The translations under genes were made by a program, and so were the position numbers. This document shows, piece after piece, positions 1 to 64,000 of a stretch of 64,000 bases of DNA (positions are counted from its first letter, which is position 1; each line of letters starts with the position of its first letter). The stretch comes from a virus. Below the pieces are notes generated by a model. That model was not told the origin of the DNA. It saw only the letters and a list, made by a program, of their open reading frames with translations, and did no database searches. Location: IMG/VR virus record IMGVR_UViG_3300043424_000354, positions 1 to 64,000 of that record, one strand, 5' to 3'.

Positions 1-1792
1 TGAGTTTATCGCGATCCAGATTGCCATAAAACTTACGAACAAGAGGGTCCAAGGAAATGTAACAAGAATCAGTATCGCTGTAGAAAGAGTAGTCATGTCC
101 ATTTGTTCCAACAACCTTGTTTAGATAATTGTTAAGCGCCTTACCGACTTCTTGAATAATAAACTGACCTGTCATCGTGATGCCCTCGGCGATACGAGCA
201 TCATAGTATCGGAAGTATTCGTTGCCCATCGCACCGAACAGCGAATTCAACTGAATCTTTCTTGCCATCTGGAAGTTGTTATACTTAGAGATGTCATTTT
301 TCAGTTTGGGATTCTTGGTTTGTTCGTATTCCTTCTCTGCTGCAATCATCAGTTTCTTGTATCGCTGACGATCGTCAAAGAACTTCTGAACAATCTCGGG
401 GAATAGACCCTGCTTCTCACGAGTATAGCAGTAACCATTCGCAGTCATACAGTAATCATCTTGCTTCAGGTCATCGAGGTCATACTTACTATCAAGCAAT
501 CCACGAACAGTCGTATCTTTAACCACGCCATTGATCAATGTTTCAGGCGACTGGTTATACTGCATAATGATTGATGGATACAGCGAAGTAGCGTCAAAGG
601 AAACCACCCAGTCATACTGTCCAGGACGAGGTTCCTTTACGTATGCGCCTTCAATCTGACGACCTTGGTTTTCTTTCTTCTGCGGAATCTGAATATTCTT
701 ATCATGTAAGTGATTGTAGAGAATACAATCCCACGTTCGAACCTGAGAAAACACATCATTATAGTTGCACTTAGCATCGTATGCCATCGTCAGGATAAGT
801 TCGATCAGTTTCATCTTACGCTCAAGAGCATCAACGATCTCAACGTCTCGGACGTTATACTCTACAAACTTTTGCCAATCCTTAACATAGAATTCTCGGA
901 AAGTCTCATATGGATTATCCAACTTTTTAATACCGAGTTCGACCTCGCCAATGAAGTCCAGTTTGTAACTCTCGCGGCGAGTATACGTAAACTTTTTATA
1001 GAGATCGATGTAGTCGATAATTGCCACGCCAGTAATGTCATACGACACATGTTCGCGACCCATGATAGTGACAGTCTTGCGGCGAACAAGACCCCATGGA
1101 GAAAACTTCTTTTTCATGGTACTATCTTCATCGCTGCAGAACAGACGTTCAACACGAGAAATCAGATACGCAATATCGAACAGATCGTTGTTCCAACCTG
1201 TGATGATATCAGGATAATTCTCAGAATAGAAACGAAGGAAAGTTTCGATCAAGTCGTGTTCATTGTCACACTTGACATAGAGGAACTTGTTACCTTGCTC
1301 GCGAAGTTTAGTAATCTCTTCAGACTTGTCATCAAACTCGCCGCACCCGAATGTGATGATTTGCCTGGTAACAAGATTCTTAACTGTGATCAGCAGAACT
1401 TCTTCAATCGGATTGTGAACATCAGGAAATCCATGTTCAGCAGAAGTCTCGATATCGATAGTCTGAATATTTAACTGGGTAATATCCCACTGGATTTCTC
1501 CAGGATAGTTACGAGTAATATATTGATACCCGTAGTTAGTCTGACCGTAGATCGGAAAGTTCTCTACCTTGCCATAAGTTTGAATAAACTCCTTGGCAGC
1601 ATTGTTATCCTCAAACTCAATTGGTTGGAGTGGTTCTCCAAACAAAGATCTGTGAATAGATTCTTCTTTGGTCTTCGCTCGAACAAAAAGAGTTGGCGAA
1701 AACTCAGCACGTTTGGTAAAACGCACACCATTATGGACTCCTCGGACTAAAACCTTAGAACCATATTGGTGTGCGCAAGTGTAAAACTTCAT
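1..1792 (-). CDS. 43: DNA polymerase gp43 (family B), N-terminal 597 residues, cut by window edge
   Basis: Replicative DNA polymerase with 3'-5' proofreading exonuclease. The frame starts at ATG 1790-1792 and runs off the left edge with no stop. Visible family-B landmarks are Exo I TIDIETSAEHG (D113 and E115, close to T4 D112/E114), Exo II NDLFDIAYL, Exo III YNVRDVEIVD, polymerase motif A DATSLYPSIIMQ, motif B KIQLNSLFGAMGN and motif C YSDTDS near the edge. All catalytic carboxylates appear intact, so the enzyme looks functional as far as it can be read. It is preceded by its own sigma70-like promoter and follows the secreted nuclease gene. Only the thumb and C-terminal clamp-binding tail are missing. 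Confidence 0.97.
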   Translation of the reverse strand, partial: MKFYTCAHQYGSKVLVRGVHNGVRFTKRAEFSPTLFVRAKTKEESIHRSLFGEPLQPIEFEDNNAAKEFIQTYGKVENFPIYGQTNYGYQYITRNYPGEIQWDITQLNIQTIDIETSAEHGFPDVHNPIEEVLLITVKNLVTRQIITFGCGEFDDKSEEITKLREQGNKFLYVKCDNEHDLIETFLRFYSENYPDIITGWNNDLFDIAYLISRVERLFCSDEDSTMKKKFSPWGLVRRKTVTIMGREHVSYDITGVAIIDYIDLYKKFTYTRRESYKLDFIGEVELGIKKLDNPYETFREFYVKDWQKFVEYNVRDVEIVDALERKMKLIELILTMAYDAKCNYNDVFSQVRTWDCILYNHLHDKNIQIPQKKENQGRQIEGAYVKEPRPGQYDWVVSFDATSLYPSIIMQYNQSPETLINGVVKDTTVRGLLDSKYDLDDLKQDDYCMTANGYCYTREKQGLFPEIVQKFFDDRQRYKKLMIAAEKEYEQTKNPKLKNDISKYNNFQMARKIQLNSLFGAMGNEYFRYYDARIAEGITMTGQFIIQEVGKALNNYLNKVVGTNGHDYSFYSDTDSCYISLDPLVRKFYGNLDRDKL

Positions 1793-1816
1793 AAAAATCC
1801 CTCATCATTCAATACC

Positions 1817-1845
1817 ATAATACTATAAAACATAACAAAAGTAAA
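1817..1845 (-). promoter_or_regulatory. sigma70-like promoter for gp43
   Basis: On the minus strand TTTACT (1840-1845), 17 bases, then TATTAT (1817-1822), about 25 bases before the polymerase ATG. It belongs to a family of promoters in this window with the same 17-base spacer. Confidence 0.7.
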
Positions 1846-1850
1846 GGGAT

Positions 1851-2498
1851 TTATCGTAGTTTATATCCAATCTTTGCTTCGAGTTCTTCCAGTTTCATAG
1901 TTGAAACTTGTGACTTGGGAACAAGATTGTCTACGATATAGACGGCAACATTTCCACTCTCGAAAAATGCAACCTTGTAAAGCATATCAGGAACAGGAAC
2001 ACCTGACTTGCCGATACGCTTTGGTGTCTTGCTATAGTGCGCACCAGTTACAACCCACTTGAACGGGACTGAACGAACGCGATCTTCAAGTAGACGCCAA
2101 GCAGTGCGATTGACTGATGGCAACTGAGGTGTCATGTTTGTCATCAGGAATGTATCTGACATTTCCTGCTTCTCATCTGCATTAGCAGCAGGAACCATGT
2201 GCCCACGATCGTAACCAGAATTGGTGTAATCAGCAGGTGTTGGTGAGTCAGCAATACGCTTGTCAGCGCGGAAGTCATCAGTTCGAGGAACCTTGACAAC
2301 ACGTGCCTGTGCAATCTCAGTGGAGAATACCGTTGCGTTGTTCGCATCATCGTAGACTGTAGCAAAGAAAGAGTTGCAAAGAACTACCGTGTTCGGGACT
2401 ACGATTTCCTTACCATTCGGATAGAACTGATCACAGGGGGACGCATTAGCAGCAGTCGGCAGAGCGAATAGAAATAGAGCAGCAATTAAGTTCTTCAT
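1851..2498 (-). CDS. Secreted DNA/RNA non-specific endonuclease (NucA/Serratia type)
   Basis: Sugar-non-specific nuclease of the beta-beta-alpha-metal family, 215 residues. Residues 1-19 form a signal peptide (MKNLIAALFLF core, AANA-S cleavage), so the product should leave the cytoplasm. The hallmark DRGHMVPAAN lies at 97-106 with catalytic His100; MTNMTPQ and SVNRTAW follow, with N130 in the place of the Mg-binding Asn of Serratia nuclease. Its ATG overlaps the stop of the upstream gene as ATGA, so it is translationally coupled. It could degrade host or competitor DNA in the periplasm or salvage nucleotides; the location is inferred from the signal peptide. Finding it next to the polymerase gene is unusual for a T4-like phage. 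Confidence 0.88.
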   Translation of the reverse strand: MKNLIAALFLFALPTAANASPCDQFYPNGKEIVVPNTVVLCNSFFATVYDDANNATVFSTEIAQARVVKVPRTDDFRADKRIADSPTPADYTNSGYDRGHMVPAANADEKQEMSDTFLMTNMTPQLPSVNRTAWRLLEDRVRSVPFKWVVTGAHYSKTPKRIGKSGVPVPDMLYKVAFFESGNVAVYIVDNLVPKSQVSTMKLEELEAKIGYKLR

Positions 2499-2794
2499 AG
2501 AATGATTTTACTTTCAGGAACAACGATACCAGAACCGCAACGAGTGTTATACTCATTCAGCATACCAGTTTCTGGATCGAAAATGGATAGAACAGCACCA
2601 GAACGAAGTGGAATCATATCGTCCTTGGCATACGGACAGAAAGGTGCCAAACCAATACCGAACTGATTATTCTGATTTGGAATCATCATAATCTGTAATG
2701 GTTTTCTCAGGATAACAAGACCTTCAATTCCTTCATCGATGTCGGCGATGACCTCGTCACCACTGATTAACTTCAAACATTTAATATTCGCCAT
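2495..2794 (-). CDS. Small Sm-like conserved phage protein
   Basis: 99-residue protein, start chosen at ATG 2794 (MANIKCLKL) because AAGG lies about 8 bases upstream; a GTG three codons earlier has no proper spacing. The N-terminal LKLISGDEVIADI pattern followed by hydrophobic strands is reminiscent of small Sm/Hfq-like beta barrels found as uncharacterised proteins in aquatic T4-like phages. A second protein at 19082-19447 has the same plan (VIKFNNGELVIGVL, then a PIAVVPYP strand). Fold assignment is inference; no RNA-binding motif can be confirmed. The stop overlaps the nuclease start. Confidence 0.6.
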   Translation of the reverse strand: MANIKCLKLISGDEVIADIDEGIEGLVILRKPLQIMMIPNQNNQFGIGLAPFCPYAKDDMIPLRSGAVLSIFDPETGMLNEYNTRCGSGIVVPESKIIL

Positions 2795-2814
2795 GATTGG
2801 CACCTTCCATTATT

Positions 2815-2913
2815 TTAGATTGTTAAAATCGCATAACCCATAATCATCAGCAAACTTGCTATAACGATATGGCCAGCGCGAGAAACTGGTATAACATACT
2901 TATGATTAAACAT
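2815..2913 (-). CDS. 32-residue single-span membrane protein
   Basis: Short reading frame between hsp20 and the Sm-like gene, which fills what otherwise looks like a gap. Its ATG shares bases with the hsp20 stop (TAATG), and AAAGGAAAAG just before it works as a ribosome site. It encodes MFNHKYVIPVSRAGH followed by a hydrophobic run (IVIASLLMIMGYAILTI) that would cross the membrane once. The function is unknown. The tight coupling and clean hydrophobic profile argue for a real gene, but its length makes chance possible. Confidence 0.55.
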   Translation of the reverse strand: MFNHKYVIPVSRAGHIVIASLLMIMGYAILTI

Positions 2914-3404
2914 TACTTTTCCTTTTGTTCTGCGAGAAACTCAGCGGTCGATTCTGCACCACTTGTTTCTGCATCAGAGTCAGTAATGTCAATCTTCTTT
3001 GGTTTCTTTTCTTCTGGCGTAAATGCTTCAAGCCAAACCTTTAGCATACCATTGACCAGAGAAGAACTCTTGACTTCGACGTTGTCGGCAAGAGTAAATT
3101 CGCGTGTGAAACCACGCTCGGCAATTCCCTTGTAAAGATATTCAGAACCTTCGTCAGACTTGACGTTTCCTTTAATCTTTAACTTGCCTTCTTGAAGTTC
3201 GATATCTAAATCGGTCTTACCGAAACCAGCGACTGCCATTTCGATAACGTAGCGATCTTCATCTACCTTCTTGATATTATATGGGGGATACTTAGTCGCA
3301 ATATGGACTGACTGGTCAGCAATATCTGCCAACTTCTTCATGACGCGATCGGCGCCAACGAAATAACGATCCATGTGCGGAAGACTTGTTGTATCAAATT
3401 TCAT
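2913..3404 (-). CDS. hsp20: Hsp20 small heat-shock protein
   Basis: IbpA-type alpha-crystallin chaperone, 163 residues from ATG 3404, chosen because AGGAGA sits 7 bases upstream; an in-frame extension of 16 codons lacks one. The alpha-crystallin domain runs from about residue 39 (YPPYNIKKVDEDRYVIEMAVAGF) through LKIKG, GIAERGFTREFTLAD and the terminal NGMLKVWLEA strand. Such proteins bind unfolding polypeptides and are common in aquatic T4-like phages, where they may protect virion proteins during assembly. A TATAAATA late box lies upstream, which points to late expression although the gene sits inside the replication cluster. Confidence 0.92.
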   Translation of the reverse strand: MKFDTTSLPHMDRYFVGADRVMKKLADIADQSVHIATKYPPYNIKKVDEDRYVIEMAVAGFGKTDLDIELQEGKLKIKGNVKSDEGSEYLYKGIAERGFTREFTLADNVEVKSSSLVNGMLKVWLEAFTPEEKKPKKIDITDSDAETSGAESTAEFLAEQKEK

Positions 3405-3428
3405 AATAGTTCTCCTAAAAGCGAGATT

Positions 3429-3457
3429 AAAAAAGAGTGGAGTCCGAAGCACTCCAC
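3429..3457 (-). terminator. Stem-loop plus T6, after regA and before hsp20
   Basis: The minus strand reads GTGGAGT GCTTCGG ACTCCAC (3437-3457), a perfect 7-bp stem that can close further on a CUUCGG tetraloop with one bulged G, followed by TTTTTT (3429-3434). It looks like an intrinsic terminator for the regA operon. The hsp20 late box lies on its upstream side. Confidence 0.65.
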
Positions 3458-3461
3458 CCTC

Positions 3462-3469
3462 TATTTATA
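3462..3469 (-). promoter_or_regulatory. T4-type late promoter box TATAAATA (hsp20)
   Basis: Exact TATAAATA on the minus strand, 58 bases before the hsp20 ATG. With usual late-promoter spacing the transcript would begin at about 3456, inside the first arm of the stem-loop described at 3429-3457. Confidence 0.65.
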
Positions 3470-3492
3470 CTATACTTTTAGAAGGAAGTCAA

Positions 3493-3909
3493 TTATTTTT
3501 TGCGACCAATATTATATTTCTGAACGAGTTCCCACTCATTCTTTTCCTTGAACGCAATGACTTTAATTTGATTTAGAGGTGCCTTGTCTTCATGAATCTC
3601 TGGATTCAGAATATTAATAAGACCCCAATCGGAAAGTAAATGTGCCACTGTATTTCTACGTTGTAGATCATTGTCACTAAAGTCAGCATCCTTACCATCT
3701 AGGGCAAAGAGTTCCTTAAAGTGAACAATGAAATATCTACCTTGCTTATGTAGAATATGGCATGATTGATAAAGAACCTTGTCTTTTCTGGACGCAACGC
3801 CGATACGAGAAAGAGTCTCGCGAACCTTCAGAAAGTCGTCTGGATTCTTTAGTTTAACTTCCAAGGGTGCATACCCTGGATAGTTAATATCAAAAAAATC
3901 TTCACTCAT
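3493..3909 (-). CDS. regA: RegA translational repressor
   Basis: RNA-binding protein that blocks ribosomes at start sites of early phage mRNAs. It aligns with T4 RegA throughout: LKNPDDFLKVRETLSRIG, KDKVLYQSCHILHKQGRYFIVHFKELF and SDWGLINI, ending WELVQKYNIG. At 138 residues it is a little longer than T4 RegA (122) because of an N-terminal extension. Its ATG overlaps the gp62 stop (ATGA), the same gene order as T4 (44-62-regA), and a terminator-like hairpin follows it. Confidence 0.96.
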   Translation of the reverse strand: MSEDFFDINYPGYAPLEVKLKNPDDFLKVRETLSRIGVASRKDKVLYQSCHILHKQGRYFIVHFKELFALDGKDADFSDNDLQRRNTVAHLLSDWGLINILNPEIHEDKAPLNQIKVIAFKEKNEWELVQKYNIGRKK

Positions 3910-4361
3910 TTTCTACCACCTTTATACAATTTCTCTTTTATGTATTGTTTTTGTTCTTCAGAGAGAATTGCGAGTGCTTGGCGAGCCTTGTCATTGCTGT
4001 AACCATAATACTCTTTTATCATCTCCACCTCGGCATCGTCTTCGATTTTGATCCATTTATCAAATCTTTTCTTTGCACGTATTGTATTTATAAGATACAT
4101 GTTTTGTAACGCTTTGTCCAGGTGGGGACGACAGTTCATTTCATTTGCAGGGTGGACAGTATCAATACTAAATGTCAATCCGCGATTGATGATCCAAGGA
4201 TTGTATTGCTTCTCAGACCACTCGTCAACTATCAGATTCTTCTTTTCATAGTTGACGTCTTTGATGAAATCGAAAGGAGAGATACTCTTTTTCTTTTCTT
4301 TAAACTCCTCGGGATCGTATTCAACCTTTGGAGTTCCCAGACCTTCGAGAACTCCACTCAT
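3906..4361 (-). CDS. 62: Clamp loader small subunit gp62
   Basis: 151-residue partner of gp44 in the sliding-clamp loader. The start at 4361 forms a TAATG junction with the gp44 stop. Typical features of the aquatic T4-like gp62 are the SPFDFIKDVNYEKK opening, NPWIINRGLTFSIDT, ANEMNCRPHLDKALQ and RAKKRFDKWIK. It is shorter than T4 gp62 (187). Identification rests on this pattern and on its place between gp44 and regA. Confidence 0.9.
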   Translation of the reverse strand: MSGVLEGLGTPKVEYDPEEFKEKKKSISPFDFIKDVNYEKKNLIVDEWSEKQYNPWIINRGLTFSIDTVHPANEMNCRPHLDKALQNMYLINTIRAKKRFDKWIKIEDDAEVEMIKEYYGYSNDKARQALAILSEEQKQYIKEKLYKGGRK

Positions 4362-5302
4362 TATTTCCACTCCATCGCTGCCATAATTTCAGCAAGGCAT
4401 GCGACCAGATTGATCTCAGGGTTAGCAGCAAACGCTGCCTTATACTGATAATCTGCAAGCAGCAGAACCAACTGCGAAGGATACTTTACTTCATCAAGAA
4501 TGGTATCATAGATCTTACGGAAGATAAGATTCGGATCGTTGTCAATATTCTCAACGACCCAACCACGCATCTTCTTGAAGTCCTTTGCTTTCAGAGAAGA
4601 AACAAGTTCCTTCATGTTTACTTCTTGAACGTTGACAAGGATACCTTCATCAATCGCACCAGAGACGCTGTAACGCTGAAGTTCATTTAGAACACGGCGA
4701 TAGTCAGGAAAATGCTTCTTGAGAACTTCAGCGATAACCCTCTCGTCGTATTGAATACCCTCTGTAACAAGAATCTCTGACAACCGTTTCATGAAACGAC
4801 CTGCCATCTTCGGACGGTCTGCCTTTGTCAACTTAAACTCGATTACTGCAGTTCGACTGTGAAGTGGAGAGATGATTCGGTTCTTGAAATTACAAGTGAA
4901 GATAAACCGACAGTTGTTAGCAAACTCTTCGATGAATGCACGCAACGCAGGTTGAGTAGAGTTTGGATTGAGATAATCTGCTTCGTCTAGGATAACAACC
5001 TTGGTCTTACCGCTGAATGAAACAGAGGATGCGAACTCTCGAATCTTGGTGCGGAGAACATCAATACCTGATTCTTCTGAACCGTTGATAATGATATAAT
5101 CACAACCAAGTTCTTCGCAGATTGCACGAGCGATGGTAGTCTTACCAACACCAGCGGAACCGCAGAGAAGCATGTTAGGGATTTCGCCAGTCGCAACGAA
5201 CTCGCGGAATGTCTTTAGTTGATCATCTGGTAGAATACAGTCATCGAGTTTACGAGGACGATACTTTTCTACCCAGAGAAACTGTTCTTTTGATACGTTC
5301 AT
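4361..5302 (-). CDS. 44: Clamp loader ATPase gp44
   Basis: AAA+ ATPase subunit that opens the gp45 clamp and loads it on primer-template junctions. 313 residues (T4: 319). It opens with the loader signature WVEKYRPRKLDD, then Walker A GSAGVGKTT near residue 50, Walker B VVILDEADYLN near 102 and the sensor FTCNFKNRI. GAAGGAAG lies upstream of the ATG. Its first 53 bases overlap the end of the SDR gene, an unusually long overlap for this compact genome. Confidence 0.97.
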   Translation of the reverse strand: MNVSKEQFLWVEKYRPRKLDDCILPDDQLKTFREFVATGEIPNMLLCGSAGVGKTTIARAICEELGCDYIIINGSEESGIDVLRTKIREFASSVSFSGKTKVVILDEADYLNPNSTQPALRAFIEEFANNCRFIFTCNFKNRIISPLHSRTAVIEFKLTKADRPKMAGRFMKRLSEILVTEGIQYDERVIAEVLKKHFPDYRRVLNELQRYSVSGAIDEGILVNVQEVNMKELVSSLKAKDFKKMRGWVVENIDNDPNLIFRKIYDTILDEVKYPSQLVLLLADYQYKAAFAANPEINLVACLAEIMAAMEWK

Positions 5303-6005
5303 TTTTCACTTCCTTCATAATATCAAACTTGGGAGTCCATCCCAGTTCTTTTAATTGAGAATTGTCAGCATGCGTGACAAATCTTTCACCAGTCACTTCA
5401 CGAATAGGAACATCTCGGTATCCATATTCGCGAGCAACATCAATAACTGAAACAGGATTACCTGTCCCAATATCCATCTTACCCGATATTCTCGTATCAG
5501 TCAATATAATTTTGATCGCAGAAACAACATCTTCAACATGAGTCCAGTCTCTCTTATGTTCAGTCAGATATTCAACCTTGTCGTTGAGCATCATATCATA
5601 GAACATGTCAGGTCGAGAGTCTGGTCCATAGACTGTATGGAATCGCATCCCTACAGAATAATTTGGAGCAAGTTCTTCCATTGCTTTCTTACTAGTAGCA
5701 TATGGGTTTGCCCACCACTCATAGATCGAGGATGAAGATGCATATACGCACCGTAAATTGAGACGTTTACATTCATCAAAGACACGCTTCGAACCTGTAA
5801 CATTTACGTCCCAGTATTCGTCAGGATTGTTCCAACTCTTGCGAACTCCAGCGAGTGCAGCAAGATGCAGGACTGCATAATAATATTCTGAAATCTTGAA
5901 GTCTCGGATGTCACCTTCATAGGGAATCATCTCAAAGTCATCGGACAGAATGCGTAAAGCATTCCGCCCGATAAACCCTTCCCATCCAGTAATTAAAACT
6001 CTCAC
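5250..6005 (-). CDS. NAD-dependent epimerase/dehydratase (extended SDR)
   Basis: Nucleotide-sugar-modifying short-chain dehydrogenase type enzyme, about 251 residues. Residues 2-14 carry the Rossmann glycine motif RVLITGWEGFIGR (G7, G10, G13). YYYAVLHLAALAGV and SSSIYEWWANPYATSKK give the Ser-Tyr-Lys centre, with Tyr102 and Lys106, and HTVYGPDSRPDMF is typical of UDP-sugar epimerases. The start is taken as GTG 6005, overlapping the peroxiredoxin stop; a TTG at 6023 is possible. It could feed nucleotide sugars to the glycosyltransferase-like genes at 38-43 kb, which is inference only. Its 3' end overlaps gp44 by 53 bases. Confidence 0.87.
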   Translation of the reverse strand: MRVLITGWEGFIGRNALRILSDDFEMIPYEGDIRDFKISEYYYAVLHLAALAGVRKSWNNPDEYWDVNVTGSKRVFDECKRLNLRCVYASSSSIYEWWANPYATSKKAMEELAPNYSVGMRFHTVYGPDSRPDMFYDMMLNDKVEYLTEHKRDWTHVEDVVSAIKIILTDTRISGKMDIGTGNPVSVIDVAREYGYRDVPIREVTGERFVTHADNSQLKELGWTPKFDIMKEVKNERIKRTVSLGRKVSSS

Positions 6006-6586
6006 GAGTTTTCGCGCAACCAATTCAGAATATTCTCAGGCGAGGTCTCACCATACGGATCAGTCTCGCAGTTGTCTTCCATTCCAGGTTCAACGAACCA
6101 CTTTTCAATGAGACCGTTGTTCACAACGCAAGCATAACGCCACGAGCGGACGCCAAATCCAAGATTATCCTTGTAAACCCCCATCTGCATTTCGCGAGTG
6201 AAATTACCAGATCCGTCTGGAATCATCTTGACCTTCTTGATCTTCTGATCCTTTGCCCAACAATTCATTACGAACGCATCGTTTACCGAGAGGCAGTAGA
6301 TTTCCTTGATACCGAGAGACTTAAACTCCGAGAAGTTCTGCTCAAACCCAGGAAGTTGGTAGGTCGAGCATGTAGGAGTGAAGGCACCAGGAAGCGAGAA
6401 CAGGACTACACGCTTACCCGCAAAATAATCGTAGGTCGACTTATCCTCCCAGCGGAAAGGATTTGGACCTTCGATCGAGTCATCACGAACGCGAGTCTTG
6501 AAAACAACAGCAGGAACAATTCCAGGAAGTTCCACTTCACGTGGTTCTTCGTCCCACTTCGACTTATACATGACCTTCTCTGCCAT
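6002..6586 (-). CDS. Peroxiredoxin (Prx5-like)
   Basis: Thiol peroxidase of 194 residues that reduces hydrogen peroxide and organic peroxides. The peroxidatic cysteine is C73 in LPGAFTPTCS, followed by LPGF and the Prx5-typical LSVNDAFV. C173 near the end (EPGMEDNCETD) sits where atypical 2-Cys Prx5 enzymes keep their resolving cysteine; other cysteines are C98, C109 and C153. GAGGAT precedes the ATG, which overlaps the upstream stop (TAATG). It is embedded among replication genes, so expression with the replisome is expected. Protection against oxidative stress during infection is inferred. Confidence 0.92.
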   Translation of the reverse strand: MAEKVMYKSKWDEEPREVELPGIVPAVVFKTRVRDDSIEGPNPFRWEDKSTYDYFAGKRVVLFSLPGAFTPTCSTYQLPGFEQNFSEFKSLGIKEIYCLSVNDAFVMNCWAKDQKIKKVKMIPDGSGNFTREMQMGVYKDNLGFGVRSWRYACVVNNGLIEKWFVEPGMEDNCETDPYGETSPENILNWLRENS

Positions 6587-6774
6587 TACGAATCATCCTC
6601 TACTACTGTAATGTTGAAATCATTCAGTGCCAGAAACTTATTAAACTGACGAACAATTTCCTGTGGGTTGCTATCTAGGTCAACATCAAACTCGATGTTG
6701 CTGCTGCGATTTAGATGATCATCGTCGCTGTTGTAAGGGACGCGAGTACTAAAACTAATCTCCAACTTATTCAT
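6586..6774 (-). CDS. Small conserved-context hypothetical protein
   Basis: 62 residues from ATG 6774 (AAAGGA eight bases upstream; a TTG one codon earlier is less likely). Strand-rich start (KLEISFSTRVPY) and an acidic stretch (FDVDLDSN); no family recognised. It is tightly coupled to both neighbours, overlapping the upstream gene by 8 bases and the peroxiredoxin ATG. Confidence 0.6.
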   Translation of the reverse strand: MNKLEISFSTRVPYNSDDDHLNRSSNIEFDVDLDSNPQEIVRQFNKFLALNDFNITVVEDDS

Positions 6775-7063
6775 CAATATTTTCCTTTGTTATTTTATAA
6801 GTCATTTCGTTGGAATTATACCAACTATCATCAATTTCGCCATTCTTGCGGAGGAAATTATGGGAAAATTCATCCCAAATTTCCTCCGAAGGCGCAGACC
6901 AAATAAGATTCATTGTCAGTAAATCGGGAGAAAATAATTGAACAGCAGTAATATTTCTTTTTGCTGCTTCAGTCAAAATCCGATAGATATCTTCTTCTTC
7001 TTGCGGATCGCTCCACAAAATACTGGTATTTGGTCTAGTTACAGTAAGTGTTGATTTGAACAT
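6767..7063 (-). CDS. Hypothetical protein downstream of gp45
   Basis: 98 residues, starting at the gp45 stop (TAATG) and so probably translated with the clamp. The opening FKSTLTVTRPNTSILW suggests a beta-strand domain, followed by an acidic helix region (EEEDIYRILTEAAKR) and two tryptophan-containing segments. No family is recognised. Confidence 0.6.
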   Translation of the reverse strand: MFKSTLTVTRPNTSILWSDPQEEEDIYRILTEAAKRNITAVQLFSPDLLTMNLIWSAPSEEIWDEFSHNFLRKNGEIDDSWYNSNEMTYKITKENIDE

Positions 7064-7722
7064 TAGACTGACGAGGTGGGTTCCATTGCCAACCAGTAAT
7101 CGATATCCCGCGAGTTGCTCTTGAAGTGCAGCGCCTTCTTCTTACCAACAGCAACAGTGTAATCATCAGTGATTACCTTGAGATTCTCAACCTTCAGTCG
7201 AGCATCAAACACAGGTGCCTGATCAGTTGTCAGAGTCTTCTTATACGAGTTTGCTGCAGAGTTCGCAGGATCGCCAACCTTCAGAGTGACGCTGTTACCA
7301 TCCGAAACAATGCTAATCGTCGACGCAGAAACAATCGAGGCAGCACGCTGAATCATTGTGATGTCAGCAGCAGTTAGAACGAATGTAAAGACAGGATCGA
7401 TATCCAGCGCCTTATACGGCGAGGCAGTTACGACACTGGCATCTGAATAGAAATATTCAAACTCAGAACCATCCTTGCTGATGTGGATGCTTGCGTCATT
7501 AAACTCTACATCCTGGTCTTCCATGAGAGTAAGCAGACCAAGCAAACTGTTGAGGTCGTAAATCGCAAACTCACGAGGGAAACTCTCTGAGATATTAGCA
7601 AGCGCAAGAATATTCTTACCCGCACTCACGGTCGAGAGAACATTACCCTGCTTAACTACAAGATTGCCATTGATACCAGCAAAGTTCTTAAGCAAAGTAA
7701 GTGTTTCGTGTGAAATCTTCAT
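7063..7722 (-). CDS. 45: Sliding clamp gp45
   Basis: Trimeric processivity clamp that tethers gp43 and, in T4, also activates late transcription together with gp55. 219 residues (T4: 228). It starts MKISHETLTLLKNFAGINGN and contains the two-domain clamp pattern, with NILALANISESFP and the FAIYDLNSLLGLL stretch, ending DIDYWLAMEP. It lies upstream of gp44/gp62, as in T4. The presence of both gp45 and gp55 fits a clamp-coupled late transcription system. Confidence 0.95.
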   Translation of the reverse strand: MKISHETLTLLKNFAGINGNLVVKQGNVLSTVSAGKNILALANISESFPREFAIYDLNSLLGLLTLMEDQDVEFNDASIHISKDGSEFEYFYSDASVVTASPYKALDIDPVFTFVLTAADITMIQRAASIVSASTISIVSDGNSVTLKVGDPANSAANSYKKTLTTDQAPVFDARLKVENLKVITDDYTVAVGKKKALHFKSNSRDIDYWLAMEPTSSV

Positions 7723-7728
7723 AATATA

Positions 7729-8226
7729 TTAGTCCTTCTTCTTTTTGGTTTTCTTGGTTTTATCACCAGATAAATCGATTATACCTGGAATATCGAGAGA
7801 AGTCAATAGAGAACTGGTCCCCATGTTATGTTGACCCCAATCAGGAAATGCTGCATGTTCTGTATTGAGAGTAATAGTTCCATCAAGTTCTGCTGTCTTA
7901 AACGTTACCGTGTTCAAACGATAACGATCGTCTTCATCGTCAACTGCCTCAGTATATTCCTTATCATGAACATACATCGCAATGATGGCATAATGGATAA
8001 CCTTCATGAGATCCTTGCGCCAGTCCTTGGGTGTTCCCTTGTGACCGTAACGCTGGGCATACTTCATGATGTTGCCAATGGTAAACCCTTCACCGTGACC
8101 GCCATCGATAATGAATTCAGTTGCCTGAAACTTATTCTGCGAGTAGTGCTCATCATAGGTGGAATTTACGTAGTCGGTGATCTGCCGAAGCAGATCACCC
8201 TCATTATATTTGTATTTAATTGTCAT
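7729..8226 (-). CDS. DUF3310-like protein
   Basis: 165 residues with the pattern of the phage DUF3310 family: DEHYSQNKFQATEFII near the N-terminus, FTIGNIMKYAQRYGHKG, then DLMKVIHYAIIAMYVHD. Proteins of this family are small helical phage proteins sometimes annotated as nucleotide-metabolism proteins; their reaction is not established here. The C-terminus is lysine-rich. It sits between gp45 and the CobS-like ATPase. Confidence 0.75.
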   Translation of the reverse strand: MTIKYKYNEGDLLRQITDYVNSTYDEHYSQNKFQATEFIIDGGHGEGFTIGNIMKYAQRYGHKGTPKDWRKDLMKVIHYAIIAMYVHDKEYTEAVDDEDDRYRLNTVTFKTAELDGTITLNTEHAAFPDWGQHNMGTSSLLTSLDIPGIIDLSGDKTKKTKKKKD

Positions 8227-8235
8227 TGTATCTCC

Positions 8236-9372
8236 TTAGAACGGGACTTCTTCATTAATGTGATTGAAGTAGGAATCATCATTGCTGGTAGTCTTATCTT
8301 CACCAGCATCAACCTTGTTGTAAAGGTCGAGGAAGGCAGACTTCGTGTCGCTATCAAAGCGATTGACGCAGAGTTCGATTGCCTTCGAACGCGAACCAAA
8401 CATGGCATAGGCATTGACGATGTGCTCAAGACGACGAGTCGAAACCAGTTCTTCAACGCCACCATCATAGAAGGTCTTACGGATAATATCCGCCCACGTG
8501 ACCAACTTATCGGCGAACTCGTCGTCGATCTTGTTCGCCTTCTCCATCTTGTTCAGAATAATCTGCTTCTCAATCTTGAGCGAAGGATATTCCTGCTCAA
8601 CGGTGATGGCAAAACGCTCAAGGAACGCATCGTCGAGGATCTGGGCAGACATAAACTTGCCATCGTCAGAACCACGACCCTTCGTGTTCGCCGTAGCGAT
8701 AACGTTGAAACCAGACTTCGGATAGATGGTCTCGCCAGTCTTCTTATTGAAGTATGGTTTACCTTCAAGGATCGCCTGAAGGCACATCATCTTGTTCGAA
8801 CCACGGTCGATTTCGTCGAGGATAAGGATCGCACCACGCTTCATGGCAGTGAGAACTGGACCTTCACGATAAACAACGTTACCGTCGACGAGGGTGTTAC
8901 CACCAATCAGATCGTCTTCATCAGTTTCGATAGAGATGTTAACACGCATACATTCGCGCTTCAACTTGGCGCAAACCTGCTCAATCATCGTGGTCTTACC
9001 GTTACCAGACAGACCAGAGATGAACGTCGGATAGAAAACCGCAGACTTGACAATCTTGGTAAGGTCGCGATAGAAACCGAACGGAACATAAGTCTGGTCG
9101 ACCGATGGAACAAGGTTCTCAACAGTGGTCTGCAACTTGGGTTGAATGACCATCTTAGGGGCAGTCGCAGCGACAGGGACAGCAGAAATGGTTGACATCA
9201 GCGGCGACAGGTCATACGAACCACGCTTGATCATACGATCGCGCTGGAAAATCCAGCCAGGATACTTCATACCGAGAGACTCGGCAGCGGCGACAACGTC
9301 GCGCTTACGGAAAACACCATTGTTGGTGTTGTTAGCGGAAAGGTACTCAATCAAAGTTTCACGGTTCGTCAT
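8236..9372 (-). CDS. cobS: MoxR/CobS-like AAA+ ATPase
   Basis: 378-residue AAA+ protein of the CobS/MoxR group, annotated cobS in many aquatic T4-like phages. The N-terminal part (1-65) looks like a small helical DNA- or protein-binding domain. Walker A SGNGKTT is near residue 122, Walker B ILILDEIDRG near 183, sensor 1 NVIATANTKG near 225 and an arginine-finger-type FLERFAIT near 245. CobS normally drives cobalt insertion into cobalamin together with CobT and CobN, but no CobN-like gene is present. Its neighbour is a VWA protein, so a MoxR-VWA remodelling pair is the more economical reading. It has its own early promoter. Confidence 0.85.
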   Translation of the reverse strand: MTNRETLIEYLSANNTNNGVFRKRDVVAAAESLGMKYPGWIFQRDRMIKRGSYDLSPLMSTISAVPVAATAPKMVIQPKLQTTVENLVPSVDQTYVPFGFYRDLTKIVKSAVFYPTFISGLSGNGKTTMIEQVCAKLKRECMRVNISIETDEDDLIGGNTLVDGNVVYREGPVLTAMKRGAILILDEIDRGSNKMMCLQAILEGKPYFNKKTGETIYPKSGFNVIATANTKGRGSDDGKFMSAQILDDAFLERFAITVEQEYPSLKIEKQIILNKMEKANKIDDEFADKLVTWADIIRKTFYDGGVEELVSTRRLEHIVNAYAMFGSRSKAIELCVNRFDSDTKSAFLDLYNKVDAGEDKTTSNDDSYFNHINEEVPF

Positions 9373-9405
9373 AAAAAATCCTCACATCACATCATAATAT
9401 AAAAC

Positions 9406-9434
9406 ATTCTACCTCGAAACGGTAGAAAAGTCAA
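9406..9434 (-). promoter_or_regulatory. sigma70-like promoter for the CobS-like gene
   Basis: TTGACT (9429-9434), 17 bases, TAGAAT (9406-9411) on the minus strand. The spacer contains CGTTTCGAGG, the same element found in the next promoter upstream. Confidence 0.75.
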
Positions 9435-9610
9435 GCCGCTTTTTCACCATAGAGATAAGAAAGATAACCAGCGATATAGGCATCAGAAGCGCCAACCATC
9501 ACGCGAAGCTGGGACACGATAAAATCAAGTTCAATAGACTCAACCCAACCACCCTCAAAATCTTCACGAGCAGTAGCGAAACCATCAGCGAACGAAGTAA
9601 AATCAGACAT
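9431..9610 (-). CDS. Small acidic hypothetical protein
   Basis: 59 residues from ATG 9610 (AAAGGA precedes it; an upstream in-frame ATG lacks a ribosome site). Sequence MSDFTSFADGFATAREDFEGG, helical and acidic, unknown family. It has its own strong promoter between the CobT-like and CobS-like genes, so it may be a regulator or adaptor of that pair; this is inference from position. Confidence 0.6.
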   Translation of the reverse strand: MSDFTSFADGFATAREDFEGGWVESIELDFIVSQLRVMVGASDAYIAGYLSYLYGEKAA

Positions 9611-9637
9611 CAAGAATTCCTTTCTCATCATATATAC

Positions 9638-9666
9638 ACTCTACCTCGAAACGAGAGAAATGTCAA
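9638..9666 (-). promoter_or_regulatory. sigma70-like promoter for the small gene at 9431-9610
   Basis: TTGACA (9661-9666), 17 bases, TAGAGT (9638-9643). It lies inside the inverted repeat at 9642-9688. Confidence 0.75.
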
Positions 9667-9688
9667 GCACTTTTTTCGTTTCGAGGTA
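9642..9688. repeat. 13-bp perfect inverted repeat around an early promoter
   Basis: TACCTCGAAACGA (9642-9654) and its exact complement TCGTTTCGAGGTA (9676-9688), 21 bases apart. One arm overlaps the -10 and spacer, the other is upstream of the -35. The TACCTCGAAAC core recurs at 9410-9420 in the CobS-like promoter. It is a candidate operator, or a hairpin ending the CobT-like transcript. Confidence 0.8.
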
Positions 9689-9696
9689 AAATAATT

Positions 9697-11952
9697 TTAA
9701 GCAACTGCCCGAATCATTTTTCCGAGCAGCACGCGATTGGTTTGCTTCTTGTTCTGGAACTTCTTAAATGCCTTGGTCAGTTCCTTAGCATCAGTCGCAT
9801 CTGTATCCAGAACATCGGCATCAATACCGAGTTCCTTACCACCAGGAACGAGGAAGCGATCGTCATAACCACCAGACTTGGTGACATGAAAATACTTACC
9901 CTTGCTCCATTCTTCCTTCCACTTGGTGGAGAAGTCAGCAGACTTATAGAGACGCTGGGCAAAGTACTTCGCATTGTAATCCACGATGAAGAAATTCATG
10001 GTGCGCGAACCAGTCGCCTTGCGATAGAGTTCGAGCAGTGCTTCCTGCATCTGGTTGCGCTGGTCATCATGATACTTGACAGTTACATTCGCACCAGTCT
10101 TGGCATCCGAAATAGTCAGGTTGCGTGCCGACCAGCGAGAATACTTACCACCAACCGTAACGTTGTCATCACCATCACCATCCGTCACAAACACAGTGCT
10201 GAGAACTTCAACACGATGCTTGTTACGGAACTGTTCAGCAATCGAACGAGCAAGAACAATCGATTCCTCGAGAGGAGTCGACGCAAGACCCATGAAATCA
10301 GGCAGACGATAGGTATTGCGAGTTTGGTAACGACGACGAGTTTCAAATGCCTCAGCGCACATCAACAGATTGCGAATCATCTGGTTGAACATACCAGCAG
10401 AGCAGTTGCTGCTCATAAACTGCAGAAGGAAGAATCCATGACGAGCAATGTCAATACTGCGGTCATCATTCGATGACTGGCGATTATCAATCATCTTACG
10501 GGCATTAGGATACGCATCAGATACCATGTTGTTGTTCGTGAAACCATAAACTTCGAAGGGGATACGAACCTTACGGCAGAACATCATCAACGTAACCAAC
10601 TGCTCAATCGAACCCTTCATGTTACCAGACATAGAACCAGACATGTCGAGGAACAGAAGCATACCATGGTTCTTACCATCAGGAACAACCGTGTTACGAG
10701 CAAACAGATCTTCGCTGATCTTGTGCGCCCAAACGCGATCAACATCAAGACGACCTGTCTTAGAGATCGATGCACGAGCAAACTGCGATGCCTTACGCTT
10801 CATTTCAAATTCCTGAACCATCAGGTTGATATACTTCTGGTTCTTATCGCGGAACTGAACGAACAGGTCGTTTGCTACAGCAACAGAGTCGAGTTGTTCG
10901 TGCGTCCACTGGTCCTTGTGAACGGTCGGTGCCATATTGTCAAGCAACCAATTCATCGGAACCACATAGTTACGAGGATCTACTTCGCGCAGAACACCAT
11001 ATTCATACGGACGCGATTCGCTATCGATGAAAGTATCTTCCATCTGGCGGAAGAACTGGTCGGTGATACCAGCAGGATCATCGCTGTAGGTTGGTTCGGC
11101 AGCAGTCGTCGAAGAACCTTTTTGCTTTTCACCCTGTGAGTCATCACCAGCACGTTCGGAATCAGCAGCATCATCCGACTTCTTTTCGCCAGCAGAGGCA
11201 GGAGATTTACCTTCACCCTTGTCATCGGCAGCATCGGCAGTTTCGTCAGACTTGTCATCGCTCTGCTGAGCATCCGACGAGGAAGGAGCAGAAACTTTAA
11301 CGTTGGTAGGTTCACCCTGACCATCACCATCGTCGTCACCGTCTTCTATAACACCCGACAGAGCATCCATCAGATCGTCAAGGTCAAACTCAGGTTCAGG
11401 TTCAGACTTCGCGAGTTCGTAGAGTTCGGCAGCGAGAGCAGCGACATCATCCCAAGTCTTCATCGCATCGATGCGAGCGATATATGGTTGCTCATCGTTC
11501 GAGAACTGAACGTTCAGGAAAGGACCAACCTTGTAGTGCAGATTGATACGGTCAATAAAACGGAGAGTGCTAAGGTCGCGACCCTTCACGCCGAAGAAGT
11601 TCTTGTCGAACAGTTCCTGATAACCAGTGAAGAAGTTCTTGCGGATACCAGGAAACTTGTCCTTGATCATACGCTCGATACGAGCATCTTCAAGGATGTT
11701 CAGATAGGACTTGATACCCATACCACGAGCATCGATCTCACCGTGCCAACCCTTGGCGGGAGTATAGAGTGCGTGACCAACTTCATGACCGATAAGCAGG
11801 TCATAAAGATCGTTCGACATATCTTTCCAGATAGGGAGGATGAGAGTACGGTTCTTGAGGTCGAAGGCAGCAGTCTGAACCTGCTGGTGTTCGACGCGAA
11901 GGTTCTCAGTGGCAAGCAACCGAGCGAGCGTAGATTTCTGGTTCGTATTCAT
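9697..11952 (-). CDS. cobT: CobT-like VWA protein with N-terminal HExxH metallopeptidase-like domain
   Basis: 751-residue protein. Residues 56-60 are HEVGH in LLIGHEVGHALYTPAKGW, followed by NILEDARIER with a possible third zinc-ligand Glu, as in zincin peptidases. From about 195 to 310 it is low-complexity and very acidic (Asp/Ser/Glu/Ala). From about residue 430 there is a VWA domain with the MIDAS DMSGSMSG and later FVTDGDGDD. CobT in cobaltochelatase has the acidic linker and VWA but not this peptidase-like head. With the CobS-like ATPase it forms an AAA+/VWA pair. The substrate is unknown; protein remodelling or proteolysis is inferred. It is preceded by an early promoter with the same architecture as that of the CobS-like gene. 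Confidence 0.82.
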   Translation of the reverse strand: MNTNQKSTLARLLATENLRVEHQQVQTAAFDLKNRTLILPIWKDMSNDLYDLLIGHEVGHALYTPAKGWHGEIDARGMGIKSYLNILEDARIERMIKDKFPGIRKNFFTGYQELFDKNFFGVKGRDLSTLRFIDRINLHYKVGPFLNVQFSNDEQPYIARIDAMKTWDDVAALAAELYELAKSEPEPEFDLDDLMDALSGVIEDGDDDGDGQGEPTNVKVSAPSSSDAQQSDDKSDETADAADDKGEGKSPASAGEKKSDDAADSERAGDDSQGEKQKGSSTTAAEPTYSDDPAGITDQFFRQMEDTFIDSESRPYEYGVLREVDPRNYVVPMNWLLDNMAPTVHKDQWTHEQLDSVAVANDLFVQFRDKNQKYINLMVQEFEMKRKASQFARASISKTGRLDVDRVWAHKISEDLFARNTVVPDGKNHGMLLFLDMSGSMSGNMKGSIEQLVTLMMFCRKVRIPFEVYGFTNNNMVSDAYPNARKMIDNRQSSNDDRSIDIARHGFFLLQFMSSNCSAGMFNQMIRNLLMCAEAFETRRRYQTRNTYRLPDFMGLASTPLEESIVLARSIAEQFRNKHRVEVLSTVFVTDGDGDDNVTVGGKYSRWSARNLTISDAKTGANVTVKYHDDQRNQMQEALLELYRKATGSRTMNFFIVDYNAKYFAQRLYKSADFSTKWKEEWSKGKYFHVTKSGGYDDRFLVPGGKELGIDADVLDTDATDAKELTKAFKKFQNKKQTNRVLLGKMIRAVA

Positions 11953-11982
11953 AACAGCACCTCATTCATAATCAATATAACC

Positions 11983-12011
11983 ACTCTACCCGATTTTGGC
12001 AGAAATGTCAA
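11983..12011 (-). promoter_or_regulatory. sigma70-like promoter for the CobT-like gene
   Basis: TTGACA (12006-12011), 17 bases, TAGAGT (11983-11988) on the minus strand, 31 bases before the ATG. Confidence 0.75.
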
Positions 12012-12015
12012 GCCG

Positions 12016-12738
12016 TTATTTTCGTGCAAGGTAATTATTTTTATGTTGCGTGATGTTTTTATATCCCATCTCACCTAGGAGATCGAATAATTTTAATCTT
12101 GTATTTTCAAACCACGACTCTTGCCAACACTCAAAAATAATTGGCGGGTAGTTATTTTCTTTCAGAGTTTCTTTTGCACCAAGCAAGACGTTCAATTCCA
12201 TACCCTCAACGTCAATCTTGATAACATCAATCTCACGGAAAGCATACTCATCAAGAGTCTTAACATCGTAGTGCGTTAGGAAATCCCACTTAGAAAATTT
12301 GCCTGTGGTTGTTTTACTTTTATACTGCTCAACACTAAAATTCAATGTCAATCCACCGATGTTAGCAGAAGTCCTGTAGTCAGGAACACCACCCATTAGT
12401 CGCATTGCCTTCTCAGCAAGACCATGATTATGAGACTCAACGTTGGTTAATGAATTCAGGAATACATTGGTATTGAATTGCTGAAACACAACTCTCTGCG
12501 GTTCAAATCCAATAAATCTTGCATCAGGATATTCTTTAGCAAGAGGAATAGAGAATGAACCCAGATTACAACCGATGTCTAGAACGACACCAGTTCGTAT
12601 AAACTGCCTTGCCAACTCTTGTGTTTGTTTTTCGAAGTGTCCATATTTACGTATGGAAGTCGAGATATAGTCTCGAGTTTTGAACAGAGCATAATGTATT
12701 CCGTTGTCAGTTGTGACAACTTCAATATCAGGAAGCAT
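12016..12738 (-). CDS. FkbM-family methyltransferase
   Basis: 240-residue SAM-dependent methyltransferase of the FkbM type. Motif I is VVLDIGCNLGSFSIPLAKEYP, then FIGFEPQRVVFQQF, and the FkbM-typical DVIKIDVEGMELNVLLGA and PIIFECWQES. FkbM enzymes methylate hydroxyl groups on sugars or polyketides; with several glycosyltransferase-like genes in this genome, methylation of a glycan is plausible but inferred. Its ATG overlaps the upstream stop (TGATG). Confidence 0.88.
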   Translation of the reverse strand: MLPDIEVVTTDNGIHYALFKTRDYISTSIRKYGHFEKQTQELARQFIRTGVVLDIGCNLGSFSIPLAKEYPDARFIGFEPQRVVFQQFNTNVFLNSLTNVESHNHGLAEKAMRLMGGVPDYRTSANIGGLTLNFSVEQYKSKTTTGKFSKWDFLTHYDVKTLDEYAFREIDVIKIDVEGMELNVLLGAKETLKENNYPPIIFECWQESWFENTRLKLFDLLGEMGYKNITQHKNNYLARK

Positions 12739-13067
12739 CAGTTGCAGCGAACAGTACGCTTTTCGTAGTAGTCGCCGTAGCGGTCATAACCACTGCTGAT
12801 AACTTCGCGACAGTAAGAACGACGATAGTGATAATCATATTCACGATCGTAGACTTCGCGTTCAACATTCCGATCTTCGGTTCGCTTGCTGCTTGCTGCA
12901 GCACCAAGTATAAATGCGCCTACACCGATGGCGATTGCCTCACCAGTGCTAATACGCGAGTGATGTCCGCGACCCTGACCACCACGGTCACGGTGCTTTG
13001 CTTCGGCAGCAACAGGAGTGGCAAGAACACTAACAGCAATAAGACCTGAAACAATTTTCTTCAACAT
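12738..13067 (-). CDS. Exported small protein with glycine-zipper segment
   Basis: 109 residues. An N-terminal signal peptide (KKIVSGLIAVSVLATPVAAEA) with AEA cleavage precedes a His/Arg/Gly-rich stretch, a glycine-spaced hydrophobic segment (GEAIAIGVGAFILGAAAS) and a Tyr/Arg-rich tail with two cysteines. Such glycine-zipper lipobox-free proteins are usually bacterial envelope proteins, so this may be a host-derived gene. Function unknown; periplasmic or outer-membrane action is inferred. Confidence 0.7.
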   Translation of the reverse strand: MLKKIVSGLIAVSVLATPVAAEAKHRDRGGQGRGHHSRISTGEAIAIGVGAFILGAAASSKRTEDRNVEREVYDREYDYHYRRSYCREVISSGYDRYGDYYEKRTVRCN

Positions 13068-13079
13068 ACTTCTTCTCCT

Positions 13080-13685
13080 TTAATAACGAGTCATCGTGCC
13101 ATCATGATGGGCAAGATATGCTTCAAACTTCACATTAGGGTATTCTGATGAGAGGCCCTTCAGCATTTCCAGATTTGATACAGCATCGTCGAACAGGCGA
13201 ACACGAGAGTATTTACCTGTATCGAGATATTGTTTGATGTAGATTTTCTTACCCTCAGCAGAGTTGGCAGCATTGAGATTACCAGCACGGTGAACGTGGA
13301 TATCGTCAATGTCAATACCTTGCTTACGGAAGGTGTCTAGGAACATGTCACGGTCATCGAAGTCAGCGCGAGCAGTGATGACAATCATCTTGCTGCCCTT
13401 CGCCTTGACGTTCTTGTGAATTGCGATTAGTTTACGGATCGCCTTAGCAATCGGTTCGGAGGTGTCGCGGAAGTGGCGAGCATCTCGGAATTCTCGGAAG
13501 TCGTAGGACTCACCAGCACCCAACTTGTAGGTGTTAAATTCTTGGTTTGAAAGTTTACGAACGATTTCGCCACCCTTCATTACATAGATGAGTGCTTTTG
13601 TGTTGAAGAGGGTCTCGTCAATATCCCAAATGGTCAGGCCAGCACCCTCTTCGCGTTCGAACAAATAATCTTTAAAACCAATCAT
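13080..13685 (-). CDS. HAD-superfamily phosphatase-like protein
   Basis: 201 residues. Motif 1 is TIWDIDETLFNT with nucleophile D21 and D23, motif 2 is the MIVITARAD segment, and VRLFDDAVSNLE gives the acidic motif 4. This resembles the phosphatase half of phage polynucleotide kinases and related HAD proteins common in aquatic T4-like phages; no kinase domain is present. Substrate unknown. It has its own early promoter and is the first gene of the run down to the CobT-like gene. Confidence 0.82.
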   Translation of the reverse strand: MIGFKDYLFEREEGAGLTIWDIDETLFNTKALIYVMKGGEIVRKLSNQEFNTYKLGAGESYDFREFRDARHFRDTSEPIAKAIRKLIAIHKNVKAKGSKMIVITARADFDDRDMFLDTFRKQGIDIDDIHVHRAGNLNAANSAEGKKIYIKQYLDTGKYSRVRLFDDAVSNLEMLKGLSSEYPNVKFEAYLAHHDGTMTRY

Positions 13686-13691
13686 AGAATC

Positions 13692-13720
13692 AATATACCT
13701 GCTTTTTCTGAAAAAGTCAA
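13692..13720 (-). promoter_or_regulatory. sigma70-like promoter for the HAD gene
   Basis: TTGACT (13715-13720), 17 bases, TATATT (13692-13697) on the minus strand, directly before the HAD gene. Confidence 0.75.
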
Positions 13721-13726
13721 GCCTAT

Positions 13727-14329
13727 TTATTCATCTGTGGTTTTTTTCCTGCGCTTTTTTGGTTGTTCAGGTTCTTCTTCCTTGCTCTGCGCCCCAACAC
13801 GGTGCTCAAGACGCTTCGCAACTTCTTCGGCATCCAACCAGATGTCCTTGTTATCAAGCATCGACTTGATTTCTTCAGTCGTTAGGAAGTCCTTATAGAA
13901 GGAGGTGAACAGTTTCTCAGACCAAGAACGGAAGTGCGTAATCTGGTCATACATTTCACCACCCTTACCAATAGTTCCGCTTGAGTAGTTATGGAACATG
14001 AACATGGTATGGTCAGAGAGTTCGTAGCGATCGCCGCTGAGGAAAACCAGAGTAGCAGCACTCATGCAAATACCCTCGACGGAGCAGACAATAGTCGCAT
14101 TCGATTCTTGGATTGCGCGAACCAACTGCATAGCAGAGAATAGGTCGCCGCCTTCGCTGTTAATACGAATGTAAATTATATCGGTCTCACCTGCTGCTCG
14201 GAGGATTTGAAACCATTCAACATATTCTTCTGCGGGTTTAATCTCACCACACAGATAGAACGTCACTGCAGTCGCTACAGGTTGCGTAAAGAATTTTGGT
14301 TTTTGAGGAGCATGATCATACTCGTTCAT
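13727..14329 (-). CDS. clpP: ClpP-like serine protease
   Basis: 200 residues from ATG 14329. The ClpP fold signatures are present: IRINSEGGDLFSAMQLV (oxyanion glycines 60-61), the nucleophile S90 in EGICMSAATLVFL, His113 in FMFHNYSSG and Asp166 in DIWLDAEEV, so the triad looks complete. The C-terminus is Lys/Glu-rich. In phages such enzymes often act as prohead or general proteases; because gp21 is also encoded, this one more likely serves takeover or protein quality control. Its start overlaps the upstream gene by 14 bases, and the HAD promoter lies just past its stop. Confidence 0.88.
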   Translation of the reverse strand: MNEYDHAPQKPKFFTQPVATAVTFYLCGEIKPAEEYVEWFQILRAAGETDIIYIRINSEGGDLFSAMQLVRAIQESNATIVCSVEGICMSAATLVFLSGDRYELSDHTMFMFHNYSSGTIGKGGEMYDQITHFRSWSEKLFTSFYKDFLTTEEIKSMLDNKDIWLDAEEVAKRLEHRVGAQSKEEEPEQPKKRRKKTTDE

Positions 14330-14690
14330 AATATCTCGTGATCGCGGTGATCTTGTCAATTTGGTTATCAATGATTGGTGTCCTATTCGGCCAGTGGATG
14401 TATTCCTTTTCAGGATTTTTCATCAAATTATAAAGGAGAGGCAGAATTAGATCTTCTACCTGTTTTAGTTTTTCAGAGACTTCCATTTCTACAAGTCTCT
14501 TGTGCTCTGCGATAAGACCAGATTGGTCAGACGTTAGTAGTCTTGCTTCGAGATCATAGAGTTTTGCCATGATCTCATCTTTCAGGTCACCCGCATCTAT
14601 AGTCTGGGAACTATATGGTTCTGGAACGTGAATTACTGTTTCGGTTGGATCCTCAAATGTGAATCCGAAATCATAGGTTGTGTTGGACAT
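14316..14690 (-). CDS. Hypothetical protein between ClpP and deformylase
   Basis: 124 residues, overlapping both neighbours (20 bases with the deformylase gene, 14 with clpP). Acidic N-terminus (FGFTFEDPTETVIHVPEP), then a helical region likely forming a coiled coil (KLYDLEARLL to KLKQVEDLILPLLYNLM). No family is recognised; it occupies a position common to conserved unknowns of aquatic T4-like phages. Confidence 0.65.
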   Translation of the reverse strand: MSNTTYDFGFTFEDPTETVIHVPEPYSSQTIDAGDLKDEIMAKLYDLEARLLTSDQSGLIAEHKRLVEMEVSEKLKQVEDLILPLLYNLMKNPEKEYIHWPNRTPIIDNQIDKITAITRYYERV

Positions 14691-15186
14691 ATTTCCTAAT
14701 ATACCTCTTTGCTCGTTTGTTTAAAGACTTTAGTGCCATATCGAGTTTCAACTGAGATACATGATCAGAAAAATTCAAACCTTCCATGTGATCAAACTCA
14801 TGCTGTGCGATTCTTGCCTGCAGTCCAATGAAAGTTTCAACGACATGAGTTCCGTCGACTTTCTGATAAGAAAGCGTAACTTCCTTTGGTCGTTTAACAG
14901 ACAACCACAATCCAGGATATGACAAGCATCCCTCCTTTGCAAGTTCCGTTTCCTTTGATACGGAGATTACTTTGGGATTAAAAATATTCTTACGATTGGT
15001 GTCATCACTTCCCATAACAAAAACCTTGGCATCGATACCCACCTGATTGGCGGAAAGACCAAGTCCTTGGAGACGACGACATTCATCCCACAATGTATCA
15101 GCAAGTTCCTGAGCATTCTGTTTTTCAAAATCAAAAGCAGTCGGGATATTACGCAACTGCGGATCTGTAAATTTAAGTAGTTCCAT
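14671..15186 (-). CDS. def: Peptide deformylase
   Basis: 171-residue metalloenzyme removing the N-formyl group from nascent proteins. All three motifs are present: GLGLSANQ (41-48), EGCLS (85-89, zinc ligand C87) and HEFDH (129-133, zinc ligands H129 and H133, catalytic E130). Phage deformylases are known from marine T4-like viruses, where they may favour turnover or maturation of phage or host organelle-type proteins. TAATG junction with the gp46 stop, so co-translated with gp46. Confidence 0.96.
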   Translation of the reverse strand: MELLKFTDPQLRNIPTAFDFEKQNAQELADTLWDECRRLQGLGLSANQVGIDAKVFVMGSDDTNRKNIFNPKVISVSKETELAKEGCLSYPGLWLSVKRPKEVTLSYQKVDGTHVVETFIGLQARIAQHEFDHMEGLNFSDHVSQLKLDMALKSLNKRAKRYIRKYVQHNL

Positions 15187-16901
15187 TATACCACCATTTC
15201 ACTATAATTATTTTTCTTTTCAAATTTGATCAAACTGCGGAACTTATCGAACAGTTGATCACCCTTGTGACTGATTACGAAAACATTAGTATCTTCGCCA
15301 ACAGTATCCAACAGGGACATAACGTAATCAGTTCCGTTATTATCCAACGATGAGTCGAATACTTCATCAAGAATCAACAGGTTTGTTGCAACACTGTTCT
15401 TCATCTTAGCAATAGTTCGCCAGGTAAACAGGAGGGCTAGATCGATTCGCTGCTTTTCTCCTTCCGAGAATGAAGCATAACTGAAGTCATCGCGATGGCG
15501 GGACTTGATTGTTTCGTCGAACTTTTCATCAAGATTAAACTGAACAAAGAAGTCCATTGCCTGAAGATATTTATTCACCAGTTTATTGATAACTGGAAGA
15601 TACTGCCGAATAATCTTAGTCTTAATACCAGTATCCTTGAGGAGTGTTGAGACAACTTCCATGTAATGCTTTTCTTCATTCAACCTTGCCTTCTCGGTAT
15701 TCTGAGAGACAACTTCCTTTGCAAGTTGCTTTAACTTATCCTTCTCAACATCAATATCAGCAGTCTTAGTTTTAATGTCATTCAGTTCTAGATTGAGTGC
15801 CTGAACAAGACGTTGCTGAACAATGATCTCATTGTTATTGGTAAGAATTTGCTTGTTCAGTTCTTGGATTTGTTCAACTAGAGCATTATCCTGCGCGATA
15901 AGTTCTTCGAGTTTTGTAAATTCTTCCTGGAGTTTCTCCATTCCTGAAGAAAGTTCTTCGATTTTCTCTTGGCGAGACGATACGATTGTTTCTTTGTGGT
16001 CATGGGCAATACCCTGCTGACACGTAGGACATTCGTCCGTTTCATTATAGAACGCCACCTCCTTTTGAAGATCGCGGAGTTGAGTGGAAAACTTGGTTTT
16101 GAATTGTTCGAGTTTCTTTTGCTTACTGGTAAGATCTCCGAGCAATGCACGGGCATCTTCTTGCGTAATCTTTTTACCTTCGAGCGTAGTAACAAGACTT
16201 TGGAAACTCGCGATGGATAATTCACCTTCCTCAATTCGGGAGATAATTTCGTCAACTCTCTTTTCCTTGTTTGCTTCCAGCGTGTCAACATATTCTTTTT
16301 GAATAGTTGCCTTCTGCTTCAAGACTTCCAGTTTGTTTTCTGCTTCGCTAACCTGATCTTTGAGAGCAGTCATCTTATCCTTCAGAACTGTGTTCATCGT
16401 AGTAAAGATCTGAATGTCAAGAATGTCTTCAATGATTTCGCGACGAGTAAATGGTGGCAACTGCATGAATGGAGTAAACGAAGCAGACCCCAGAATAACA
16501 ATCTGCGTAAATGATTTGTAATTAAACTTGAGAATTGATTCTTCAAGATACTTCTGATAGTCTCTAGCAGCAGCATCCTGATTGATCACTTCTCCACCAG
16601 ATTCAATCTCAAAGACATTCGGTTTAATACCACGAACAATCTTATAGTCTTTGCCACCTACTGAGAACTCAATCTCAACAACAAGATTCTTCTTATTGAT
16701 TGAGTTTAGCAGTTGCGGTTTATTAATATTGCGGAATGGTTTACCGAACAGACCGAAGCAGAGCGCATCAAGGAAGGTCGATTTACCGCCACCGTTCTCG
16801 CCAACAATCAGAGTGCTTGGCGAACGATTCAAATGAATTTCAGTAAACGTATTACCAGTTGATAGAAGATTCTTCCACCGTATTGTTTTAAAATAGATCA
16901 T
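15186..16901 (-). CDS. 46: Recombination nuclease ATPase gp46 (Rad50/SbcC-like)
   Basis: 571 residues (T4: 560). Walker A VGENGGGKST at 33-42, two long coiled coils around a zinc hook CPTCQQG near residue 290, the ABC signature SFSEGEKQRIDLAL near 480 and Walker B LLILDEVFDSS. With gp47 it resects DNA ends for recombination-dependent replication and helps degrade host DNA. The ATG overlaps the gp47 stop as ATGA. Confidence 0.97.
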   Translation of the reverse strand: MIYFKTIRWKNLLSTGNTFTEIHLNRSPSTLIVGENGGGKSTFLDALCFGLFGKPFRNINKPQLLNSINKKNLVVEIEFSVGGKDYKIVRGIKPNVFEIESGGEVINQDAAARDYQKYLEESILKFNYKSFTQIVILGSASFTPFMQLPPFTRREIIEDILDIQIFTTMNTVLKDKMTALKDQVSEAENKLEVLKQKATIQKEYVDTLEANKEKRVDEIISRIEEGELSIASFQSLVTTLEGKKITQEDARALLGDLTSKQKKLEQFKTKFSTQLRDLQKEVAFYNETDECPTCQQGIAHDHKETIVSSRQEKIEELSSGMEKLQEEFTKLEELIAQDNALVEQIQELNKQILTNNNEIIVQQRLVQALNLELNDIKTKTADIDVEKDKLKQLAKEVVSQNTEKARLNEEKHYMEVVSTLLKDTGIKTKIIRQYLPVINKLVNKYLQAMDFFVQFNLDEKFDETIKSRHRDDFSYASFSEGEKQRIDLALLFTWRTIAKMKNSVATNLLILDEVFDSSLDNNGTDYVMSLLDTVGEDTNVFVISHKGDQLFDKFRSLIKFEKKNNYSEMVV

Positions 16902-17953
16902 ACAGAAACGTGCTGTGCCTCAATATACAAAGTTCTCAGTAAGTTTTTAATTTTATCTTTATCAAGGTCGGTTGAAACTGTGTCAACAAAATCAGAAAGA
17001 ACTGTCATTGTATCCTCAATGTCAAGTTTTTCATCTTCCATTGCCTCGGTCTCAAACTCTGAGAAGTCTTCAATAATTTTTAATTCGATCAGGTTGCAAT
17101 CATACAACTTGTCCACGAAACGATCAAACTTATAGAAGTCTGTTTTCTTTACGACAACTAATCGAACACAACTCCCCACAAGTGTGCTAAGATCAAGCAA
17201 ACTAGGGTCACCAGTAGTGTCATCATAGTAGATTTTATGAAAGATTTTAAATGGGTTCTCATGAAATTCTATCTCATTCGTTTCCGTATCATAGAGGTGA
17301 TACCCTCGTGGATCATTATAATCGCTCCAAGTAAACTCATAGGTATTACCAAGATAGACAATGTTACCAGACCGACTCCGATGATGAAAATGACCAGAGC
17401 AAACAAGAGGGAATTTATCAAACTCTGCAGTATCCATCCCATGGTCATTCTTATGCCCACGATACATTTCAAAACCTGAAAATTCAAAGTGTCCAAATAC
17501 TGCTTGTGCATTGCTTTCCTTTACAACTGCCATAGTTTCGGCGTAGTTACCCGAACAGATCCACGGCACAAGCAGCAGATTTTTACCGTCGAGAATAATT
17601 TCTTCTGCGTCAGAGTATGTAATGATATTTTCATACTCTCGCAATAGAAGGTCCAACGAGTTTACGTCATTGGTGTTCTTGAAGAACGTGTCGTGATTAC
17701 CTGCGATCATGTGAACGTCGATACCAAGTTCGGCGGTCTTATCGAAAAAGTATTCACGACACTTCTTCAGTGTGTTATAGTTGATGAACTTGCGTCGATC
17801 GAAAACATCACCAAGGTGAATGATAGTCTTGATTCCTTCGCGTTCAAGATGAGGGAAAAACACCTCGGTGTAAAACTTCGCGAAGAAGTTATCAAATGGA
17901 ATAGAATCTGACCTAGCACCGAAGTGGGTGTCAGTGATCAACGCAATCTTCAT
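16898..17953 (-). CDS. 47: Recombination nuclease gp47 (Mre11/SbcD-like)
   Basis: 351 residues (T4: 339). Calcineurin-like phosphoesterase motifs in order: ITDTHFGARSD, HLGDVFDRRKF, AGNHDTFF, and further on the VFGHFEFSG and CSGHFHHRS histidines. It forms the nuclease of the gp46/47 complex. It is preceded by a small membrane-protein gene and gp55. Confidence 0.97.
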   Translation of the reverse strand: MKIALITDTHFGARSDSIPFDNFFAKFYTEVFFPHLEREGIKTIIHLGDVFDRRKFINYNTLKKCREYFFDKTAELGIDVHMIAGNHDTFFKNTNDVNSLDLLLREYENIITYSDAEEIILDGKNLLLVPWICSGNYAETMAVVKESNAQAVFGHFEFSGFEMYRGHKNDHGMDTAEFDKFPLVCSGHFHHRSRSGNIVYLGNTYEFTWSDYNDPRGYHLYDTETNEIEFHENPFKIFHKIYYDDTTGDPSLLDLSTLVGSCVRLVVVKKTDFYKFDRFVDKLYDCNLIELKIIEDFSEFETEAMEDEKLDIEDTMTVLSDFVDTVSTDLDKDKIKNLLRTLYIEAQHVSV

Positions 17954-17968
17954 ACTCGAACCTTTTAT

Positions 17969-18325
17969 TTACTTTGCAGGTGGGGTTGCCGTTGCGTTAG
18001 CGGGAACAACTTCTTCCAACTTTTCCTCGGTAGTTTCCTGAGGGACTTCGTCCGAAAGACGCTTCAAAATAATCTGACCATTGCAGATCATGTAGTGCTG
18101 ACCATCACCAAGTTTGCTGGACTCAAGATAAATGCACGCAGCATTCTGCTTAGAGATTTCTTGGACTTGATACTTATGTTCCGCTGCGGAACTGATCAGA
18201 GAATATGCGCCAGTGAAAAACAACCCAGTGAAAATCAGCATCCAGTAGTTATCCGCAACCCACTTACCAACAGGGTTCTGCTTAACGAGGGTCTTGGCAG
18301 CGTTGAGGTCAATCTTATCAGTCAT
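17969..18325 (-). CDS. Single-span membrane protein, unknown function
   Basis: 118 residues from ATG 18325 (AAGGA eight bases upstream; an earlier ATG has no ribosome site). One hydrophobic segment (WMLIFTGLFFTGAYSLI, about residues 30-46) then a mainly soluble domain with two cysteines (AACIYLES, YMICNGQ) and an Ala/Thr/Pro-rich tail. Topology would put the C-terminal domain outside if the N-terminus is inside. It sits between gp55 and gp47; no family is recognised. Confidence 0.65.
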   Translation of the reverse strand: MTDKIDLNAAKTLVKQNPVGKWVADNYWMLIFTGLFFTGAYSLISSAAEHKYQVQEISKQNAACIYLESSKLGDGQHYMICNGQIILKRLSDEVPQETTEEKLEEVVPANATATPPAK

Positions 18326-18362
18326 TAATTTATCCTTATTCACAAGAGTAGATATTCTCATA

Positions 18363-18956
18363 TTACCCTAAATCAAGAGAATTGTCAATGATTTTTTTAT
18401 CAAGATATTTCGGTCGCCTCTTCGGAAGAGCATTTTTCTTAGGTTCATCTGGTTTATCGTACTCATCTATCATATCCATTTGCTTCTTGACATAATCGAT
18501 AAACTCGTTGCCGTATTCACCAGTATCATGATCCTGCGTAATAAGGTCATGCATATCAATATTTCTCATGTATCGATATTTGGTTTGCTGTTGCCTCTTT
18601 TCCTTTTGGATTCTACGAAGAAAGGCATAGTAGGTGATTTGTGTGAAGTACGCGAAGGGATTCTTAGACTTATCAGGATCGAAGTTGTCAATGTAAGTAA
18701 TGCAGTTCTCAATGCCATCAGAAATCATTTCCTCGCGATAGGTATAGTTGATAAAATTGCTTTTGTATGCAAGGTGGTTTGCAATCTTAAGAAAACACTC
18801 GCCAAGATAATTTGGCACACGTGGTTTAGTTGTTCCTGCCTCAATAGAAGCAAGCACCCCATTGCGATACTTAGTAATCTCTTCTAAGAACTTTGAGTTG
18901 TCCACGTAATGGACATTGTTCTTTTTGTTTTTCTTGAATGGTACTTTTTCGTTCAT
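18363..18956 (-). CDS. 55: Late-transcription sigma factor gp55
   Basis: About 197 residues from ATG 18956, chosen because GGAGA sits six bases upstream; upstream in-frame codons overlap the promoter. The conserved gp55 segment is YREEMISDGIENCITYIDNFDP followed by NPFAYFTQITYYAFLRRIQKEKRQQ (sigma region 2-like), with a basic C-terminus. gp55 binds host RNA polymerase core and recognises TATAAATA, which is exactly the box found before structural genes here. It has its own early promoter. Confidence 0.95.
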   Translation of the reverse strand: MNEKVPFKKNKKNNVHYVDNSKFLEEITKYRNGVLASIEAGTTKPRVPNYLGECFLKIANHLAYKSNFINYTYREEMISDGIENCITYIDNFDPDKSKNPFAYFTQITYYAFLRRIQKEKRQQQTKYRYMRNIDMHDLITQDHDTGEYGNEFIDYVKKQMDMIDEYDKPDEPKKNALPKRRPKYLDKKIIDNSLDLG

Positions 18957-18978
18957 GTTTTTCTCCATCTCATAGTAT

Positions 18979-19007
18979 CTTATACTATATTTTTTCACTA
19001 AAGTCAA
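18979..19007 (-). promoter_or_regulatory. sigma70-like promoter for gp55
   Basis: TTGACT (19002-19007), 17 bases, TATAAG (18979-18984). It places the late sigma under early control. Confidence 0.75.
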
Positions 19008-19017
19008 CTTTTTTTCA

Positions 19018-19045
19018 TTGACATTTCTTTGGAAAAGAGTATAAT
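19018..19045 (+). promoter_or_regulatory. Perfect-consensus sigma70 promoter on the plus strand (antisense)
   Basis: TTGACA (19018-19023), 16 bases, TATAAT (19040-19045). It points away from gp55 into the antisense of the Sm-like gene and uvsW. The only plus-strand frame right after it, ATG at 19051, ends after five codons. Confidence 0.6.
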
Positions 19046-19081
19046 CGACTATGTCGCATTATGAATAATAAGCTTTAGCTG

Positions 19082-19447
19082 TCAGTTAAGTAAGTTCTTA
19101 TCCTTGAGCAGTGCTGCTCTGATCGTCTCCAGATCCATATCCAAATCTTCGGGGGGATCCTCGTCTGACAAAGACGGACCTGAGATATATCTGTTGTATT
19201 GTTCTAAAAGATTCTTCTTCAATGTGCAGATCGTAACAATTTCACAAGTCGGGATAAGGAATTTTTTCTCATCAGAGATACCAATCCAAGGTTTCAGTAG
19301 AAACGTTTCGCCCATCATATCGTTCTGCATGACAGGGTATGGCACAACTGCGATTGGGTTCTCTATCCACAGAGACTCTTCATTGTTATTGCGCAAGACT
19401 CCAATGACAAGTTCGCCATTGTTAAATTTAATTACCTTTGGTTCCAT
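19082..19447 (-). CDS. Second small Sm-like phage protein
   Basis: 121 residues. The N-terminal KVIKFNNGELVIGVL, then IENPIAVVPYPV and KKFLIPTCEIVTI strands resemble the plan of the protein at 2495-2794 (LKLISGDEVIADI, LRKPLQIMMIP, MIPLRSGAVLSIF), so the two are probably paralogues of a small barrel family. The C-terminal third is acidic and helical. Its ATG lies 20 bases inside the end of uvsW. Confidence 0.6.
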   Translation of the reverse strand: MEPKVIKFNNGELVIGVLRNNNEESLWIENPIAVVPYPVMQNDMMGETFLLKPWIGISDEKKFLIPTCEIVTICTLKKNLLEQYNRYISGPSLSDEDPPEDLDMDLETIRAALLKDKNLLN

Positions 19448-20954
19448 CAGTTGGGATCCTCACCAGTTTATATTTAAAACCTTCTTCATTGTATAATTTG
19501 ATTCTCTCTATCATATGCTGTAGAGTATAATTCTTTCGACTTTTCCAAGTCAGATCGTCGCCAATATCAAACAAACGGCAGGAAGTCTTATCGTTACCCT
19601 TACGTAATCCTCTACCAATCGACTGGAGATTTCTTATCCTAGATTTCGACGGAGAAGCGAATATAACATTATGCAGATTTCTTATATTTATTCCCGTTGA
19701 AAAGGTGCCATACGAAGCAATAATAATCGCATCGCTTTGTTGTTCGGTAATCTCACGAACCTTTTCTCTTTGCTGAGTATCAGTTCCGCCATGAACAAAG
19801 AAGACGTGTCGCTTTTCACCAACCTTCTGGTTGATCAGATCGTATAGCACAGCACCATGCTTCTCGACAAACTGAAACAGAACTAGGGTGTTGCCCTTCT
19901 GCGTAGTTGCCAGATTTTTAATGATGGTGTTTCGTTTCTGATGCGTTACCAACCAGTCCATTTCTTCCTGATAGGTATACTTTGTCAGCGCCTTCTTTTC
20001 TTCATCGGTATAATCGAGAACGAGGCAATGAATATCAAGATCTGCGACCGATCCTTGGTCCATGAGTTCTTTGGTGGAGATTACCTTGTGAACTTTACCG
20101 AACAAACCTTCGAGAATCAACTTGTGTGTTTTAGTTCCGTCGAGGGTTCCTGTTGTTCCGATCCGGAACTTAGTTTTGGTGCACTTATTGAAGATTGATG
20201 TTAGGGATTTCGCTTTGAAAAGATGCGCTTCATCCCCGTAAATGACATCAAACTCGTCAAAAAATTTCTTAGGTAATTTGTAGATTGACTGCCATGTTGA
20301 TATTGTAATGGGATACTCATTCGACTTCTCGAACCCTGAATAGATTCTCGCACAATTGTAACTTGCTTTCCAGTCTGTTTCGGAGGCATAATCTTGGAAG
20401 TCCTTATACATTTGTTCAACCAGAGATGTGGTGGGAACAATGATTAATTGCTTGCGCCCAAACTGTTGGTGGTAGCGCATTAGTAGATAGATGATCAGGG
20501 ATTTACCAGAGGCAGTTGGTGAGAGTAGCAGAGTGCGTCCGATGCGTATCGCATACTTGACAGCGTCTAACTGGTAGTCTCGCGTCTCGATCGGACTGCC
20601 CTGTGAGTGTAGATTCAGCGACTCGGCAAATTTTACAAGATCGTCTAGATTAATCGGATCGCCGATTCTTTCCATCTGAACATCCATCTTGTAGTCAAGA
20701 CGTTCAGCAAATTCTCTTAGATATGGGAGTAGACCAACATAAAGTTCTTTGGTCCACATATTGAATAGTCGCGCTTTACCATCCCAAAGTTTAGCACGGT
20801 AAGTAGGCATAAATCTAGCACCAGGAACCTCGAAGGTGAAGTAATCGTTTAATTCTTGCGCAATGCTTGGATCGCACTCGACGTTCAAATATACTTCATC
20901 TTTTTTGGTAACTGTTAGATCGCTCACATTAACCCATTTGTAAATTTGGTCCAC
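19428..20954 (-). CDS. uvsW: UvsW ATP-dependent DNA/RNA helicase
   Basis: 508 residues (T4: 503). Superfamily 2 helicase: TRDYQLDAV, motif I SPTASGKS near 148, motif II YGDEAHLF near 238, motif III GTTGTLDG, motif V SYGTFSTGINI, motif VI SIGRGLRKG. It reverses replication forks and unwinds R-loops to switch from origin- to recombination-dependent replication. Starts with GTG 20954, within the last codons of uvsY. Confidence 0.96.
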   Translation of the reverse strand: MDQIYKWVNVSDLTVTKKDEVYLNVECDPSIAQELNDYFTFEVPGARFMPTYRAKLWDGKARLFNMWTKELYVGLLPYLREFAERLDYKMDVQMERIGDPINLDDLVKFAESLNLHSQGSPIETRDYQLDAVKYAIRIGRTLLLSPTASGKSLIIYLLMRYHQQFGRKQLIIVPTTSLVEQMYKDFQDYASETDWKASYNCARIYSGFEKSNEYPITISTWQSIYKLPKKFFDEFDVIYGDEAHLFKAKSLTSIFNKCTKTKFRIGTTGTLDGTKTHKLILEGLFGKVHKVISTKELMDQGSVADLDIHCLVLDYTDEEKKALTKYTYQEEMDWLVTHQKRNTIIKNLATTQKGNTLVLFQFVEKHGAVLYDLINQKVGEKRHVFFVHGGTDTQQREKVREITEQQSDAIIIASYGTFSTGINIRNLHNVIFASPSKSRIRNLQSIGRGLRKGNDKTSCRLFDIGDDLTWKSRKNYTLQHMIERIKLYNEEGFKYKLVRIPTDGTKGN

Positions 20955-21364
20955 TCGATAGCAGACTTAATGTCCCATGTCCTACTATTTAGTGACCGCA
21001 GAATTTGCTCTAATTGATATAGAACTGCCTTGACGTAATCAATCTTGTCTTGAATCTTGATTAGATCGTCATCGCATTGAAGAACATCATCCATCTCATT
21101 CTTGAGCGGTTTCAATCCTTGGTATTGATTCCATCCCCATTCTTCAAGTTCTTCCCGAGTAAGTTCGCCCTTGTAGTATCTAAGTTTAGTCTTACGCATG
21201 CGGAAGTAATCTGCCTCTGTCTTACGCAACTGCAACTTGGCATTGGTAAGCAGGTTCAAATATTTTGCGTGTAGTTCTGGGGTTTTGGTGGATTCTGGAC
21301 CAAGATTTAATTGATCAATCTTGCAGTCTTTCGCCCACAACTCTTGGATTTCAGATAATTTCAT
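20924..21364 (-). CDS. uvsY: UvsY recombination mediator
   Basis: 146 residues (T4: 137). Helical protein that helps load UvsX recombinase on gp32-covered ssDNA. The family shape is visible: KLSEIQELWAKDCKID, LHAKYLNLL, KLRYYKGELT and the C-terminal GxxL-type helix (YVKAVLYQLEQILRSLNSRTWDIKSAIEW). Gene order uvsY-uvsW matches T4-like genomes. It has its own early promoter. Confidence 0.92.
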   Translation of the reverse strand: MKLSEIQELWAKDCKIDQLNLGPESTKTPELHAKYLNLLTNAKLQLRKTEADYFRMRKTKLRYYKGELTREELEEWGWNQYQGLKPLKNEMDDVLQCDDDLIKIQDKIDYVKAVLYQLEQILRSLNSRTWDIKSAIEWTKFTNGLM

Positions 21365-21390
21365 ATGCCCTCACTAGAAAAAATAATATA

Positions 21391-21419
21391 ACTATACCGT
21401 GTTTTTTGACAAAAGTCAA
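21391..21419 (-). promoter_or_regulatory. sigma70-like promoter for uvsY
   Basis: TTGACT (21414-21419), 17 bases, TATAGT (21391-21396) on the minus strand, immediately after the stop of the preceding structural gene. Confidence 0.75.
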
Positions 21420-21422
21420 TAC

Positions 21423-22007
21423 TTAAAGTGCTTCTACCGTATAATGACGATATTTAAATGCGGCAATCCCGACCAAGAAGTCTGCTCTACCAGAACTGAT
21501 GTCAAAGTCCAGTCCTTCTAGACTGACAGGGAACACATCATAGTATGTAATCTTTACGTTTGGATTATTATCAGAGTCGAGAATAAAGAAGTCTGCGTCC
21601 GAGAAGTTTCCTAGAGCACCAAGACGTTTGTCTGAGATAGCAGGGAATCTATAACGTTGTGACTCGTTCCAGTTTTTATACTGATCATGATTCTCTGGGA
21701 ACCCAAGACCAATTAACCAATTATATAATTCGAGATAGTTACTCATGTTCTCTTGAACGAGGAAACGAATAACCAGATCACCATAAGTTAGTTTATCACC
21801 AGGATATGGGATATCGGATAGCGGTGTTGCAACTGTAGGCGAACCCATTTGAATTGCTGGGATATTCGCTGCCTGACAGAAATAAGAAACGTTTGGTAGG
21901 TTGTGAATCTGGAATTTAAATCCATTGGGTTTCAGATAATCGAGATCGCTTGGTTGCTGATTCGACCAATTCGCCTCTGTAACGCCAAGTTCTGTTTTTA
22001 GTACCAT
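21423..22007 (-). CDS. Tail-tube-fold structural protein
   Basis: 194 residues. The pattern FKFQIHNLPNVSYFCQAANIPAI, PGDKLTYGDLVIRFLVQENMSNYLELYNWLIGLGFP and PVSLEGLDF is the tube/gp19 type, like the gp19 gene at 28047-28565 but clearly diverged. In related aquatic phages a gene at this position, after the major capsid gene, is a structural protein; it could be a tube initiator or a tail-completion protein. It has a TATAAATA late box upstream, separated from gp23 by a terminator. Confidence 0.72.
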   Translation of the reverse strand: MVLKTELGVTEANWSNQQPSDLDYLKPNGFKFQIHNLPNVSYFCQAANIPAIQMGSPTVATPLSDIPYPGDKLTYGDLVIRFLVQENMSNYLELYNWLIGLGFPENHDQYKNWNESQRYRFPAISDKRLGALGNFSDADFFILDSDNNPNVKITYYDVFPVSLEGLDFDISSGRADFLVGIAAFKYRHYTVEAL

Positions 22008-22028
22008 AGGATCCTCTTAGTTTCCTAC

Positions 22029-22036
22029 TATTTATA
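22029..22036 (-). promoter_or_regulatory. T4-type late promoter box TATAAATA
   Basis: Exact TATAAATA, 22 bases before the ATG of the tube-fold gene and just downstream of the gp23 terminator. Confidence 0.8.
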
Positions 22037-22044
22037 ATGAAAAT

Positions 22045-22068
22045 GGGGAGAGCATTTCTGCTCCCCCC
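22045..22068 (-). terminator. Terminator after gp23
   Basis: Ten-pair stem closed by a GAAA tetraloop in the RNA sense (GGGGxGAGCA-type arms, one G-U pair), followed by ATTTTC. A second, weaker hairpin (CCTCTC/GAGAGG) lies at 22082-22102, right after the gp23 stop. This is a good end for the most abundant late mRNA. Confidence 0.8.
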
Positions 22069-22107
22069 AGTTTCTTAGCAACCCTCTCTCTAATGGAGAG
22101 GTATCGA

Positions 22108-23409
22108 TTACATAAGGTTAGTAACCTTAACGCGACGATAGTATTGGTTGCGGTTAGCAGTGAACGTATCAGCGTCAGTTGTACCGTTCGACTGAGTTAC
22201 GAATGGGTTAGCGATCATACCGTAACGAGTCTTGAAACCAATTTTTGGTTGGAAGGTGTTAGGATCGATAGCACGAACCATTTGTAGTGGAACGTATGGG
22301 CAGTAGAAGATACCTGCGTCATAAGCATTCGAACCCTTATAACCAACAACATAGAACTGCGATGCAGCGCCAGTGTTTGCTGAGTAAGGATCGATGAATA
22401 CCTTGTAACGACCGTTCAGAGTACCAGCGAAGGTGTTACCTGTGTCGTCCGAAGACAGAGTTGGCGAACCAGAAAGCGCACCACCTGTGTCAAGCATACC
22501 TGCCATTGCAAGAGCAGCAGCAACGTCTGACGAACAGATAATGAAGTTACCCTTACCACGACGAGTGTCTTGAGCGATTACGTTAGCGTCACGTTCAATG
22601 TTGAACAGAAGACCCTTGAAACGCTCAACCGACCAACGACCGTTTGAGTCAACGTCAAGGTCGAAAGTACCAGCAGTTGCAGTCGATGCTGCACCAGGTT
22701 TAGCAACCTTGTAGATTGTGCGGATAACTTCGCGGTTGATTTCAGCAAGAATTTCTTGTGAAAGGATGTTCGAGAGTTCTGACTCAGCGTCAAGACCGTG
22801 AATTGCCTTGAGATCCTGTGCCAGTTCGACTGTGTATTCTGCCTTCAGCGCACGTGTCTTAGCAGTTACAGTTGTCTTTTCGATGCTGAATGCCATTTCG
22901 TTGAAGTCAGTGCCCGAAGGATCACCAAGTGCTTCAGCGTCTGCAGTAGCAATACCAGTACCAGTTGTGTAAGAACCGTCAACTGGGTTTGAACCAGCGT
23001 GAGTTCCTGTACCCGAGAAGTCGGTGTCTGCTTCGTTGAAGAGTGCTTCTGTGCCGTTCATAGCAGCATAGCGCGACTTCATTGCGAAGATAAGACCAGT
23101 TGGACCAGTCATAGGTTGAACGCCAGCAACGTCGTATGCCATTAGGTTTGGCAGCGCACGACGAACGAGCGAGATTAGGATTGGGTCGTAGCGGTCAAGA
23201 TTGTCAGCACCACCAGTGGTTGCTTGAGCAATGTTGTTTGCTGCTGGGGTTGTTTCCCAAAGAGCCGAACGCTCTTCACGGAGTGCCTTTTCTTGGTTTT
23301 CAAGAACTACTGCTGTAACCGAACGGCGATAGTTGTCCTTGATTTCACCAAGACCTTCATGATTGAGAACAGGTTCCCACTTCTTTGTTAATTGTTCTGA
23401 AAGAAACAT
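22108..23409 (-). CDS. 23: Major capsid protein gp23
   Basis: 433 residues (T4: 521), HK97-type head shell protein. Recognisable parts are the N-terminal LTKKWEPVLNHEGLGEI, LDRYDPILISLVRRALPNLMAYDVAGVQPMTGPTG, the FSIEKTTVTAKTRALKAEYT stretch, and the C-terminal FYCPYVPLQMVRAIDPNTFQPKIGFKTRYG. The N-terminal segment is expected to be cut by gp21 on maturation. It follows gp22 and has its own late box; terminators follow. Confidence 0.96.
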   Translation of the reverse strand: MFLSEQLTKKWEPVLNHEGLGEIKDNYRRSVTAVVLENQEKALREERSALWETTPAANNIAQATTGGADNLDRYDPILISLVRRALPNLMAYDVAGVQPMTGPTGLIFAMKSRYAAMNGTEALFNEADTDFSGTGTHAGSNPVDGSYTTGTGIATADAEALGDPSGTDFNEMAFSIEKTTVTAKTRALKAEYTVELAQDLKAIHGLDAESELSNILSQEILAEINREVIRTIYKVAKPGAASTATAGTFDLDVDSNGRWSVERFKGLLFNIERDANVIAQDTRRGKGNFIICSSDVAAALAMAGMLDTGGALSGSPTLSSDDTGNTFAGTLNGRYKVFIDPYSANTGAASQFYVVGYKGSNAYDAGIFYCPYVPLQMVRAIDPNTFQPKIGFKTRYGMIANPFVTQSNGTTDADTFTANRNQYYRRVKVTNLM

Positions 23410-23441
23410 TTAGTTTTCTCCTCTAAGGTGTTCAATAGATT

Positions 23442-23449
23442 TATTTATA
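23442..23449 (-). promoter_or_regulatory. T4-type late promoter box TATAAATA (gp23)
   Basis: Exact TATAAATA in the gap between gp22 and gp23, 33 bases before the gp23 ATG, with CTCTAAG-type SD sequence (AGAGGAG) in between. Confidence 0.8.
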
Positions 23450-23454
23450 ATAAA

Positions 23455-24651
23455 TTACTTTTTAGCAGCAAGTTGGTCCAATGCACGGACATACTGACTG
23501 ACTGTTGATCCTTCGATGAACTCGTTGTCAACTCCATCGTCAAATTTATCTTCGGAAAGTGTTCTGTTCTTAGGGAAATAATTTTCCTTAATTACGTTTA
23601 GTTTTTCTTCGAAGATATCTGCATTCTCGAATTCTACATCAGCGACCAAAGATTTGAACTTTTCTGCGTCTGTCTTTGCGAGGTCTTCGACCACTACAGA
23701 GAAAACGCTTTCTTTCATAAGTTCGGTATTGGCATCGTGCAGTTCTACATTTGCAGCGATTGTTTCATCCAGTTTCGACGCAAGTTCGTCGATCTGGGTT
23801 TGCATTTCACCAAGAACATCATATTTTTCTTCGGGAACATCAATATAATGTTCCGCGAAAAGGTTTTTCATGCCTTCGATAAACGACTCAGTGACATCAG
23901 CACGGAGACCGTTTTCTACAGCAAGTTGGTTTTCCTCAATCCAATTTTCAATTACATAACCGAGATAGGAATCTACCTTCTCGACGAGTTCTGACTTATA
24001 TTCTTCCATCAATTCAGCAGCTTCTTCAACCAGACGGTCTTCGATGATTGCTACTTCATTGCTTACTCTTGCAACAACCATTGCTTCAAAAAGCGATGAT
24101 GCTTTGTTGCGGAAATCTTCTGTGAGATCTTCGTTACCGTCGAACAGAGTTGCGAGGTCGGTAGCGAATGATTCTTCTAGATCTTCATCTTCGTCTTCAT
24201 CTTCGAAGTCGTCTTCTAGATCTTCATCTTCTTCTGGGTCATATTCTTCTTGATGAACATTGCCCTTTGACGATGCCTGATTAACAACTGATGTTGGATC
24301 AGCAACAGTAGTGAAGTTTGGAGCAGCACCAGCACCACCTTGCGATAGTGTTCCTTGGTTGCTTCCCTTTACAGCACCAGCTTCTTTAGCACCTGGATTT
24401 TCTGTCTTGTCATCACGTTCGCTATCGATAGATGCATCTTGCGATGAACCCTGACGTGGATTAGTTGCATCGCCAGCAATCTTTGCTGGGATCGAAGAAT
24501 CCTTACCCTTTGCTGCGCCCATTGCACCAGCAGCAGGACTTGCTTGTGATGAACCCTGCATAGGATTGGTTGCGTCACCTGCTTCGGCAACAACACCCTC
24601 GGATAGTTGCTTCTTAGTCAGCAACTCTCTGATTTTGTTCTCTACACTCAT
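23455..24651 (-). CDS. 22: Prohead core scaffold gp22
   Basis: 398 residues (T4: 269), so much longer than T4. The N-terminal half is Ala/Gly/Ser-rich with repeated ATNP(M/R)QGSSQ motifs; a very acidic run (EEYDPEEDEDLEDDFEDE) follows at about 140; the C-terminal half is helical. High charge, helical character and the position between gp21 and gp23 identify it. The late box TATAAATA precedes it. Confidence 0.88.
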   Translation of the reverse strand: MSVENKIRELLTKKQLSEGVVAEAGDATNPMQGSSQASPAAGAMGAAKGKDSSIPAKIAGDATNPRQGSSQDASIDSERDDKTENPGAKEAGAVKGSNQGTLSQGGAGAAPNFTTVADPTSVVNQASSKGNVHQEEYDPEEDEDLEDDFEDEDEDEDLEESFATDLATLFDGNEDLTEDFRNKASSLFEAMVVARVSNEVAIIEDRLVEEAAELMEEYKSELVEKVDSYLGYVIENWIEENQLAVENGLRADVTESFIEGMKNLFAEHYIDVPEEKYDVLGEMQTQIDELASKLDETIAANVELHDANTELMKESVFSVVVEDLAKTDAEKFKSLVADVEFENADIFEEKLNVIKENYFPKNRTLSEDKFDDGVDNEFIEGSTVSQYVRALDQLAAKK

Positions 24652-24681
24652 TTGCTTCTCCTAAAAGTCGAGATTATATGA

Positions 24682-24689
24682 TATTTATA
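24682..24689 (-). promoter_or_regulatory. T4-type late promoter box TATAAATA (gp22)
   Basis: Exact TATAAATA overlapping the last bases of gp21, 31 bases before the gp22 ATG. Confidence 0.75.
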
Positions 24690-25353
24690 AAAACTTTGTT
24701 TTGCGTGAAACGCGATTCAGGAAAGATTCGAATACTGCAAGTTTCGCTTCTTCCAATTCTTTTTTGGTTGCTTTCTTAATATAACGCTTAGACATATCGC
24801 ATGCTTGCTCTGTCCAAACACCATTTACAACAACCCATTCTTTATTTTCCATGATGCCCTGAACAAACGCATCAGGAGCAGAAGGATCTGCTACGATATC
24901 GGCAGCAGTAGCAAGATAGAAATCGCTCTGCACTTCATTGATACCATCTTTGTTCGCTTTCAGTGTTCCCATACCACGGGAAGAAACACCAAGTTTAGCA
25001 CCACCTTCAATCAGACCCTTAGCAATATTACCCATTGGTGTATCCATAAGTTTTGCCTTACCAATATAGTTGTCTCCATCTTCTCTGAGAGAAACAATCA
25101 TATGGGAAACACGATCTAGATTAATCGATGGACCATCTGGGTGACCGAGTTCTCCGAGCGCACGATTTGACTTGACATAACTTTCGTTGTATCTGTCGAC
25201 TTCTTTCTGCATAATCTCCTTTGGATAAACACGCCCATTGCGGTTTTGGAGATTTGACTGGAGGAAGATACCTTCGATAAAGTGTGTCTTCTTACCGTTT
25301 GTTTCTTCGGTAAGGATGTTGATGTCTTCAACGACTTCAGTAATTAGTTTCAT
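24685..25353 (-). CDS. 21: Prohead protease gp21
   Basis: 222 residues (T4: 212). Serine protease that trims the scaffold and gp23 during head maturation. GELGHPDGPSINLDRVSH gives the catalytic His (H71, with H84 nearby) and LGVSSRGMGTL the nucleophile serine (S124 or S125). Its ATG overlaps the stop of the upstream gene (TAATG). Position between core proteins and gp22 matches T4. Confidence 0.93.
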   Translation of the reverse strand: MKLITEVVEDINILTEETNGKKTHFIEGIFLQSNLQNRNGRVYPKEIMQKEVDRYNESYVKSNRALGELGHPDGPSINLDRVSHMIVSLREDGDNYIGKAKLMDTPMGNIAKGLIEGGAKLGVSSRGMGTLKANKDGINEVQSDFYLATAADIVADPSAPDAFVQGIMENKEWVVVNGVWTEQACDMSKRYIKKATKKELEEAKLAVFESFLNRVSRKTKFL

Positions 25354-25730
25354 TATCCTAGATCTCCTTGGTTCTGGTGGGACTGAGGACCATAACCAGA
25401 GACCTTAGCAAGTTCGAGAACTACTGCTCCAGTTCCTGAAGAAAAATCGACAACAATGTCTGATTCATTTTCTTCATTGTCGGACCATCCCATAAATTCC
25501 ATCTTACCAGTTCCGGAAAGGTAATAAAGAACTACACTATTTCTAGTGACAGTTGCAGTAGAACCTACTGACAGCGCCCAGTGAATGGTGCGAATATTCG
25601 CCTTTGGTGAAGACTGAGTTTCTGAAGATTTCTTCAGATCAGTTGCAAGCGCAATGGTAGCGGATCCTGTGCCACGCACCTTTACCACACCATGGACCTG
25701 TGTTAGTTTTAGAACCGCTTTAGTCGCCAT
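25353..25730 (-). CDS. Putative head-associated beta-rich protein
   Basis: 125 residues, Val/Thr/Ser-rich and strand-forming (ATKAVLKLTQVHGVVKV, TATVTRNSVVLYYL, GTGAVVLELAKVSGYG). No named family is recognised. Its place inside the head gene block between gp68-like and gp21 suggests a head decoration or core protein; it is absent from T4 at this position. Confidence 0.6.
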   Translation of the reverse strand: MATKAVLKLTQVHGVVKVRGTGSATIALATDLKKSSETQSSPKANIRTIHWALSVGSTATVTRNSVVLYYLSGTGKMEFMGWSDNEENESDIVVDFSSGTGAVVLELAKVSGYGPQSHQNQGDLG

Positions 25731-25740
25731 TTGTTAATCC

Positions 25741-26256
25741 TTACTGGTATCTTGCTTTCTTTGCATTACGCAAAACTTTGAAATCGTGTCCATCAATTTT
25801 ACCATTCTTATTGGCATCAATCTTGTGTTGATTGCCCTTTAGTTCTTCGTCGGTCTGCTCGATCTCTTCAGTCTTCAGACTTTCGCCACGTTTGACAAGT
25901 TGCTTGCCAGACATGTTAGCACCCTTTGATCTTTTACGAAGTGTCTTGGTGTCCTTCTGATCCTTCGACCAATCACCACCACCCATCTTCATCTTGTCGA
26001 CGATAGCATTACCTTGAGCACGTGCTTTCTTGCGGTAACCTTTAAGTGTGTCGGTTGAAAGTTCTTCAAGTTCTTCTACTTCTTCCTTGACACCACGATC
26101 TGCTTCTAACTTGGCAGCGATTGCCATCTGACGACGCTTCTCTGCGCTCTTACCCTGGAATTGGGGCGCATCAGAATCCTGGAAATCCTTAATCACATCG
26201 CCCATTTTTGTCTTGGCGATATTAATTCTTTCTAGTAATTCCTTATAAGTCAGCAT
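25741..26256 (-). CDS. 68: gp68-like prohead core protein with EF-hand-like loop
   Basis: 171 residues, at the position of T4 gp68. The N-terminus is helical (TYKELLERINIAKTKMG), followed by FQGKSAEKRRQMAIAAKLEAD, a segment typical of aquatic T4-like head proteins, and a basic, lysine-rich middle. Near the C-terminus DANKNGKIDGHDF has the EF-hand/dockerin loop spacing of calcium ligands. Calcium binding is inferred. It overlaps the gp67-like gene by 14 bases. Confidence 0.68.
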   Translation of the reverse strand: MLTYKELLERINIAKTKMGDVIKDFQDSDAPQFQGKSAEKRRQMAIAAKLEADRGVKEEVEELEELSTDTLKGYRKKARAQGNAIVDKMKMGGGDWSKDQKDTKTLRKRSKGANMSGKQLVKRGESLKTEEIEQTDEELKGNQHKIDANKNGKIDGHDFKVLRNAKKARYQ

Positions 26257-26479
26257 CGTCTTCTCCTGCGTCTTCTAATGTATCGTCTTCGGAATCGTCT
26301 TCGAACTGATCATCTTCATCATCTTGCGGATTGCCAAACATATTTGATGCTACGGTTTCCCTATGAGCATCTAATGCTGCACCTGCTTTTAGATCCATAA
26401 TATCATTAAAAACTTGTTCTGCGTCCGCTAGTGTTCCGTTTTCGATATTATTTATTAAGTCTGCTACACTCTGTGTCAT
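26243..26479 (-). CDS. 67: gp67-like prohead core protein
   Basis: 78 residues: a helical N-terminus (SVADLINNIENGTLADAEQVFNDIMD) and a strongly acidic tail (DDEDDQFEDDSEDDTLED). Size, charge pattern and place directly after gp20 match T4 gp67, the small core protein cleaved to internal peptides. Confidence 0.8.
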   Translation of the reverse strand: MTQSVADLINNIENGTLADAEQVFNDIMDLKAGAALDAHRETVASNMFGNPQDDEDDQFEDDSEDDTLEDAGEDDADL

Positions 26480-26480
26480 A

Positions 26481-28031
26481 TTATTGTCCTTGTTGATTGT
26501 CTACTGGTTGTTGATTATCTGGTTGCAGTGATGAAAAATCAGCAGGTGGAACCTCAGGCGGACTCGCTTCGTTCTCTGCTTCAATTTCAGCAATTTCATC
26601 ATCTGTCAACTTTAGGATATGCTTCTGAACATATTCCTTACTATACAATGAACCAATATAGTTTGCCATACCGTTAAGAATTTCAATACGAGATTGAAGA
26701 ATCTGTTGTTCTTTTGATTCAGTGTAGAATGCATCGGTCGCATATCTATACTGAATGTTGTCTCTAATCTTATCCCAATCATCCTCTGTGATAATACCCT
26801 TCAGTATTAACTGAGTCTTAAGGAGATCGTCAAACAATAGTGAGAAACGACGACGCAACTTAGCAATGAACTTGGTGAACTTCCATTCGTCGCGATTGAT
26901 TTCCGCCGCACGACCAAAGTTTAAACCAGACTGCTGTTGTAGTCTCGAGATAGGAACGTTCAACGCTTGATATAGTTTACGTTGGAAGAATTCTACGTCT
27001 TGGATCTGACCAAGATTTTCTCCACCAGGAAGTGTTTCAATCTGAGTGCCACGACCACCTTCACGGCGAGGCAACCAGAAGTCTTCAAGCATCGACATAA
27101 ATTTCTTGTCGTCGCGGATTTCACCAGTGTTAGAATCATAAACGATCTTGTTACGATACTGGTTCATAATACCCTTGAGGTATTGTTCCGCTTTGATTTT
27201 TGGAAGATTACCAACGTCAACGTAAAACACTCTACGCTCTGGAGCACGAGTAATACGATAAATGACCAGTGCGTTTTCCATCATACGCAACTGGTTAGCA
27301 GGACGAATTGCCTTATGTAAGTATGATAGACCAACGTTCTTATCCTGATCAACAAGACCAGAAGGAACATGGCATATAGCGTCCTTAGTAATCTTCAGCA
27401 TATTTGAAGTGCTGGAATAATCATTGACATTTGCTGTCTTCTGATTTACTACACCCTTTTCATTGTAAAGGAAGTATTCTTCAACCTTCTTAATGAAATC
27501 TACGCCAGACTTGGTTTCTTTTTCCTTGATAATCTCACGAACCTTTTTAATCTTTCGTGGATCGATGTAACGAACATCAGTAATACCCTGTTTAGGATTT
27601 GCCGTGTCAATAACTTTATGGAAGAAAAGTCTGCCGTCGATATACCAACGGCGGAAGTAGTCTTGCGCTCTGAGTTTAAAATCAAGAACTCTAAGGATTT
27701 CTTCGAATTCTCTCTCAATGTCTTTCTTAATTCCAGCGGAAAGTTTTACTTCATCGAGATTAATTTTGATTGGATCTTCATCATCAAGATTGGAAATTGA
27801 ATCATTAACAATGTCATCAATTGCTGTGTCGACATCTGCCATACCAGCAATGTCGCGGTAGCGTCTGATCAATTCTTGTTCGGTGCTGGCAGTTCCATCT
27901 AGATCTAGATATGTACCGTAGTAACCACCTGCTTTAATCGCATCTGTGCCACCATCGTCTGTCGGAGCCACGAACGATTTTTCCGTTGGTGGCTCCGAAG
28001 ACCTCGTAATCTTATAACCAAAAATTTCCAT
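26481..28031 (-). CDS. 20: Portal protein gp20
   Basis: 516 residues (T4: 524). Dodecameric portal ring through which DNA enters and leaves. Typical blocks: ELIRRYRDIAGMADVDTAIDDIVNDSI, RRWYIDGRLFFHKVID, RAPERRVFYVDVGNLPK, the GGRGTQIETLPGGENLGQI segment, and RRRFSLLFDDLL. The C-terminus is Gln/Pro-rich. A long inverted repeat lies within its first 25 codons. Confidence 0.96.
   Translation of the reverse strand: MEIFGYKITRSSEPPTEKSFVAPTDDGGTDAIKAGGYYGTYLDLDGTASTEQELIRRYRDIAGMADVDTAIDDIVNDSISNLDDEDPIKINLDEVKLSAGIKKDIEREFEEILRVLDFKLRAQDYFRRWYIDGRLFFHKVIDTANPKQGITDVRYIDPRKIKKVREIIKEKETKSGVDFIKKVEEYFLYNEKGVVNQKTANVNDYSSTSNMLKITKDAICHVPSGLVDQDKNVGLSYLHKAIRPANQLRMMENALVIYRITRAPERRVFYVDVGNLPKIKAEQYLKGIMNQYRNKIVYDSNTGEIRDDKKFMSMLEDFWLPRREGGRGTQIETLPGGENLGQIQDVEFFQRKLYQALNVPISRLQQQSGLNFGRAAEINRDEWKFTKFIAKLRRRFSLLFDDLLKTQLILKGIITEDDWDKIRDNIQYRYATDAFYTESKEQQILQSRIEILNGMANYIGSLYSKEYVQKHILKLTDDEIAEIEAENEASPPEVPPADFSSLQPDNQQPVDNQQGQ
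27964..27996 (-). repeat. Inverted repeat inside the first codons of gp20
   Basis: GGAGCCAC (27964-27971) pairs with GTGGCTCC (27989-27996), and AACG (27973-27976) with CGTT (27984-27987), one G-G mismatch between them, around a 7-base loop. It covers codons about 12-22 of gp20. Confidence 0.7.
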
Positions 28032-28046
28032 TATATCAAATTACTC

Positions 28047-28565
28047 TTACAGGGTGTTTGTTAGGTAGTGAGAGTAGTTGAAGGTTACTGTGAACTCTTC
28101 AATTACATCGTTCTGACCATATTGTAGAGCAATTTCTGACATGTTGATTGGGAACGAGTTATACAGGGTGTATTCCATCAGAACTTCGTCGTTACGATCA
28201 AGATGCTGGACAAGGATGTCTGCTTGATAGTCTGTTGGAGATAGAACACCTGTATTCAATTCCAGATCATTCATTCCGTTCATCCACTCTTCGAATGGTT
28301 TACGGAGTGACATTTCAGTATCGTTTACAATAGTGATTGTCCAAGGATCGAAGATACGCTCGCCAGCAAGTTTGACTTCGCGACCACGATATTGAACGAG
28401 AGTTGGGTTTACTGTTGATGCAGGAAGAGCAGCGCCAGTAACCAGCAGCGAGTATTCTCTATCAGGAACAGATGTTACATATCCTGGGAAGTTGAGAAGT
28501 ACGCGGAATTGGTTTGGACGAGCACCACCAGCACCTAGTAACCCTTTAAACTTTGAAATATCCAT
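28047..28565 (-). CDS. 19: Tail tube protein gp19
   Basis: 172 residues (T4: 163). Major tail tube subunit. The blocks ARPNQFRVLLNFPGYV, YSLLVTGAALPASTV, YRGREVKLAGERIFDPWTITIVND and FEEWMNGMNDLE, then FPINMSEIALQYG, are characteristic. It lies directly downstream of the sheath gene, as in T4. Confidence 0.95.
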   Translation of the reverse strand: MDISKFKGLLGAGGARPNQFRVLLNFPGYVTSVPDREYSLLVTGAALPASTVNPTLVQYRGREVKLAGERIFDPWTITIVNDTEMSLRKPFEEWMNGMNDLELNTGVLSPTDYQADILVQHLDRNDEVLMEYTLYNSFPINMSEIALQYGQNDVIEEFTVTFNYSHYLTNTL

Positions 28566-28586
28566 ATTAGATTTCTCCTATAATTC

Positions 28587-28594
28587 TATTTATT
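28587..28594 (-). promoter_or_regulatory. Variant late box AATAAATA before gp19
   Basis: Minus strand AATAAATA, one base off the late consensus, between gp18 and gp19, 22 bases before the gp19 ATG, the same spacing as the exact boxes. Confidence 0.45.
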
Positions 28595-28601
28595 CGGGTT
28601 A

Positions 28602-30323
28602 TTAGGCACCAACTTCTTCGAACGAAACGCTTGTGCGAGTCGCGATGAAGTTTAGGTAGATGAAGTTGATTGACTTAGCAGGTTTGATGTAGATGTCTGC
28701 AACAAACTCGTTACGGTCAATTACTTCGCCAGTGTTATTTGTTTCGTCGCAAACGACACGGAAGTCATAGATACCACGGCGACCACGAACATCGCGGAGG
28801 AATGGTTCTACTAGCGACTTGAACTGCGCACGAGTAAACACGTCGTTGAACTCGAACAGTTGATACTTAGCAGCAGTCGAGATTGCCTTCTCAAGAACGA
28901 TGAACAGACGACGAACATTGATGCGGTCGAATGCCGATGGTTTTGCTAGAAGTGTCTTATCGCCGTAAAGAACAACACCCTGTCCTGGGAACGACACAAC
29001 TGGGTTGATGCCATTCTTGTAAAGAGTATCACGGTCTGTTTGGTTTGGCGAATAAAGCAACTTTACGCAGTTCTTGATTGCACCACGGTTGAAACCAGCA
29101 GGTGACCACCAAGGATCATTTGTCTGGTCGGTACGAGCGCAGAGACCTGCTGTATCAGCGTTCAGTGGAACGTAGACGTAACTATCGTTATACTTGTCGT
29201 ACTGAACCTTCCAACCTGAATCCATAACAGCGTATGAAGTCGAACGATCGAGAGTTGAGTTTCTGTATGTTACGATATCTGCTGCTTCATCACCAGCATT
29301 GTTTTGCACTGCTGCAAGTGGTGGTGAGAGGAAAGCAACGCAATCAAGACGATCAAGAACAACGTTATCAATAACGTGCTGAGCAACAGCAACAGCATGG
29401 TTGCCCGTCAGAAGAAGCGATACGTCAACTAGTTCCTTGTTTGCAAACAGATCGTAACCTACGTTGATGTCCCCAGATGCAGGAGCAGCATCAACACCAC
29501 CTGCTAGACTGAATGTAGCAATTTCGCCACCAACAGTCCACGCTGTATTGTCGATATCTTCGATTGTTGCGAATGTAGAAGTAGCAGCATTACCCCAGTG
29601 AGCATTACCGCCTGTTGATGTAGCACCAGTTGATGGGTGATCCATCCACCAGATATACTTCGATTGAGCATTGATGATGTTCTTGTAGTAGTTTGAAGAA
29701 CCATCGTTATTCTTAGCATCATTTGCCTTTGAAACAAACGCAAACTTTTCTAGAACAGTTCCTGCTGTTCCAGTGAACAGACCGTCTTCGTCAACAACGA
29801 TAACGTGTAGTTCGTCATCAACGCCACCAACATTGGAAGCATAAGTTGATGTGCCTGGAGCAGCATCAAATTGCGCTTCGTATGCCCAACCATCGTAGGT
29901 TGAAGAGTCAGCAATAGAAACCTTCAGCGAGTTACCAGTTGCACCAGCATACTTTGCTGCCCATGGTCCAACAGCACCTTCGCCCGCAAAATATGATGCG
30001 GTGTAGTCATCTTCGTTTTTGATTAGAACCGCAGTGCCATCAGCAACAGCATTCTTTGCTGTATCTCCGACTACGCGAACCAATTGAAGGTTGTTACCGT
30101 AACCAAGAAAGTTAGCAGCGGTGTGAAAGTGAACTGTTGTTGTGCTTGTTGGTTTACCAAACTCGCGCACGAGTTGGTTTTCTGACGAAATTGTTTGAAT
30201 TTCGTTTACAGGACCCCAGAGGAAGTAACCAACGTATCCGCCCGCAGAACTTGAAACTGCTGGTACGACGTTAGTAAGATCCTTCTCAGTAACTAGGACT
30301 CCTGGCGATAATTGAAATGCCAT
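28602..30323 (-). CDS. 18: Tail sheath protein gp18
   Basis: 573 residues (T4: 659). Contractile sheath subunit. Landmarks: LSPGVLVTEKDLTNVVPAVSSS, YFLWGPVNEIQTISSENQLVREFGKP, WWSPAGFNRG, NGINPVVSFPGQGVVLYGDKTL, FDRINVRRLFIVLEKAI and FKSLVEPFLRDVRGRRGIYDF. The variable outer domain (about residues 120-290) is shorter than in T4. Strong SD and a late box precede it. Confidence 0.96.
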   Translation of the reverse strand: MAFQLSPGVLVTEKDLTNVVPAVSSSAGGYVGYFLWGPVNEIQTISSENQLVREFGKPTSTTTVHFHTAANFLGYGNNLQLVRVVGDTAKNAVADGTAVLIKNEDDYTASYFAGEGAVGPWAAKYAGATGNSLKVSIADSSTYDGWAYEAQFDAAPGTSTYASNVGGVDDELHVIVVDEDGLFTGTAGTVLEKFAFVSKANDAKNNDGSSNYYKNIINAQSKYIWWMDHPSTGATSTGGNAHWGNAATSTFATIEDIDNTAWTVGGEIATFSLAGGVDAAPASGDINVGYDLFANKELVDVSLLLTGNHAVAVAQHVIDNVVLDRLDCVAFLSPPLAAVQNNAGDEAADIVTYRNSTLDRSTSYAVMDSGWKVQYDKYNDSYVYVPLNADTAGLCARTDQTNDPWWSPAGFNRGAIKNCVKLLYSPNQTDRDTLYKNGINPVVSFPGQGVVLYGDKTLLAKPSAFDRINVRRLFIVLEKAISTAAKYQLFEFNDVFTRAQFKSLVEPFLRDVRGRRGIYDFRVVCDETNNTGEVIDRNEFVADIYIKPAKSINFIYLNFIATRTSVSFEEVGA

Positions 30324-30383
30324 ATTCTTCTCCTCGTTTTAAAAACTTGACAATTGCCACTGTCTTCTTTGTTTCTATGCTTT

Positions 30384-30391
30384 TATTTATA
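30384..30391 (-). promoter_or_regulatory. T4-type late promoter box TATAAATA (gp18)
   Basis: Exact TATAAATA in the gap between gp17 and gp18, 61 bases before the gp18 ATG. Confidence 0.8.
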
Positions 30392-30402
30392 ATTCACTCA
30401 AT

Positions 30403-32040
30403 TTATAGTAACCACCCTCGCTTATCGGAGTCCCGATCAACAGTCCATAAATCTCCACTATTATCTATAAAAGTCTCATCTTCAAGACCAGATGTTAGTA
30501 TACCAAACGGTGTCAATTCTTCTTCGATTTGCTTCATTTGACTATCGTATAGTTTCTTTCTAATGTCAATATCAGTCAAGTCTCTAAAGTAAGTATTGCT
30601 TGTTACCCATGCAAATAAAACCAAACTCATCACAAGGTCATCAAAGTAACCTTCATCTGCCATCCAACTTCCCTGCTTTTCAATGAAAGTCGAGAACTCG
30701 GAAATACTATCAGCATCAAATATCAATAATTTATTTTCTTCCAATAAGGATTTAAGCGTAAAACACCCCTGACGTTTGACCTGTTTGGTCATCCGAACGC
30801 CCATTTGGGTTGCTTTTCCGAATCCTGGAGATAGATACTGCTTGTTGGTATCCTTCGCAGTTGTTAAAATATTATCATATTCTAATTCGCTGTGTAAAAT
30901 ATCTGCGACTTGTTGTCCGATGTCATTAATTTCGATCATGACATGGGCATTATTATAATCCCTTGCCACTTTGTTCACAATATTTGGATACAACATTGGC
31001 GGAATTTTGTTGTTTCTATATTTAGCGACCAATTTATACGGTACTTCTGTTGCATCGATGACAGTAAATGCCGAGTAGTCGCCTCCGATACCTCTTGCAG
31101 TGTCAACGCCCATTACATAAGTTCTATCTGGGAGAGGATCTTCGAAAATATCCAACCCGTCTTTCATATAGATTGGGTCAATAGAACTCATTGCGCCAAG
31201 AGTTTTTGCAGCGATAAGAGTGTTGCTCGACCCAAGGAAATTACAGAGAACTTCTTGGTTGAATTTCAATTCACCAAGTAGTCGTAACTGTTCTTCTGCC
31301 CAAGCATCATCACGTCCTGGAATCTCAGTGTATGGAATGAACATTGGTTCGAATCCATTGGCACCTTTTTCTGCTTCGTTCCAGAATTTCCAGAAGTGAT
31401 TATATCCAAGAGGTGTTGAAGTCAACAGAATCTTAGTTGTCTGACCAGCAGAAATTGTAGGATAAACGGAAGCGAAAAACTGTTCTGCGACAGTGTTTGG
31501 AATAATCGCCGCTTCGTCGATATACAACCAGTTAACCGACTTACCGCGAATACCAGATGCAGTCGTAGCAGCAGTGAATACCTTTGACCCGTTTTCTAAT
31601 TCAACGTCACCCTTGTTCCAGGTTCTTACGCCTTGCTGCATCCAGATTGGCAGATTCTCATACATACCTTGATAACGAGACATTACTTCTCGAGCAGCAG
31701 CAGTTTTGTTCGCCATGATAGCAACGGTCTTGGCATCTTGGAACAATGTATACCACAGAATACAAGCAGCAGATGTAATAGTCTTACCCTGCTGACGACC
31801 TTCCATCAAGATCGCCTTACGATGATTTAAAATATGGTGAACTTTGCGCTTCTGGCATTCATATAATTTGAACAACTGCAGACCATGGTCAAGTGTGACG
31901 ATCTGACAATAGTTCTCAATAAAATAAATTGGATCATCCTGACACTTGATCAGTTCTTCCAGTTGCTCTTGTGTAAAGGTATGTTTGTAACCAATCGGTT
32001 TTAAGTTAATATTACCGTGGTAGGAATTGTCGTCACTCAT
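30403..32040 (-). CDS. 17: Terminase large subunit gp17
   Basis: 545 residues (T4: 610). DNA-packaging motor ATPase and nuclease. The ATPase domain has Walker A MEGRQQGKTITS (about 79-90) and Walker B WLYIDEAAII. The RNase H-like nuclease shows VMGVDTARGIGGDYSAFTVID, VMIEINDIG and the C-terminal FDDLVMSLVLFAW with its acidic residue. It overlaps gp16 by 8 bases. Confidence 0.97.
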   Translation of the reverse strand: MSDDNSYHGNINLKPIGYKHTFTQEQLEELIKCQDDPIYFIENYCQIVTLDHGLQLFKLYECQKRKVHHILNHRKAILMEGRQQGKTITSAACILWYTLFQDAKTVAIMANKTAAAREVMSRYQGMYENLPIWMQQGVRTWNKGDVELENGSKVFTAATTASGIRGKSVNWLYIDEAAIIPNTVAEQFFASVYPTISAGQTTKILLTSTPLGYNHFWKFWNEAEKGANGFEPMFIPYTEIPGRDDAWAEEQLRLLGELKFNQEVLCNFLGSSNTLIAAKTLGAMSSIDPIYMKDGLDIFEDPLPDRTYVMGVDTARGIGGDYSAFTVIDATEVPYKLVAKYRNNKIPPMLYPNIVNKVARDYNNAHVMIEINDIGQQVADILHSELEYDNILTTAKDTNKQYLSPGFGKATQMGVRMTKQVKRQGCFTLKSLLEENKLLIFDADSISEFSTFIEKQGSWMADEGYFDDLVMSLVLFAWVTSNTYFRDLTDIDIRKKLYDSQMKQIEEELTPFGILTSGLEDETFIDNSGDLWTVDRDSDKRGWLL

Positions 32041-32506
32041 GGTCTATGATTTTTTCTTTTTCCGCTTTCAATGCTTTAAGAAGATCCTGCGTAGAACCAG
32101 CAAACACAATATTATTTTGCGTGTCGATGTTTTGGTTCTTTGGTTTATCTTCTTCCTTCAGTTTCTTTTTTGCTTGTTGTAGTTTCAGAAGATCTTGTGC
32201 AGCATCACCCGTTGTTTTGATCAACTGACCGACAACTTCATAAGCACGAGGACTGTCGCTGGCAAGTGCAACGTTTAGCATTCCATCAAGTGCTTGTTGA
32301 CTCTTGTCAATAAGAGCATTGAGTTTTTTTCTGGCGGTTTGATAATCATCTTCGATGTCATCGCCTGTTGAAATGATTTCAGGAACTGCAGGTTGATCAA
32401 CCACAACAGGAACCTCAGAGACTACTTCGACTGCATTAGGAGTTTCTGTTGTTTCGGTTCCGAATAGTTCGTCAAGATCTCTATAATTATTGTTCATAGA
32501 CTTCAT
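32033..32506 (-). CDS. 16: Terminase small subunit gp16
   Basis: 157 residues from ATG 32506 (GGAG eight bases upstream, within the end of gp15). The central coiled coil (DDYQTARKKLNALIDKSQQ) and SPRAYEVVGQLIKTTGDAAQDLLKLQQ match T4 gp16 (EDDYGVVRRNM, DSPRHMEVFATLMGQM). It recognises DNA for packaging and stimulates gp17. The NNIVFAGSTQDLLKAL tail matches T4 NATVFMGSPTEL. Confidence 0.92.
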   Translation of the reverse strand: MKSMNNNYRDLDELFGTETTETPNAVEVVSEVPVVVDQPAVPEIISTGDDIEDDYQTARKKLNALIDKSQQALDGMLNVALASDSPRAYEVVGQLIKTTGDAAQDLLKLQQAKKKLKEEDKPKNQNIDTQNNIVFAGSTQDLLKALKAEKEKIIDHE

Positions 32507-33257
32507 CAAATTGCTCCACGTAATCCCATGTTCCTTCTGGGGTTGCATCATTAGGATCTGTTGTTACTTGGTATTTCTGTGAATAGTTTGGTTGTTCAAT
32601 ATCGGTGTAGGTCTGTGCAATAGCAGTTCTAATAATACCTTGTTGCTCAACTGGACCATACAGGTTTAGTCCAAGCGTAAAGTTGATAGTCCAAATAATT
32701 GATCGACGTTGTAGATAATCGCCTTCGTAATTATCTTCGTAATTGATCGAGTCAAGGACTATTTGTAAATCTCTCTTGATTCCCATTTCTGGAATATCAG
32801 TTATCGTTACGCAAAAATCAGGATTGAAGAATGGAATAATTTGTTCAATTATCTGTAGACCTTCATCTTGATTCTTTGACATAATAAACAACGACACGTT
32901 CATGTCATATGGTGTGCTGGTAAATTGTGTTCGCAGCATATTAGGATCATCGCCCTGCCCGACTGCAACATTCTTGGTTAGTAGGTTGATTTTTCTGGAA
33001 GGATTATACTGCAATCCTGTGATTTCAAACCCCATTCTCGGAAGAATGATTGCTGCTGATTGCGTAGTTGTGCTGGGCACCTCAGCAATACGAGCAAGAA
33101 ATTTATTCTTTGGGGAATATGCCAGAGGAACGCGTAGAGATTGCACTGTTTCATTCGCAGCATTAAATCTTTTGACAGTAATCTGATTGAAGATTGTGCC
33201 AAAAGCAATTATTGCTTTACGAATGTGTTGGTGATAGAAGTGTTGACGTAGAAACAT
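32487..33257 (-). CDS. 15: Tail sheath terminator gp15
   Basis: 256 residues (T4: 272). Closes the top of tube and sheath and joins the tail to the neck. It aligns with T4 gp15: FYHQHIRKAIIAFGTIFNQITVKR, VPLAYSPKNKFLARI, ILPRMGFEITGLQYNPSRK, IIEQIIPFFNPDFCVTI and KRDLQIVLDSI. It starts at the gp14 stop (TAATG). Confidence 0.94.
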   Translation of the reverse strand: MFLRQHFYHQHIRKAIIAFGTIFNQITVKRFNAANETVQSLRVPLAYSPKNKFLARIAEVPSTTTQSAAIILPRMGFEITGLQYNPSRKINLLTKNVAVGQGDDPNMLRTQFTSTPYDMNVSLFIMSKNQDEGLQIIEQIIPFFNPDFCVTITDIPEMGIKRDLQIVLDSINYEDNYEGDYLQRRSIIWTINFTLGLNLYGPVEQQGIIRTAIAQTYTDIEQPNYSQKYQVTTDPNDATPEGTWDYVEQFDEVYEQ

Positions 33258-34003
33258 TATGCTCTCTTTTGAACCTCACCGAATGGATTGAATGCTGTGA
33301 AATCTATAATACCGTCTGCTTCTAATTCGAATTCATCATTGTCTGCTTGTGGATCTGTATCTGCTGTAGCATATTGTTGTAGAACAATCGAATCGTCCGA
33401 TGTATTCAATACTAAATCACCAGATTCCATTAGCAACTGGAATCTGTAAAGATCTTGACTCGAGTTATCTGTAATAGCATCAATCTCATCAATACCAGTG
33501 TCAATTCTCTCGGAACTAAATTCAAAGACGTCGCACTGGAGTTTATAGGTGTAGATCTTACCGAGTTGGTAGAACGGATTTAAGAAGTCGACATACTTGA
33601 TTACGAAAAACGTTTTTGTTTTCGAGAAGTATAGTAAGTCGCCTTCTGCTGGTCTTCCAGGTAATTGAAGTGTTGCGTTTTGTGCAACTCCCTCTTCCCA
33701 GCGTCTCTTTGCAACTACGAAAGTTGCCGAAGATCTGAACTCGAAACCAAACTTAGTGAACAGTTCGCCTTCGCCTTCGAAACCTTGAACATTCTCAAGA
33801 TACATTTCGAGAGGATATGCCTGATCAAAATACTGAAGCGCATCCTCGCCGAGAATACCGTCGAGATTACCAGTTTGTCTTGGGAGATAGTAAACATCGT
33901 GCCCATAGATCTTCAAACTTTCAATAACAAGATCTTCCACCAAACGCTGTTCGCTGGTGGTTCCTGAAGTATTTCCTGATTGAAAGTAGAAGTTGGTAGG
34001 CAT
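33257..34003 (-). CDS. 14: Neck protein gp14
   Basis: 248 residues (T4: 256). Head completion and neck collar subunit. Characteristic blocks are EQRLVEDLVIESLKIYGHDVYYLPR, FGFEFRSSATFVVAKRRWEE, LQLPGRPAEGDLLYFSKT, FVIKYVDFLNPFYQLGKIYTYKLQ and the FNPFGE C-terminus. Lies between gp13 and gp15, as in T4. Confidence 0.95.
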   Translation of the reverse strand: MPTNFYFQSGNTSGTTSEQRLVEDLVIESLKIYGHDVYYLPRQTGNLDGILGEDALQYFDQAYPLEMYLENVQGFEGEGELFTKFGFEFRSSATFVVAKRRWEEGVAQNATLQLPGRPAEGDLLYFSKTKTFFVIKYVDFLNPFYQLGKIYTYKLQCDVFEFSSERIDTGIDEIDAITDNSSQDLYRFQLLMESGDLVLNTSDDSIVLQQYATADTDPQADNDEFELEADGIIDFTAFNPFGEVQKRA

Positions 34004-34006
34004 GTC

Positions 34007-34975
34007 TTATCCCACCATAAAATCGACAGGGAGTTCCGACTTTAGTTGCATTTCGGTTTCGATTGTAGTAATTTCTTCAACTGCCTCATCGTAAATTTCT
34101 TTACCATTAAGAATGACACCACCAGGAAGTTGGATTCCACCAAACTTCTTCATGTTCTCACCCCACTGACGTTTGATCAGTGCAGTTGCATAACGTTTCA
34201 AGAACATATCATCATACACCTGAGTATATGTTGCTGGATCCAGAATACGGTAGCATTCAATAATTACATAATCACCAGGATCGAAAACTTCTTCCCAGTT
34301 TACGTCGATAAACATCTTGTCCATTTTACGATTGTAGCGGATAGATCTATCTCCAACCAGTAGCATATCAAGCATTGATAAGTGCTGCTGAACTTGGGTG
34401 TAGTAGACCATGTCCGCAGACAGTAGGTTATACATATCGTTGAGGCGGAATTGGTAGATAATATCGAACATATTGTTGCGATTGTTCATACCAGAACTTG
34501 GACCATTTACTGGTAGAACACGAATTACACCAATTACCGAATCTGGGATAGGAATATATCCGTTTTGAATATCACCTGCAGTGTAAAAATCACTCGATGC
34601 CAATGCTCTACTAAATCCAGAAACTGAACCTGTTACAGTTTCACCAGCAACGAATGTTCCTTTAACGCTGGAAACTCTAGAATTTGTTCCGCTGAGCGAG
34701 AAAAGTTTACAAGTCGCGCCCGATGTTGCACCAGTTAAAATTTCATCAATCTCAAAAGATGGTGCAGACAGACCGGAAAATTTAAGTTCTGCGGTTGTAA
34801 CTTGGTGAGTGAGGTAAAGACGCTCAACCCCATCAAAATGATATTCTTGAAAATATTGCAAGGCATCGTCGATGCGGTCAGAAACCTGATCATCATCCAC
34901 GTTAATTTCAATTACTGGAAACCCTAGTCTGCGGAGACAGTAATCGATTAGTCCTTGTCTTGATGAAATTGCCAT
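34007..34975 (-). CDS. 13: Neck protein gp13
   Basis: 322 residues (T4: 309). Head-closure protein. It starts ISSRQGLIDYCLRRLGFPVIEINVDDDQ, followed by RIDDALQYFQEYHFDGVERLYL, LPVNGPSSGMNNRNNMFDIIYQFRLND and LIKRQWGENMKKFGGIQLPGG. A segment (about 70-130) rich in Gly/Ser/Thr is an insertion relative to T4. A strong SD (AGAGGA) and an exact late box precede it. Confidence 0.95.
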   Translation of the reverse strand: MAISSRQGLIDYCLRRLGFPVIEINVDDDQVSDRIDDALQYFQEYHFDGVERLYLTHQVTTAELKFSGLSAPSFEIDEILTGATSGATCKLFSLSGTNSRVSSVKGTFVAGETVTGSVSGFSRALASSDFYTAGDIQNGYIPIPDSVIGVIRVLPVNGPSSGMNNRNNMFDIIYQFRLNDMYNLLSADMVYYTQVQQHLSMLDMLLVGDRSIRYNRKMDKMFIDVNWEEVFDPGDYVIIECYRILDPATYTQVYDDMFLKRYATALIKRQWGENMKKFGGIQLPGGVILNGKEIYDEAVEEITTIETEMQLKSELPVDFMVG

Positions 34976-34997
34976 CTTTTTATCCTCTATTTCGGAC

Positions 34998-35005
34998 TAT
35001 TTATA
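34998..35005 (-). promoter_or_regulatory. T4-type late promoter box TATAAATA (gp13)
   Basis: Exact TATAAATA, 23 bases before the gp13 ATG, likely driving gp13-14-15-16-17. Confidence 0.8.
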
Positions 35006-35006
35006 A

Positions 35007-35255
35007 TCAGGCAATAGAACCCAAGTCTCTGGAACCTGTTCCGCTACTATCTGTTACAAATCCCAGATCTACTGTTTCCGGAACAGTAAACAAATCGGCA
35101 TCATAACTAATCAATTGAACTACTGTTCCGCTACTATTCTTAGAAAAAATTTTACCGTCTGCTAGGTTTATAGCAAGTTCTCCGACCAATATGGACCCAG
35201 AGGCAGGAGTAGATCCTGATGTTTCAGAACGTTTATGTTGAACTGTAGTTGTCAT
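35007..35255 (-). CDS. Small fibre-type protein
   Basis: 82 residues. Opening VQHKRSETSGSTPASGSILVGELAINLADGKIFSK is the small domain seen at the N-termini of many phage fibres and repeated in related proteins here. No adhesive C-terminal part follows. It likely attaches to or completes a fibre; the late box for gp13 lies next to its stop. Confidence 0.65.
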   Translation of the reverse strand: MTTTVQHKRSETSGSTPASGSILVGELAINLADGKIFSKNSSGTVVQLISYDADLFTVPETVDLGFVTDSSGTGSRDLGSIA

Positions 35256-35464
35256 CAGTTTAATAGGTTCCCTGCAGCATCATATACGTTAATTCTATTT
35301 GCAGTGACAGTCGATTCTTTTGCCAGAGGAATACCACCAGCAGTTGATCCATCATGAACAACAACTGTATCTTTTGTTGTATCGACTGTTACTTCTCCCA
35401 CGGCTCCCGTAAAGGTTGCGTGTTCAGTAGTAGTTCCTCGTCTCAGTTGTAATTCTGTTGCCAT
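35255..35464 (-). CDS. Small fibre-type protein (RRGT domain)
   Basis: 69 residues. ELQLRRGTTTEHATFTGAVGEVTVDT then VVVHDGSTAGGIPLAKES is a well-known fibre N-terminal attachment-type domain. A lone copy of such a short domain suggests an adaptor protein. Stop and next start overlap as a short junction. The C-terminus INVYDAAGNLLN resembles that of the protein at 47725-48207 (LIVYDSSGNRLN). Confidence 0.72.
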   Translation of the reverse strand: MATELQLRRGTTTEHATFTGAVGEVTVDTTKDTVVVHDGSTAGGIPLAKESTVTANRINVYDAAGNLLN

Positions 35465-35473
35465 TGCGCTACC

Positions 35474-35725
35474 TTAGTCTTGCTCCACCGCTGAATAATC
35501 ATCTGCAGTTTCAAATGGCATATTTCCATCAAGACCAACATAATTACCAGAGGGAACAGGTTGCTCTAACTGCTGTTCCAGTGCTTGGATTTTAATTGCT
35601 TGCTCTTTAACGGTTTCATTTGCCATTGTGAGTTGTGTGTTCAGCATTATGTTATCAAGTGTTAATGCCTTCAGTCGTTCTGCTAGATTAGCAATATACG
35701 AATTAATAAACTTTGTTTGATCCAT
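35474..35725 (-). CDS. Coiled-coil protein
   Basis: 83 residues. A long amphipathic helix (NSYIANLAERLKALTLDNIMLNTQL to QAIKIQALEQQLEQ) with heptad spacing, then a short acidic tail. Probably an oligomeric connector in the fibre cluster; function inferred from shape and position only. Confidence 0.6.
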   Translation of the reverse strand: MDQTKFINSYIANLAERLKALTLDNIMLNTQLTMANETVKEQAIKIQALEQQLEQPVPSGNYVGLDGNMPFETADDYSAVEQD

Positions 35726-35742
35726 TATCTATCTCCAAATGC

Positions 35743-35764
35743 GGGAGGGGAAGAATCCCCTCCC
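35743..35764. terminator. Strong hairpin after the fibre gene
   Basis: GGGAGGGG (35743-35750), 6-base loop, CCCCTCCC (35757-35764), right after the stop of the fibre at 35774-37474. There is no T-run on either strand, so termination would be weak or need a factor; it could instead protect the 3' end. Confidence 0.5.
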
Positions 35765-35773
35765 TATTATATA

Positions 35774-37474
35774 TTAGTATGTTCCACCGTCGATATTACC
35801 AAACGCTGGTGTTCCACCCGAACCGCCAGAAATTAGGACTTGACCTGCAGTACCAGCACTTGTTGCTGCCAGCGCAGAAGTTCCGTTTCCGTATAGAATA
35901 CCCTTAGAAGTAAAGGTTCCTGCACCAGTACCACCATCAGCAACTGCGATATCCGAGGAAAGCGATGAAACCGTTCCACCTTCGATGTTAGCAACAAGAG
36001 TAGCAACAGTATAACCAGTTGCGGCAGTGTTAACAGTTGTGGTCGGAGCAGACTGCGAGTCCTTGAAGAGTTTCCACTTACCGTCCGAAGCATCACGGAA
36101 GAAACCAGAATAGAGGTCTAGTGAACCTGAAGTATCATAAACGCCGAACAGACCAATATCAACCGCATCAGTTGAAGTATTGTCTGTAGCAAGTCCGATC
36201 AGAGGGTCAGAAACAGTAAGAGTTGTTGAGTTAACAGTGGTTGTTGTTCCCGAAACTGTTAGGTTTCCAGCAACAGTAACGTTCGCGCCTGAAAGAGTCA
36301 GAGCAGTTGTCCCACCCGATGACTTAATATCATTTCCTGTAACCGTAAGATCCCCAGCAACAGTAACGTCTGCGCCAGAAAGTGTCAGAGCAGTGGCAGA
36401 AGATGATTTAATGTCGTTTCCTGTAACTGTGAGATCACCTGCGACTGATACATCTGCTCCCGAAAGTGACAGGGCAGTTGTTCCATCAGACGCCTTGAGA
36501 TCATTTCCACCAATCTTCAGATCGCCAGCAACAGCAACGTCGCCTGAACCCGAGAAGGTAAGAGCAGTAGTTCCACCATTCATCTTGATGTCATTGCCGC
36601 CAACTGTTAGGTCGCCGACAAGTGCAACATCGTCAGTAAGAGCAACAGTAACAGCAGCGGTTTCAGAACCTGAACCTGTTACGTTAATTTGGTTTGCAGT
36701 TCCTGCAACAGTAGCAACATAATTGCCAGAAGTGTCAGTTCCAAGAGCAACTGAGTTAGCAGCAATAGAAACAACACCTGCTTCTGTTACTGTAATATCG
36801 CCCGAAAGACCTGCGTAAATATAGTCTGCAACGTCTTCTGCTGTAATCTTTCTGTTTGCAGTTGCCGAAGCATCATAAACAAGAAATTCGTCAGCGTCAG
36901 CAAGTGAGGTAAGAGCAGTAGTTCCGTTCACATCAACAACGATACCAACTGAATTGTCAGAAATTGTTGTTTTGATACCTGCAGTACCAGCAAAAGTCAG
37001 AGTCGATCCAGTTGCGAACGAGTCAGTGTTTGGTGTGCCTTGGTTGTCCGAAATAGTGAACGACGAGGCAGCAGGAGCAGAGAAGGAAAGATTCCCAGAA
37101 CCATCAGAAACAAGAACGTCGCCATTGTTTCCGTCTGTGCTTGGCAGCGTGATAGTAATATCACCCGCAAGACTGTCTGGACCCTTCAGAGTTACTTTGT
37201 TGGAACCATTGCTTGTTCCTTCTGAGAAAGTAACCTTACCTGAAACTGATGATGTTTGTTTTGTTAGAAGAGCATCAACGGTAGAAGTAAACTTCTTACC
37301 GCCAATTGCGTCAATAACTGCAGCGCTACCTGAATCCACTGATTCAATGTAGAGAACAGCATTAGCACCGTTGTTTGCTGCATCTTCTGCATACGCCATT
37401 TCACCTTCTAGAAGATCAGATGTAGTTGGCGCTGTAGAACCTGAACTTCTCTTAATTTGAATTACTGTTGACAT
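35774..37474 (-). CDS. Repeat-containing tail fibre protein
   Basis: 566 residues. The N-terminus VIQIKRSSGSTAPTTSDLLEGEMAYAED is a fibre attachment domain. Residues 284-414 hold four to five copies of a 28-29 residue repeat (VAGDLTVTGNDIKSSGGT type) that looks like a triple beta-helix shaft. Another segment (VSDPLIGLATDNTSTDAVDIGLFGVYDTSG) follows and the C-terminus is AFGNIDGGTY. The product is probably a trimeric fibre or whisker. Late box upstream of 38079 may drive this run. Confidence 0.85.
   Translation of the reverse strand: MSTVIQIKRSSGSTAPTTSDLLEGEMAYAEDAANNGANAVLYIESVDSGSAAVIDAIGGKKFTSTVDALLTKQTSSVSGKVTFSEGTSNGSNKVTLKGPDSLAGDITITLPSTDGNNGDVLVSDGSGNLSFSAPAASSFTISDNQGTPNTDSFATGSTLTFAGTAGIKTTISDNSVGIVVDVNGTTALTSLADADEFLVYDASATANRKITAEDVADYIYAGLSGDITVTEAGVVSIAANSVALGTDTSGNYVATVAGTANQINVTGSGSETAAVTVALTDDVALVGDLTVGGNDIKMNGGTTALTFSGSGDVAVAGDLKIGGNDLKASDGTTALSLSGADVSVAGDLTVTGNDIKSSSATALTLSGADVTVAGDLTVTGNDIKSSGGTTALTLSGANVTVAGNLTVSGTTTTVNSTTLTVSDPLIGLATDNTSTDAVDIGLFGVYDTSGSLDLYSGFFRDASDGKWKLFKDSQSAPTTTVNTAATGYTVATLVANIEGGTVSSLSSDIAVADGGTGAGTFTSKGILYGNGTSALAATSAGTAGQVLISGGSGGTPAFGNIDGGTY
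36233..36625 (-). repeat. Tandem 28-29 residue repeat in the fibre (about 87 bp)
   Basis: VAGDL/NL repeat starts at residues 286, 315, 344, 372 and 401. Codons vary between copies, which suggests age and selection on the protein rather than recent DNA amplification. Confidence 0.8.
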
Positions 37475-37501
37475 TCCGTTTTCCTTTGGTTATAGTTTGT
37501 T

Positions 37502-37750
37502 TTAATATGTTCCGCCATCAATAATACCAAGATTAATATCTTCGGCAGGTGCTGCTTCCCACTTTCTCGTCGCTGAATTAAATACCAGCGTATAACCATC
37601 TTGCACCGTTTCATCGTCAACTGCAACATTACTCAAATTCTCGAGTTTTGCTGAGGCATTCTTACTTAGAATATTTGTATTTATTCCGCTTTGTTGTGTA
37701 ACAGAAGTATTAACTGCTCTATTTAGAGGGACTGTGACTTTTATTGCCAT
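37502..37750 (-). CDS. Small structural protein with IDGGTY end
   Basis: 82 residues. Begins AIKVTVPLNRAVNTSVTQQSGIN and contains GYTLVFNSATRKWEAAPA, a segment common in phage fibre proteins. It ends IIDGGTY, nearly identical to the C-terminus of the fibre encoded just downstream (NIDGGTY), pointing to a shared binding tag. Function inferred from this. Confidence 0.65.
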   Translation of the reverse strand: MAIKVTVPLNRAVNTSVTQQSGINTNILSKNASAKLENLSNVAVDDETVQDGYTLVFNSATRKWEAAPAEDINLGIIDGGTY

Positions 37751-38079
37751 TATCGTGTTACCTCTGGATTGATTACAACAATACCTTCTAGTACTCTTAG
37801 AGTTTCTTCGTCGCTTTCGATTTCTATGTCGTAAACATACCTTCCTGCTTTTAATGCGCTTGTTTGTGTAGCAGTAAGAGAAATAGTAATCTCACCGTCA
37901 GTTGGCGATGATGCGCTTGCGGTAAAACTAGTTGCTGTTGAAGAGTAATAAGATTTTCTCAGTTGGGCAGTTACTGTATAATCTGTTAAATCTTTCACAT
38001 CACCGTTTTGGTCGCTTACCGTAATTGTCAAGGAGTATGTTGTTCCCTGATCAATATACAAATTTTGAATAGTCGCCAT
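37750..38079 (-). CDS. Beta-sandwich baseplate or fibre protein (BppU-like N-terminus)
   Basis: 109 residues. IQNLYIDQGTTYSLTITVSDQNGDVKDLTDYTVTAQLRKSY and the ending KAGRYVYDIEIESDEETLRVLEG look like the Ig-like N-terminal domain of BppU-type baseplate proteins. First gene of the minus-strand fibre run, with an exact late box in front and the plus-strand gene block on the other side. Confidence 0.7.
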   Translation of the reverse strand: MATIQNLYIDQGTTYSLTITVSDQNGDVKDLTDYTVTAQLRKSYYSSTATSFTASASSPTDGEITISLTATQTSALKAGRYVYDIEIESDEETLRVLEGIVVINPEVTR

Positions 38080-38089
38080 GAGAAACCCT

Positions 38090-38097
38090 TATAAATT
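38090..38097 (+). promoter_or_regulatory. Late-box variant TATAAATT on the plus strand
   Basis: One base off the late consensus, 32 bases before the first glycosyltransferase-like ATG (38129). It is the only promoter-like element seen for the plus-strand block. Confidence 0.45.
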
Positions 38098-38106
38098 ATT
38101 CTACAC

Positions 38107-38114
38107 TATTTATA
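38107..38114 (-). promoter_or_regulatory. T4-type late promoter box TATAAATA (fibre run)
   Basis: Exact TATAAATA on the minus strand, 28 bases before ATG 38079; it faces away from the plus-strand box at 38090-38097, making a divergent late promoter pair whose transcripts overlap. Confidence 0.75.
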
Positions 38115-38128
38115 AAATTGAGAGTTGT

Positions 38129-38806
38129 ATGAGAACCATTGTGACGATTAAATATGGAACAAAATATTCCGCAGCAGACGTAAATAAAATCGTCGAAGAT
38201 ACTGGCAGGAAGTATACCTACGTTTGTTTCACTGACGATCCTACCGATTTAGATCCAATTGTCCTTGCTTGCCCTCTTCCCAGTGACATCGAAGGTCACT
38301 GGTATAAGGTTTGGTTGTTCAGTCAGAAAGGATTTGGCGATATTTTGTATCTTGATTTAGACGTCAGAATACAAAAAAATATCGATCATCTATGGAATTA
38401 CCTTGACGAACGCCCAACAATAGTTTATACTTACTGGAAAGATAGAGGTTTCCCTGATCATGAAGGTGATACTCACGACATGCGGTATTTGAGTAATTAC
38501 AACTCAAGTGTCATGTTGTGGAAAGAAGGGTCTGGTAAATATATTTGGGATCATTTTAATTCTGACCCTGATTACTTCATGCTGAAATACTTTGGCGACG
38601 ACAGGTTTCTTTGGCATGAAACTTTCGGGTTGAATTGGTTTCCGAAAGGCGAGTTTTATTCTTTTGTTTATGGCGCAGACTATTATGGAATTGATGATCA
38701 CAACGAATCTTTCTGTTATAGACCAGACTACGCCATCGCATTATTGAATGGATTAGATCAGTTCCCTGGGGCAGATAAAGAGTATGATGAACTTCGTATG
38801 CATTAA
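38129..38806 (+). CDS. Putative glycosyltransferase, copy 1 of 4
   Basis: 225 residues from ATG 38129, preceded by GAGAG (an upstream in-frame ATG overlaps the divergent gene). It shares the plan of the next three genes: an N-terminal strand with the KYGTKYSAADVN motif, YVCFTDDPTDL, an IPS-type segment and YLDLDVRIQKNI with a DxD-like acidic motif, then a second domain ending CYRPDYAIALLNGL. The layout is that of a GT-A-type glycosyltransferase; donor and target are unknown. It is in tight operon order with copies 2-4. Confidence 0.75.
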   Translation: MRTIVTIKYGTKYSAADVNKIVEDTGRKYTYVCFTDDPTDLDPIVLACPLPSDIEGHWYKVWLFSQKGFGDILYLDLDVRIQKNIDHLWNYLDERPTIVYTYWKDRGFPDHEGDTHDMRYLSNYNSSVMLWKEGSGKYIWDHFNSDPDYFMLKYFGDDRFLWHETFGLNWFPKGEFYSFVYGADYYGIDDHNESFCYRPDYAIALLNGLDQFPGADKEYDELRMH

Positions 38807-39542
38807 GTGGGGTGATAAGTATCCTGCTAAATATGTAAACAACCTATACAAGATGGTGCAGAAACACTACGCCAAACCATTTACATTCACATGTTATACT
38901 GATGATGTGGAAGGAATTGAATGTGATACTGCTCCGATTCCTAATGATGGTATTCTACATCCAAAATATTGGTTTGGTAAAGAAACATTTTGTTTTGATC
39001 GCGCCAAGTTCTTAGTTTTCAATTCACATAACTGGTTAGGATACGAGGGTAACTGGTGTTTCTTTGATCTTGACGTAGTAATCCAAGAAGATATAACTGA
39101 CATAGAGGAACTTGCGCAGAAACCTCGGATTATTCAGTGTCGCTGGCAACCAGAATCGCAGAAACATGATAGATTTTTTATAGAGATACGAGGAACATTT
39201 TATAATTCCAGCATGATGGTTTGGCCTGGTAAATCATGCGAACATATTTACAGAGACGTATTAAGTAATTCAGAATCCGTGTTCAAAACTTTCTTCAAGG
39301 GAAGTGACAACTATCATTACTGGAGGCAGCGAGATTTCTGGAAGGATATTCCAGGTGGTTGGGTTTATTCATGGAATCGCGGTAAGCACCACCCGAAAGA
39401 TGTAGAACGTTTTAAATTTCGCTCAGACGCTAAGATCTGTTTATTTAATACGGACAATGTTCCGCATCCATCTGCCAGAGAACAGGAAGAACTGTCTGAC
39501 TGCTTAGACGAAAACATTATTAGATTGTGGAATTGCGAATGA
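38784..39542 (+). CDS. Putative glycosyltransferase, copy 2 of 4
   Basis: 252 residues; its ATGATG lies 23 bases inside copy 1. It opens NFVCIKWGDKYPAKYVNNLYKM, then FTCYTDDVEGIE, PKYWFGKETFCFDRAKFLVF and FFDLDVVIQEDI (DxD-like). The central SSMMVWPGKSCEHIY and C-terminal KICLFNTDNVPHP blocks are shared with copy 3. GT-A fold is inferred from the pattern. Confidence 0.75.
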   Translation: MMNFVCIKWGDKYPAKYVNNLYKMVQKHYAKPFTFTCYTDDVEGIECDTAPIPNDGILHPKYWFGKETFCFDRAKFLVFNSHNWLGYEGNWCFFDLDVVIQEDITDIEELAQKPRIIQCRWQPESQKHDRFFIEIRGTFYNSSMMVWPGKSCEHIYRDVLSNSESVFKTFFKGSDNYHYWRQRDFWKDIPGGWVYSWNRGKHHPKDVERFKFRSDAKICLFNTDNVPHPSAREQEELSDCLDENIIRLWNCE

Positions 39543-40357
39543 GAGTTAATTACGTTTGTTGTAAATGGGGAACCAAATATTCAGCAGAGTTTGTCAATCG
39601 TCTCTACCGAATGGCAAAGAAGCACACACCAGATAGATTTGAGTTTCATTTCTATTGCTATACAGACAACAGTGAAGGTTTTGATCATGAAATTAAAGTC
39701 ATCGACTTCCCAGATATCCCAGACATCCACCCAAAATATTGGTTCGGAACAGAAGATTTCAAATATGGTATGGCACGTTGCTGGGATCGACCCAAGACAT
39801 TTATCTTTAACACCCACAACTTCGCCGAAGATAAACCAACTGGAAGATTTGTATTCTTCGATCTGGATGTGATTATCCAGAACGACTTGTCACCAATCAT
39901 CACATACGATTTTGAGAATCCTACTAAGTTACGTTCTTGGTGGCAGGATCCGCGACCAATGAAGACTCGTAACTTCAAGTTATCACATGGAGCATATACG
40001 AATGGTAGTTGCATGGTGTGGTCAGATGATCAGACAGAATGCATTTGGCAGGATGTTCTAGAACATCAAGAGCGTATTTGGTTTACATTCACCGATGGAA
40101 CTGACAACTATCACAGTTGGCGATGGGGTGATTTTAGTAATACGCCTCTTTGGAAGCATTTTCCAAACACCTTTGCCTACTCGTATAACAGAGGCAGAGA
40201 CTGGAAGTCTAGTGACTTAGAAGTAGGAATATATAGAAAGAACTGTATCCTCTGCGTTTTTAATGTGGACTTACTTCCATTTCAGGATAACAGTAGAGGT
40301 AAAGTGAAGCAAGAGTCGCTAGTCGACCCTGATCTTTTAGAACATTGGAATGTATGA
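39539..40357 (+). CDS. Putative glycosyltransferase, copy 3 of 4
   Basis: 272 residues from ATG 39539, ATGA overlap with copy 2. NYVCCKWGTKYSAEFVNRLYRM, FYCYTDNSEGF, PKYWFGTEDFKYGMARC and FFDLDVIIQNDL mirror copy 2; NGSCMVWSDDQTECIW and CILCVFNVDLLP follow. Copy 2 and copy 3 look closest to each other, copies 1 and 4 more distant. Confidence 0.75.
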   Translation: MRVNYVCCKWGTKYSAEFVNRLYRMAKKHTPDRFEFHFYCYTDNSEGFDHEIKVIDFPDIPDIHPKYWFGTEDFKYGMARCWDRPKTFIFNTHNFAEDKPTGRFVFFDLDVIIQNDLSPIITYDFENPTKLRSWWQDPRPMKTRNFKLSHGAYTNGSCMVWSDDQTECIWQDVLEHQERIWFTFTDGTDNYHSWRWGDFSNTPLWKHFPNTFAYSYNRGRDWKSSDLEVGIYRKNCILCVFNVDLLPFQDNSRGKVKQESLVDPDLLEHWNV

Positions 40358-41040
40358 TGATTAATATTTACACAGTGAAGTGGGGATTTAAGTATGGACC
40401 AGAGCACGTTAATCATATCTTTGAACAGTGCCGACAACATATTACGAGGGAATTTAAATTCTATTGCATTACAGAACATGCGGTAGACTTAAATCCAGAG
40501 ATTACTGTTATTCCGATTCCCGAGAATAATTACTACGAAAAATGGTGGAACAAACTGCATTTGTTTGATCGCAGAGTGATTAGGCAACAGGGAGAGAAAC
40601 TATTCTTAGATCTAGATATCGGCATTCAAAAAAATATTGATTGTATTGTTGATTATGATCCAGAAAATACATTAACGTTTGTTCGTACGCATTGGCACAA
40701 TATGATACAAATGAAAGAAGATACTAAAGAGATCCCACACAAATACACGGATTTAAATTCGAGCGTATTACGTTGGAACGATAGATTAGATACCAATAAA
40801 ATAACTAAATTCGTTCGAGATTATCCTGATCAAATGTTCTACTACTATAGAGGTCTTGATAATCTTTTCGGACATCAGAGAGATCGCCTACTCAATATTA
40901 AATTTTTCCCAGATGGTTGGGTATACAGTTACAACTACGGATATATGTGGCCGTCTGATGTGAGAGAGCGAGTCCATCGAGACGAACCACTTATTTGCTT
41001 ATATGATTCAATGGAAAGACCACAAGATGTTAAACTATAA
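40354..41040 (+). CDS. Putative glycosyltransferase, copy 4 of 4
   Basis: 228 residues, ATGA overlap with copy 3. INIYTVKWGFKYGPEHVNHIFEQ, FYCITEHAVDL, YEKWWNKLHLFDRRV and LFLDLDIGIQKNI keep the cassette plan with a DxD-like motif. Ends ERPQDVKL, overlapping the following methyltransferase-like gene by 14 bases. Confidence 0.75.
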   Translation: MMINIYTVKWGFKYGPEHVNHIFEQCRQHITREFKFYCITEHAVDLNPEITVIPIPENNYYEKWWNKLHLFDRRVIRQQGEKLFLDLDIGIQKNIDCIVDYDPENTLTFVRTHWHNMIQMKEDTKEIPHKYTDLNSSVLRWNDRLDTNKITKFVRDYPDQMFYYYRGLDNLFGHQRDRLLNIKFFPDGWVYSYNYGYMWPSDVRERVHRDEPLICLYDSMERPQDVKL

Positions 41041-41689
41041 TTACTTGAACAATTATCGAAATTGGGGTGATGGTCTGGAAAAGATCGCACACGAGATGCC
41101 GTGGAAGCACGAAGACTTTCGTAAGTCTCTAAATCCGAATACAATGGATGCTGCTATTTGGTTAGTAGAAGAACTACAGAAACACATAGATGTATCTAAG
41201 AAGTTGGATATCACAATTCTAAATTCTTGGTTAGGGTTTCCCCTTGTTCCGCTTCTATGTGAAAATCTAAACGTTAAAAAAATCAACTTGATTGACATCG
41301 ACAAAGATGCATTAGAACTGTCAAAGGTTTTTAACCGATATTATAATAATGAGCAGGGTGTTGAATTAAACCACATCAACTGGGATATCCCTTTCGCATA
41401 TCACGATATTAATGCGTTGGAAACTGATGTGGTAATTTCCCTTTGTTGCGAAACAATGTATCCTCTGAAGAAAATGACAACTGCGAATCCAGATTGCATC
41501 TTTGCCTGCCAGTCATCAAATGTATTCAAAGAAATGTATGGTATCAATTGTGTTCCGACAATTGAAGACCATATTGAGAATGTTGGTGTTGCCGCTGTTG
41601 GATATCATGGATCCATTCAGCAATCCTACTGGTCGTGGGATGGTAAGGTTGAGTTTGATCGCTTTATGGTAATCGGTAAGAAAACTTAA
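41027..41689 (+). CDS. Methyltransferase-like protein ending the plus-strand block
   Basis: 220 residues from ATG 41027. A Rossmann-type pattern ILNSWLGFPLVPLLCENLNVKKINLIDIDKDALELSKVF resembles a SAM-binding site with the Asp after the second strand, and LETDVVISLCCETMYPL follows. The glycine motif is degenerate (GFPL), so activity is uncertain. It ends in convergence with the oxygenase gene, sharing 4 bases. Confidence 0.6.
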   Translation: MLNYNYLNNYRNWGDGLEKIAHEMPWKHEDFRKSLNPNTMDAAIWLVEELQKHIDVSKKLDITILNSWLGFPLVPLLCENLNVKKINLIDIDKDALELSKVFNRYYNNEQGVELNHINWDIPFAYHDINALETDVVISLCCETMYPLKKMTTANPDCIFACQSSNVFKEMYGINCVPTIEDHIENVGVAAVGYHGSIQQSYWSWDGKVEFDRFMVIGKKT

Positions 41690-42363
41690 CCGAAGTGCGA
41701 GGCATCCTCGCCTGTAATATCTTCGATCATTGACCGCCAGATTTCAAGGTGCGGAACTACGTAACCAAGAGTCAGACGCTTTGCTGTATTTCCGCAACAG
41801 TGATAAACAATCTTGTCTTGTTCCTGCTTGTTACCGAAATACCCAACCTTACACGACCAACCTTTCGGATCGATCATCGTAACAACTTCCTTTGTTACTG
41901 GATCTAGGTATCTGAAAAATCCACCATTTTCTTCTGAGTTATATGTGATCAGAATATTATAACCAGCAGCATTCCAATTAGTATGCCACCCCATAAATCC
42001 ATCTTCGGGATAATATGTGAAGACTGCGTTATTTCTGGCGCCCAGATAACTGATCAATTCTCTATTAGTTTCTTGCTGTCTTCTACCATACTCTGATGGG
42101 AACCACGGTTGCCCATGCGCTTGCGACATATCTGTGCAAAAAGCAACCTCAGGGAATCCCACATGTCGTTCGCCTTTGTTTCTGATATGATTCATATACT
42201 GTTCGTCGGTTGCTGTGATGTGGGTTAATCCCCCTGCACGATCGCTTTGCATTTTTTCTGGTCCGAGAACAAGATGCTGATCGTTTTGTTCAAAAAACCA
42301 TTCAGTAAATGGATCCAGAATATCTTGTAATTCTTGTGAGACAGAACTTGTAAATTTCAGCAT
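41686..42363 (-). CDS. 2-oxoglutarate/Fe(II) oxygenase-like protein
   Basis: 225 residues. The double-stranded beta-helix pattern is YYPEDGFMGWHTNWNAAGYNILITYN, then GGFFRYLDP, VTMIDPKGWSCKVGYF and YHCCGNTAKRLTLGY. The first iron site is H-T-N rather than the classical H-x-D; the distal His and the RLTLGY arginine look preserved. Such oxygenases are widespread in aquatic T4-like phages; the substrate is unknown (protein or glycan hydroxylation possible). Convergent with the plus-strand block. Confidence 0.8.
   Translation of the reverse strand: MLKFTSSVSQELQDILDPFTEWFFEQNDQHLVLGPEKMQSDRAGGLTHITATDEQYMNHIRNKGERHVGFPEVAFCTDMSQAHGQPWFPSEYGRRQQETNRELISYLGARNNAVFTYYPEDGFMGWHTNWNAAGYNILITYNSEENGGFFRYLDPVTKEVVTMIDPKGWSCKVGYFGNKQEQDKIVYHCCGNTAKRLTLGYVVPHLEIWRSMIEDITGEDASHFG
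41697..41711. terminator. Small hairpin at the convergent junction
   Basis: GCGAGG CAT CCTCGC, a perfect 6-bp stem, just past the plus-strand stop and inside the last codons of the oxygenase gene. No T-run follows on either strand; a weak bidirectional terminator at most. Confidence 0.35.
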
Positions 42364-42936
42364 TCAATAATTCCTAAAATGATCAATAGTTATTTTGTTC
42401 CACACCAACTTGGCACTACATAAATCTTTACCAATGCGCAACATAGTTTCAGCAGTAGGATTAAATCCTCTCTTACTATACTTCACTAATCGTTGGTATG
42501 CCATAAATGGGTGAATATTGTTTTTTCTAAGTCGTAGAGTCTTACTATGTATATCATCCCAAAACTCCTCGGCATAATATATGTTCTTACCGTCAAATGA
42601 AATACAGCAAACAGTAAAGTCATAGTTATGTAATGTGCGAATTGGGTCTACGTATGGATAATCTGTTACTTGTATCTTTTTCCCAAACAAATTAAAGTCG
42701 TAAGAAAACTCGTTTTTATTTGTCTCGGGAGATATTAGTCTAAGATCTTGAATAAACTGTGTTGGATTATCGCTATAGAAATCATAATCGCTTATCGCAG
42801 TATTAGTAAGATGCGAAGTGATTGCGCCTCCTGCCAACCAATAGTTGTAGGATACCTTTCCTATTTTTTGTTTTAAGTTTTCAAATAAATCAAAAAATGG
42901 TTTGAATTTTTCTTGGTCTGCTGGTTTTACGATCAT
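42364..42936 (-). CDS. Nucleotidyltransferase-like protein
   Basis: 190 residues from ATG 42936, in a TGATG junction with the upstream stop. The segment YWLAGGAITSHLTNTAISDYDFYS shows the GG followed by D-x-D of Pol-beta-type nucleotidyltransferases. A conserved IQVTDYPYVDP then HNYDFTVCCISFDG and RLVKYSKRGF follow, as in tRNA-nucleotidyltransferase-like phage proteins. Substrate unknown. Confidence 0.72.
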   Translation of the reverse strand: MIVKPADQEKFKPFFDLFENLKQKIGKVSYNYWLAGGAITSHLTNTAISDYDFYSDNPTQFIQDLRLISPETNKNEFSYDFNLFGKKIQVTDYPYVDPIRTLHNYDFTVCCISFDGKNIYYAEEFWDDIHSKTLRLRKNNIHPFMAYQRLVKYSKRGFNPTAETMLRIGKDLCSAKLVWNKITIDHFRNY

Positions 42937-43631
42937 CAATCTAGTAGATTATGTGGGATAGTATAATGATAAATCACAATAGGTTGCCCCTGTAATTCTT
43001 CTTCTCTATACCCCACAACAAAGTTCCATCTTGCATCAGGATCTGGGAATCTACCTGTCTTTACGCCGAAATCATAAAGATTTAGGAGACGCCACATTGT
43101 GAATGTATCCCATTCAATTGCTGCAGCAGGATAGTGTTTTCGATCCCAATCAGGTTTGTTCTGCTCCCAATACTCACCATACCATGCACGCATGAGGTTT
43201 AGAGTCTGGGGATTGTTGCGGTAAATAAAGATACCACAGTGTTCAGTCATCTCTTCAGTTTCAGACAACTTAGTCAGTGCTGCATTATACGGACGATTGG
43301 CGGTGAAGAGAACATCTACATCATCTGGGATCTGATCAAAAATCTTTTGAATATCCTCGTGTTCGACTTCGGTGTCGCAGTCCATATAGACAGTCAGGTC
43401 ATACGGAGTTTGATCAAGCGCCCATAGTTTGGCACGCTTATCGCGAGGAACATTTTCAGTTACTACGTTGTCGAAAATCTCATAGTCGTCTGGTTGCACC
43501 CATTCTTCGTGTGTGAAGAATGTGATTTTTGCATCAGGAAAAAAATCTTTTAGGGAAATCGCCGAGTTTCTTGCTGCCCTATAGTATCCTTTACGCCTAG
43601 TGGCAACATACAGGAATCCATTATTCGGCAC
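42936..43631 (-). CDS. Glycosyltransferase-like protein (GT-A, DxD)
   Basis: 231 residues. GFLYVATRRKGYYRAARNSAISLKDFFPDAKITFFTHEEW at the N-terminus, RAKLWALDQTPYDLTVYMDCDTEV with the DxD, and CGIFIYRNN are typical of nucleotide-sugar transferases. It is not one of the four plus-strand copies; it is a different family on the other strand. Confidence 0.75.
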   Translation of the reverse strand: MPNNGFLYVATRRKGYYRAARNSAISLKDFFPDAKITFFTHEEWVQPDDYEIFDNVVTENVPRDKRAKLWALDQTPYDLTVYMDCDTEVEHEDIQKIFDQIPDDVDVLFTANRPYNAALTKLSETEEMTEHCGIFIYRNNPQTLNLMRAWYGEYWEQNKPDWDRKHYPAAAIEWDTFTMWRLLNLYDFGVKTGRFPDPDARWNFVVGYREEELQGQPIVIYHYTIPHNLLD

Positions 43632-44076
43632 TAACTGCTTCCTTGACGATTGCAGTATTCGCTTCTTCTTGCTGTAGAAGCATAACTGTATATGCAGTGA
43701 CTTCCATGATGTTCTTTGCCTTACGAATCTTTGACTTCAGTTCGCGATTCTTTGATGCTTTGACGCTATCGATTTCAAACGCATCCAGTTTGGCAGCGAA
43801 CAATTGCTCCTGCTGCATCCGTGTACGGTCAACCTTTTGCCGTTCAATATTGTGCTTGATTTGTTCATTGCGATCATCAAGACGTTTCTTCGTATTTGCA
43901 TCGATCTGTTCGATGCTATACTTCTTCAACAATTCCTCGAAGTCGCGATTAGTGCCATCGTTCATAATTGACGCTGTGACTCGTTTCCCAGTATCAGGGT
44001 AAACAAATTCTGCGATGACGTGCTGTTTTTCCTTATTTGCCCAATAAGGGTTTTCAATTGTGCGATTGGTAGTCAT
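43621..44076 (-). CDS. Hypothetical protein with coiled coil
   Basis: 151 residues. A short N-terminal beta part (VIAEFVYPDTGKRVTASI) and a long charged helix (TKKRLDDRNEQIKHNIERQKVD). It is followed directly by the GT-like gene (11-base overlap) and has an excellent early promoter, which makes the oxygenase-to-coiled-coil group an early operon. Family unknown. Confidence 0.6.
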   Translation of the reverse strand: MTTNRTIENPYWANKEKQHVIAEFVYPDTGKRVTASIMNDGTNRDFEELLKKYSIEQIDANTKKRLDDRNEQIKHNIERQKVDRTRMQQEQLFAAKLDAFEIDSVKASKNRELKSKIRKAKNIMEVTAYTVMLLQQEEANTAIVKEAVSAE

Positions 44077-44109
44077 TCAAATCTCCAAAAAATACATTAA
44101 TTAATATTA

Positions 44110-44138
44110 TGTATACTACTTTTGCAATAGAAAGTCAA
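44110..44138 (-). promoter_or_regulatory. sigma70-like promoter for the 43621-44076 operon
   Basis: TTGACT (44133-44138), 17 bases, TATACA (44110-44115) on the minus strand, immediately downstream of the repeat-protein gene stop. It marks an early operon (43621 down to 41686) inside the structural region. Confidence 0.75.
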
Positions 44139-44143
44139 GGGTT

Positions 44144-45727
44144 TTATGCAGTGCGAACCCAAAGTTTTACGGTTGACACTGTCTCTTTAGTTTCAATTAC
44201 TGTTGCGCCTGAATATGTTCCGGAATAAGTTCCCGAGTAGTTGCCTACGTAGTTACCGGAGTAGTTTCTGGAACCTGCGAAGTAACCAGTATAAAATCCT
44301 GTAAAGAATCCTTGGTAATTTCCAGTATATGTTGCAGTTCCAACATAATTTCCGGTAAAGTTATTTGCATATGTTCCGGAATAAGTTCCCGCATAGTTGG
44401 CGGCATAGTTTCTAGAACCAGAGAAGTATCCAGTATATGTTCCTGAATATGTTCCTGCATAGTTAGCAGCATAGTTTCTAGATCCAGCAAAGTATCCAGT
44501 AAAATTACCCAGATAGGTTCCGCTGAACGTACCCGAGAAATAACTTATATAATTTCCCGCAAAAGCAGTACCAGCATAACCACCATAGAAAACAGAATAA
44601 TACCCAACATACCCAGTTGCATATCCTGCGCCAATGTAGTTACCGCTGAAATTGCTAGAATAAGTTCCTGCATAGTTACCAGCATAGTTCCTAGAACCTG
44701 CGTAATACCCTACGTAGTTGCCAGAGAAATTGCCAGCATAGTTGCCTGCGTAATTTCTAGAACCCGCGTATGATCCAGTATAATTTCCTGTGAAATTGCC
44801 TGTATACGTTCCTGAATAGTTTGCCGGACCTACATAACCGCCACTGAAGTTGTTGGCATAATTACCAGAATATGCGCCAGCATAATTACCAGAGTAATTT
44901 CTAGAACCAGCATAGGTTCCTGCGTAGTTACCTGCGTAGTTACCTGCGTAGTTTTGCGGAGTTACTTGTTCACGAGTATCTGCAAACTCATCACCCATTT
45001 GCACCCAAGTGCCGCCAGATGGAGCAGTGGATTGAATCTTATATGTCCCAACGCCGCTATCGATAATTCTATTGCGGAAGTTTGGTAGCATCTGAAGAAT
45101 CTCAGAAGATGACATTTCTTTGACATCTTTCGTATTGATCAGTTTCAGTGGTTTTAGATTGGCATCCGAAAGAGAAGTAGCAGCAGTTTTCTGCCAAAGA
45201 TATGTTGTGGTATTCCCACCATTAGCAACATCGGTTAGCGTGTAACGAGCAACCCACGTCCCGCCTGACGGAGCAGAACCTTGTAGGCGATATTGACCCG
45301 CAGTATACGAAGTCTCCGAAACCATCGCATTAATTGCATAGTCCAGAATTTCGGTATCGATTTGACCATCAGTCATTTCGCGGATACCCGAATCATATTT
45401 CAGCGGACGATTTGTAATACTTTCTGATGCTGCAGCAGAGACCTGCTTTGCGTAGTATGTAACTGTGTCTAATGCACCAGTAGCAGGGTGAGTGCCTGTT
45501 GCTTCTTGGCGATCAGTGTCAGCAAAAGTTCCGATTGCAGTTCCTGCGCCACTATTGTTTGTGGTGATATTTAGTTCGCCAGTGCCAGTACCGTCGGAGT
45601 TAGCACCGAAAGAAACTGTCAATGTTTGGGCGATGTAGTTCTTGACTTCATCAGTAGTCATCTCCTGCAAACCTTGCCAGTTTGCAGAAGAAACAGGTGT
45701 TGCCGAGGATTTGTTTCTCAATACCAT
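44144..45727 (-). CDS. xYxG-repeat structural protein A
   Basis: 527 residues. Residues 1 to about 258 form a soluble head with two SAPSGGTWV-type blocks and WQKT strands. From about 259 to 505 nearly all residues follow a tetrapeptide x-[Y/F]-[A/S/T/V]-[G/N], broken by SRNYxG units; 22-residue and 48-residue supra-units recur between SRN marks. The C-terminal 20 residues (ETKETVSTVKLWVRTA region) match the end of protein B. The composition suggests a rigid, repetitive fibre or adhesin; fold unknown. Late position in the fibre region suggests a virion protein. Confidence 0.8.
   Translation of the reverse strand: MVLRNKSSATPVSSANWQGLQEMTTDEVKNYIAQTLTVSFGANSDGTGTGELNITTNNSGAGTAIGTFADTDRQEATGTHPATGALDTVTYYAKQVSAAASESITNRPLKYDSGIREMTDGQIDTEILDYAINAMVSETSYTAGQYRLQGSAPSGGTWVARYTLTDVANGGNTTTYLWQKTAATSLSDANLKPLKLINTKDVKEMSSSEILQMLPNFRNRIIDSGVGTYKIQSTAPSGGTWVQMGDEFADTREQVTPQNYAGNYAGNYAGTYAGSRNYSGNYAGAYSGNYANNFSGGYVGPANYSGTYTGNFTGNYTGSYAGSRNYAGNYAGNFSGNYVGYYAGSRNYAGNYAGTYSSNFSGNYIGAGYATGYVGYYSVFYGGYAGTAFAGNYISYFSGTFSGTYLGNFTGYFAGSRNYAANYAGTYSGTYTGYFSGSRNYAANYAGTYSGTYANNFTGNYVGTATYTGNYQGFFTGFYTGYFAGSRNYSGNYVGNYSGTYSGTYSGATVIETKETVSTVKLWVRTA
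44206..44952 (-). repeat. 12-bp-period repeat array encoding xYxG tetrapeptides (protein A)
   Basis: Roughly 60 tetrapeptides in register. Wobble positions differ from copy to copy, so the repeats are maintained at the protein level rather than by recent duplication. Confidence 0.8.
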
Positions 45728-45730
45728 AGT

Positions 45731-47722
45731 TTACGCAGTTCTAATCCACAACTTAATTGTTGAAACTGTATCTTTAGTCGCTTGAATCGTCGCACCACTA
45801 TAATTACCAGTAAAGGTATTTATATACGAACCAGAATAGTTTCCGGTGTAAGTTCCGCCGCCTGCATAGTTACCACTGAAGTTGCCCGTGTAATTTGATG
45901 TTGTAGAGAAGGTTCCTTGATAGTTGCCAGAGTAGTTTGCTGGTCCTGTGAAGTACCCCGTATAGAAACCTCCTGGTCCAGAGAAATATCCAGTGTATGG
46001 AGTTGGAGGAACAAATCCGTTATAGTTTCCAGTGTATGATGTACCGTATGCTGGACCTTGGAACGAAACTGTTCCGGAATAATTACCAGCAAAGTTACTT
46101 ACGTATGTTCCGTTATATGTTCTTGAACCTGAATAATATGCTATACCAGTATATCCTGGACCTGTGCCAGCATAGTTGCCAGAATAGGTTCTGGATCCCG
46201 AGTAGGTTGCTGGTCCTACATAATTGCCAGTAAAAGTGCCTCCTGGCGAAGAGAAGGTGTTGGTATAAAATACAGGCAAGTATCCTATACCTGGAATAAA
46301 CTGCGTTTCCTGATATGAACCAGAATATGCTGGACCAGGACCAGTAAAGAATCCAGGACTATAGTAAACTGTCTGCAAACCACTATATGGATCAGGTATC
46401 TGATTTGAGAAATAATCAGTGTAATAATTAGTCCCCGAGTAATACCCTGTATAATAATCTGCCATAAAGGCACCAGTATATCCTGGTCCAGGAGCACCAC
46501 TATAATTACCTGTATATGTGGCAGTTCCTGCGTAACTACCAGCATAGTTTCTCGAACCAGAGTAATATGCTACACCAGAATATGTTGCTCCTGTTCCGGC
46601 ATAATTACCAGCATAGTTTCTTGAACCAGAGTAGTAAGATGCGTAATTACCAGTATATGATGGACCTGGACCACTAAAGAACGGCGAATAGAATGGGGAT
46701 CCAGTATAAGTGCCGGAATAACTGATCAGTGGACCTAGTGGTGCAGTATATGTTGTTCCAGTATAACTTACTGCATTAGTAAAGGTGTTTGAATACCCAG
46801 CAGTTCCAGCATAATTACCAGAAAAGTTACCTGTGTAATTTGAGGTTGTTGAAAAAGTGTTTGAATATGTTCCGCTGTAATTTACTACGCCACCATAGTT
46901 GCCGCTGTAGTTACCAGTGAAATTTCCGCTGTAGTTACCAGCATAATTCTGCGGAGAAACTTGCTCGCGAGTATCGGAAAACTCATTGCCCATCTGAACC
47001 CAAGTTCCACCAGAAGGTGCTGATGATTGTAATTTATAGGTTCCGATTCCGGTATCGATAATTCTATTACGGAAGTTCGGTAGCAGTTGTTCGATTTCAG
47101 ATTCTGTCATCTGCTTGCAGTTGCTGCCGTTGTAACTGCGCAACGGAGTATAATCTGAATTTGGAGAAGATGATGCTACTGTTTTTTGCCAGAGATATGT
47201 AACAGTGTTTCCGCCTTGCGCAGTATCTGTTAGCGTATATCTGGAAACCCAAGTTCCACCCGACGGAGCAGATGCCTGTAGTTTATATTGTCCAGCAGTA
47301 TAACTAGATTCGGCGACCATCGCCTCAATGCAGAGATCCAGCACGCCATCAATATCACCATCACTCATCTCTTCAAGATGAGAATCCCATGCGAGTGGTC
47401 TGTTGGTGATGCTTTCTGATGCCGCAGCAGTTACCTGCTTTGCGTAGTACGTGGTAGTTGTAGTATTTCCAGTCGCGGGATGCGTGCCAATCGATTCAGT
47501 TCTATTGGTATCAACAAAAGATCCGATTGAAGTCCCAGAACCCGAATTGTCTGTTGTGATGTTTATTTCAGCAGTACCTGTACCGTCAGTTACTGCTGCG
47601 AATTTTTCAGTGATAACATTGGCAATATAATTTTTTACCTCTGAATCGGTCATAGTCTGCAAACCGCTGATGTTTGCAGAAGTGATTGGGGACCCTGATG
47701 CTTTGACCTTTAGAGGATTCAT
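45731..47722 (-). CDS. xYxG-repeat structural protein B
   Basis: 663 residues, paralogue of protein A: same head (LQTMTDSEVKNYIANVI, AAASESITNRPLAWDS, TYLWQKT, SAPSGGTWVQMG), same QNYAGNYSG transition near residue 260 and same end (TVSTIKLWIRTA). Its repeat half is less regular, with Pro-rich spacers (SGPGPSYTGN, PPTPYTGYFSG) between xYxG units. The 3 bases between the genes and the shared ends indicate tandem duplication followed by divergence of the repeat. Confidence 0.8.
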   Translation of the reverse strand: MNPLKVKASGSPITSANISGLQTMTDSEVKNYIANVITEKFAAVTDGTGTAEINITTDNSGSGTSIGSFVDTNRTESIGTHPATGNTTTTTYYAKQVTAAASESITNRPLAWDSHLEEMSDGDIDGVLDLCIEAMVAESSYTAGQYKLQASAPSGGTWVSRYTLTDTAQGGNTVTYLWQKTVASSSPNSDYTPLRSYNGSNCKQMTESEIEQLLPNFRNRIIDTGIGTYKLQSSAPSGGTWVQMGNEFSDTREQVSPQNYAGNYSGNFTGNYSGNYGGVVNYSGTYSNTFSTTSNYTGNFSGNYAGTAGYSNTFTNAVSYTGTTYTAPLGPLISYSGTYTGSPFYSPFFSGPGPSYTGNYASYYSGSRNYAGNYAGTGATYSGVAYYSGSRNYAGSYAGTATYTGNYSGAPGPGYTGAFMADYYTGYYSGTNYYTDYFSNQIPDPYSGLQTVYYSPGFFTGPGPAYSGSYQETQFIPGIGYLPVFYTNTFSSPGGTFTGNYVGPATYSGSRTYSGNYAGTGPGYTGIAYYSGSRTYNGTYVSNFAGNYSGTVSFQGPAYGTSYTGNYNGFVPPTPYTGYFSGPGGFYTGYFTGPANYSGNYQGTFSTTSNYTGNFSGNYAGGGTYTGNYSGSYINTFTGNYSGATIQATKDTVSTIKLWIRTA
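45790..46945 (-). repeat. xYxG repeat array (protein B)
   Basis: Less regular than in protein A and interrupted by Gly-Pro-Gly and Pro-rich stretches; the units NYSGNFTGNYSG and YYSGSRNYAGNYAG recur. Confidence 0.75.
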
Positions 47723-47724
47723 TA

Positions 47725-48207
47725 TTAATTCAGCCTGTTACCGCTTGAGTCATAAACAATGAGATTTGTTACGCGATACCAGTCTTGAGTATCCTGAGCA
47801 ACCAATTCTACCGATGAGTATGGTGCCAAATTCACACCAGCGTTGGTTGTTCCACCATCAATAACGTCTGAAGTATTTGGGTATACAACAATGGTAACTG
47901 CAGTTGTGTTAACAACTTTGATATTAATACCCGCAGCAGCAGTAGGTAACTTAACACCCTGCGCCGCACTGGCAGTTGTTACAATATTGACTGTCTTTGT
48001 TAGCGCAGTGGCATCACCTTGCGTAGATCCTGCTGCGGAAACTGTTCCTGACACCGAAGTGGTAAGAGTGCCTGTTAATGTCAAATCTGCAAAAGAAGGA
48101 CTGTCACCAGATTCATACTTGTCTGTATTCAAATTGCTGAAGTTGTCATCAACCTCAGTATTTGTCAGCGGAGTCCCCTTTACAGATCTAAGGGTAAGAG
48201 TGCTCAT
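47725..48207 (-). CDS. Fibre-type protein
   Basis: 160 residues. LTLRSVKGTPLTNTEVDDNFSNLNTDK is a recurrent fibre N-terminal motif (xLTxxEVDxNFxxL). A short Thr/Ala-rich segment and a compact C-terminal half ending LIVYDSSGNRLN follow. Likely a small adaptor or cap on the repeat proteins; inferred from motif and place. Confidence 0.72.
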   Translation of the reverse strand: MSTLTLRSVKGTPLTNTEVDDNFSNLNTDKYESGDSPSFADLTLTGTLTTSVSGTVSAAGSTQGDATALTKTVNIVTTASAAQGVKLPTAAAGINIKVVNTTAVTIVVYPNTSDVIDGGTTNAGVNLAPYSSVELVAQDTQDWYRVTNLIVYDSSGNRLN

Positions 48208-48213
48208 GCTTTT

Positions 48214-48432
48214 TTATCCTTGTTTCTGTAGAATTTGTGTTAGTAAGTTTTTAATCTCAATCATCTCATTCTTAAGATTATTTATATCGTCGCCATACGA
48301 TTCAATCTGCATCATGTGTTTTTTACGCGCCTTATATGCTGCTAAGGCAGGGAGGTCATTCGAAAGTATTGCCTTCGAATGACTGTCCCGTTCGTATTTG
48401 TTTGTGTCTGTTAGTTTGATTTTAGTTGACAT
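48214..48432 (-). CDS. Small charged coiled-coil protein
   Basis: 72 residues from ATG 48432 (AGG seven bases upstream; the upstream extension lies in the gene before). Charged N-terminus and a helix (DINNLKNEMIEIKNLLTQILQKQG). It contains the perfect inverted repeat at 48355-48383. Function unknown. Confidence 0.6.
   Translation of the reverse strand: MSTKIKLTDTNKYERDSHSKAILSNDLPALAAYKARKKHMMQIESYGDDINNLKNEMIEIKNLLTQILQKQG
48279..48286 (-). promoter_or_regulatory. Candidate late box TATAAATA inside the small gene
   Basis: Exact TATAAATA 72 bases before ATG 48207, but inside the upstream coding region, so it may be either a promoter for the fibre-type gene or chance. Confidence 0.4.
48355..48383. 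repeat. Perfect 10-bp inverted repeat
   Basis: GTCATTCGAA (48355-48364), 9-base loop, TTCGAATGAC (48374-48383) inside the gene 48214-48432, upstream of the candidate late box. Confidence 0.75.
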
Positions 48433-48433
48433 A

Positions 48434-51400
48434 TTATACCTGCAACGCAATCGCTCTTAGTTCTCTTACACGAGGAACAACAGAACTGTTTGACGAAAGA
48501 GGAACAACCTTTACAGCGAACGTCTTATATCCAGTGAAGTTTGCGCTTCCGACAGCATACTCAAAAACGTCGCTTCCGTTTTTATTCGCAGCAGGAATTG
48601 TATATTCATATTCTACAAATCCTGACTTCGAAGCACTATCAAGTGGCGAATTGGTTAGTTCCAATTGAATCCAGTCAAGATCATCAAAGTTTGAGGCATC
48701 AGTTGCATTCTGGAATTTACCGTAAACTGCAACATCACATTCAGACGGAATCTTGTTGCTCAGATATACCTTCAAATCTTCTGCATCTTGACCATCATCA
48801 AGCACAACTCGGCGAGAGATATACTTCGAAGCAGCAGAACCATTGTTACCATCTTCATTCGTAGTAAGATTGTTTACATCATTCGCAACTGCGATAATTG
48901 AACACTTTCTAGTATCAATAACTGGCGAAACAGTAGATGTTTGCGTTACCATACCTGCTCTTACTGTTAGGGATTTATCTCCACCAAGATCTGCTTGCTC
49001 GTTCGAATAGGAATATACCTGTGCTTCGTACGTCAATTCATGTTCTTGACCAAAGTTGAAACCTTCATGGACCGTTCCACCAGCACCAGCACCTGTTGCA
49101 GTTGGTGCAACTGACCAAGAAACTGTCGCAGGAGTATGATCAATAAACCCGATATTGGTTTCTAGAACGTTCAATTGCTTATTCTCGACTTCAGTGATTT
49201 CAGCGTATGTAGTTCCATTACCGACGATGTCTGTAGCAGTAAATGAACCCTTAGTGATCAACAACTTACCGACATTATAGAGAGTATCGTATTGCTTTAC
49301 GAAACCTGTATTGAGAACAACGGTAACTACAGCGCTGGATCCACCGCCACTAGAGATAGTGAGAGTTGGGTTGCTTGTATATCCTGCTCCTGGATCTGTA
49401 ACGACTACATCAGTAACCAGACCGCTCGCGATTGTTACATTAACTGTAGCATTGGTTGTTGCTCCACCCCCCGAGAGGGTATGTGCAATAGTTCCGTCTG
49501 TATAACCACTTCCTGGGTTTGAGATCGTGAACGTGAAACCGTGAACCGTATCACCTGCCGCAAAATTACCATCGGAGAACGAATCAAATTTCAAATAATC
49601 AACGTTCATGTTGCGCATCACAACTGACCCAACAGTATTAATTTCGAAGTCGGCACGACGAAGAGTAAACTTAATATCTTCTTTCTGCCATGCAGTCCAC
49701 GATCTGTTGTTTGCAGAGGTGAATAGAACGCCGACATGCGGTTGTTCTGAAATTCTGTTCTGTGTTCCCAGTTGGTTTTCGCCAAGTTCCGAAACCCAGA
49801 TATTGTAATCTGGATTGTTACCAGCAGGAAGCAGAACAAAGCAATATTCAGTATTGTTTTGCAGATATACTGGTGAAGGGAAGGTGAAGGTTGTTGCTGT
49901 TGCAGCAGTTTCGCTTACCGACACAGCAGAAGGATTCAATGTAACTTCGCCGAACGGAATTACCTTGTTACCAGGATAACCATTTACAACTTCGCGAATC
50001 TGTAGAGTGATTGGCGCTGTCGATGACTTCGTTCTGAAATAGATGTCAAGATTTGTTACATAGCAACCAAAAGGCATACCTTCAACATAGAAAGTTTGAG
50101 CGATTGGATCTCTACCACGCGCAGGTTGCGCACACGGATTGATCGTGTTACACCCTGCAGGAATTGTTATTGGACTGCTGCTGCCGCCGAATGTGACATC
50201 AAAACCACCCAATTCTAAATCAATTGTTGTCGCTTCCCAACATGTTTCAACTGGTGCGCATGGATCTGGTGTTGGTGTATCCACAACCACGACTTCGCGT
50301 GGAGGATCTACTACAGGATCTTCTGTAATAACTGGGGGATCTTGAACGATTTGCGTTACATTAGTATTGTTGATTACAGTGGTGTTAGTTACTGTGTTGT
50401 CAATGTTAGTAACGTTGTTAACAGTTGTGAACGTATTGTTAACTGTTCTTTCGATTACACCAACTTGCCTATCAGCAATTCTATTTTCAGTTCGTTCAGT
50501 TTCGAATATCGATCTAGAATCTGATGTTGATGACAATTCGACATTAGCAACTCTGGTCGAAACAACGGTATCTTGAACGTTTTGCGAAAGACCGTTTGCT
50601 GACCAAGTCTTAGTCGAAGCAGTGGTAATAAACGCATCGCGATTGAATTGGTCGTCGCAGAGACGGAAATTCTTATCGCCTGTTCTGAACGTTGCTGCTG
50701 GAATTCTAAATTGACCGACGCAAACACCCTGTGCATTAGTGATCAGTGGATCTCCATAATCACCATCAGCATATGTTGAATATCTAGCAGGGTCGTTTGG
50801 TTTCTGGTCTGTCGCTGGGTCAAAGTCTAGTGGACGACAATGTTCAGCAACTGCAACACCATCAAAGAATGGATAAACTCTGGTATTTGGTTTTAGTCTC
50901 TGCGCAATAAACGTAACGATTACAGAGCGCATGAACGGAATGATCGAAGTATTCGTTACTCGAGCGCCAGTTCTTTGTGTTTGTGTTTCAGGCGTAACCG
51001 ATAGCGACACACCCTGACGAGTTTGTCTTTGTTGGATTGTTGTTGTAACAACTTGTGTTTGCTGCTGTAATAGCAGGTCGCCGCTAAGAGTAGTGTTACC
51101 TGCAACAGTTTCTGAAGACTGACCAACTGCAGTTCTTCCAGTTACGACATCCTGCCAGTCACCCCATTGAGTTCCCCATGCATCTGATAGATTTTCCCAA
51201 GCATCATAATTGCCGTCGAAGTTTACGCTAACATCTGGTAGTTGTGCGGTATCCGTCCAGTTATCGACTGGTGGATCTAGTTCCATATTTCCGATGTAAT
51301 TGAATAGTAACTCACCGACGCAATTTCTTGGTTTGGAGGCAAATGCGTTCTTAGTCATCTCTACGTTGGTGTACGGTAGAGTGATCAGATCACCTGTCTT

Positions 51401-54400
51401 ATAGACATTGGTTGAACTATCCGAATCGTAACCAATATCAATATTTTCTAGATAGAAGAATGGACGCATCTCTTTCTTTGCAGCATCAATTGAGATATGA
51501 TAAGCAGAATCAAAGACGTTACCAACGTTGTGACCTGTGAAGGCATCAACGAGAATACCATTCTTGAAGCGATCGAGACCAGAACTGTCAGGGATAGAAA
51601 GATCGCTTGCTGCCTTTTCAAGCAGGGATAGCGAAGTATAATACTCAAGGCGATTGATACGTTGTTCCAGAACGCCGATATCGCGCATTGTGTAACGGCG
51701 ATTGTCGATAGCGCGGAATGTTACGCCGTAATCTGGACGATTAACGGTCTTGGCAACATTCGGTGCAAGCGATGGATATGGAGGAATATTAATGATTGCC
51801 AGCGACATCGCATTTTCTGGTTCTGCTGGTGTCAATGGTGTCAGGGAAGGAGTCCCGTAGATAGAACTGAAGATACCTTCAGAGTCAATTATAAGTCTGT
51901 CGGTTCTTCCAAGATAATATTCCAGATCAGTAATAAACTGTTCAGTTGGAACGGGATTCGTAATACCGACGGATGGTGCTGTGATAGTTGTGCTCTCGGT
52001 TGGATTTGTTGTAGCACTACCAACAGTCGTAGAGTTTGCAGCGGAATCCGAGTAACGAACACGGAAGTCTAGAGTGTCGCGAAGATCAAACGACTCACCA
52101 GTGATAGGTGAAGTATAAACAGGAATATCCTGAGTTTTAATTGTTGCAGCAGTAGCACCAGTATCATCAATTGGATACGAGTCAACTGTAAAGAATGTTC
52201 CATCCGCAGAGGAACCATCGTGCGTGAAGTAGTCTAACTTGATTACAAGTTTCTTGTTTGTAAGAGAAGGACCAGACGCTTTCTTGACGATCTTGGCATT
52301 ACGATATTCGTTATCTCGTTGACCCTTATCAAGAGTAAACGAAGAGGCAACATCATTTGCTGCAGCAACTACTGCCGAATCGGAATCAGTATGCGCGCCA
52401 ATGAAGATATTCTTAATTTGATAAACGTCAGAAAGACCAAGCGAATATGTTCCACCACTTGTTGATGGGTGAGTGTTGGTATTAATGATCACATAACGAT
52501 CTTCACGAAGAACCTTTAGAACAGGTTGAGCATTCGCTGATTGGACGTTCACATATAGTTTAACTTGCTTTGGAGCAGAAGTTACGCCACCAGTAAGATC
52601 AATTGTGATTGACTGTGATGAGTTCTTTGTGAATGTAGCGCCAGTAAGATCAAGCACTGAACCAATCGGTCTCGAAACTGAGTTGATTGTCGCCGCTTCT
52701 TTCATCATCATGGTAAAATTATTTTTGATGATTGTTGCAGTAAACGAATCATAAGGGAATGTTTCGTCGCCGCTCAGAGTAATGGTCACTTGACCGTTTG
52801 CGTTAAGTTCCCCATCGAATTCTTTGGTGTAAATAAACGAGTTATCGTAAACAGAACTCGGAGCAATAGTCTTTGTTGCTCTTGCTGGAAGTCTATATAG
52901 AGATCTGTTGAAACTTGTTTCTTGGAGAACAGCATTACCGCCTGTCAAAACTACGTCAGCATGACCATCAGCAGTTGCATCGTTGTAGTAAATACCACGA
53001 ACGTCTTTGAAATCGCCGCTTGACATTTGAATGTCATAGAGATATAATCTATATTCTGCCGCAGCAGCACCCGCAGTCCCAGACTCATAAACAATTTGTC
53101 TTACGCGAGCAGTACCGACTTCGGATCCTGGAGCAGATGTTGCAGAGAACGTTGTTGCAGTTATTGCTCCTGCTGCTGTTCCACGGAGACTTACACGATC
53201 GCCACCATTAAGGTCCCAGAGACCACAGAATTCGTCAACTAGAATATAGTTACCATACGCAGTGCTGATCGAGGATTCCTGAACGGAAACTGTTGTCAGA
53301 CCCTTTGGAACTACAACATATTCTGTTTGGAAAGTTTCATGTTCGAACCCGCGAACATATGCCTTACCTGCCTCGAGACCAATAGCAAGAAGATCTGCGT
53401 CGCCGCCACGTTCTGGGTCGGTAGAATTTAATTCTTTAAGACCGTTGTTTCCGTCTACGTTCAAGTGCTCTTTGATCAGAACAGGGAATTGTCTGACTGC
53501 ATAGTTGCCGGATTCATCATATGTGCGCCTTGCCATGTTCTTGCCAAGTTCGCCGTAGATGTTTGCGGTATATGTTCTTTGAATTTCACCGTTAACAATA
53601 TCAACAAGTTGGTTGAATGTTGCTGGTAGAGTTTCCCCTGTGTCATACTTGACAAGAGTTGTTGTTACTTTGTATCTGTCTGCGCCAGGAGCAGCATAGT
53701 TAAACGATCCCTGTGCTGGATCAAGTAATGTCTGGTCGTCTTCAGAAGAAACAGTAGTTTCTGATAGTTGAAATCCAACCTTTACAGAAGGAAGGTTTGA
53801 ATACTTGGAGAGAATGATTGTTTGCGCTTCGTGGTTTACGAACTTACCATCAATGTAAACAATACCGTCGTCGACAGTAAGAGCAGAAGCAAGACCCCAG
53901 TAACTGTTTGTTGGTTCTGCCTGATCATACGCAGAATCTACTACGAAAGTGTCACCATTTCGTCCGGAGACTGTAGAAGTAACGGTGAGTGTTTCGCCAC
54001 CAGTAAAGTGGACCGCAGTAGTTTCACCATCCCCGCTGGTGTAGCGAAGATAAAGAGTCTTCATATCTGGCGATTCTGCAGCAGTTCCTGTAGCAGTATC
54101 TAAAATGACAGCAGTGATACCAGAAGTGCCACCAGTTACAGTGTCACCAACATAGTCTGCAAGAGTAGTATTACTTACTGCTGCAGATCCTGCATCAGTA
54201 TCAAGGATTTTAACAAACGCTCTGGCAGAGTCGAGTTTAAACTCACAACCCTGTACTACAGAACCGTTCTTGAAGATATGGTCGCCGAATTTACCGATCT
54301 GAGATTGCAACAGAGTCTGCAGTTGCGTAAGTTCGCGTGCCTGAACAGCATATCCAGGTTTAAACAGGACTCGGTTGAAATTCTTTGCATCATCAAAATC

Positions 54401-54436
54401 ATCATAATATGGTGATACATTTAAATTCAGTGCCAT
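48434..54436 (-). CDS. 2000-residue virion/baseplate protein (DUF4815-type N-terminus)
   Basis: Largest protein of the window. It begins LNVSPYYDDFDDAKNFNRVLFKPGYAVQARELTQLQTLLQ, the conserved opening of large structural proteins in aquatic T4-like phages. The middle (about 1340-1420) is an Asn/Val/Thr-rich, coiled-coil-like stretch (TVNNVTNIDNTVTNTTVINN) and a Pro-rich linker. Then RDPIAQTFYVEGMPFGCYVTNLDIYF opens a beta-sandwich block; a GSGYTxxP-type repeat follows near 1600-1660. It is probably a baseplate-attached fibre or wedge arm; the function is inferred from the family. Confidence 0.85.
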   Translation of the reverse strand: MALNLNVSPYYDDFDDAKNFNRVLFKPGYAVQARELTQLQTLLQSQIGKFGDHIFKNGSVVQGCEFKLDSARAFVKILDTDAGSAAVSNTTLADYVGDTVTGGTSGITAVILDTATGTAAESPDMKTLYLRYTSGDGETTAVHFTGGETLTVTSTVSGRNGDTFVVDSAYDQAEPTNSYWGLASALTVDDGIVYIDGKFVNHEAQTIILSKYSNLPSVKVGFQLSETTVSSEDDQTLLDPAQGSFNYAAPGADRYKVTTTLVKYDTGETLPATFNQLVDIVNGEIQRTYTANIYGELGKNMARRTYDESGNYAVRQFPVLIKEHLNVDGNNGLKELNSTDPERGGDADLLAIGLEAGKAYVRGFEHETFQTEYVVVPKGLTTVSVQESSISTAYGNYILVDEFCGLWDLNGGDRVSLRGTAAGAITATTFSATSAPGSEVGTARVRQIVYESGTAGAAAAEYRLYLYDIQMSSGDFKDVRGIYYNDATADGHADVVLTGGNAVLQETSFNRSLYRLPARATKTIAPSSVYDNSFIYTKEFDGELNANGQVTITLSGDETFPYDSFTATIIKNNFTMMMKEAATINSVSRPIGSVLDLTGATFTKNSSQSITIDLTGGVTSAPKQVKLYVNVQSANAQPVLKVLREDRYVIINTNTHPSTSGGTYSLGLSDVYQIKNIFIGAHTDSDSAVVAAANDVASSFTLDKGQRDNEYRNAKIVKKASGPSLTNKKLVIKLDYFTHDGSSADGTFFTVDSYPIDDTGATAATIKTQDIPVYTSPITGESFDLRDTLDFRVRYSDSAANSTTVGSATTNPTESTTITAPSVGITNPVPTEQFITDLEYYLGRTDRLIIDSEGIFSSIYGTPSLTPLTPAEPENAMSLAIINIPPYPSLAPNVAKTVNRPDYGVTFRAIDNRRYTMRDIGVLEQRINRLEYYTSLSLLEKAASDLSIPDSSGLDRFKNGILVDAFTGHNVGNVFDSAYHISIDAAKKEMRPFFYLENIDIGYDSDSSTNVYKTGDLITLPYTNVEMTKNAFASKPRNCVGELLFNYIGNMELDPPVDNWTDTAQLPDVSVNFDGNYDAWENLSDAWGTQWGDWQDVVTGRTAVGQSSETVAGNTTLSGDLLLQQQTQVVTTTIQQRQTRQGVSLSVTPETQTQRTGARVTNTSIIPFMRSVIVTFIAQRLKPNTRVYPFFDGVAVAEHCRPLDFDPATDQKPNDPARYSTYADGDYGDPLITNAQGVCVGQFRIPAATFRTGDKNFRLCDDQFNRDAFITTASTKTWSANGLSQNVQDTVVSTRVANVELSSTSDSRSIFETERTENRIADRQVGVIERTVNNTFTTVNNVTNIDNTVTNTTVINNTNVTQIVQDPPVITEDPVVDPPREVVVVDTPTPDPCAPVETCWEATTIDLELGGFDVTFGGSSSPITIPAGCNTINPCAQPARGRDPIAQTFYVEGMPFGCYVTNLDIYFRTKSSTAPITLQIREVVNGYPGNKVIPFGEVTLNPSAVSVSETAATATTFTFPSPVYLQNNTEYCFVLLPAGNNPDYNIWVSELGENQLGTQNRISEQPHVGVLFTSANNRSWTAWQKEDIKFTLRRADFEINTVGSVVMRNMNVDYLKFDSFSDGNFAAGDTVHGFTFTISNPGSGYTDGTIAHTLSGGGATTNATVNVTIASGLVTDVVVTDPGAGYTSNPTLTISSGGGSSAVVTVVLNTGFVKQYDTLYNVGKLLITKGSFTATDIVGNGTTYAEITEVENKQLNVLETNIGFIDHTPATVSWSVAPTATGAGAGGTVHEGFNFGQEHELTYEAQVYSYSNEQADLGGDKSLTVRAGMVTQTSTVSPVIDTRKCSIIAVANDVNNLTTNEDGNNGSAASKYISRRVVLDDGQDAEDLKVYLSNKIPSECDVAVYGKFQNATDASNFDDLDWIQLELTNSPLDSASKSGFVEYEYTIPAANKNGSDVFEYAVGSANFTGYKTFAVKVVPLSSNSSVVPRVRELRAIALQV

Positions 54437-54450
54437 ATTTTATTTCTCTC

Positions 54451-56064
54451 TTAAAATTTTAGAATTGCTCTAATTTTCTCTACTTGATCCTGCTGACGAA
54501 CGATAAATTCTCTGTTATCAAGATAGATAATCTCGCCTGTCTTACCATCAACCTCAGGTTCATCAACACTATTTATTGTCAATCCAGTCAATGATTGCGT
54601 AACATTAGTCAATTCGCTTGAAGATGTTATGATTGGAATAATTGGAAGAAGGTAAATACTTTCCACAGTTCCATCTTCATCTAAATCAACTTTCTGAACA
54701 ACAAGAAATCTACCGCCACTATCGGTAGTAATTACGTCGTCCAACTCATAACTCTCAGGATCGTCCACATCGATTACATAACAACAAGTTCCGGTTGAAT
54801 CTTGGAAATTGAGATTACTGTCAAAAATCAAAGGATTTTTAACAACGCCGATTTGCCTAAAATCATTATTTAAAAATAGATCGGCAGAATCGTTTGTTAG
54901 GTTTACAGAGAATCCAAGATTTGTGGCAAATAGTTCTTTTTGTGCGTTCGCGCCATGCCCTGCTTTCGGAGACAACACTGCAAGTAATGAAGCGCCAGTT
55001 CCTTCTACGCCGTCAACAGTAACTTCGGCAAAGGTATAACCTGAACCTTGGTTTGTGATTGTTACTGATAGAATCGCACCGTCATCTGGGTCAATGTCAA
55101 GAATTGCTTCTGCGCCTGAACCATCACCAACGATAGAAACTGATGCATCACCATCAATATAATCGATACCAGAATTGACAATTTCTATGCGGTCAACAGT
55201 TCCTGGAGTTGCTGCATTTTCCACATCTTCTTGCACTGCGCTGGAATCTGGCGCACCAAGATTTACATATGCCTCTGCACCAGAACCGCTTGCGCTGGAG
55301 AACGTGATATATGCAAAACTATATCCTTCCCCAGCAGTTGTTACTGTAACACCAGTAACTTCTCCACCAGAAATAGTAGCGGTAGCAACTGCCCCAGCAC
55401 CATCACCATTAATGATTACTGTTGGTGCTGTTAGATAACCAGATCCGCCTTGTGTGACAATAATGTCGTCGATCTGACCGTTTACATCAAATTCAGGATC
55501 GCCGGAACCTGCGATCTTTCTGACTGGGATATAATCCGTTGTTAGGAACTTGGTTTTATCGGATGCTTCAACCTTGAACATAAACTTCCAGATATATCCA
55601 TCAGCAGTTTCAATTGCTGATGTAGAAGTTCCAGAAGGTTTAGTTGTGCTTTCTGCATCATTGTTGTTAGAGATGCATTTATACACATGATCATCGTCAG
55701 TAAATACGTAGAACAGCGAGTCTTTCAAAGACTGGGCACCACTATATGCAGTATACTGATTTCCATCGGCGTCTAATTCGCCATACTTATCATCGTATTG
55801 ATCATAAACTGTTCCTGACGCCCAATTGATTCTTGGGATCATCAAAACAGCATCACTTGACTGAATTCTTTTTACGAACAGCATGTTTCTGTGGGATGTG
55901 CTGTCATAACGCACGGAATCTACTGGTGTTTCAGGAGATTCCTCGTCATCCCACTCGGTTGTTCTGCCCACGCAGAAATAGAAGAAGTCGTTCTCGTTGT
56001 AAATATCACGATAGAGACTTCTTGCTATTTCTGTGCGACCTGCTGATCGAAGAAGAAGTGCCAT
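54451..56064 (-). CDS. 8: Baseplate wedge gp8
   Basis: 537 residues (T4: 334). It aligns with T4 gp8 at both ends: NENDFFYFCVGRTTEWDDEESPETPVDSVR (T4 FITFGRSEPW), YIWKFMFKV, and the end GEIIYLDNREFIVRQQDQVEKIRAILKF (T4 MIYMENRPPI). Between them, about residues 206-385, is an insert of GSGY-type beta repeats (GGSGYLTAPTV, AGEGYSFAYIT, QGSGYTFAEVT). Binds gp7 and gp6 in the wedge. Confidence 0.88.
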   Translation of the reverse strand: MALLLRSAGRTEIARSLYRDIYNENDFFYFCVGRTTEWDDEESPETPVDSVRYDSTSHRNMLFVKRIQSSDAVLMIPRINWASGTVYDQYDDKYGELDADGNQYTAYSGAQSLKDSLFYVFTDDDHVYKCISNNNDAESTTKPSGTSTSAIETADGYIWKFMFKVEASDKTKFLTTDYIPVRKIAGSGDPEFDVNGQIDDIIVTQGGSGYLTAPTVIINGDGAGAVATATISGGEVTGVTVTTAGEGYSFAYITFSSASGSGAEAYVNLGAPDSSAVQEDVENAATPGTVDRIEIVNSGIDYIDGDASVSIVGDGSGAEAILDIDPDDGAILSVTITNQGSGYTFAEVTVDGVEGTGASLLAVLSPKAGHGANAQKELFATNLGFSVNLTNDSADLFLNNDFRQIGVVKNPLIFDSNLNFQDSTGTCCYVIDVDDPESYELDDVITTDSGGRFLVVQKVDLDEDGTVESIYLLPIIPIITSSSELTNVTQSLTGLTINSVDEPEVDGKTGEIIYLDNREFIVRQQDQVEKIRAILKF

Positions 56065-56070
56065 GTTATA

Positions 56071-56532
56071 TTACGAGATCGTTACCGTCCAAGTGATTGT
56101 CATGCTGTCTGACGCACCCTTGTTAATGACAGCAAATTCAGTGCGGCAAAGCATTGTGCCAGAAGACGAGGCATTGAAGATACCTGCTTCAGTAACAGCA
56201 CCAGTGCCTGTTCCTGCGCCAAAAGTAGCAACATATTCAATAGCATTGTCTGTTACAGTTGTTGATGTCAGGGAAACACGAGCAAGTTGGTGTTGAAGAG
56301 CAGTATCAGATGCCGCTGGGTTTGCTGCGCCACCTGCTTGGTCGCCATCACCGACTGCCATGTGTGACATAGCAGTTTCGGTTGTATCCTTCATGCGCGA
56401 AGCAATATAAGCAAGACCTGTGTCAACAACCAAGTTAGGAACAGTTACTTCTTGAGTAACATTTCCTGCTTCGTCGCGAAGGACGATATTTAGAACGCCC
56501 TTAGTTCCCTTTACGTTTTCGATTAGTTTCAT
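56071..56532 (-). CDS. Small baseplate or fibre protein
   Basis: 153 residues. KLIENVKGTKGVLNIVLRDEAGNV, then NLVVDTGLAYIASRMKDT and AGIFNASSSGTMLCRTEFAVINKGASDSMTITWTVTI, the type of small phage tail protein often found beside wedge genes. Conserved in aquatic T4-like phages to my knowledge; no function known. Confidence 0.65.
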   Translation of the reverse strand: MKLIENVKGTKGVLNIVLRDEAGNVTQEVTVPNLVVDTGLAYIASRMKDTTETAMSHMAVGDGDQAGGAANPAASDTALQHQLARVSLTSTTVTDNAIEYVATFGAGTGTGAVTEAGIFNASSSGTMLCRTEFAVINKGASDSMTITWTVTIS

Positions 56533-56548
56533 TTGATTTACCTTCTTC

Positions 56549-59539
56549 TTAGTTAAAATAAGTTACTTGACCAACATAATCCGAACCAAAATCACCATCA
56601 ACATAGTTTTGAGTATTTACAATACCATCTTCAGTGACTGTTACTGTTTCGAATAGACCTTTAAGTGTATTTATAAGCGATTGTTCAGTCGTAGCGATAG
56701 AATCTATCGTTGCTGCATCATTTGCTATGATCAGTAGTTCCGTTGCCCCTGCATTGTCTGTCTTGACAAGATATGGAATAATCCCAGTTGTATCTGTTGA
56801 AGTAACAGAATCAGTCAAATATTTATACAGGTGACTTGTCGCAGAATCTGCTGCATTCAATTCATCTACATTACCTGCTTCTTCGCCTCCAGGTTTTACC
56901 AATCCAACGGATGTATATTCGTGTGTTATTACGGACTCTGCAAACGTTCTATAATATTCAACTGATCTACCAAAACTTTCGGTCGCAGTAGCAGTATCCG
57001 TTACGCCATTTTTAGCGAATGTCACTGCATTCGTTTCACTTGTATTTGCTACTTCCGCCAGAACTTTAGTGAAGTCATAATTTGCGATATCGGCAGAAAC
57101 ATAATTTTCATCGAAGAAATCATCAGCATATGGGGATTGTAGATAGATTGTTTCTTCTAGAACCTTACCAAAATCAGTAATTGCATTTTCAGCAGTGATT
57201 GTATTTTCGCTGACTTCTCTTACATATTGAACGACTCTCTCAAACACATCAGTTGATATTGTAGTATCATCTTCGTTTTCGTAGATACCAATATCAAAGT
57301 CAAAGGCAGTAGTTTCGCTTGTTGTTACTGAATCCGCCAGAACTTTGTAAACATGACTTCCATGCGCTTCGGAAGCAGTTGCAGTATCCGAAAGAACCTT
57401 GATGAAATCAACAGCATAGTAGAAAGTATCAGCAGAGAGTTCTTCGAGAACAAACTCATAGATATGCAGACGTTCGATTGGTGTTGTAATGTAATCGCTA
57501 ATCTCAACAACTTGCTCAATGACAAGTTCGCCGAAGATCGCAGTACCTGCAGGGTGCGTAGTGTTCTTTACAATGTCAATCCATTTATTGGACGGAACGT
57601 TTGAGCGAACAACATACGAGTAATTTTGATAGTAATAGTTGTCTTGTAGTTTGTTGACGTTTGACAACATACCACGAGAATCTTTAAATCTGCCAGTCTT
57701 GACGTTAATCGCGCCTGTTGTGAATGATATTGTTGCAGTACAACCTAATGTGGATGTGATAGTTGCAGTAAACGATTCGCGTTCGAAATCAAAACCCGTA
57801 TCAAAAATACTAACTGCCGTAGGGCAACCATCCTCGTCTACAGCATCAATTCTAATTGACGCCCTGTTGTCTCTACCAACCAGCGTATATGGGTTTAATC
57901 CTATGTCGCTTTCGTTGTATTTGTTTAAGAAATACCCGAGTAGATTATTATCATATTGAATGGTGTATGAACCGACAGAACCTGTTTCGTCGATCGAGAA
58001 AATATCACCAACATTAAATCCGCATGGTGGTGTTCCATCACAACTTACTACTTCTGCAGTTGAAAGTTGACGAACAACATATCCGTATGTCGTAGTTGTT
58101 CCAGCGTCAGTATCTAAAATTTCAACTGTTGTTCTGACGGCATCAGTTGAGAAAGATACAGCAGGAGCAGAAGTATATCCGGAACCGCCATCTACAATAA
58201 CTACGTGCGAAAGAGTTCCGTCATCAGAAAGGACTGCTCTTGCGGTGGCACCAGTTCCATCAACAGAAGTAAACTCAACAGTAGGAGCAGCATAATAACC
58301 GTTACCTGCATCGGTGAGTGGTTCATACAGACGCTGCGTTCCAGAACCTACGATAGTTAGATCGACTGCAGTTCCTGCTGACGCATTTGTTGCACTGGTT
58401 GCTAATTTTATTGTATTTGAATTTACTACAATCGCGTAATAGACATTATAGTTTGTCAGACCAGTAACAATAGTTCCGCCGTTTTTGTCATAAATGACAA
58501 CGTCACCAGTCGTATAACCATGAGATGAAATGGTTATTGTATTGTTTGTCAGGTTTACTGCAGAAGAACCATTGAATGTTTTATAGTTGTCGCCGACTAT
58601 CGCCACAACTTCCTCGGACGCAGATACTAAAGCATTACCCACTGCACCAGCGCCTGGAACTAGGATTTCTGCAGTCTTTGATAGACTTGTTACCAATTCA
58701 TAAACTGCGGGGAAGATATATGCAAACTTGGTAACATTGGTAACATTGGTTTCTACAATTCTTTGATATAGAACCGAACCAACGTTTTCAAAATATTTTA
58801 TTCTTACAGTTTTACCTTTTAGGTCAAACGGATTAGCAGTAATTCCGCTATCGACTGCAAGTTTTAATGTAACATCTTCAATCCAGATACCATCAGAAGC
58901 GCGAAGGATTTGTTCCGACGGATAGAAAATTTCAGTACTCTCATTGTAAAGAATTCTGAACAGTAATTCTATTGCCTTCTCGGATCCCTTCGCCTCATAA
59001 AATTGCTTGATGAATTTGATCAGACGACGATCGTCGAGTTGTGCTGTTAACGGGAAATTCTGCGCATATTGATTCTTAAACTTGGGAACAAATGTATCCA
59101 AAGTTCTATTGATATCAAAATTCTTCTCATAGTTTAAGAGGAAATTATTTACTTCATTTTCCTGATCAAGGAACTCGTAGTATTTTTCCAAGAACGTAAC
59201 AAAAACTGGATATTCATTACGAACGAAATCAGGAAGTTGGTTTGCAATAAGATGACTTAGTGATTGTTTGAAACCATTATACTCGTCATCAACATATACC
59301 ATATTTGCAGTTGCTGCTGCGCCAGTTCCGCTTCCGCCACTAAAGGTGATTGTTGGTGGTGTAAGATAATCAAAACCAGAAAACGTCACAGTAATCGCAG
59401 TAACTTTACCACCGGAAACTGTTGCAGTAGCAGTTGCATTACCACCAACAGTAACCGTAGGCGCAGAAATATATCCTGAACCACCATCAGTTACTGTTAT
59501 ACTTGCAACCTTTTTATAATATGATGTGGTTTGTGTCAT
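56549..59539 (-). CDS. 7: gp7-like baseplate wedge protein
   Basis: 996 residues. Two GSGY repeats at the N-terminus, then the conserved core with [74 protein letters not shown] (T4 gp7 RFFESRSYDFYSTKGIEASYKFLFKVLYNEEVEI) and [36 protein letters not shown] (T4 RSRSYYVMKIKSNLPSSRWK). From about 690 on it carries repeats of the SE...DFxKVL type instead of T4 regions. Function by analogy with gp7, which joins gp6 and gp8. Confidence 0.78.
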
Positions 59540-59542
59540 CTC

Positions 59543-61435
59543 TTATTCTTGCGAGTTAGCAACCGCCGTAATGGTCAGTCCTGCTGTTACATTTGATACT
59601 GAATTTGCTGCGCTTGTATCTAACGTCAAAACAGTATTTCTAGCAGCATATGGGAAGACTGCGGAGGTTGAAGATTCTGTGGTTGATGTTAGATCGCTGG
59701 TCAAAATATTTGGAGCATCCCCAAACGGTTTGACGTAAACTCGAAGTTCTGTTTCATCCCCGAGTAGAGAGTCAATAGTTATATTTGAAATTGATACTAC
59801 TCCAGTATCATAATTAACAGAACCAACGTTTGATGAAATAATGGTATCATCTGCTGATTTCTTTAACACAAGAGTTCCAATATCACCAACAGTAGACGGA
59901 TGCCCGTCAGTAATGTATACTTCATACTGCTGTCCAGAAATCGTCGTATTAAAAAGTGTAGTTCTAACTGATTCTGGTTGCAACTTACTGTTAAATCTTA
60001 CGTCGTATTGATCGGACACACCCAAGAAAATCGGAATTCTTTTGTGCATCTCAATTTGAACGCTGGCAGAGAAGATAGACTTCGTAGTGCCTACGATTGC
60101 AGAAAGCAGTTTAGAATAATAGAAGTTCTTCTGTAACTTGTTTAGATTATTTGTAAAGAAGTTTTGAACGACTGTTCTAATTTCCGTTTCAATTCTCGAG
60201 GAAGTGAATGTTGTTTGCGTTTTATTGAAGTTGGCAGTAACGCCCAGACTAATATAGGTTTCGATCGGATCAACAAACTCAGGTTGAATCGATACCATAC
60301 TTCTTGGGCGAATGATGTCTCTAGAAATAATATCTTTATCTGCCTGCGTAATAATAGATCCAGGTTGCGGTTGGATTGCAATGAACACCTTACCGTAAAT
60401 CGGAGGAACATTTTCTTCCCCACCCCAAACGGAGATAGAGTTGATATTACTAAATCTTGAGGTGATCAACGTCTCATAGTCTGTCACAGTAACTGCTCTG
60501 TTCTTAGTAGCATTGAACTTGGGAGCATTATATCTGATGCTGTCAATGCTTTCTTGTTCTGAACCGCCTGTTGCTGCTTCGTTCAGATAGATAATTTTAG
60601 ATTCACCAGAACCAGTGAAAGTGGTTGAGACTGCAAAATTTGGAATAGAATTTGCTGCAGCGCCGCTACTTACAATATAGTCAACAATTACAATATTTCC
60701 CGTTACCAACTTTTTGCCAAGGATGTCATCACCGAATCTAATTTCATAAAGACCAGATGGACCTTCTTCAACAAAGAATCCCTTTGTTGTAGGATCTACG
60801 CTCATAATGTCTTCGTAGTAATTCCATGTTGTAGTGGTAACAACAGTAGAAGATTCTTGGACTCTTACTCTAATTGTTGAAATATCAATATTCTTATTCG
60901 GCAAAACGAATGGACCAGATAGATTTGATAAATCAGCAACAAAAGTATTTGTTACGCGCTTACCTTCGATCAATTCTACGTCAAAACTAAAACCAGTATT
61001 ACTTGTTTCCAATGTAACAAGACCAGAATAATAGTCCTGCTTTGGATAAAAAGTATAAGTGTTCTTTACTGTTTTGGCAGTAAAAGGAGTATCTCGCGTC
61101 AATGTTAAACTTGTTCCAGTATAACCTGATGGTGGATCAATTTGTAGAGTAATGTTTGCTCGAGCAGATCTTCTTGATGCACCTGTGTAACCAAGAGTTT
61201 TAGCGATTGATGCGACCGAGTTTCTCTTTACCGCGCTATCAATAAACATTTCATTTGCTTGAAGATGTGCAAGAGTGGCATTATAGTGAGTGTTGTATGC
61301 CAGAATATCAAGCAACATAGAAAGAGCAGAACCGTCGAAGTTATAATCTTGAAATTCTTCCTGCGATTGCAAGAAAGTTTTTAGATTTTGTTTGATCGCA
61401 TCGAAATCTAGTTCCGCTACATTTAGTTGTGTCAT
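59543..61435 (-). CDS. 6: Baseplate wedge gp6
   Basis: 630 residues (T4: 660). FDAIKQNLKTFLQSQEEFQDYNFDGSALSMLLDILAYNTHYNA, IDSAVKRNSVASIAKTLGYTG and the mid-part SIDSIRYNAPKFNATKNRAVTVTDYETLI are hallmarks (T4 gp6 EIKQNLIEWLNGQ). It forms the ring that links wedges and triggers sheath contraction. Confidence 0.95.
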   Translation of the reverse strand: MTQLNVAELDFDAIKQNLKTFLQSQEEFQDYNFDGSALSMLLDILAYNTHYNATLAHLQANEMFIDSAVKRNSVASIAKTLGYTGASRRSARANITLQIDPPSGYTGTSLTLTRDTPFTAKTVKNTYTFYPKQDYYSGLVTLETSNTGFSFDVELIEGKRVTNTFVADLSNLSGPFVLPNKNIDISTIRVRVQESSTVVTTTTWNYYEDIMSVDPTTKGFFVEEGPSGLYEIRFGDDILGKKLVTGNIVIVDYIVSSGAAANSIPNFAVSTTFTGSGESKIIYLNEAATGGSEQESIDSIRYNAPKFNATKNRAVTVTDYETLITSRFSNINSISVWGGEENVPPIYGKVFIAIQPQPGSIITQADKDIISRDIIRPRSMVSIQPEFVDPIETYISLGVTANFNKTQTTFTSSRIETEIRTVVQNFFTNNLNKLQKNFYYSKLLSAIVGTTKSIFSASVQIEMHKRIPIFLGVSDQYDVRFNSKLQPESVRTTLFNTTISGQQYEVYITDGHPSTVGDIGTLVLKKSADDTIISSNVGSVNYDTGVVSISNITIDSLLGDETELRVYVKPFGDAPNILTSDLTSTTESSTSAVFPYAARNTVLTLDTSAANSVSNVTAGLTITAVANSQE

Positions 61436-61436
61436 C

Positions 61437-61835
61437 TTATCTACTTCTTCTTAGAATTGTTGAAAATGTTACAGGATCATTAACACCTATCACATAAAAA
61501 TAAATTGTTACTTTAAATGCGTTGTCGTCAAATAGCGGAACTACATCAACTTGCTGCGATCTTACTCTTGGTTCATATTTGTTGATCAAAAGTTCTAGGC
61601 GCAATTTTAATGAGTTTGCTGTGATCATGTCAATATTTTCAAACATCATTCCATACACAGGAGAACCGAGTTTCGGTTGGAATGGGCGCTCATAATAATT
61701 AGTTAAAATTAAAGTCTTGAGTGCTTGCTTTACGGCATTAACATCATACTTCCTCGCGACGTCACCCGTAATTGGATGCGCCGCGAAGGACAGATCTAGA
61801 TCTGAGTATATTCTGTTTACTTGCTTCGTGCTCAT
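61437..61835 (-). CDS. 25: Baseplate wedge gp25 (lysozyme-like fold)
   Basis: 132 residues (T4: 132). IYSDLDLSFAAHPITGDVARKYDVNAVKQALKTLILTNYYERPFQPKLGSPVYGMMFE is the gp25 signature, with EPRVRSQQ later. Structural initiator of the sheath; the fold resembles lysozyme but has no catalytic residues. Its late box sits only 6 bases before the ATG. Confidence 0.93.
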   Translation of the reverse strand: MSTKQVNRIYSDLDLSFAAHPITGDVARKYDVNAVKQALKTLILTNYYERPFQPKLGSPVYGMMFENIDMITANSLKLRLELLINKYEPRVRSQQVDVVPLFDDNAFKVTIYFYVIGVNDPVTFSTILRRSR

Positions 61836-61840
61836 ATGCT

Positions 61841-61848
61841 TATTTATA
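61841..61848 (-). promoter_or_regulatory. Late box TATAAATA very close to gp25
   Basis: Exact TATAAATA in the gap between gp5 and gp25, but with just 5 bases to the gp25 ATG, which would make the transcript leaderless or begin after the ATG. Confidence 0.5.
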
Positions 61849-61850
61849 TG

Positions 61851-64000
61851 TTACCACGGGATAAACCTACCTTTACTTAAGAATATTGTTTGACTTCCGC
61901 TTTGACGGCAAGTTCCGTTTGCGCTACCGCTTCTCTTTTGCCCGTTCCATAGAACATATCCAATATGCAACCATGCAGTAGATCCGTTCGCAGTCTCTAG
62001 CAGAATTTGGTCGCAGCGTGGTAGAGATGTTGCTACGAAGTTTGCGATCTCAACCATCTTTTGTTTGTTTGAAGCATACTGCGGCCACTGCAAGTCAACT
62101 GCAGCATATCTGTGCGCCGACATGGTGTCGTGCCTAAATCCAGAGTTAATTCTGAACCCAGGATACTTTTCGCGCAGAGGTTCGAGAATGTTAAGAGCAA
62201 GGCATCTATAGTTCTGGATAATTTCCCACTTATTATTTTTGCCCTTTGGATAGGCAATGAACTGCGATAGACTTCTAGTTGGGAAGAAGTCTTTCAATCT
62301 GTAATTATCTGACAGAACAATATCACCGTTAATCTTGTTTCCGCCAAGTGCTGGCAGTGGTTGTTTAGTCTTGTAGTATTTGTCGCACCCAGCAATAGCA
62401 GGAGGGACTGTGCCGAAGTCGCCGACTTGTTCCCCACCAGTGCCCGAACCTGAATCTGGTCCAAGTGGATTGGATGGATCATTTGGACTTACGCAATCCG
62501 CGGAACCACTATCTGGCGAATCTGGAACGTCGTTATCAGTAGTATCCGACGATCCTTGGTTACCACCACCTACACCACCAGCAGACCCACCAACATATTG
62601 CGACTTGCCTGCGACGGACTTACTGACTGGTTTTTCGACAGTCTTGGTATTTGACAACGGAGCAGCAACAGCACAAACTGCCTCTGCTGCTGCAACAGGA
62701 GCAGTAACAGTTGCGGTTGTATTACCCTTGATGTTAGTGGTATCATCAGGCGAGTTATGAGTTCCCTTGAGGTTTGTTGTTCCTGCATTCAGGGTTGTGA
62801 TATTTGCAGTTGTAACATCAATTGTGGCGGTGTCAATCGGCGAAGAAGTAACAAGAGGTGCCTTGAGACTGATATTACCAACACCCTCAACATTTACTCC
62901 TGCGCCCGATTTAATTTCAGTCGCTGCGCCAGACTTAGACTTAATACTTGCATCAGTACAGGTGTTCATATCGCCCGTCGAGTGATTGTAGTATGCACCA
63001 GCAGATTTAATGTGGGTATCTGTCTTCGAAGTGAGGTTAAGTCCTCCATCTGTTGTCAAATTAAATTTACCAGCAGCGTCTGTAGTAAAGTTACCCTTCG
63101 CGTCGATGTCAATGTCACCAACATTCTCGAGTGACATCAATCCGCCATTTCTTGCGTAGATACCTTCACCAACAGACAGCGATAAACGGCCGCCGATATT
63201 GACATCAATGTCATTGTGAATATCCATCGAAACTCGACCATGCATAGTCAAGTTTGTATCGCTCATAATAATAACATTGCAATTACCTGCAACGTGAACG
63301 TTAGCAACACCCTCGATTAAGATATATCCGTCCTTGTCCAGAATGGTGTAACCATCACCAACAATCTTAGTGACCTTAGTTCCGTCTGGTCCAATCTCAT
63401 CAAATGTCCCTGAACGGTGAGCAAAGTTTAATCGTTCTGAACCAGGAGTGTCATCGATTTCAATAGCGTGTCCTGCCTCAGATCCAAACACCTTATTATA
63501 TGGATACTGTGCGTTATAAGGTGATTCTGGTTGCGCCCAAGTTGCACCATTTCTACCAGCAGTTGGAACTTCGCGTTTTCTATTTGCGTTTCTTGCTGCA
63601 GGAGATGCACCTGCGCTAAGAGTTTCTCTGTTACCAGCAGAAGTTTTTGGACTCGCACCAACTTGTGGCGAGTTTACCCCTGTTGCCAGTGGGTTGGTAT
63701 CAGGTTTATTTACAGAAGATCTTAACGGATATACTTTATTAGGATCCTTGAATCCTTTTGAATCATCTTGCATTGATGCTGGAACTACGTCAGCATTTGA
63801 TGGTTGATTATTTGCTCTAAAGGTTTCAGTAGAGTTTTCTTTGTTTACTTCTTCTTCAGATGCAGCATTCTTAACCTGCGTCGATGGGGGATCGGTAACA
63901 TCAGTTTCTGCTGGTTTCGTTTCTAGAACAACCTTTTCTTGAGTCTTTTCTTTAGTTCTCGTAGTTCCATCTGCGCTGACAGTTTCAACTGTTGTGGTTT
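61851..64000 (-). CDS. 5: Central hub/spike gp5-like protein with M15-peptidase-like end, cut by window edge
   Basis: At least 715 residues; the frame stays open to the right edge, where Thr/Glu/Lys-rich residues precede ATG 63773, so the true start is outside the window. The spike core is visible in DGYTILDKDGYILIEGVANVHVAG and repeated short strands, a triple beta-helix as in T4 gp5. The final 130 residues contain INSGFRHDTMSAHRYAAVDLQW and STAWLHIGYV, the H...D...H pattern of M15/DUF882-type DD-peptidases (H554, D560, H603 counted from ATG 63773), with one residue less between the first His and Asp than usual. T4 instead has a lysozyme domain in mid-protein. Peptidoglycan cutting on entry is inferred. 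Confidence 0.82.
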   Translation of the reverse strand, partial: TTTVETVSADGTTRTKEKTQEKVVLETKPAETDVTDPPSTQVKNAASEEEVNKENSTETFRANNQPSNADVVPASMQDDSKGFKDPNKVYPLRSSVNKPDTNPLATGVNSPQVGASPKTSAGNRETLSAGASPAARNANRKREVPTAGRNGATWAQPESPYNAQYPYNKVFGSEAGHAIEIDDTPGSERLNFAHRSGTFDEIGPDGTKVTKIVGDGYTILDKDGYILIEGVANVHVAGNCNVIIMSDTNLTMHGRVSMDIHNDIDVNIGGRLSLSVGEGIYARNGGLMSLENVGDIDIDAKGNFTTDAAGKFNLTTDGGLNLTSKTDTHIKSAGAYYNHSTGDMNTCTDASIKSKSGAATEIKSGAGVNVEGVGNISLKAPLVTSSPIDTATIDVTTANITTLNAGTTNLKGTHNSPDDTTNIKGNTTATVTAPVAAAEAVCAVAAPLSNTKTVEKPVSKSVAGKSQYVGGSAGGVGGGNQGSSDTTDNDVPDSPDSGSADCVSPNDPSNPLGPDSGSGTGGEQVGDFGTVPPAIAGCDKYYKTKQPLPALGGNKINGDIVLSDNYRLKDFFPTRSLSQFIAYPKGKNNKWEIIQNYRCLALNILEPLREKYPGFRINSGFRHDTMSAHRYAAVDLQWPQYASNKQKMVEIANFVATSLPRCDQILLETANGSTAWLHIGYVLWNGQKRSGSANGTCRQSGSQTIFLSKGRFIPW

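Follow-up and report, generated by a model that had tools for sequence, protein, structure and literature searches.

What would a phage make with four related glycosyltransferase-like genes in a row, and on which acceptor would the product be placed? The question is raised by positions 38129-41689 of the window, the 64,000-nucleotide stretch analysed here, which belongs to a 108,631-bp record of a T4-like aquatic phage. We propose that the probable product is a short, constant sugar chain, placed either on the phage's own fibres or on the host surface, and we consider some form of glycan synthesis by the block highly likely.

Four related glycosyltransferase-like genes and a putative SAM-dependent transferase

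The head-to-tail plus-strand run consists of four homologues followed by a gene for a SAM-dependent-transferase-like protein, much as had been noticed from the open reading frames:

GT1, 38129..38806, plus strand: GT8-like glycosyltransferase; homologue of phage P1 PmgQ and P7 HdmD (phrog_1962, E 1.8e-13)
GT2, 38784..39542, plus strand: GT8-like glycosyltransferase; sister clade of GT3
GT3, 39539..40357, plus strand: GT8-like glycosyltransferase; models as a retaining GT-A enzyme; under the strongest constraint in the block
GT4, 40357..41040, plus strand: GT8-like glycosyltransferase
MT, 41003..41689, plus strand: class I SAM-dependent-transferase-like protein (methyltransferase/spermidine-synthase superfamily)

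GT1 starts at the ATG at 38129; an alternative in-frame ATG at 38078 would overlap the divergent gene. GT1 and GT2 overlap by 23 bp, GT2 and GT3 join at ATGA and GT3 and GT4 at TGATG, GT4 and MT overlap by 38 bp (14 bp if the ATG at 41027 is the MT start), and the stop of MT overlaps that of the convergent minus-strand gene. The sequence-only reading had called the run the only plus-strand block. For credible genes in the window this holds: the other long plus-strand ORFs inspected lie opposite annotated minus-strand genes, with the exception of 710-1474, where the minus-strand gene would extend past the window end. It fails for the whole record, which has a further plus-strand run at ~69.2-74.4 kb.

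The motifs K[YW]GxKY....VN, C[FYI]T[DE] and [YF][LF]DLD[VI] are found in all four proteins as originally described, each carries a DxD, and D108 and D110 are invariant across 61 diverse family members. Pairwise blastp identity ranges from 38% for the closest pair, GT2-GT3 (E 1e-54), to 25% for the weakest, GT1-GT3 (E 2e-9), and homology among the four is, at the sequence level, far above chance. A profile of the quartet, searched against the record, matches exactly these four loci. The AF2 model of GT3 (pLDDT 85.6) has Foldseek matches in GT6, GT8 and GT24 (E 7e-8 to 2e-6), and superposes on GT8/GT24 structures, among them UGGT and LARGE1, with VIA Z values of 15-17 over 198-233 aligned residues (GlyE 16.9, LgtC 16.6, glycogenin 15.8, Skp1 galactosyltransferase 15.1). 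GT3 thus models as a retaining GT-A glycosyltransferase, in agreement with the fold that had been anticipated; GT1, GT2 and GT4 belong to the same family by profile, and the profile of 61 members finds LgtC, GlyE and Skp1 Gat1 by sequence.

We call the family GT8-like; by profile it lies under the Pfam GT8 cut-off: against PF01501 (gathering cut-off 24.3) GT1 scores 15 bits and GT2-GT4 give no match, while 5/61 family members match at E<=0.01. Likewise, the phrog_1962 profile that matches GT1 finds none of GT2-GT4 at E<=0.1, though these are homologues of GT1. A sub-threshold Pfam EhRGS-RhoGEF match to GT3, present in two members only, was taken as chance.

The profile of the MT family matches a putative methyltransferase (E 0.007) and, more closely, spermidine synthases (E 1e-6); a few members show weak Pfam matches, and homologues also occur in Mosig and radical-SAM cassettes. 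By profile, then, the protein originally read as a methyltransferase is a class I SAM-dependent-transferase-like protein, a Rossmann SAM/dcSAM enzyme, which would transfer methyl or, less likely, aminopropyl. Aminopropyl transfer in conjunction with a phage AdoMet decarboxylase was considered and dropped: the decarboxylase, which this chemistry requires, was found neither in the record nor in most relatives checked. The same absence counts against a reading in which the block makes a small soluble glycoside, modifies RNA or serves some other purpose unrelated to a glycan on virion or host surface. The spermidine-synthase-like profile suggests that one step might use a small molecule, and paralogues of MT are found together with radical-SAM genes; a row of four diverged GT8-like enzymes is, however, typical of chain building, and we regard such a role as unlikely.

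A constrained operon in a fixed slot

The genes that surround the block are as follows:

ltfA, 37750..38079, minus strand: L-shaped-tail-fibre-assembly-like (phrog_3304, E 1.8e-24); opposite slot edge
OG, 41686..42363, minus strand: prolyl-4-hydroxylase-like double-stranded beta-helix oxygenase; slot anchor
GT5, 42936..43631, minus strand: second, more distant DxD glycosyltransferase-like family; adjoins OG in nearly all slots
p43, 43621..44076, minus strand: small protein, function not known; conserved between fibre and GT5
fibre protein, 44144..45727, minus strand: ~50 x-[YF]-x-G repeats; candidate acceptor

Fibre genes lie between a VrlC-like gene (48434-54436) and neck-type genes (33257-34975), which bears out the fibre-gene neighbourhood seen earlier. 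The operon is kept in a fixed slot among tail-fibre genes of this phage and hundreds of relatives, in the order VrlC, xYxG-repeat fibre, p43, GT5, oxygenase, then MT and GT4-GT3-GT2-GT1 on the opposite strand, fibre-assembly gene and neck genes. The exact order of MT and four glycosyltransferases is present in 20/24 dereplicated oxygenase-anchored slots (raw 143/158), and for this slot, and this slot only, gene content is therefore not hypervariable. The remaining oxygenase-anchored slots hold one to five glycosyltransferases or radical-SAM/AsnS-type genes, and one is empty. The xYxG fibre adjoins in nearly all oxygenase loci whose contig extends that far. Phage C48C1 shows that an xYxG-type fibre can do without the cassette: it has this type of fibre along with p43, GT5 and OG, yet its slot is empty. 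Among cultured phages, the isolate collection yielded no relative with the quartet.

While the gene at 42936 (GT5) does encode a glycosyltransferase-like DxD protein, it belongs to a separate, more distant family and is not a fifth copy of the quartet. The OG model (pLDDT 94.9; Foldseek 4j25, E 5e-5; VIA Z 10.2, 150 aligned) is predicted to fold as a double-stranded beta-helix. Instead of the HxD/E...H iron triad of 2OG oxygenases, OG carries H127-x-N129...H188, which, together with R196, is invariant in 47/47 aligned sequences.

In the orthology tree GT1-GT4 each form their own clade across relatives, and we read them from their sequences as ancient phage paralogues that have diverged under purifying selection. 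Of the earlier proposal that four diverged copies carry out successive transfers, the divergence stands, and the constraint and separate clades fit such transfers. GT3 has a dN/dS of 0.01-0.04, with synonymous sites near saturation, which rules out recent recombination as the source of its identity. That identity is 72-94%, as against 81-93% for the major capsid protein in the same nine genomes, and hence conservation of the GT3 sequence is close to the capsid level; in more distant relatives neck proteins retain 51-78% and VrlC 35-57%.

The block is oriented opposite to the late strand, and neither a late promoter nor any other certain promoter was identified for it. A late-promoter-like TATAAATA lies on the minus strand at 38107..38114, in front of ltfA. 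Upstream of GT1, conservation of the plus-strand TATAAATT is largely confined to close relatives, and this sequence may be no more than the opposite strand of the ltfA leader; in distant relatives only the minus-strand late promoter is kept, and the L354/L348 group has sigma-70-like promoters before GT1. Given these observations, late timing deduced from TATAAATT was not upheld.

Candidate acceptors of the proposed glycan

We propose that the block is an oligosaccharide assembly line yielding one constant short glycan. The four GT8-like retaining glycosyltransferases would have arisen by ancient tandem duplication, each would in turn attach a single sugar, taken from a nucleotide-sugar donor, to the growing chain, and MT would decorate the chain with a SAM-derived group, presumably methyl rather than the less likely aminopropyl. 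The most likely acceptor would be the tail fibre with x-[YF]-x-G repeats that the phage itself encodes, which the neighbouring OG and GT5 may prepare beforehand. The observations behind this proposal are the homology, the GT-A fold of GT3, the DxD, synteny, constraint and orthology. The conservation of GT3 suggests a faithful enzyme acting on an unchanging substrate, for which a virion target is a better match than a host antigen that evolves. A virion protein, the fibre or another, is a plausible acceptor, if just short of probable, with the phage's own fibre a more likely target than host surface polysaccharide. The detailed scheme, in which OG modifies fibre repeat residues, GT5 adds the first sugar, and GT1-GT4 with MT extend and cap a constant oligosaccharide to give an obligatorily glycosylated fibre, is improbable as a whole.

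The fibre repeats frequently take the form N-[YF]-[ST]-G and so resemble N-x-S/T, yet N-glycosylation sequons were rejected as the target, since they are depleted: across 36 dereplicated fibres, S/T follows N more rarely than chance would predict (odds ratio 0.53, p 1.6e-7). This depletion, the empty C48C1 slot, the orientation of the block against the late strand and the lack of an assignable late promoter all count against the fibre.

Alternatively, the four glycosyltransferases might extend or alter host LPS or capsule during infection, blocking superinfection or the loss of progeny to debris. A host-surface role is the published proposal for the GT8-type genes of the pelagimyophage host recognition cluster (PMC7029224), and we regard a host-surface target here as possible but doubtful. 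In bacteria, family members have as neighbours polysialyltransferase-, polysaccharide pyruvyl transferase- and Wzy-ligase-type genes (L154), genes for capsule synthesis and a Kdo transferase (L157), or a GT2 gene (L149), and these surface-polysaccharide neighbourhoods favour LPS or capsule over the fibre. LgtC is a structural neighbour of GT3, and the sigma-70-like promoters before GT1 are compatible with early expression. However, enzymes of serotype conversion would be expected to vary, whereas GT3 is conserved near the capsid level and operon order is fixed; the block contains no flippase or membrane-anchor gene, and its neighbours are fibre, p43, GT5 and oxygenase.

Several T4-like phages glycosylate their DNA, and the GT-A fold is compatible with glycosylation of DNA bases of the kind seen in T4 or TET/TAGT phages, a target that the sequence-only reading had also considered. 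We find this very unlikely, because the phage encodes a separate Tet_JBP and TAGT pair at ~102.1-103.9 kb, and no PF00303 hydroxymethylase/thymidylate synthase was found in the record, which may be incomplete. Moreover, the TAGT is present in 7/11 relatives and comes and goes independently of the quartet, and the PDB neighbours listed for GT3 act on sugars, lipids or proteins. A defence or counter-defence role was likewise set aside, as PADLOC matched no defence system in the block. Pfam confirms the SDR (5250) and the FkbM protein (12016) that were once grouped with the block in one glycan pathway, but they lie ~25-30 kb off, and nothing ties them to it.

The glycosyltransferase genes of such phages have so far been taken for variable modifiers of host LPS. 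A fixed quartet with one member near capsid-level conservation suggests instead that one specific glycan is needed by these widespread aquatic phages. Fibre versus LPS is thus a concrete question, the answer to which would change both the understanding and the study of these phages' fibres.

Comparison with known systems

Our literature searches found nothing direct on virion glycosylation tied to T4-like fibres or on phage hydroxylase-primed glycosylation. For mycobacteriophages Che8 and Rita, as cited in PMC11256854, phage-encoded glycosyltransferases modify virion proteins, which is a resemblance in kind; the targets in that case are major capsid proteins of siphophages. PmgQ of phage P1 and HdmD of P7 (phrog_1962) are homologous to GT1 (28% identity), but in P1 PmgQ is a single gene beside a phosphatase gene, its function is not known, and it is non-essential (PMC10695390).

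GlyE of S. pneumoniae, LgtC (LPS), glycogenin (Tyr glucosylation), LARGE1 and the GT24 enzyme UGGT share the GT-A fold and DxD with the quartet family (Z 15-17), although at 8-16% identity and with no window member at the Pfam GT8 cut-off. In the protist Skp1 system, a prolyl hydroxylase acts with sequential glycosyltransferases; OG resembles the Dictyostelium PHD (6t8m, Z 10.1) and GT3 the Skp1 galactosyltransferase (6mw5, Z 15.1). This is resemblance only, as OG has HxN rather than HxD and the x-[YF]-x-G repeats are not proline-based.

The cassette of Pelagibacter phage Mosig (MT647606.1, QOI69051-QOI69057) is likewise on the plus strand near VrlC and includes an MT homologue (29.6%) and a glycosyltransferase homologue, but it is a large aminotransferase/radical-SAM/carbamoyltransferase set with one glycosyltransferase of the family rather than four in a row. 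Finally, the block sits in what is known from pelagimyophages as the 'host recognition cluster', located between VrlC and gp14 (PMC7029224), which occupies the same place in T4-like aquatic phages and combines fibres with GT8-type enzymes. While that cluster is described as a hypervariable island with LPS-type genes, the slot described here holds a fixed, syntenic and highly constrained operon of four glycosyltransferase-like genes and MT.

The glycosyltransferase quartet and its fifth gene

The sequence-only reading had proposed a glycosyltransferase run acting on fibre, surface glycans or DNA. Its five ORFs, their overlaps and their motifs were all borne out by our ORF, junction and motif checks:

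38129-38806, plus strand: GT1, glycosyltransferase-like
38784-39542, plus strand: GT2, glycosyltransferase-like
39539-40357, plus strand: GT3, glycosyltransferase-like
40357-41040, plus strand: GT4, glycosyltransferase-like
41003-41689, plus strand: MT, class I SAM-dependent-transferase-like

GT1-GT4 (the quartet) are mutually homologous (pairwise E 1e-54 to 2e-9), and a profile built from them matches only these four loci in the whole record. PHROG annotates GT1 as a glycosyltransferase, in the family of P1 PmgQ and P7 HdmD. In a 61-member family alignment, with identity to GT3 of 17-41% for nearly all members, only G11, D108 and D110 are invariant. With the AF2 model of GT3 (pLDDT 85.6), Foldseek returned GT6, GT8 and GT24 matches (E 7e-8 to 2e-6), and VIA Z scores were 16.9 for GlyE, 16.8 for UGGT, 16.6 for LgtC, 16.2 for LARGE1, 15.8 for glycogenin and 15.1 for Skp1 galactosyltransferase. 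The predicted GT3 fold thus matches the retaining GT-A type; the GT-A fold suspected for all four was recovered by Foldseek for the GT3 model, and GT1, GT2 and GT4 would follow by homology. Since these structures and the family profile (LgtC, E 4e-4; GlyE; Skp1 Gat1) give matches while Pfam is almost silent on single sequences (GT1 versus Glyco_transf_8, E 0.018), the four are GT8-like, yet under the Pfam family cut-off.

The phage family of MT is marked by a loop reading G[GS]W[YF]G or NSWLG, by an acidic residue past strand two and by an RFMVIG-type motif at the C terminus. Its profile matches spermidine synthases at E 1e-6 and methyltransferases weakly; methyl transfer is the likely activity. 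MT relatives lie beside GT1-type genes in Mosig and in the marine phage contig L147, and with radical-SAM genes in the source record itself. The L147 record is titled as a Muricauda MAG and holds T4-like fibre, baseplate and slot genes: it is phage DNA that was binned with a bacterial genome.

A conserved slot in the fibre region

The block is flanked by the following genes:

37750-38079, minus strand: ltfA, L-shaped-tail-fibre-assembly-like
41686-42363, minus strand: OG, oxygenase
42936-43631, minus strand: GT5, more distant DxD family
43621-44076, minus strand: p43, small conserved protein
44144-45727, minus strand: xYxG fibre
48434-54436: VrlC-like gene

Across IMG/VR contigs, mostly fragments and of environmental origin, the genes run VrlC, xYxG fibre, p43, GT5, OG; next, on the opposite strand, MT, GT4, GT3, GT2, GT1; and finally ltfA, followed by fibre and neck genes. 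The wider region is the host recognition cluster in published naming (PMC7029224). The exact block fills 143 of 158 complete slots, a tally biased by the GT queries; we therefore recounted on oxygenase-anchored loci, where it fills 37/42 (20/24 after dereplication). The exceptions have a single GT, two or five of them, or mixes with radical-SAM and AsnS-like genes, and in phage C48C1 the slot is empty (p43, GT5, OG, then ltfA directly). The isolate collection yielded no cultured phage with the complete quartet. A nucleotidyltransferase-like protein between GT5 and OG (42364-42939) is shared with a few close relatives only and missing from most other slots.

A tree of 88 proteins resolves GT1, GT3 and GT4 as separate clades, all fully supported and spanning distant contigs; GT2 is a clade with support 99/95, sister to GT3, and the bacterial members fall on one side. 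By this the duplications are old, and the four copies have been kept apart. Synonymous sites are near saturation against the compared relatives (pS mostly 0.65-0.85), to which GT3 is 72-94% identical, with dN/dS 0.01-0.04 where computable; in more distant relatives, identity is 51-78% for neck proteins, 44-64% for OG and 35-57% for VrlC. In the nine quartet-bearing genomes, GT3 identity (94, 94, 93, 92, 91, 81, 78, 77 and 72%) parallels capsid protein identity (93, 90, 91, 88, 89, 87, 81, 84 and 85%, same order). At least 98% invariant are 153 positions of GT3 (63 distinct sequences) versus 36-62 in GT1, GT2 and GT4.

The OG model (confidence high, 94.9) has a double-stranded beta-helix fold, whose nearest structural matches, with Z about 10, are P. 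putida prolyl-4-hydroxylase, PHD2 and the PHD of Dictyostelium. Its triad is HxN...H, with R following (HxN...H...R), instead of HxD...H, and is invariant in 47/47 aligned sequences. If active, OG would have an unusual metal site; if inactive, it may be a binding protein.

Candidate acceptors

We tentatively favour the phage fibre as acceptor. The fixed neighbours of the block (xYxG fibre, p43, GT5 and the prolyl-hydroxylase-like oxygenase) count for it, as does the constraint, which points to a substrate that does not change. GlyE, glycogenin and Skp1 Gat1, all three of them structural neighbours, are protein glycosylators, which also speaks for fibre. The host surface is a somewhat less probable target, favoured by the capsule and O-antigen type loci of the bacterial relatives and by the published view of LPS modification (PMC7029224). 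Glycosylation of DNA is very improbable: the record encodes separate TET_JBP and TAGT genes elsewhere, a PF00303 enzyme was not found in it, and TAGT is patchily distributed among relatives (7/11, with Tet_JBP in only 1/11). That likely DNA base hypermodification pair, a TET/JBP-type oxygenase (PF12851, E 1e-24) adjoining a TET-associated glycosyltransferase (PF20691, E 1e-10), lies at 102134-103929 of the whole record (18134-19929 of its piece L229).

The source phage and its other gene groups

The source phage is T4-like, with genes for a major capsid protein, sheath, clamp loader, sliding clamp and baseplate wedge; its viral record runs to 108,631 bp, and the window covers the first 64 kb. 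The isolates nearest in capsid protein are Methylophilales phage Melnitz (68.6%) and Pelagibacter phage HTVC008M (67%). The motif TATAAATA occurs 13 times in the whole window, always on the minus strand (2.6 expected on both strands); these copies are predicted late promoters of the structural genes. A tmRNA gene with the tag AANDNVAFEMRLAA is predicted in the phage genome at 77178-77594 of the record (L228:13178-13594). A putative second cassette, glycan-like or peptide-modifying, spans 80228-90971 (L228:16228 to L229:6971), with a carbamoyltransferase, an MT paralogue and a set of five radical-SAM/SPASM-type genes, of which L229:3468-4892 is called from similarity alone. Finally, at 92588-98763 (L229:8588-14763), a FecR-domain protein (PF04773) sits amid proteins that by eye are CsgG-, curlin-type-repeat- and CHASE2-type-cyclase-like, a group reminiscent of the curli operon that has been reported in marine pelagimyophages.

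Follow-up and report, generated by a model that had tools for sequence, protein, structure and literature searches.

To our knowledge, the main example so far of an out-and-back layout, in which a chain runs to a tip and returns, is the short tip of the T4 phage fibre. Chains of T4 gp37 extend from a knob to the tip and back, so that both termini lie at the knob, and the gp37 residue ranges give arms of about 50-60 residues (PMC9603124). Here, we analysed a stretch of viral DNA of 64,000 nucleotides (IMG/VR record IMGVR_UViG_3300043424_000354, positions 1 to 64,000; the window), which encodes two adjacent Tyr/Gly-rich proteins, A and B (Table 1). Alignments and arm-length comparisons among relatives showed mirror symmetry of the repeat arrays, equal and coupled arms and a unique midpoint motif. 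On these sequence grounds, A and B are likely to be T4-like phage tail fibres, whose chains would each form a giant out-and-back beta-hairpin with its tip in the middle of the array.

Table 1 Features of the fibre locus, numbered from the first letter of the window
Feature	Position	Strand	Basis
ox225, 2OG-Fe(II)-oxygenase fold protein, H127-x-N129 ... H188 ... R196	41686..42363	(-)	AlphaFold2, Foldseek, alignment
NT191, optional insert, weak nucleotidyltransferase-like match	42364..42939	(-)	PHROG search
GT231, GT-A-like glycosyltransferase candidate, invariant D84-x-D86	42936..43631	(-)	Alignments; Pfam matches below cut-off
p151, 151 aa, proposed fibre chaperone	43621..44076	(-)	Position; alignment
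Protein A, 527 aa, proposed Tyr/Gly hairpin fibre, downstream copy	44144..45727	(-)	ORF; relatives; A-like clade in head tree
A conserved C-terminal strand, ATVIETKETVSTVKLWVRTA	44147..44212	(-)	Kept in nearly all relatives; model pLDDT 92 at end
A putative returning (C) arm of array, residues 385-505	44213..44575	(-)	Mirror drawing, arm length, model strands
A proposed tip motif, YSVFYGGYAGTA, residues 377-388, array midpoint	44564..44599	(-)	Arm-length/midpoint analysis
A putative outward (N) arm of x-[YF]-x-G array, residues 257-379	44591..44959	(-)	Arm length, mirror alignment
A N-terminal head, residues 1-256, three tandem modules (EMTxxEI helix + strands), proposed fibre base	44960..45727	(-)	AlphaFold2, alignment
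Protein B, 663 aa, upstream paralogue, Pro-rich breaks	45731..47722	(-)	ORF; B-like clade in head tree
B C-terminal strand, ATIQATKDTVSTIKLWIRTA	45734..45799	(-)	ORF translation
B array, residues 257-641, midpoint near residue 449 (SNQIPDPYSG)	45800..46954	(-)	Gapped mirror alignment
B head, residues 1-256	46955..47722	(-)	67% identity to A head
p160, small conserved protein upstream of fibre genes	47725..48207	(-)	Syntenic block in closer relatives

The two ORFs lie on the minus strand precisely at the positions given in an earlier sequence-only reading. Over their first 256 residues, the aligned heads share 67% identity, and both proteins end in VST[VI]KLW[VI]RTA. Beyond the head, Tyr or Phe accounts for 67 of the 251 residues at positions 257-507 of A, with Gly at +2 after 51 of these 67 aromatics, and the spacing from one aromatic to the next is 4 (37 times), 1+3, or 6, the last occurring eight times and representing SRN breaks. 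Spaced [YF]x[GNDS]x[YF] events numbered 44 in A compared to 7.8 ± 2.6 (maximum 17) in 2000 shuffles, and 37 in B compared to 8.7 ± 2.8. The x-[YF]-x-G array that the sequence-only reading had described in A was thus borne out by both aromatic spacing and event counts. Autocorrelation of the array peaked at 4, 8, 22, 26, 44 and 48 residues and DNA self-identity was maximal at shifts of 66 and 144 nt, indicating that the 22- and 48-residue higher-order units, claimed in the same reading, are real. Its description of B as keeping the head and tail of A but with Pro-rich breaks likewise agrees with the heads, the common ending and the 25 Pro residues in the B array versus 2 in that of A. Among the relatives compared, arrays consist mostly of G, Y, T, S, N, A and F, and His is close to absent. 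A collagen-like phage fibre, built of long Gly-X-Y triplets, was rejected, since the dominant period is 4 with aromatics and the only collagen-like pieces, PGEPG or GPPGP in B relatives, are short.

Searches of A and B against Pfam, PHROG and the PDB returned nothing above chance, and the A model had no significant Foldseek match in the PDB and BFVD, partly because half of the model is unfolded. None of the papers searched reported such repeats, and the earlier remark that no named fold with this period is known agrees with the database and Foldseek searches, which matched no named fold or family. The YxGN pattern was present in 33 stretches of bacterial genomes, only one of which, a phage-like contig in a Bifidobacterium MAG, carries this system. 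In a tree of the heads, A-like proteins formed one clade (support 100), as did B-like proteins (84), and the two grouped together (95) with single-copy relatives outside, which supports the proposed origin of the tandem paralogues from one duplication. Comparing repeat number between relatives, as had been suggested, revealed array lengths of 121 to 833 aa, and about 3070 aa in phage C48C1; the relatives compared are the 80 loci listed per scan, out of several hundred.

A unique motif, [FY][FY]GG[FY] or close to it, marks the exact midpoint of the array in 49 relatives that are A-type or single-copy, and it is fairly conserved rather than hypervariable. The flanking arms span 57-284 residues and are equal in length (r = 0.997, 49 proteins), with a difference of -1 in 28 of the 49; those of the window A protein measure 126 versus 124 residues from the anchors to the tip motif. 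Exceptions were two relatives, L062 and L072, whose arms differ by 23 and 18 residues, respectively. Insertions and deletions are coupled between both arms (24 near-neighbour contrasts, r = 0.988, median mismatch 1 residue), for example as paired changes of +98/+98 and +22/+22 between close relatives. Tyr/Phe and Gly positions are also mirrored across the midpoint, with an aromatic register of r up to 0.95 versus shuffled maxima of about 0.35. When hairpins were drawn for four relatives (L034, L204, L142, L207), nearly every Y/F and G stood opposite its own kind. In a divergent second set, the best mirror axis within a ±30 search lay at most 7 residues from the midpoint in 21 of the 23 arrays listed, among them the minimal array of L302, with five Tyr on either side of ARYYGGSHQG. 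The array is under tight constraint, with its halves held equal in length and aromatic register. Of the earlier view of a duplication followed by a freely evolving repeat, the duplication and the variation in length therefore stand, whereas free evolution does not. An unstructured or silk/elastin-like flexible linker, its low complexity maintained by mutation bias, would account for the low pLDDT of the array and for its restricted composition; however, disorder would explain neither arms that differ by no more than one or two residues across a five-fold range of sizes nor the aromatic register between distant segments, and we give this explanation hardly any weight. The silk- or resilin-like description in the sequence-only reading is likewise a poor fit to a length-matched, mirror-registered array.

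Arms taken from different proteins also mirror each other fairly well (mean r 0.40 versus 0.59 for a protein's own arms), owing to the 4- and 22-residue periods that the proteins have in common. Together with the 48-residue period, these strong periods could be taken to indicate a monomeric or trimeric beta-solenoid or a triple beta-spiral shaft with a Tyr ladder, in which regularity at 4 and 22 residues would produce the mirror incidentally. A periodic array, however, has mirror axes at every half period, whereas here the best axis coincides with the midpoint in most A-type relatives; moreover, a non-repeated motif occupies that midpoint, the arms stay equal through indels, AlphaFold2 built no solenoid and Foldseek returned no match. 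We therefore regard such a shaft as very improbable. The flat solenoid with a Tyr ladder had been one suggestion of the sequence-only reading; it was absent from the AlphaFold2 model, and a solenoid has no need of a mirror about one midpoint.

Because the ungapped mirror test was weak for many B proteins, a gapped version was adopted for them. The window B protein scored 48.7 versus 33.9 ± 4.4 (p <= 0.002), and B-type relatives reached z values of 1.2-7.7, most above 3; the gapped alignment of the window A protein was significant (p <= 0.003) with a modest score. The midpoint of many B proteins is Pro/Gly-rich (PGEPGD). As a positive control, T4 gp37 gave a weak signal (His r 0.53), which we do not take as proof; its axes, 948.5 and 941.5, fall close to the known tip at 932-959. 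The mirror test found no simple axis in the C48C1 giant (3347 aa, with globular inserts) or in several long relatives. An antiparallel homodimer, in which chains lie head to tail, residue i pairs with residue S-i of the partner and the twofold axis passes through the midpoint motif, would be predicted to have equal arms and mirror symmetry as well. Such a dimer would be a bipolar filament with a head at either end, which is odd for a baseplate-attached protein, and the midpoint, with Gly-Gly flanked by aromatics or with PGEPGD-like sequences, is turn-like. As head and C-terminal strand are, in addition, both well predicted in a single chain and a hairpin has a precedent in T4 gp37, we consider the dimer unlikely.

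In the AlphaFold2 monomer model of A, the head was predicted with a pLDDT of mostly 70-93 (helices 25-42, 120-137 and 207-224) and the C-terminal strand with a pLDDT of 92. Model strands 457-471, 474-481 and 499-526 mirror strands 294-308, 282-289 and 248-266, respectively. Since the array itself was left unfolded (pLDDT about 22), pairing of the arms has no direct support from the model. In the fibre that we favour, folded back at mid-array, the chain would leave a base formed by the three-module head, extend as a long beta-strand of x-[YF]-x-G units, turn at the exact mid-array motif (YSVFYGGYAGTA in A) and return as another strand of matching length, which would dock at the base through its final segment, VSTVKLWVRTA. 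Tyr/Phe would lie opposite Tyr/Phe and Gly opposite Gly between the arms, so that one face of the hairpin would form an aromatic/glycine zipper. Several chains, probably three by analogy with other phage fibres, may bundle into a six-stranded antiparallel needle. Assuming about 0.33 nm per residue in an extended chain, the predicted reach is about 41 nm for A and about 64 nm for B, and fibre length would evolve almost only through equal blocks inserted into both arms. We infer a trimer, presence in the virion, receptor binding at the tip, the chaperone and modification roles, and a hairpin rather than an antiparallel dimer. The assignment as fibres fits the position of A and B among T4-like baseplate genes, with gp8 and a DUF4815 protein encoded upstream, and a putative role as host-range adhesins, as previously proposed, is plausible.

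The genes p151, GT231 and ox225 adjoin the Tyr/Gly protein in nearly every locus, the distant C48C1 included, and the convergent genes vary. Neither this conserved multi-gene cassette nor the mirror symmetry about the array midpoint had been part of the sequence-only reading. In all 72 non-redundant loci in which its position is visible, p151 lies directly upstream of GT231. It showed no homology to gp38 and matched no Pfam family. Like T4 gp38, which is encoded just downstream of gp37, p151 directly follows a fibre gene, and from this position it probably helps fibre folding. The TFA-type chaperone Pam3 gp25 has a variable N-terminal and a conserved C-terminal half (PMC9608196), and alignment of p151 revealed the same division, its conserved C-terminal half being helical-looking. 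In GT231, D84-x-D86 is invariant in the alignment; 14 of 14 relatives have a sub-threshold match to Pfam Glycos_transf_2 (best E 0.0015), and all matches to GT2, GT8 and Nucleotid_trans are below Pfam cut-offs. NT191, present in a minority of relatives, matched PHROG families of unknown function (5e-15) and, only weakly, the nucleotidyltransferase phrog_1614 (0.032). More than 500 GT231 and ox225 relatives are found in IMG/VR.

Profile searches of ox225 and GT231 against the PDB gave no match and ox225 had none in Pfam; ox225 was then assigned by structure prediction. Its AlphaFold2 model (pLDDT 92) matched prolyl hydroxylases in Foldseek (probability 1.00, E 2e-5, TM-score about 0.4) and, as modelled, is a double-stranded beta-helix of the 2OG-Fe(II)-oxygenase fold. 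As in the 2OG-Fe(II) prolyl hydroxylases PHD2 and bacterial P4H, two invariant His residues lie 61 residues apart and are followed by an Arg; unlike the HxD/E...H triad, all aligned members have H127-x-N129...H188, with Asn in place of the usual acidic ligand. Modification of the fibre or of a partner is the probable role that we propose for the GT-like and oxygenase-fold proteins. Alternatively, and somewhat less probably, their targets are sugars of the host surface or a different virion protein, and their genes simply accompany those of the fibre. Several further glycosyltransferase-like genes on the other strand (38078-41689; weak Pfam match) could act on host polysaccharide, and array proline was rejected as a universal ox225 target because the arrays of L014 and L142 lack Pro in loci that do encode ox225; against this alternative stands the persistence of all three genes beside the Tyr/Gly protein while the convergent genes vary.

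The mirror rule turns a low-complexity array that prediction could not fold into a testable structure, whose partners, tip and length can be read from the sequence. It also reveals that two halves lying far apart in the chain grow equally, a strong long-range constraint on proteins of a class usually seen as freely variable, and it gives hundreds of genes that lack annotation in uncultured phages a name and a testable role. Should the enzymes modify the fibre, they would form a dedicated phage tail-fibre finishing pathway. Tentatively, and with rather less than even confidence, A and B may represent a new architectural class, a giant mirror-coded beta-hairpin, zipped by aromatic residues and glycine, that grows only through coupled insertions into the arms, occurs in many uncultured T4-like phages and comes with a dedicated cassette, in which a chaperone, a sugar transferase and an unusual H-x-N oxygenase would finish the fibre chemically.

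Phage C48C1 (OQ984149, Kyanoviridae) encodes a 3347-aa protein, annotated as hypothetical only. This protein resembles A and B in having a recognisable head, YxG/YTR arrays and a C-terminal strand, in its case ETYTLYVRVA, and the order p151-GT231-ox225 is the same; it differs in its roughly 3070-aa array, several globular inserts, Tyr-Thr-Arg repeats and lack of a simple mirror. Profiles of the head and of the full-length proteins showed no homology to T4 gp37 in hhalign (probability about 0.1%). A and B, which like gp37 belong to a T4-like phage, resemble its needle (PMC9603124, PMC6957217) at the sequence level only, in the succession of base domain, mid-sequence tip and return, and the gp37 end strand ...NYIVRLA is, by eye, similar in style to ...KLWVRTA. 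In contrast to gp37, the A and B arrays contain Tyr/Phe and Gly instead of HxH iron motifs, A-type arms reach up to 284 residues versus about 50-60, and explicit mirror-coupled repeats are combined with additional GT-like and oxygenase-fold genes.

Proteins A and B are encoded side by side at the positions assigned by the sequence-only reading, and both its x-[YF]-x-G array and the higher-order units of 22 and 48 residues were borne out by shuffling tests and autocorrelation. Their heads are 67% identical, and database searches returned no match of A or B to any known family or structure. By eye, p160, the small conserved protein upstream of the putative fibre genes, and the heads of A and B may share a docking motif: p160 starts LRSVKGTPLTNTEVDDNF and the heads start LKVKASGSPITSANISGL. 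The window belongs to a 108,631-base record that encodes a portal, major head protein, tail sheath, terminase, baseplate hub lysozyme and gp8, and the virus is a T4-like myovirus. The nearest relatives of its scaffold protein are from Prochlorococcus and Synechococcus phages (~36% identity).

Coordinates of the features discussed, in the window unless a related locus is named
Feature	Position	Strand	Description
A	44144-45727	minus	527 aa ORF
B	45731-47722	minus	663 aa ORF
p160	47725-48207		small conserved protein
ox225	41686-42363		oxygenase-fold protein
Five consecutive genes	38078-41689	plus	convergent to the cassette
C48C1 fibre relative	L001 2557-12600		3347 aa
Insert gene in L014	8236-9558		440 aa
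Insert gene in L015	9336-10658		440 aa

IMG/VR was scanned using A, the A head and two neighbouring genes as queries, giving ~200 loci among the matches listed. A bare DNA pattern for YxGNYxGNYxG, using neither head nor neighbours as query, matched 78 stretches, and nearly all long arrays found in this way lay in proteins with the same head adjoining the same neighbours. C48C1 (Kyanoviridae) is the only one of 50,697 annotated phages that carries relatives of all cassette parts, next to each other, the fibre relative being annotated as a 'hypothetical protein' and the others following its gene. In a tree of heads, A and B form two clades that trace back to a single duplication, and single-copy relatives branch outside both; the tandem pairs of head-bearing Tyr/Gly proteins in L268, L275 and L282 look like separate duplications. 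One cassette (L232) comes from a contig assigned to a Bifidobacterium breve MAG; this is most likely a phage contig placed there by mis-binning.

Across relatives, head and tail are constant and the array varies from 121 to 833 residues. A motif fitting the pattern Yx[LVRP][FY][FY]GG[FY] occurs once in each array, starting at 0.46-0.49 of the array length and thus centred on the exact middle. With this motif as divider, the lengths of the N-terminal and C-terminal arms correlated at r = 0.997 (49 proteins), differing by -1 in 28 and by no more than 4 in 47. Because related proteins are not independent, we compared near-neighbour pairs of unequal length, non-overlapping and picked by head identity rather than by a full phylogenetic contrast method. 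Changes in the two arms were again coupled (r = 0.988, 24 contrasts; for example 98/98, 22/22, 73/74, 20/20, 100/100 and 105/104), with two clear exceptions.

The residues themselves are also in mirror register. When aromatic positions (Y/F/W) at i and S-i were compared without using the motif, agreement was best with S near the sum of the array ends, reaching r up to 0.95; in token-shuffled arrays, the best axis overall gave ~0.35. Mirror alignment gave p <= 0.003 for A alone and, with gaps, p <= 0.002 for B; among B-type relatives, z ranged from 1.2 to 7.7, based on a small number of shuffles. In a divergent second set, with near-duplicates entered once by hand, the best axis fell within 7 residues of the midpoint in 21 of 23 listed arrays, where about a quarter is expected by chance; the smallest example (L302) reads YTGTYTGTYTGTYTGTY-ARYYGGSHQGN-YSGNYTGNYTGNYSGAY. 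Drawn as hairpins, two arrays (L034, L204) place aromatic opposite aromatic almost throughout, glycine opposite glycine, and each 6-residue break opposite a break in the other arm. Arms of different proteins also match fairly well (0.40 vs 0.59 for own arms) because the basic periods are common to all, so the strongest evidence is the coupling of arm lengths together with the midpoint motif, not the register alone.

The simplest structure fitting these mirror properties of the sequence would be an antiparallel hairpin, in which the chain would extend away from the head, reverse direction at the midpoint and return to the base. An antiparallel dimer is the main rival, since its sequence would carry an identical signature. 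AlphaFold2 modelled the head and last strand confidently and the array at pLDDT ~22, the few array strands drawn being at mirror positions; such low values are possible when intertwined multimers are predicted as monomers. The mirror test gave no simple mirror for C48C1-type giants and some long arrays, which may contain several hairpins or lateral domains. The C48C1 protein combines Tyr-Thr-Arg and Tyr-x-Gly arrays with about six globular inserts, the largest of which (residues 1791-2142) starts at the middle of the array.

Directly downstream of the fibre genes follow p151, GT231, sometimes NT191, and ox225. Among the matches listed, 76 non-redundant GT231 loci were counted: p151 was the next gene upstream in 72/72 loci where visible, ox225 lay at most two genes downstream in 76/76, and a Tyr/Gly protein was upstream in 61 of the 62 with enough DNA. 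In a confident predicted model, ox225 folds like the 2OG-Fe(II) prolyl hydroxylases, and H-x-N replaces H-x-D/E, with Asn for the acidic metal ligand, in every aligned member including C48C1; it is possibly an altered oxygenase. GT231 has an invariant DxD, and all members tested match GT-A families weakly. From gene position, we guess that the cassette proteins fold and modify the fibre. Four of the five genes convergent to the cassette share a WGxKYxxxxVN-like start and glycosyltransferase-like features, and one has a weak GT8 match; these genes are conserved in close relatives and variable in distant ones. In L014 and L015, the single fibre gene and p151 are separated by an inserted gene whose product, by eye, looks like an adenylate-forming enzyme.

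The first half of p151 is variable and the second conserved, as in the Pam3 fibre chaperone (PMC9608196); homology to T4 gp38 was looked for and not found. Every chain in the T4 gp37 trimer extends from the knob as far as the tip and then doubles back, which places both of its termini at the knob (PMC9603124). By sequence, A and B are not members of this family, and they lack the histidine-iron core of gp37. We infer that A and B would work like T4 gp37, out and back.
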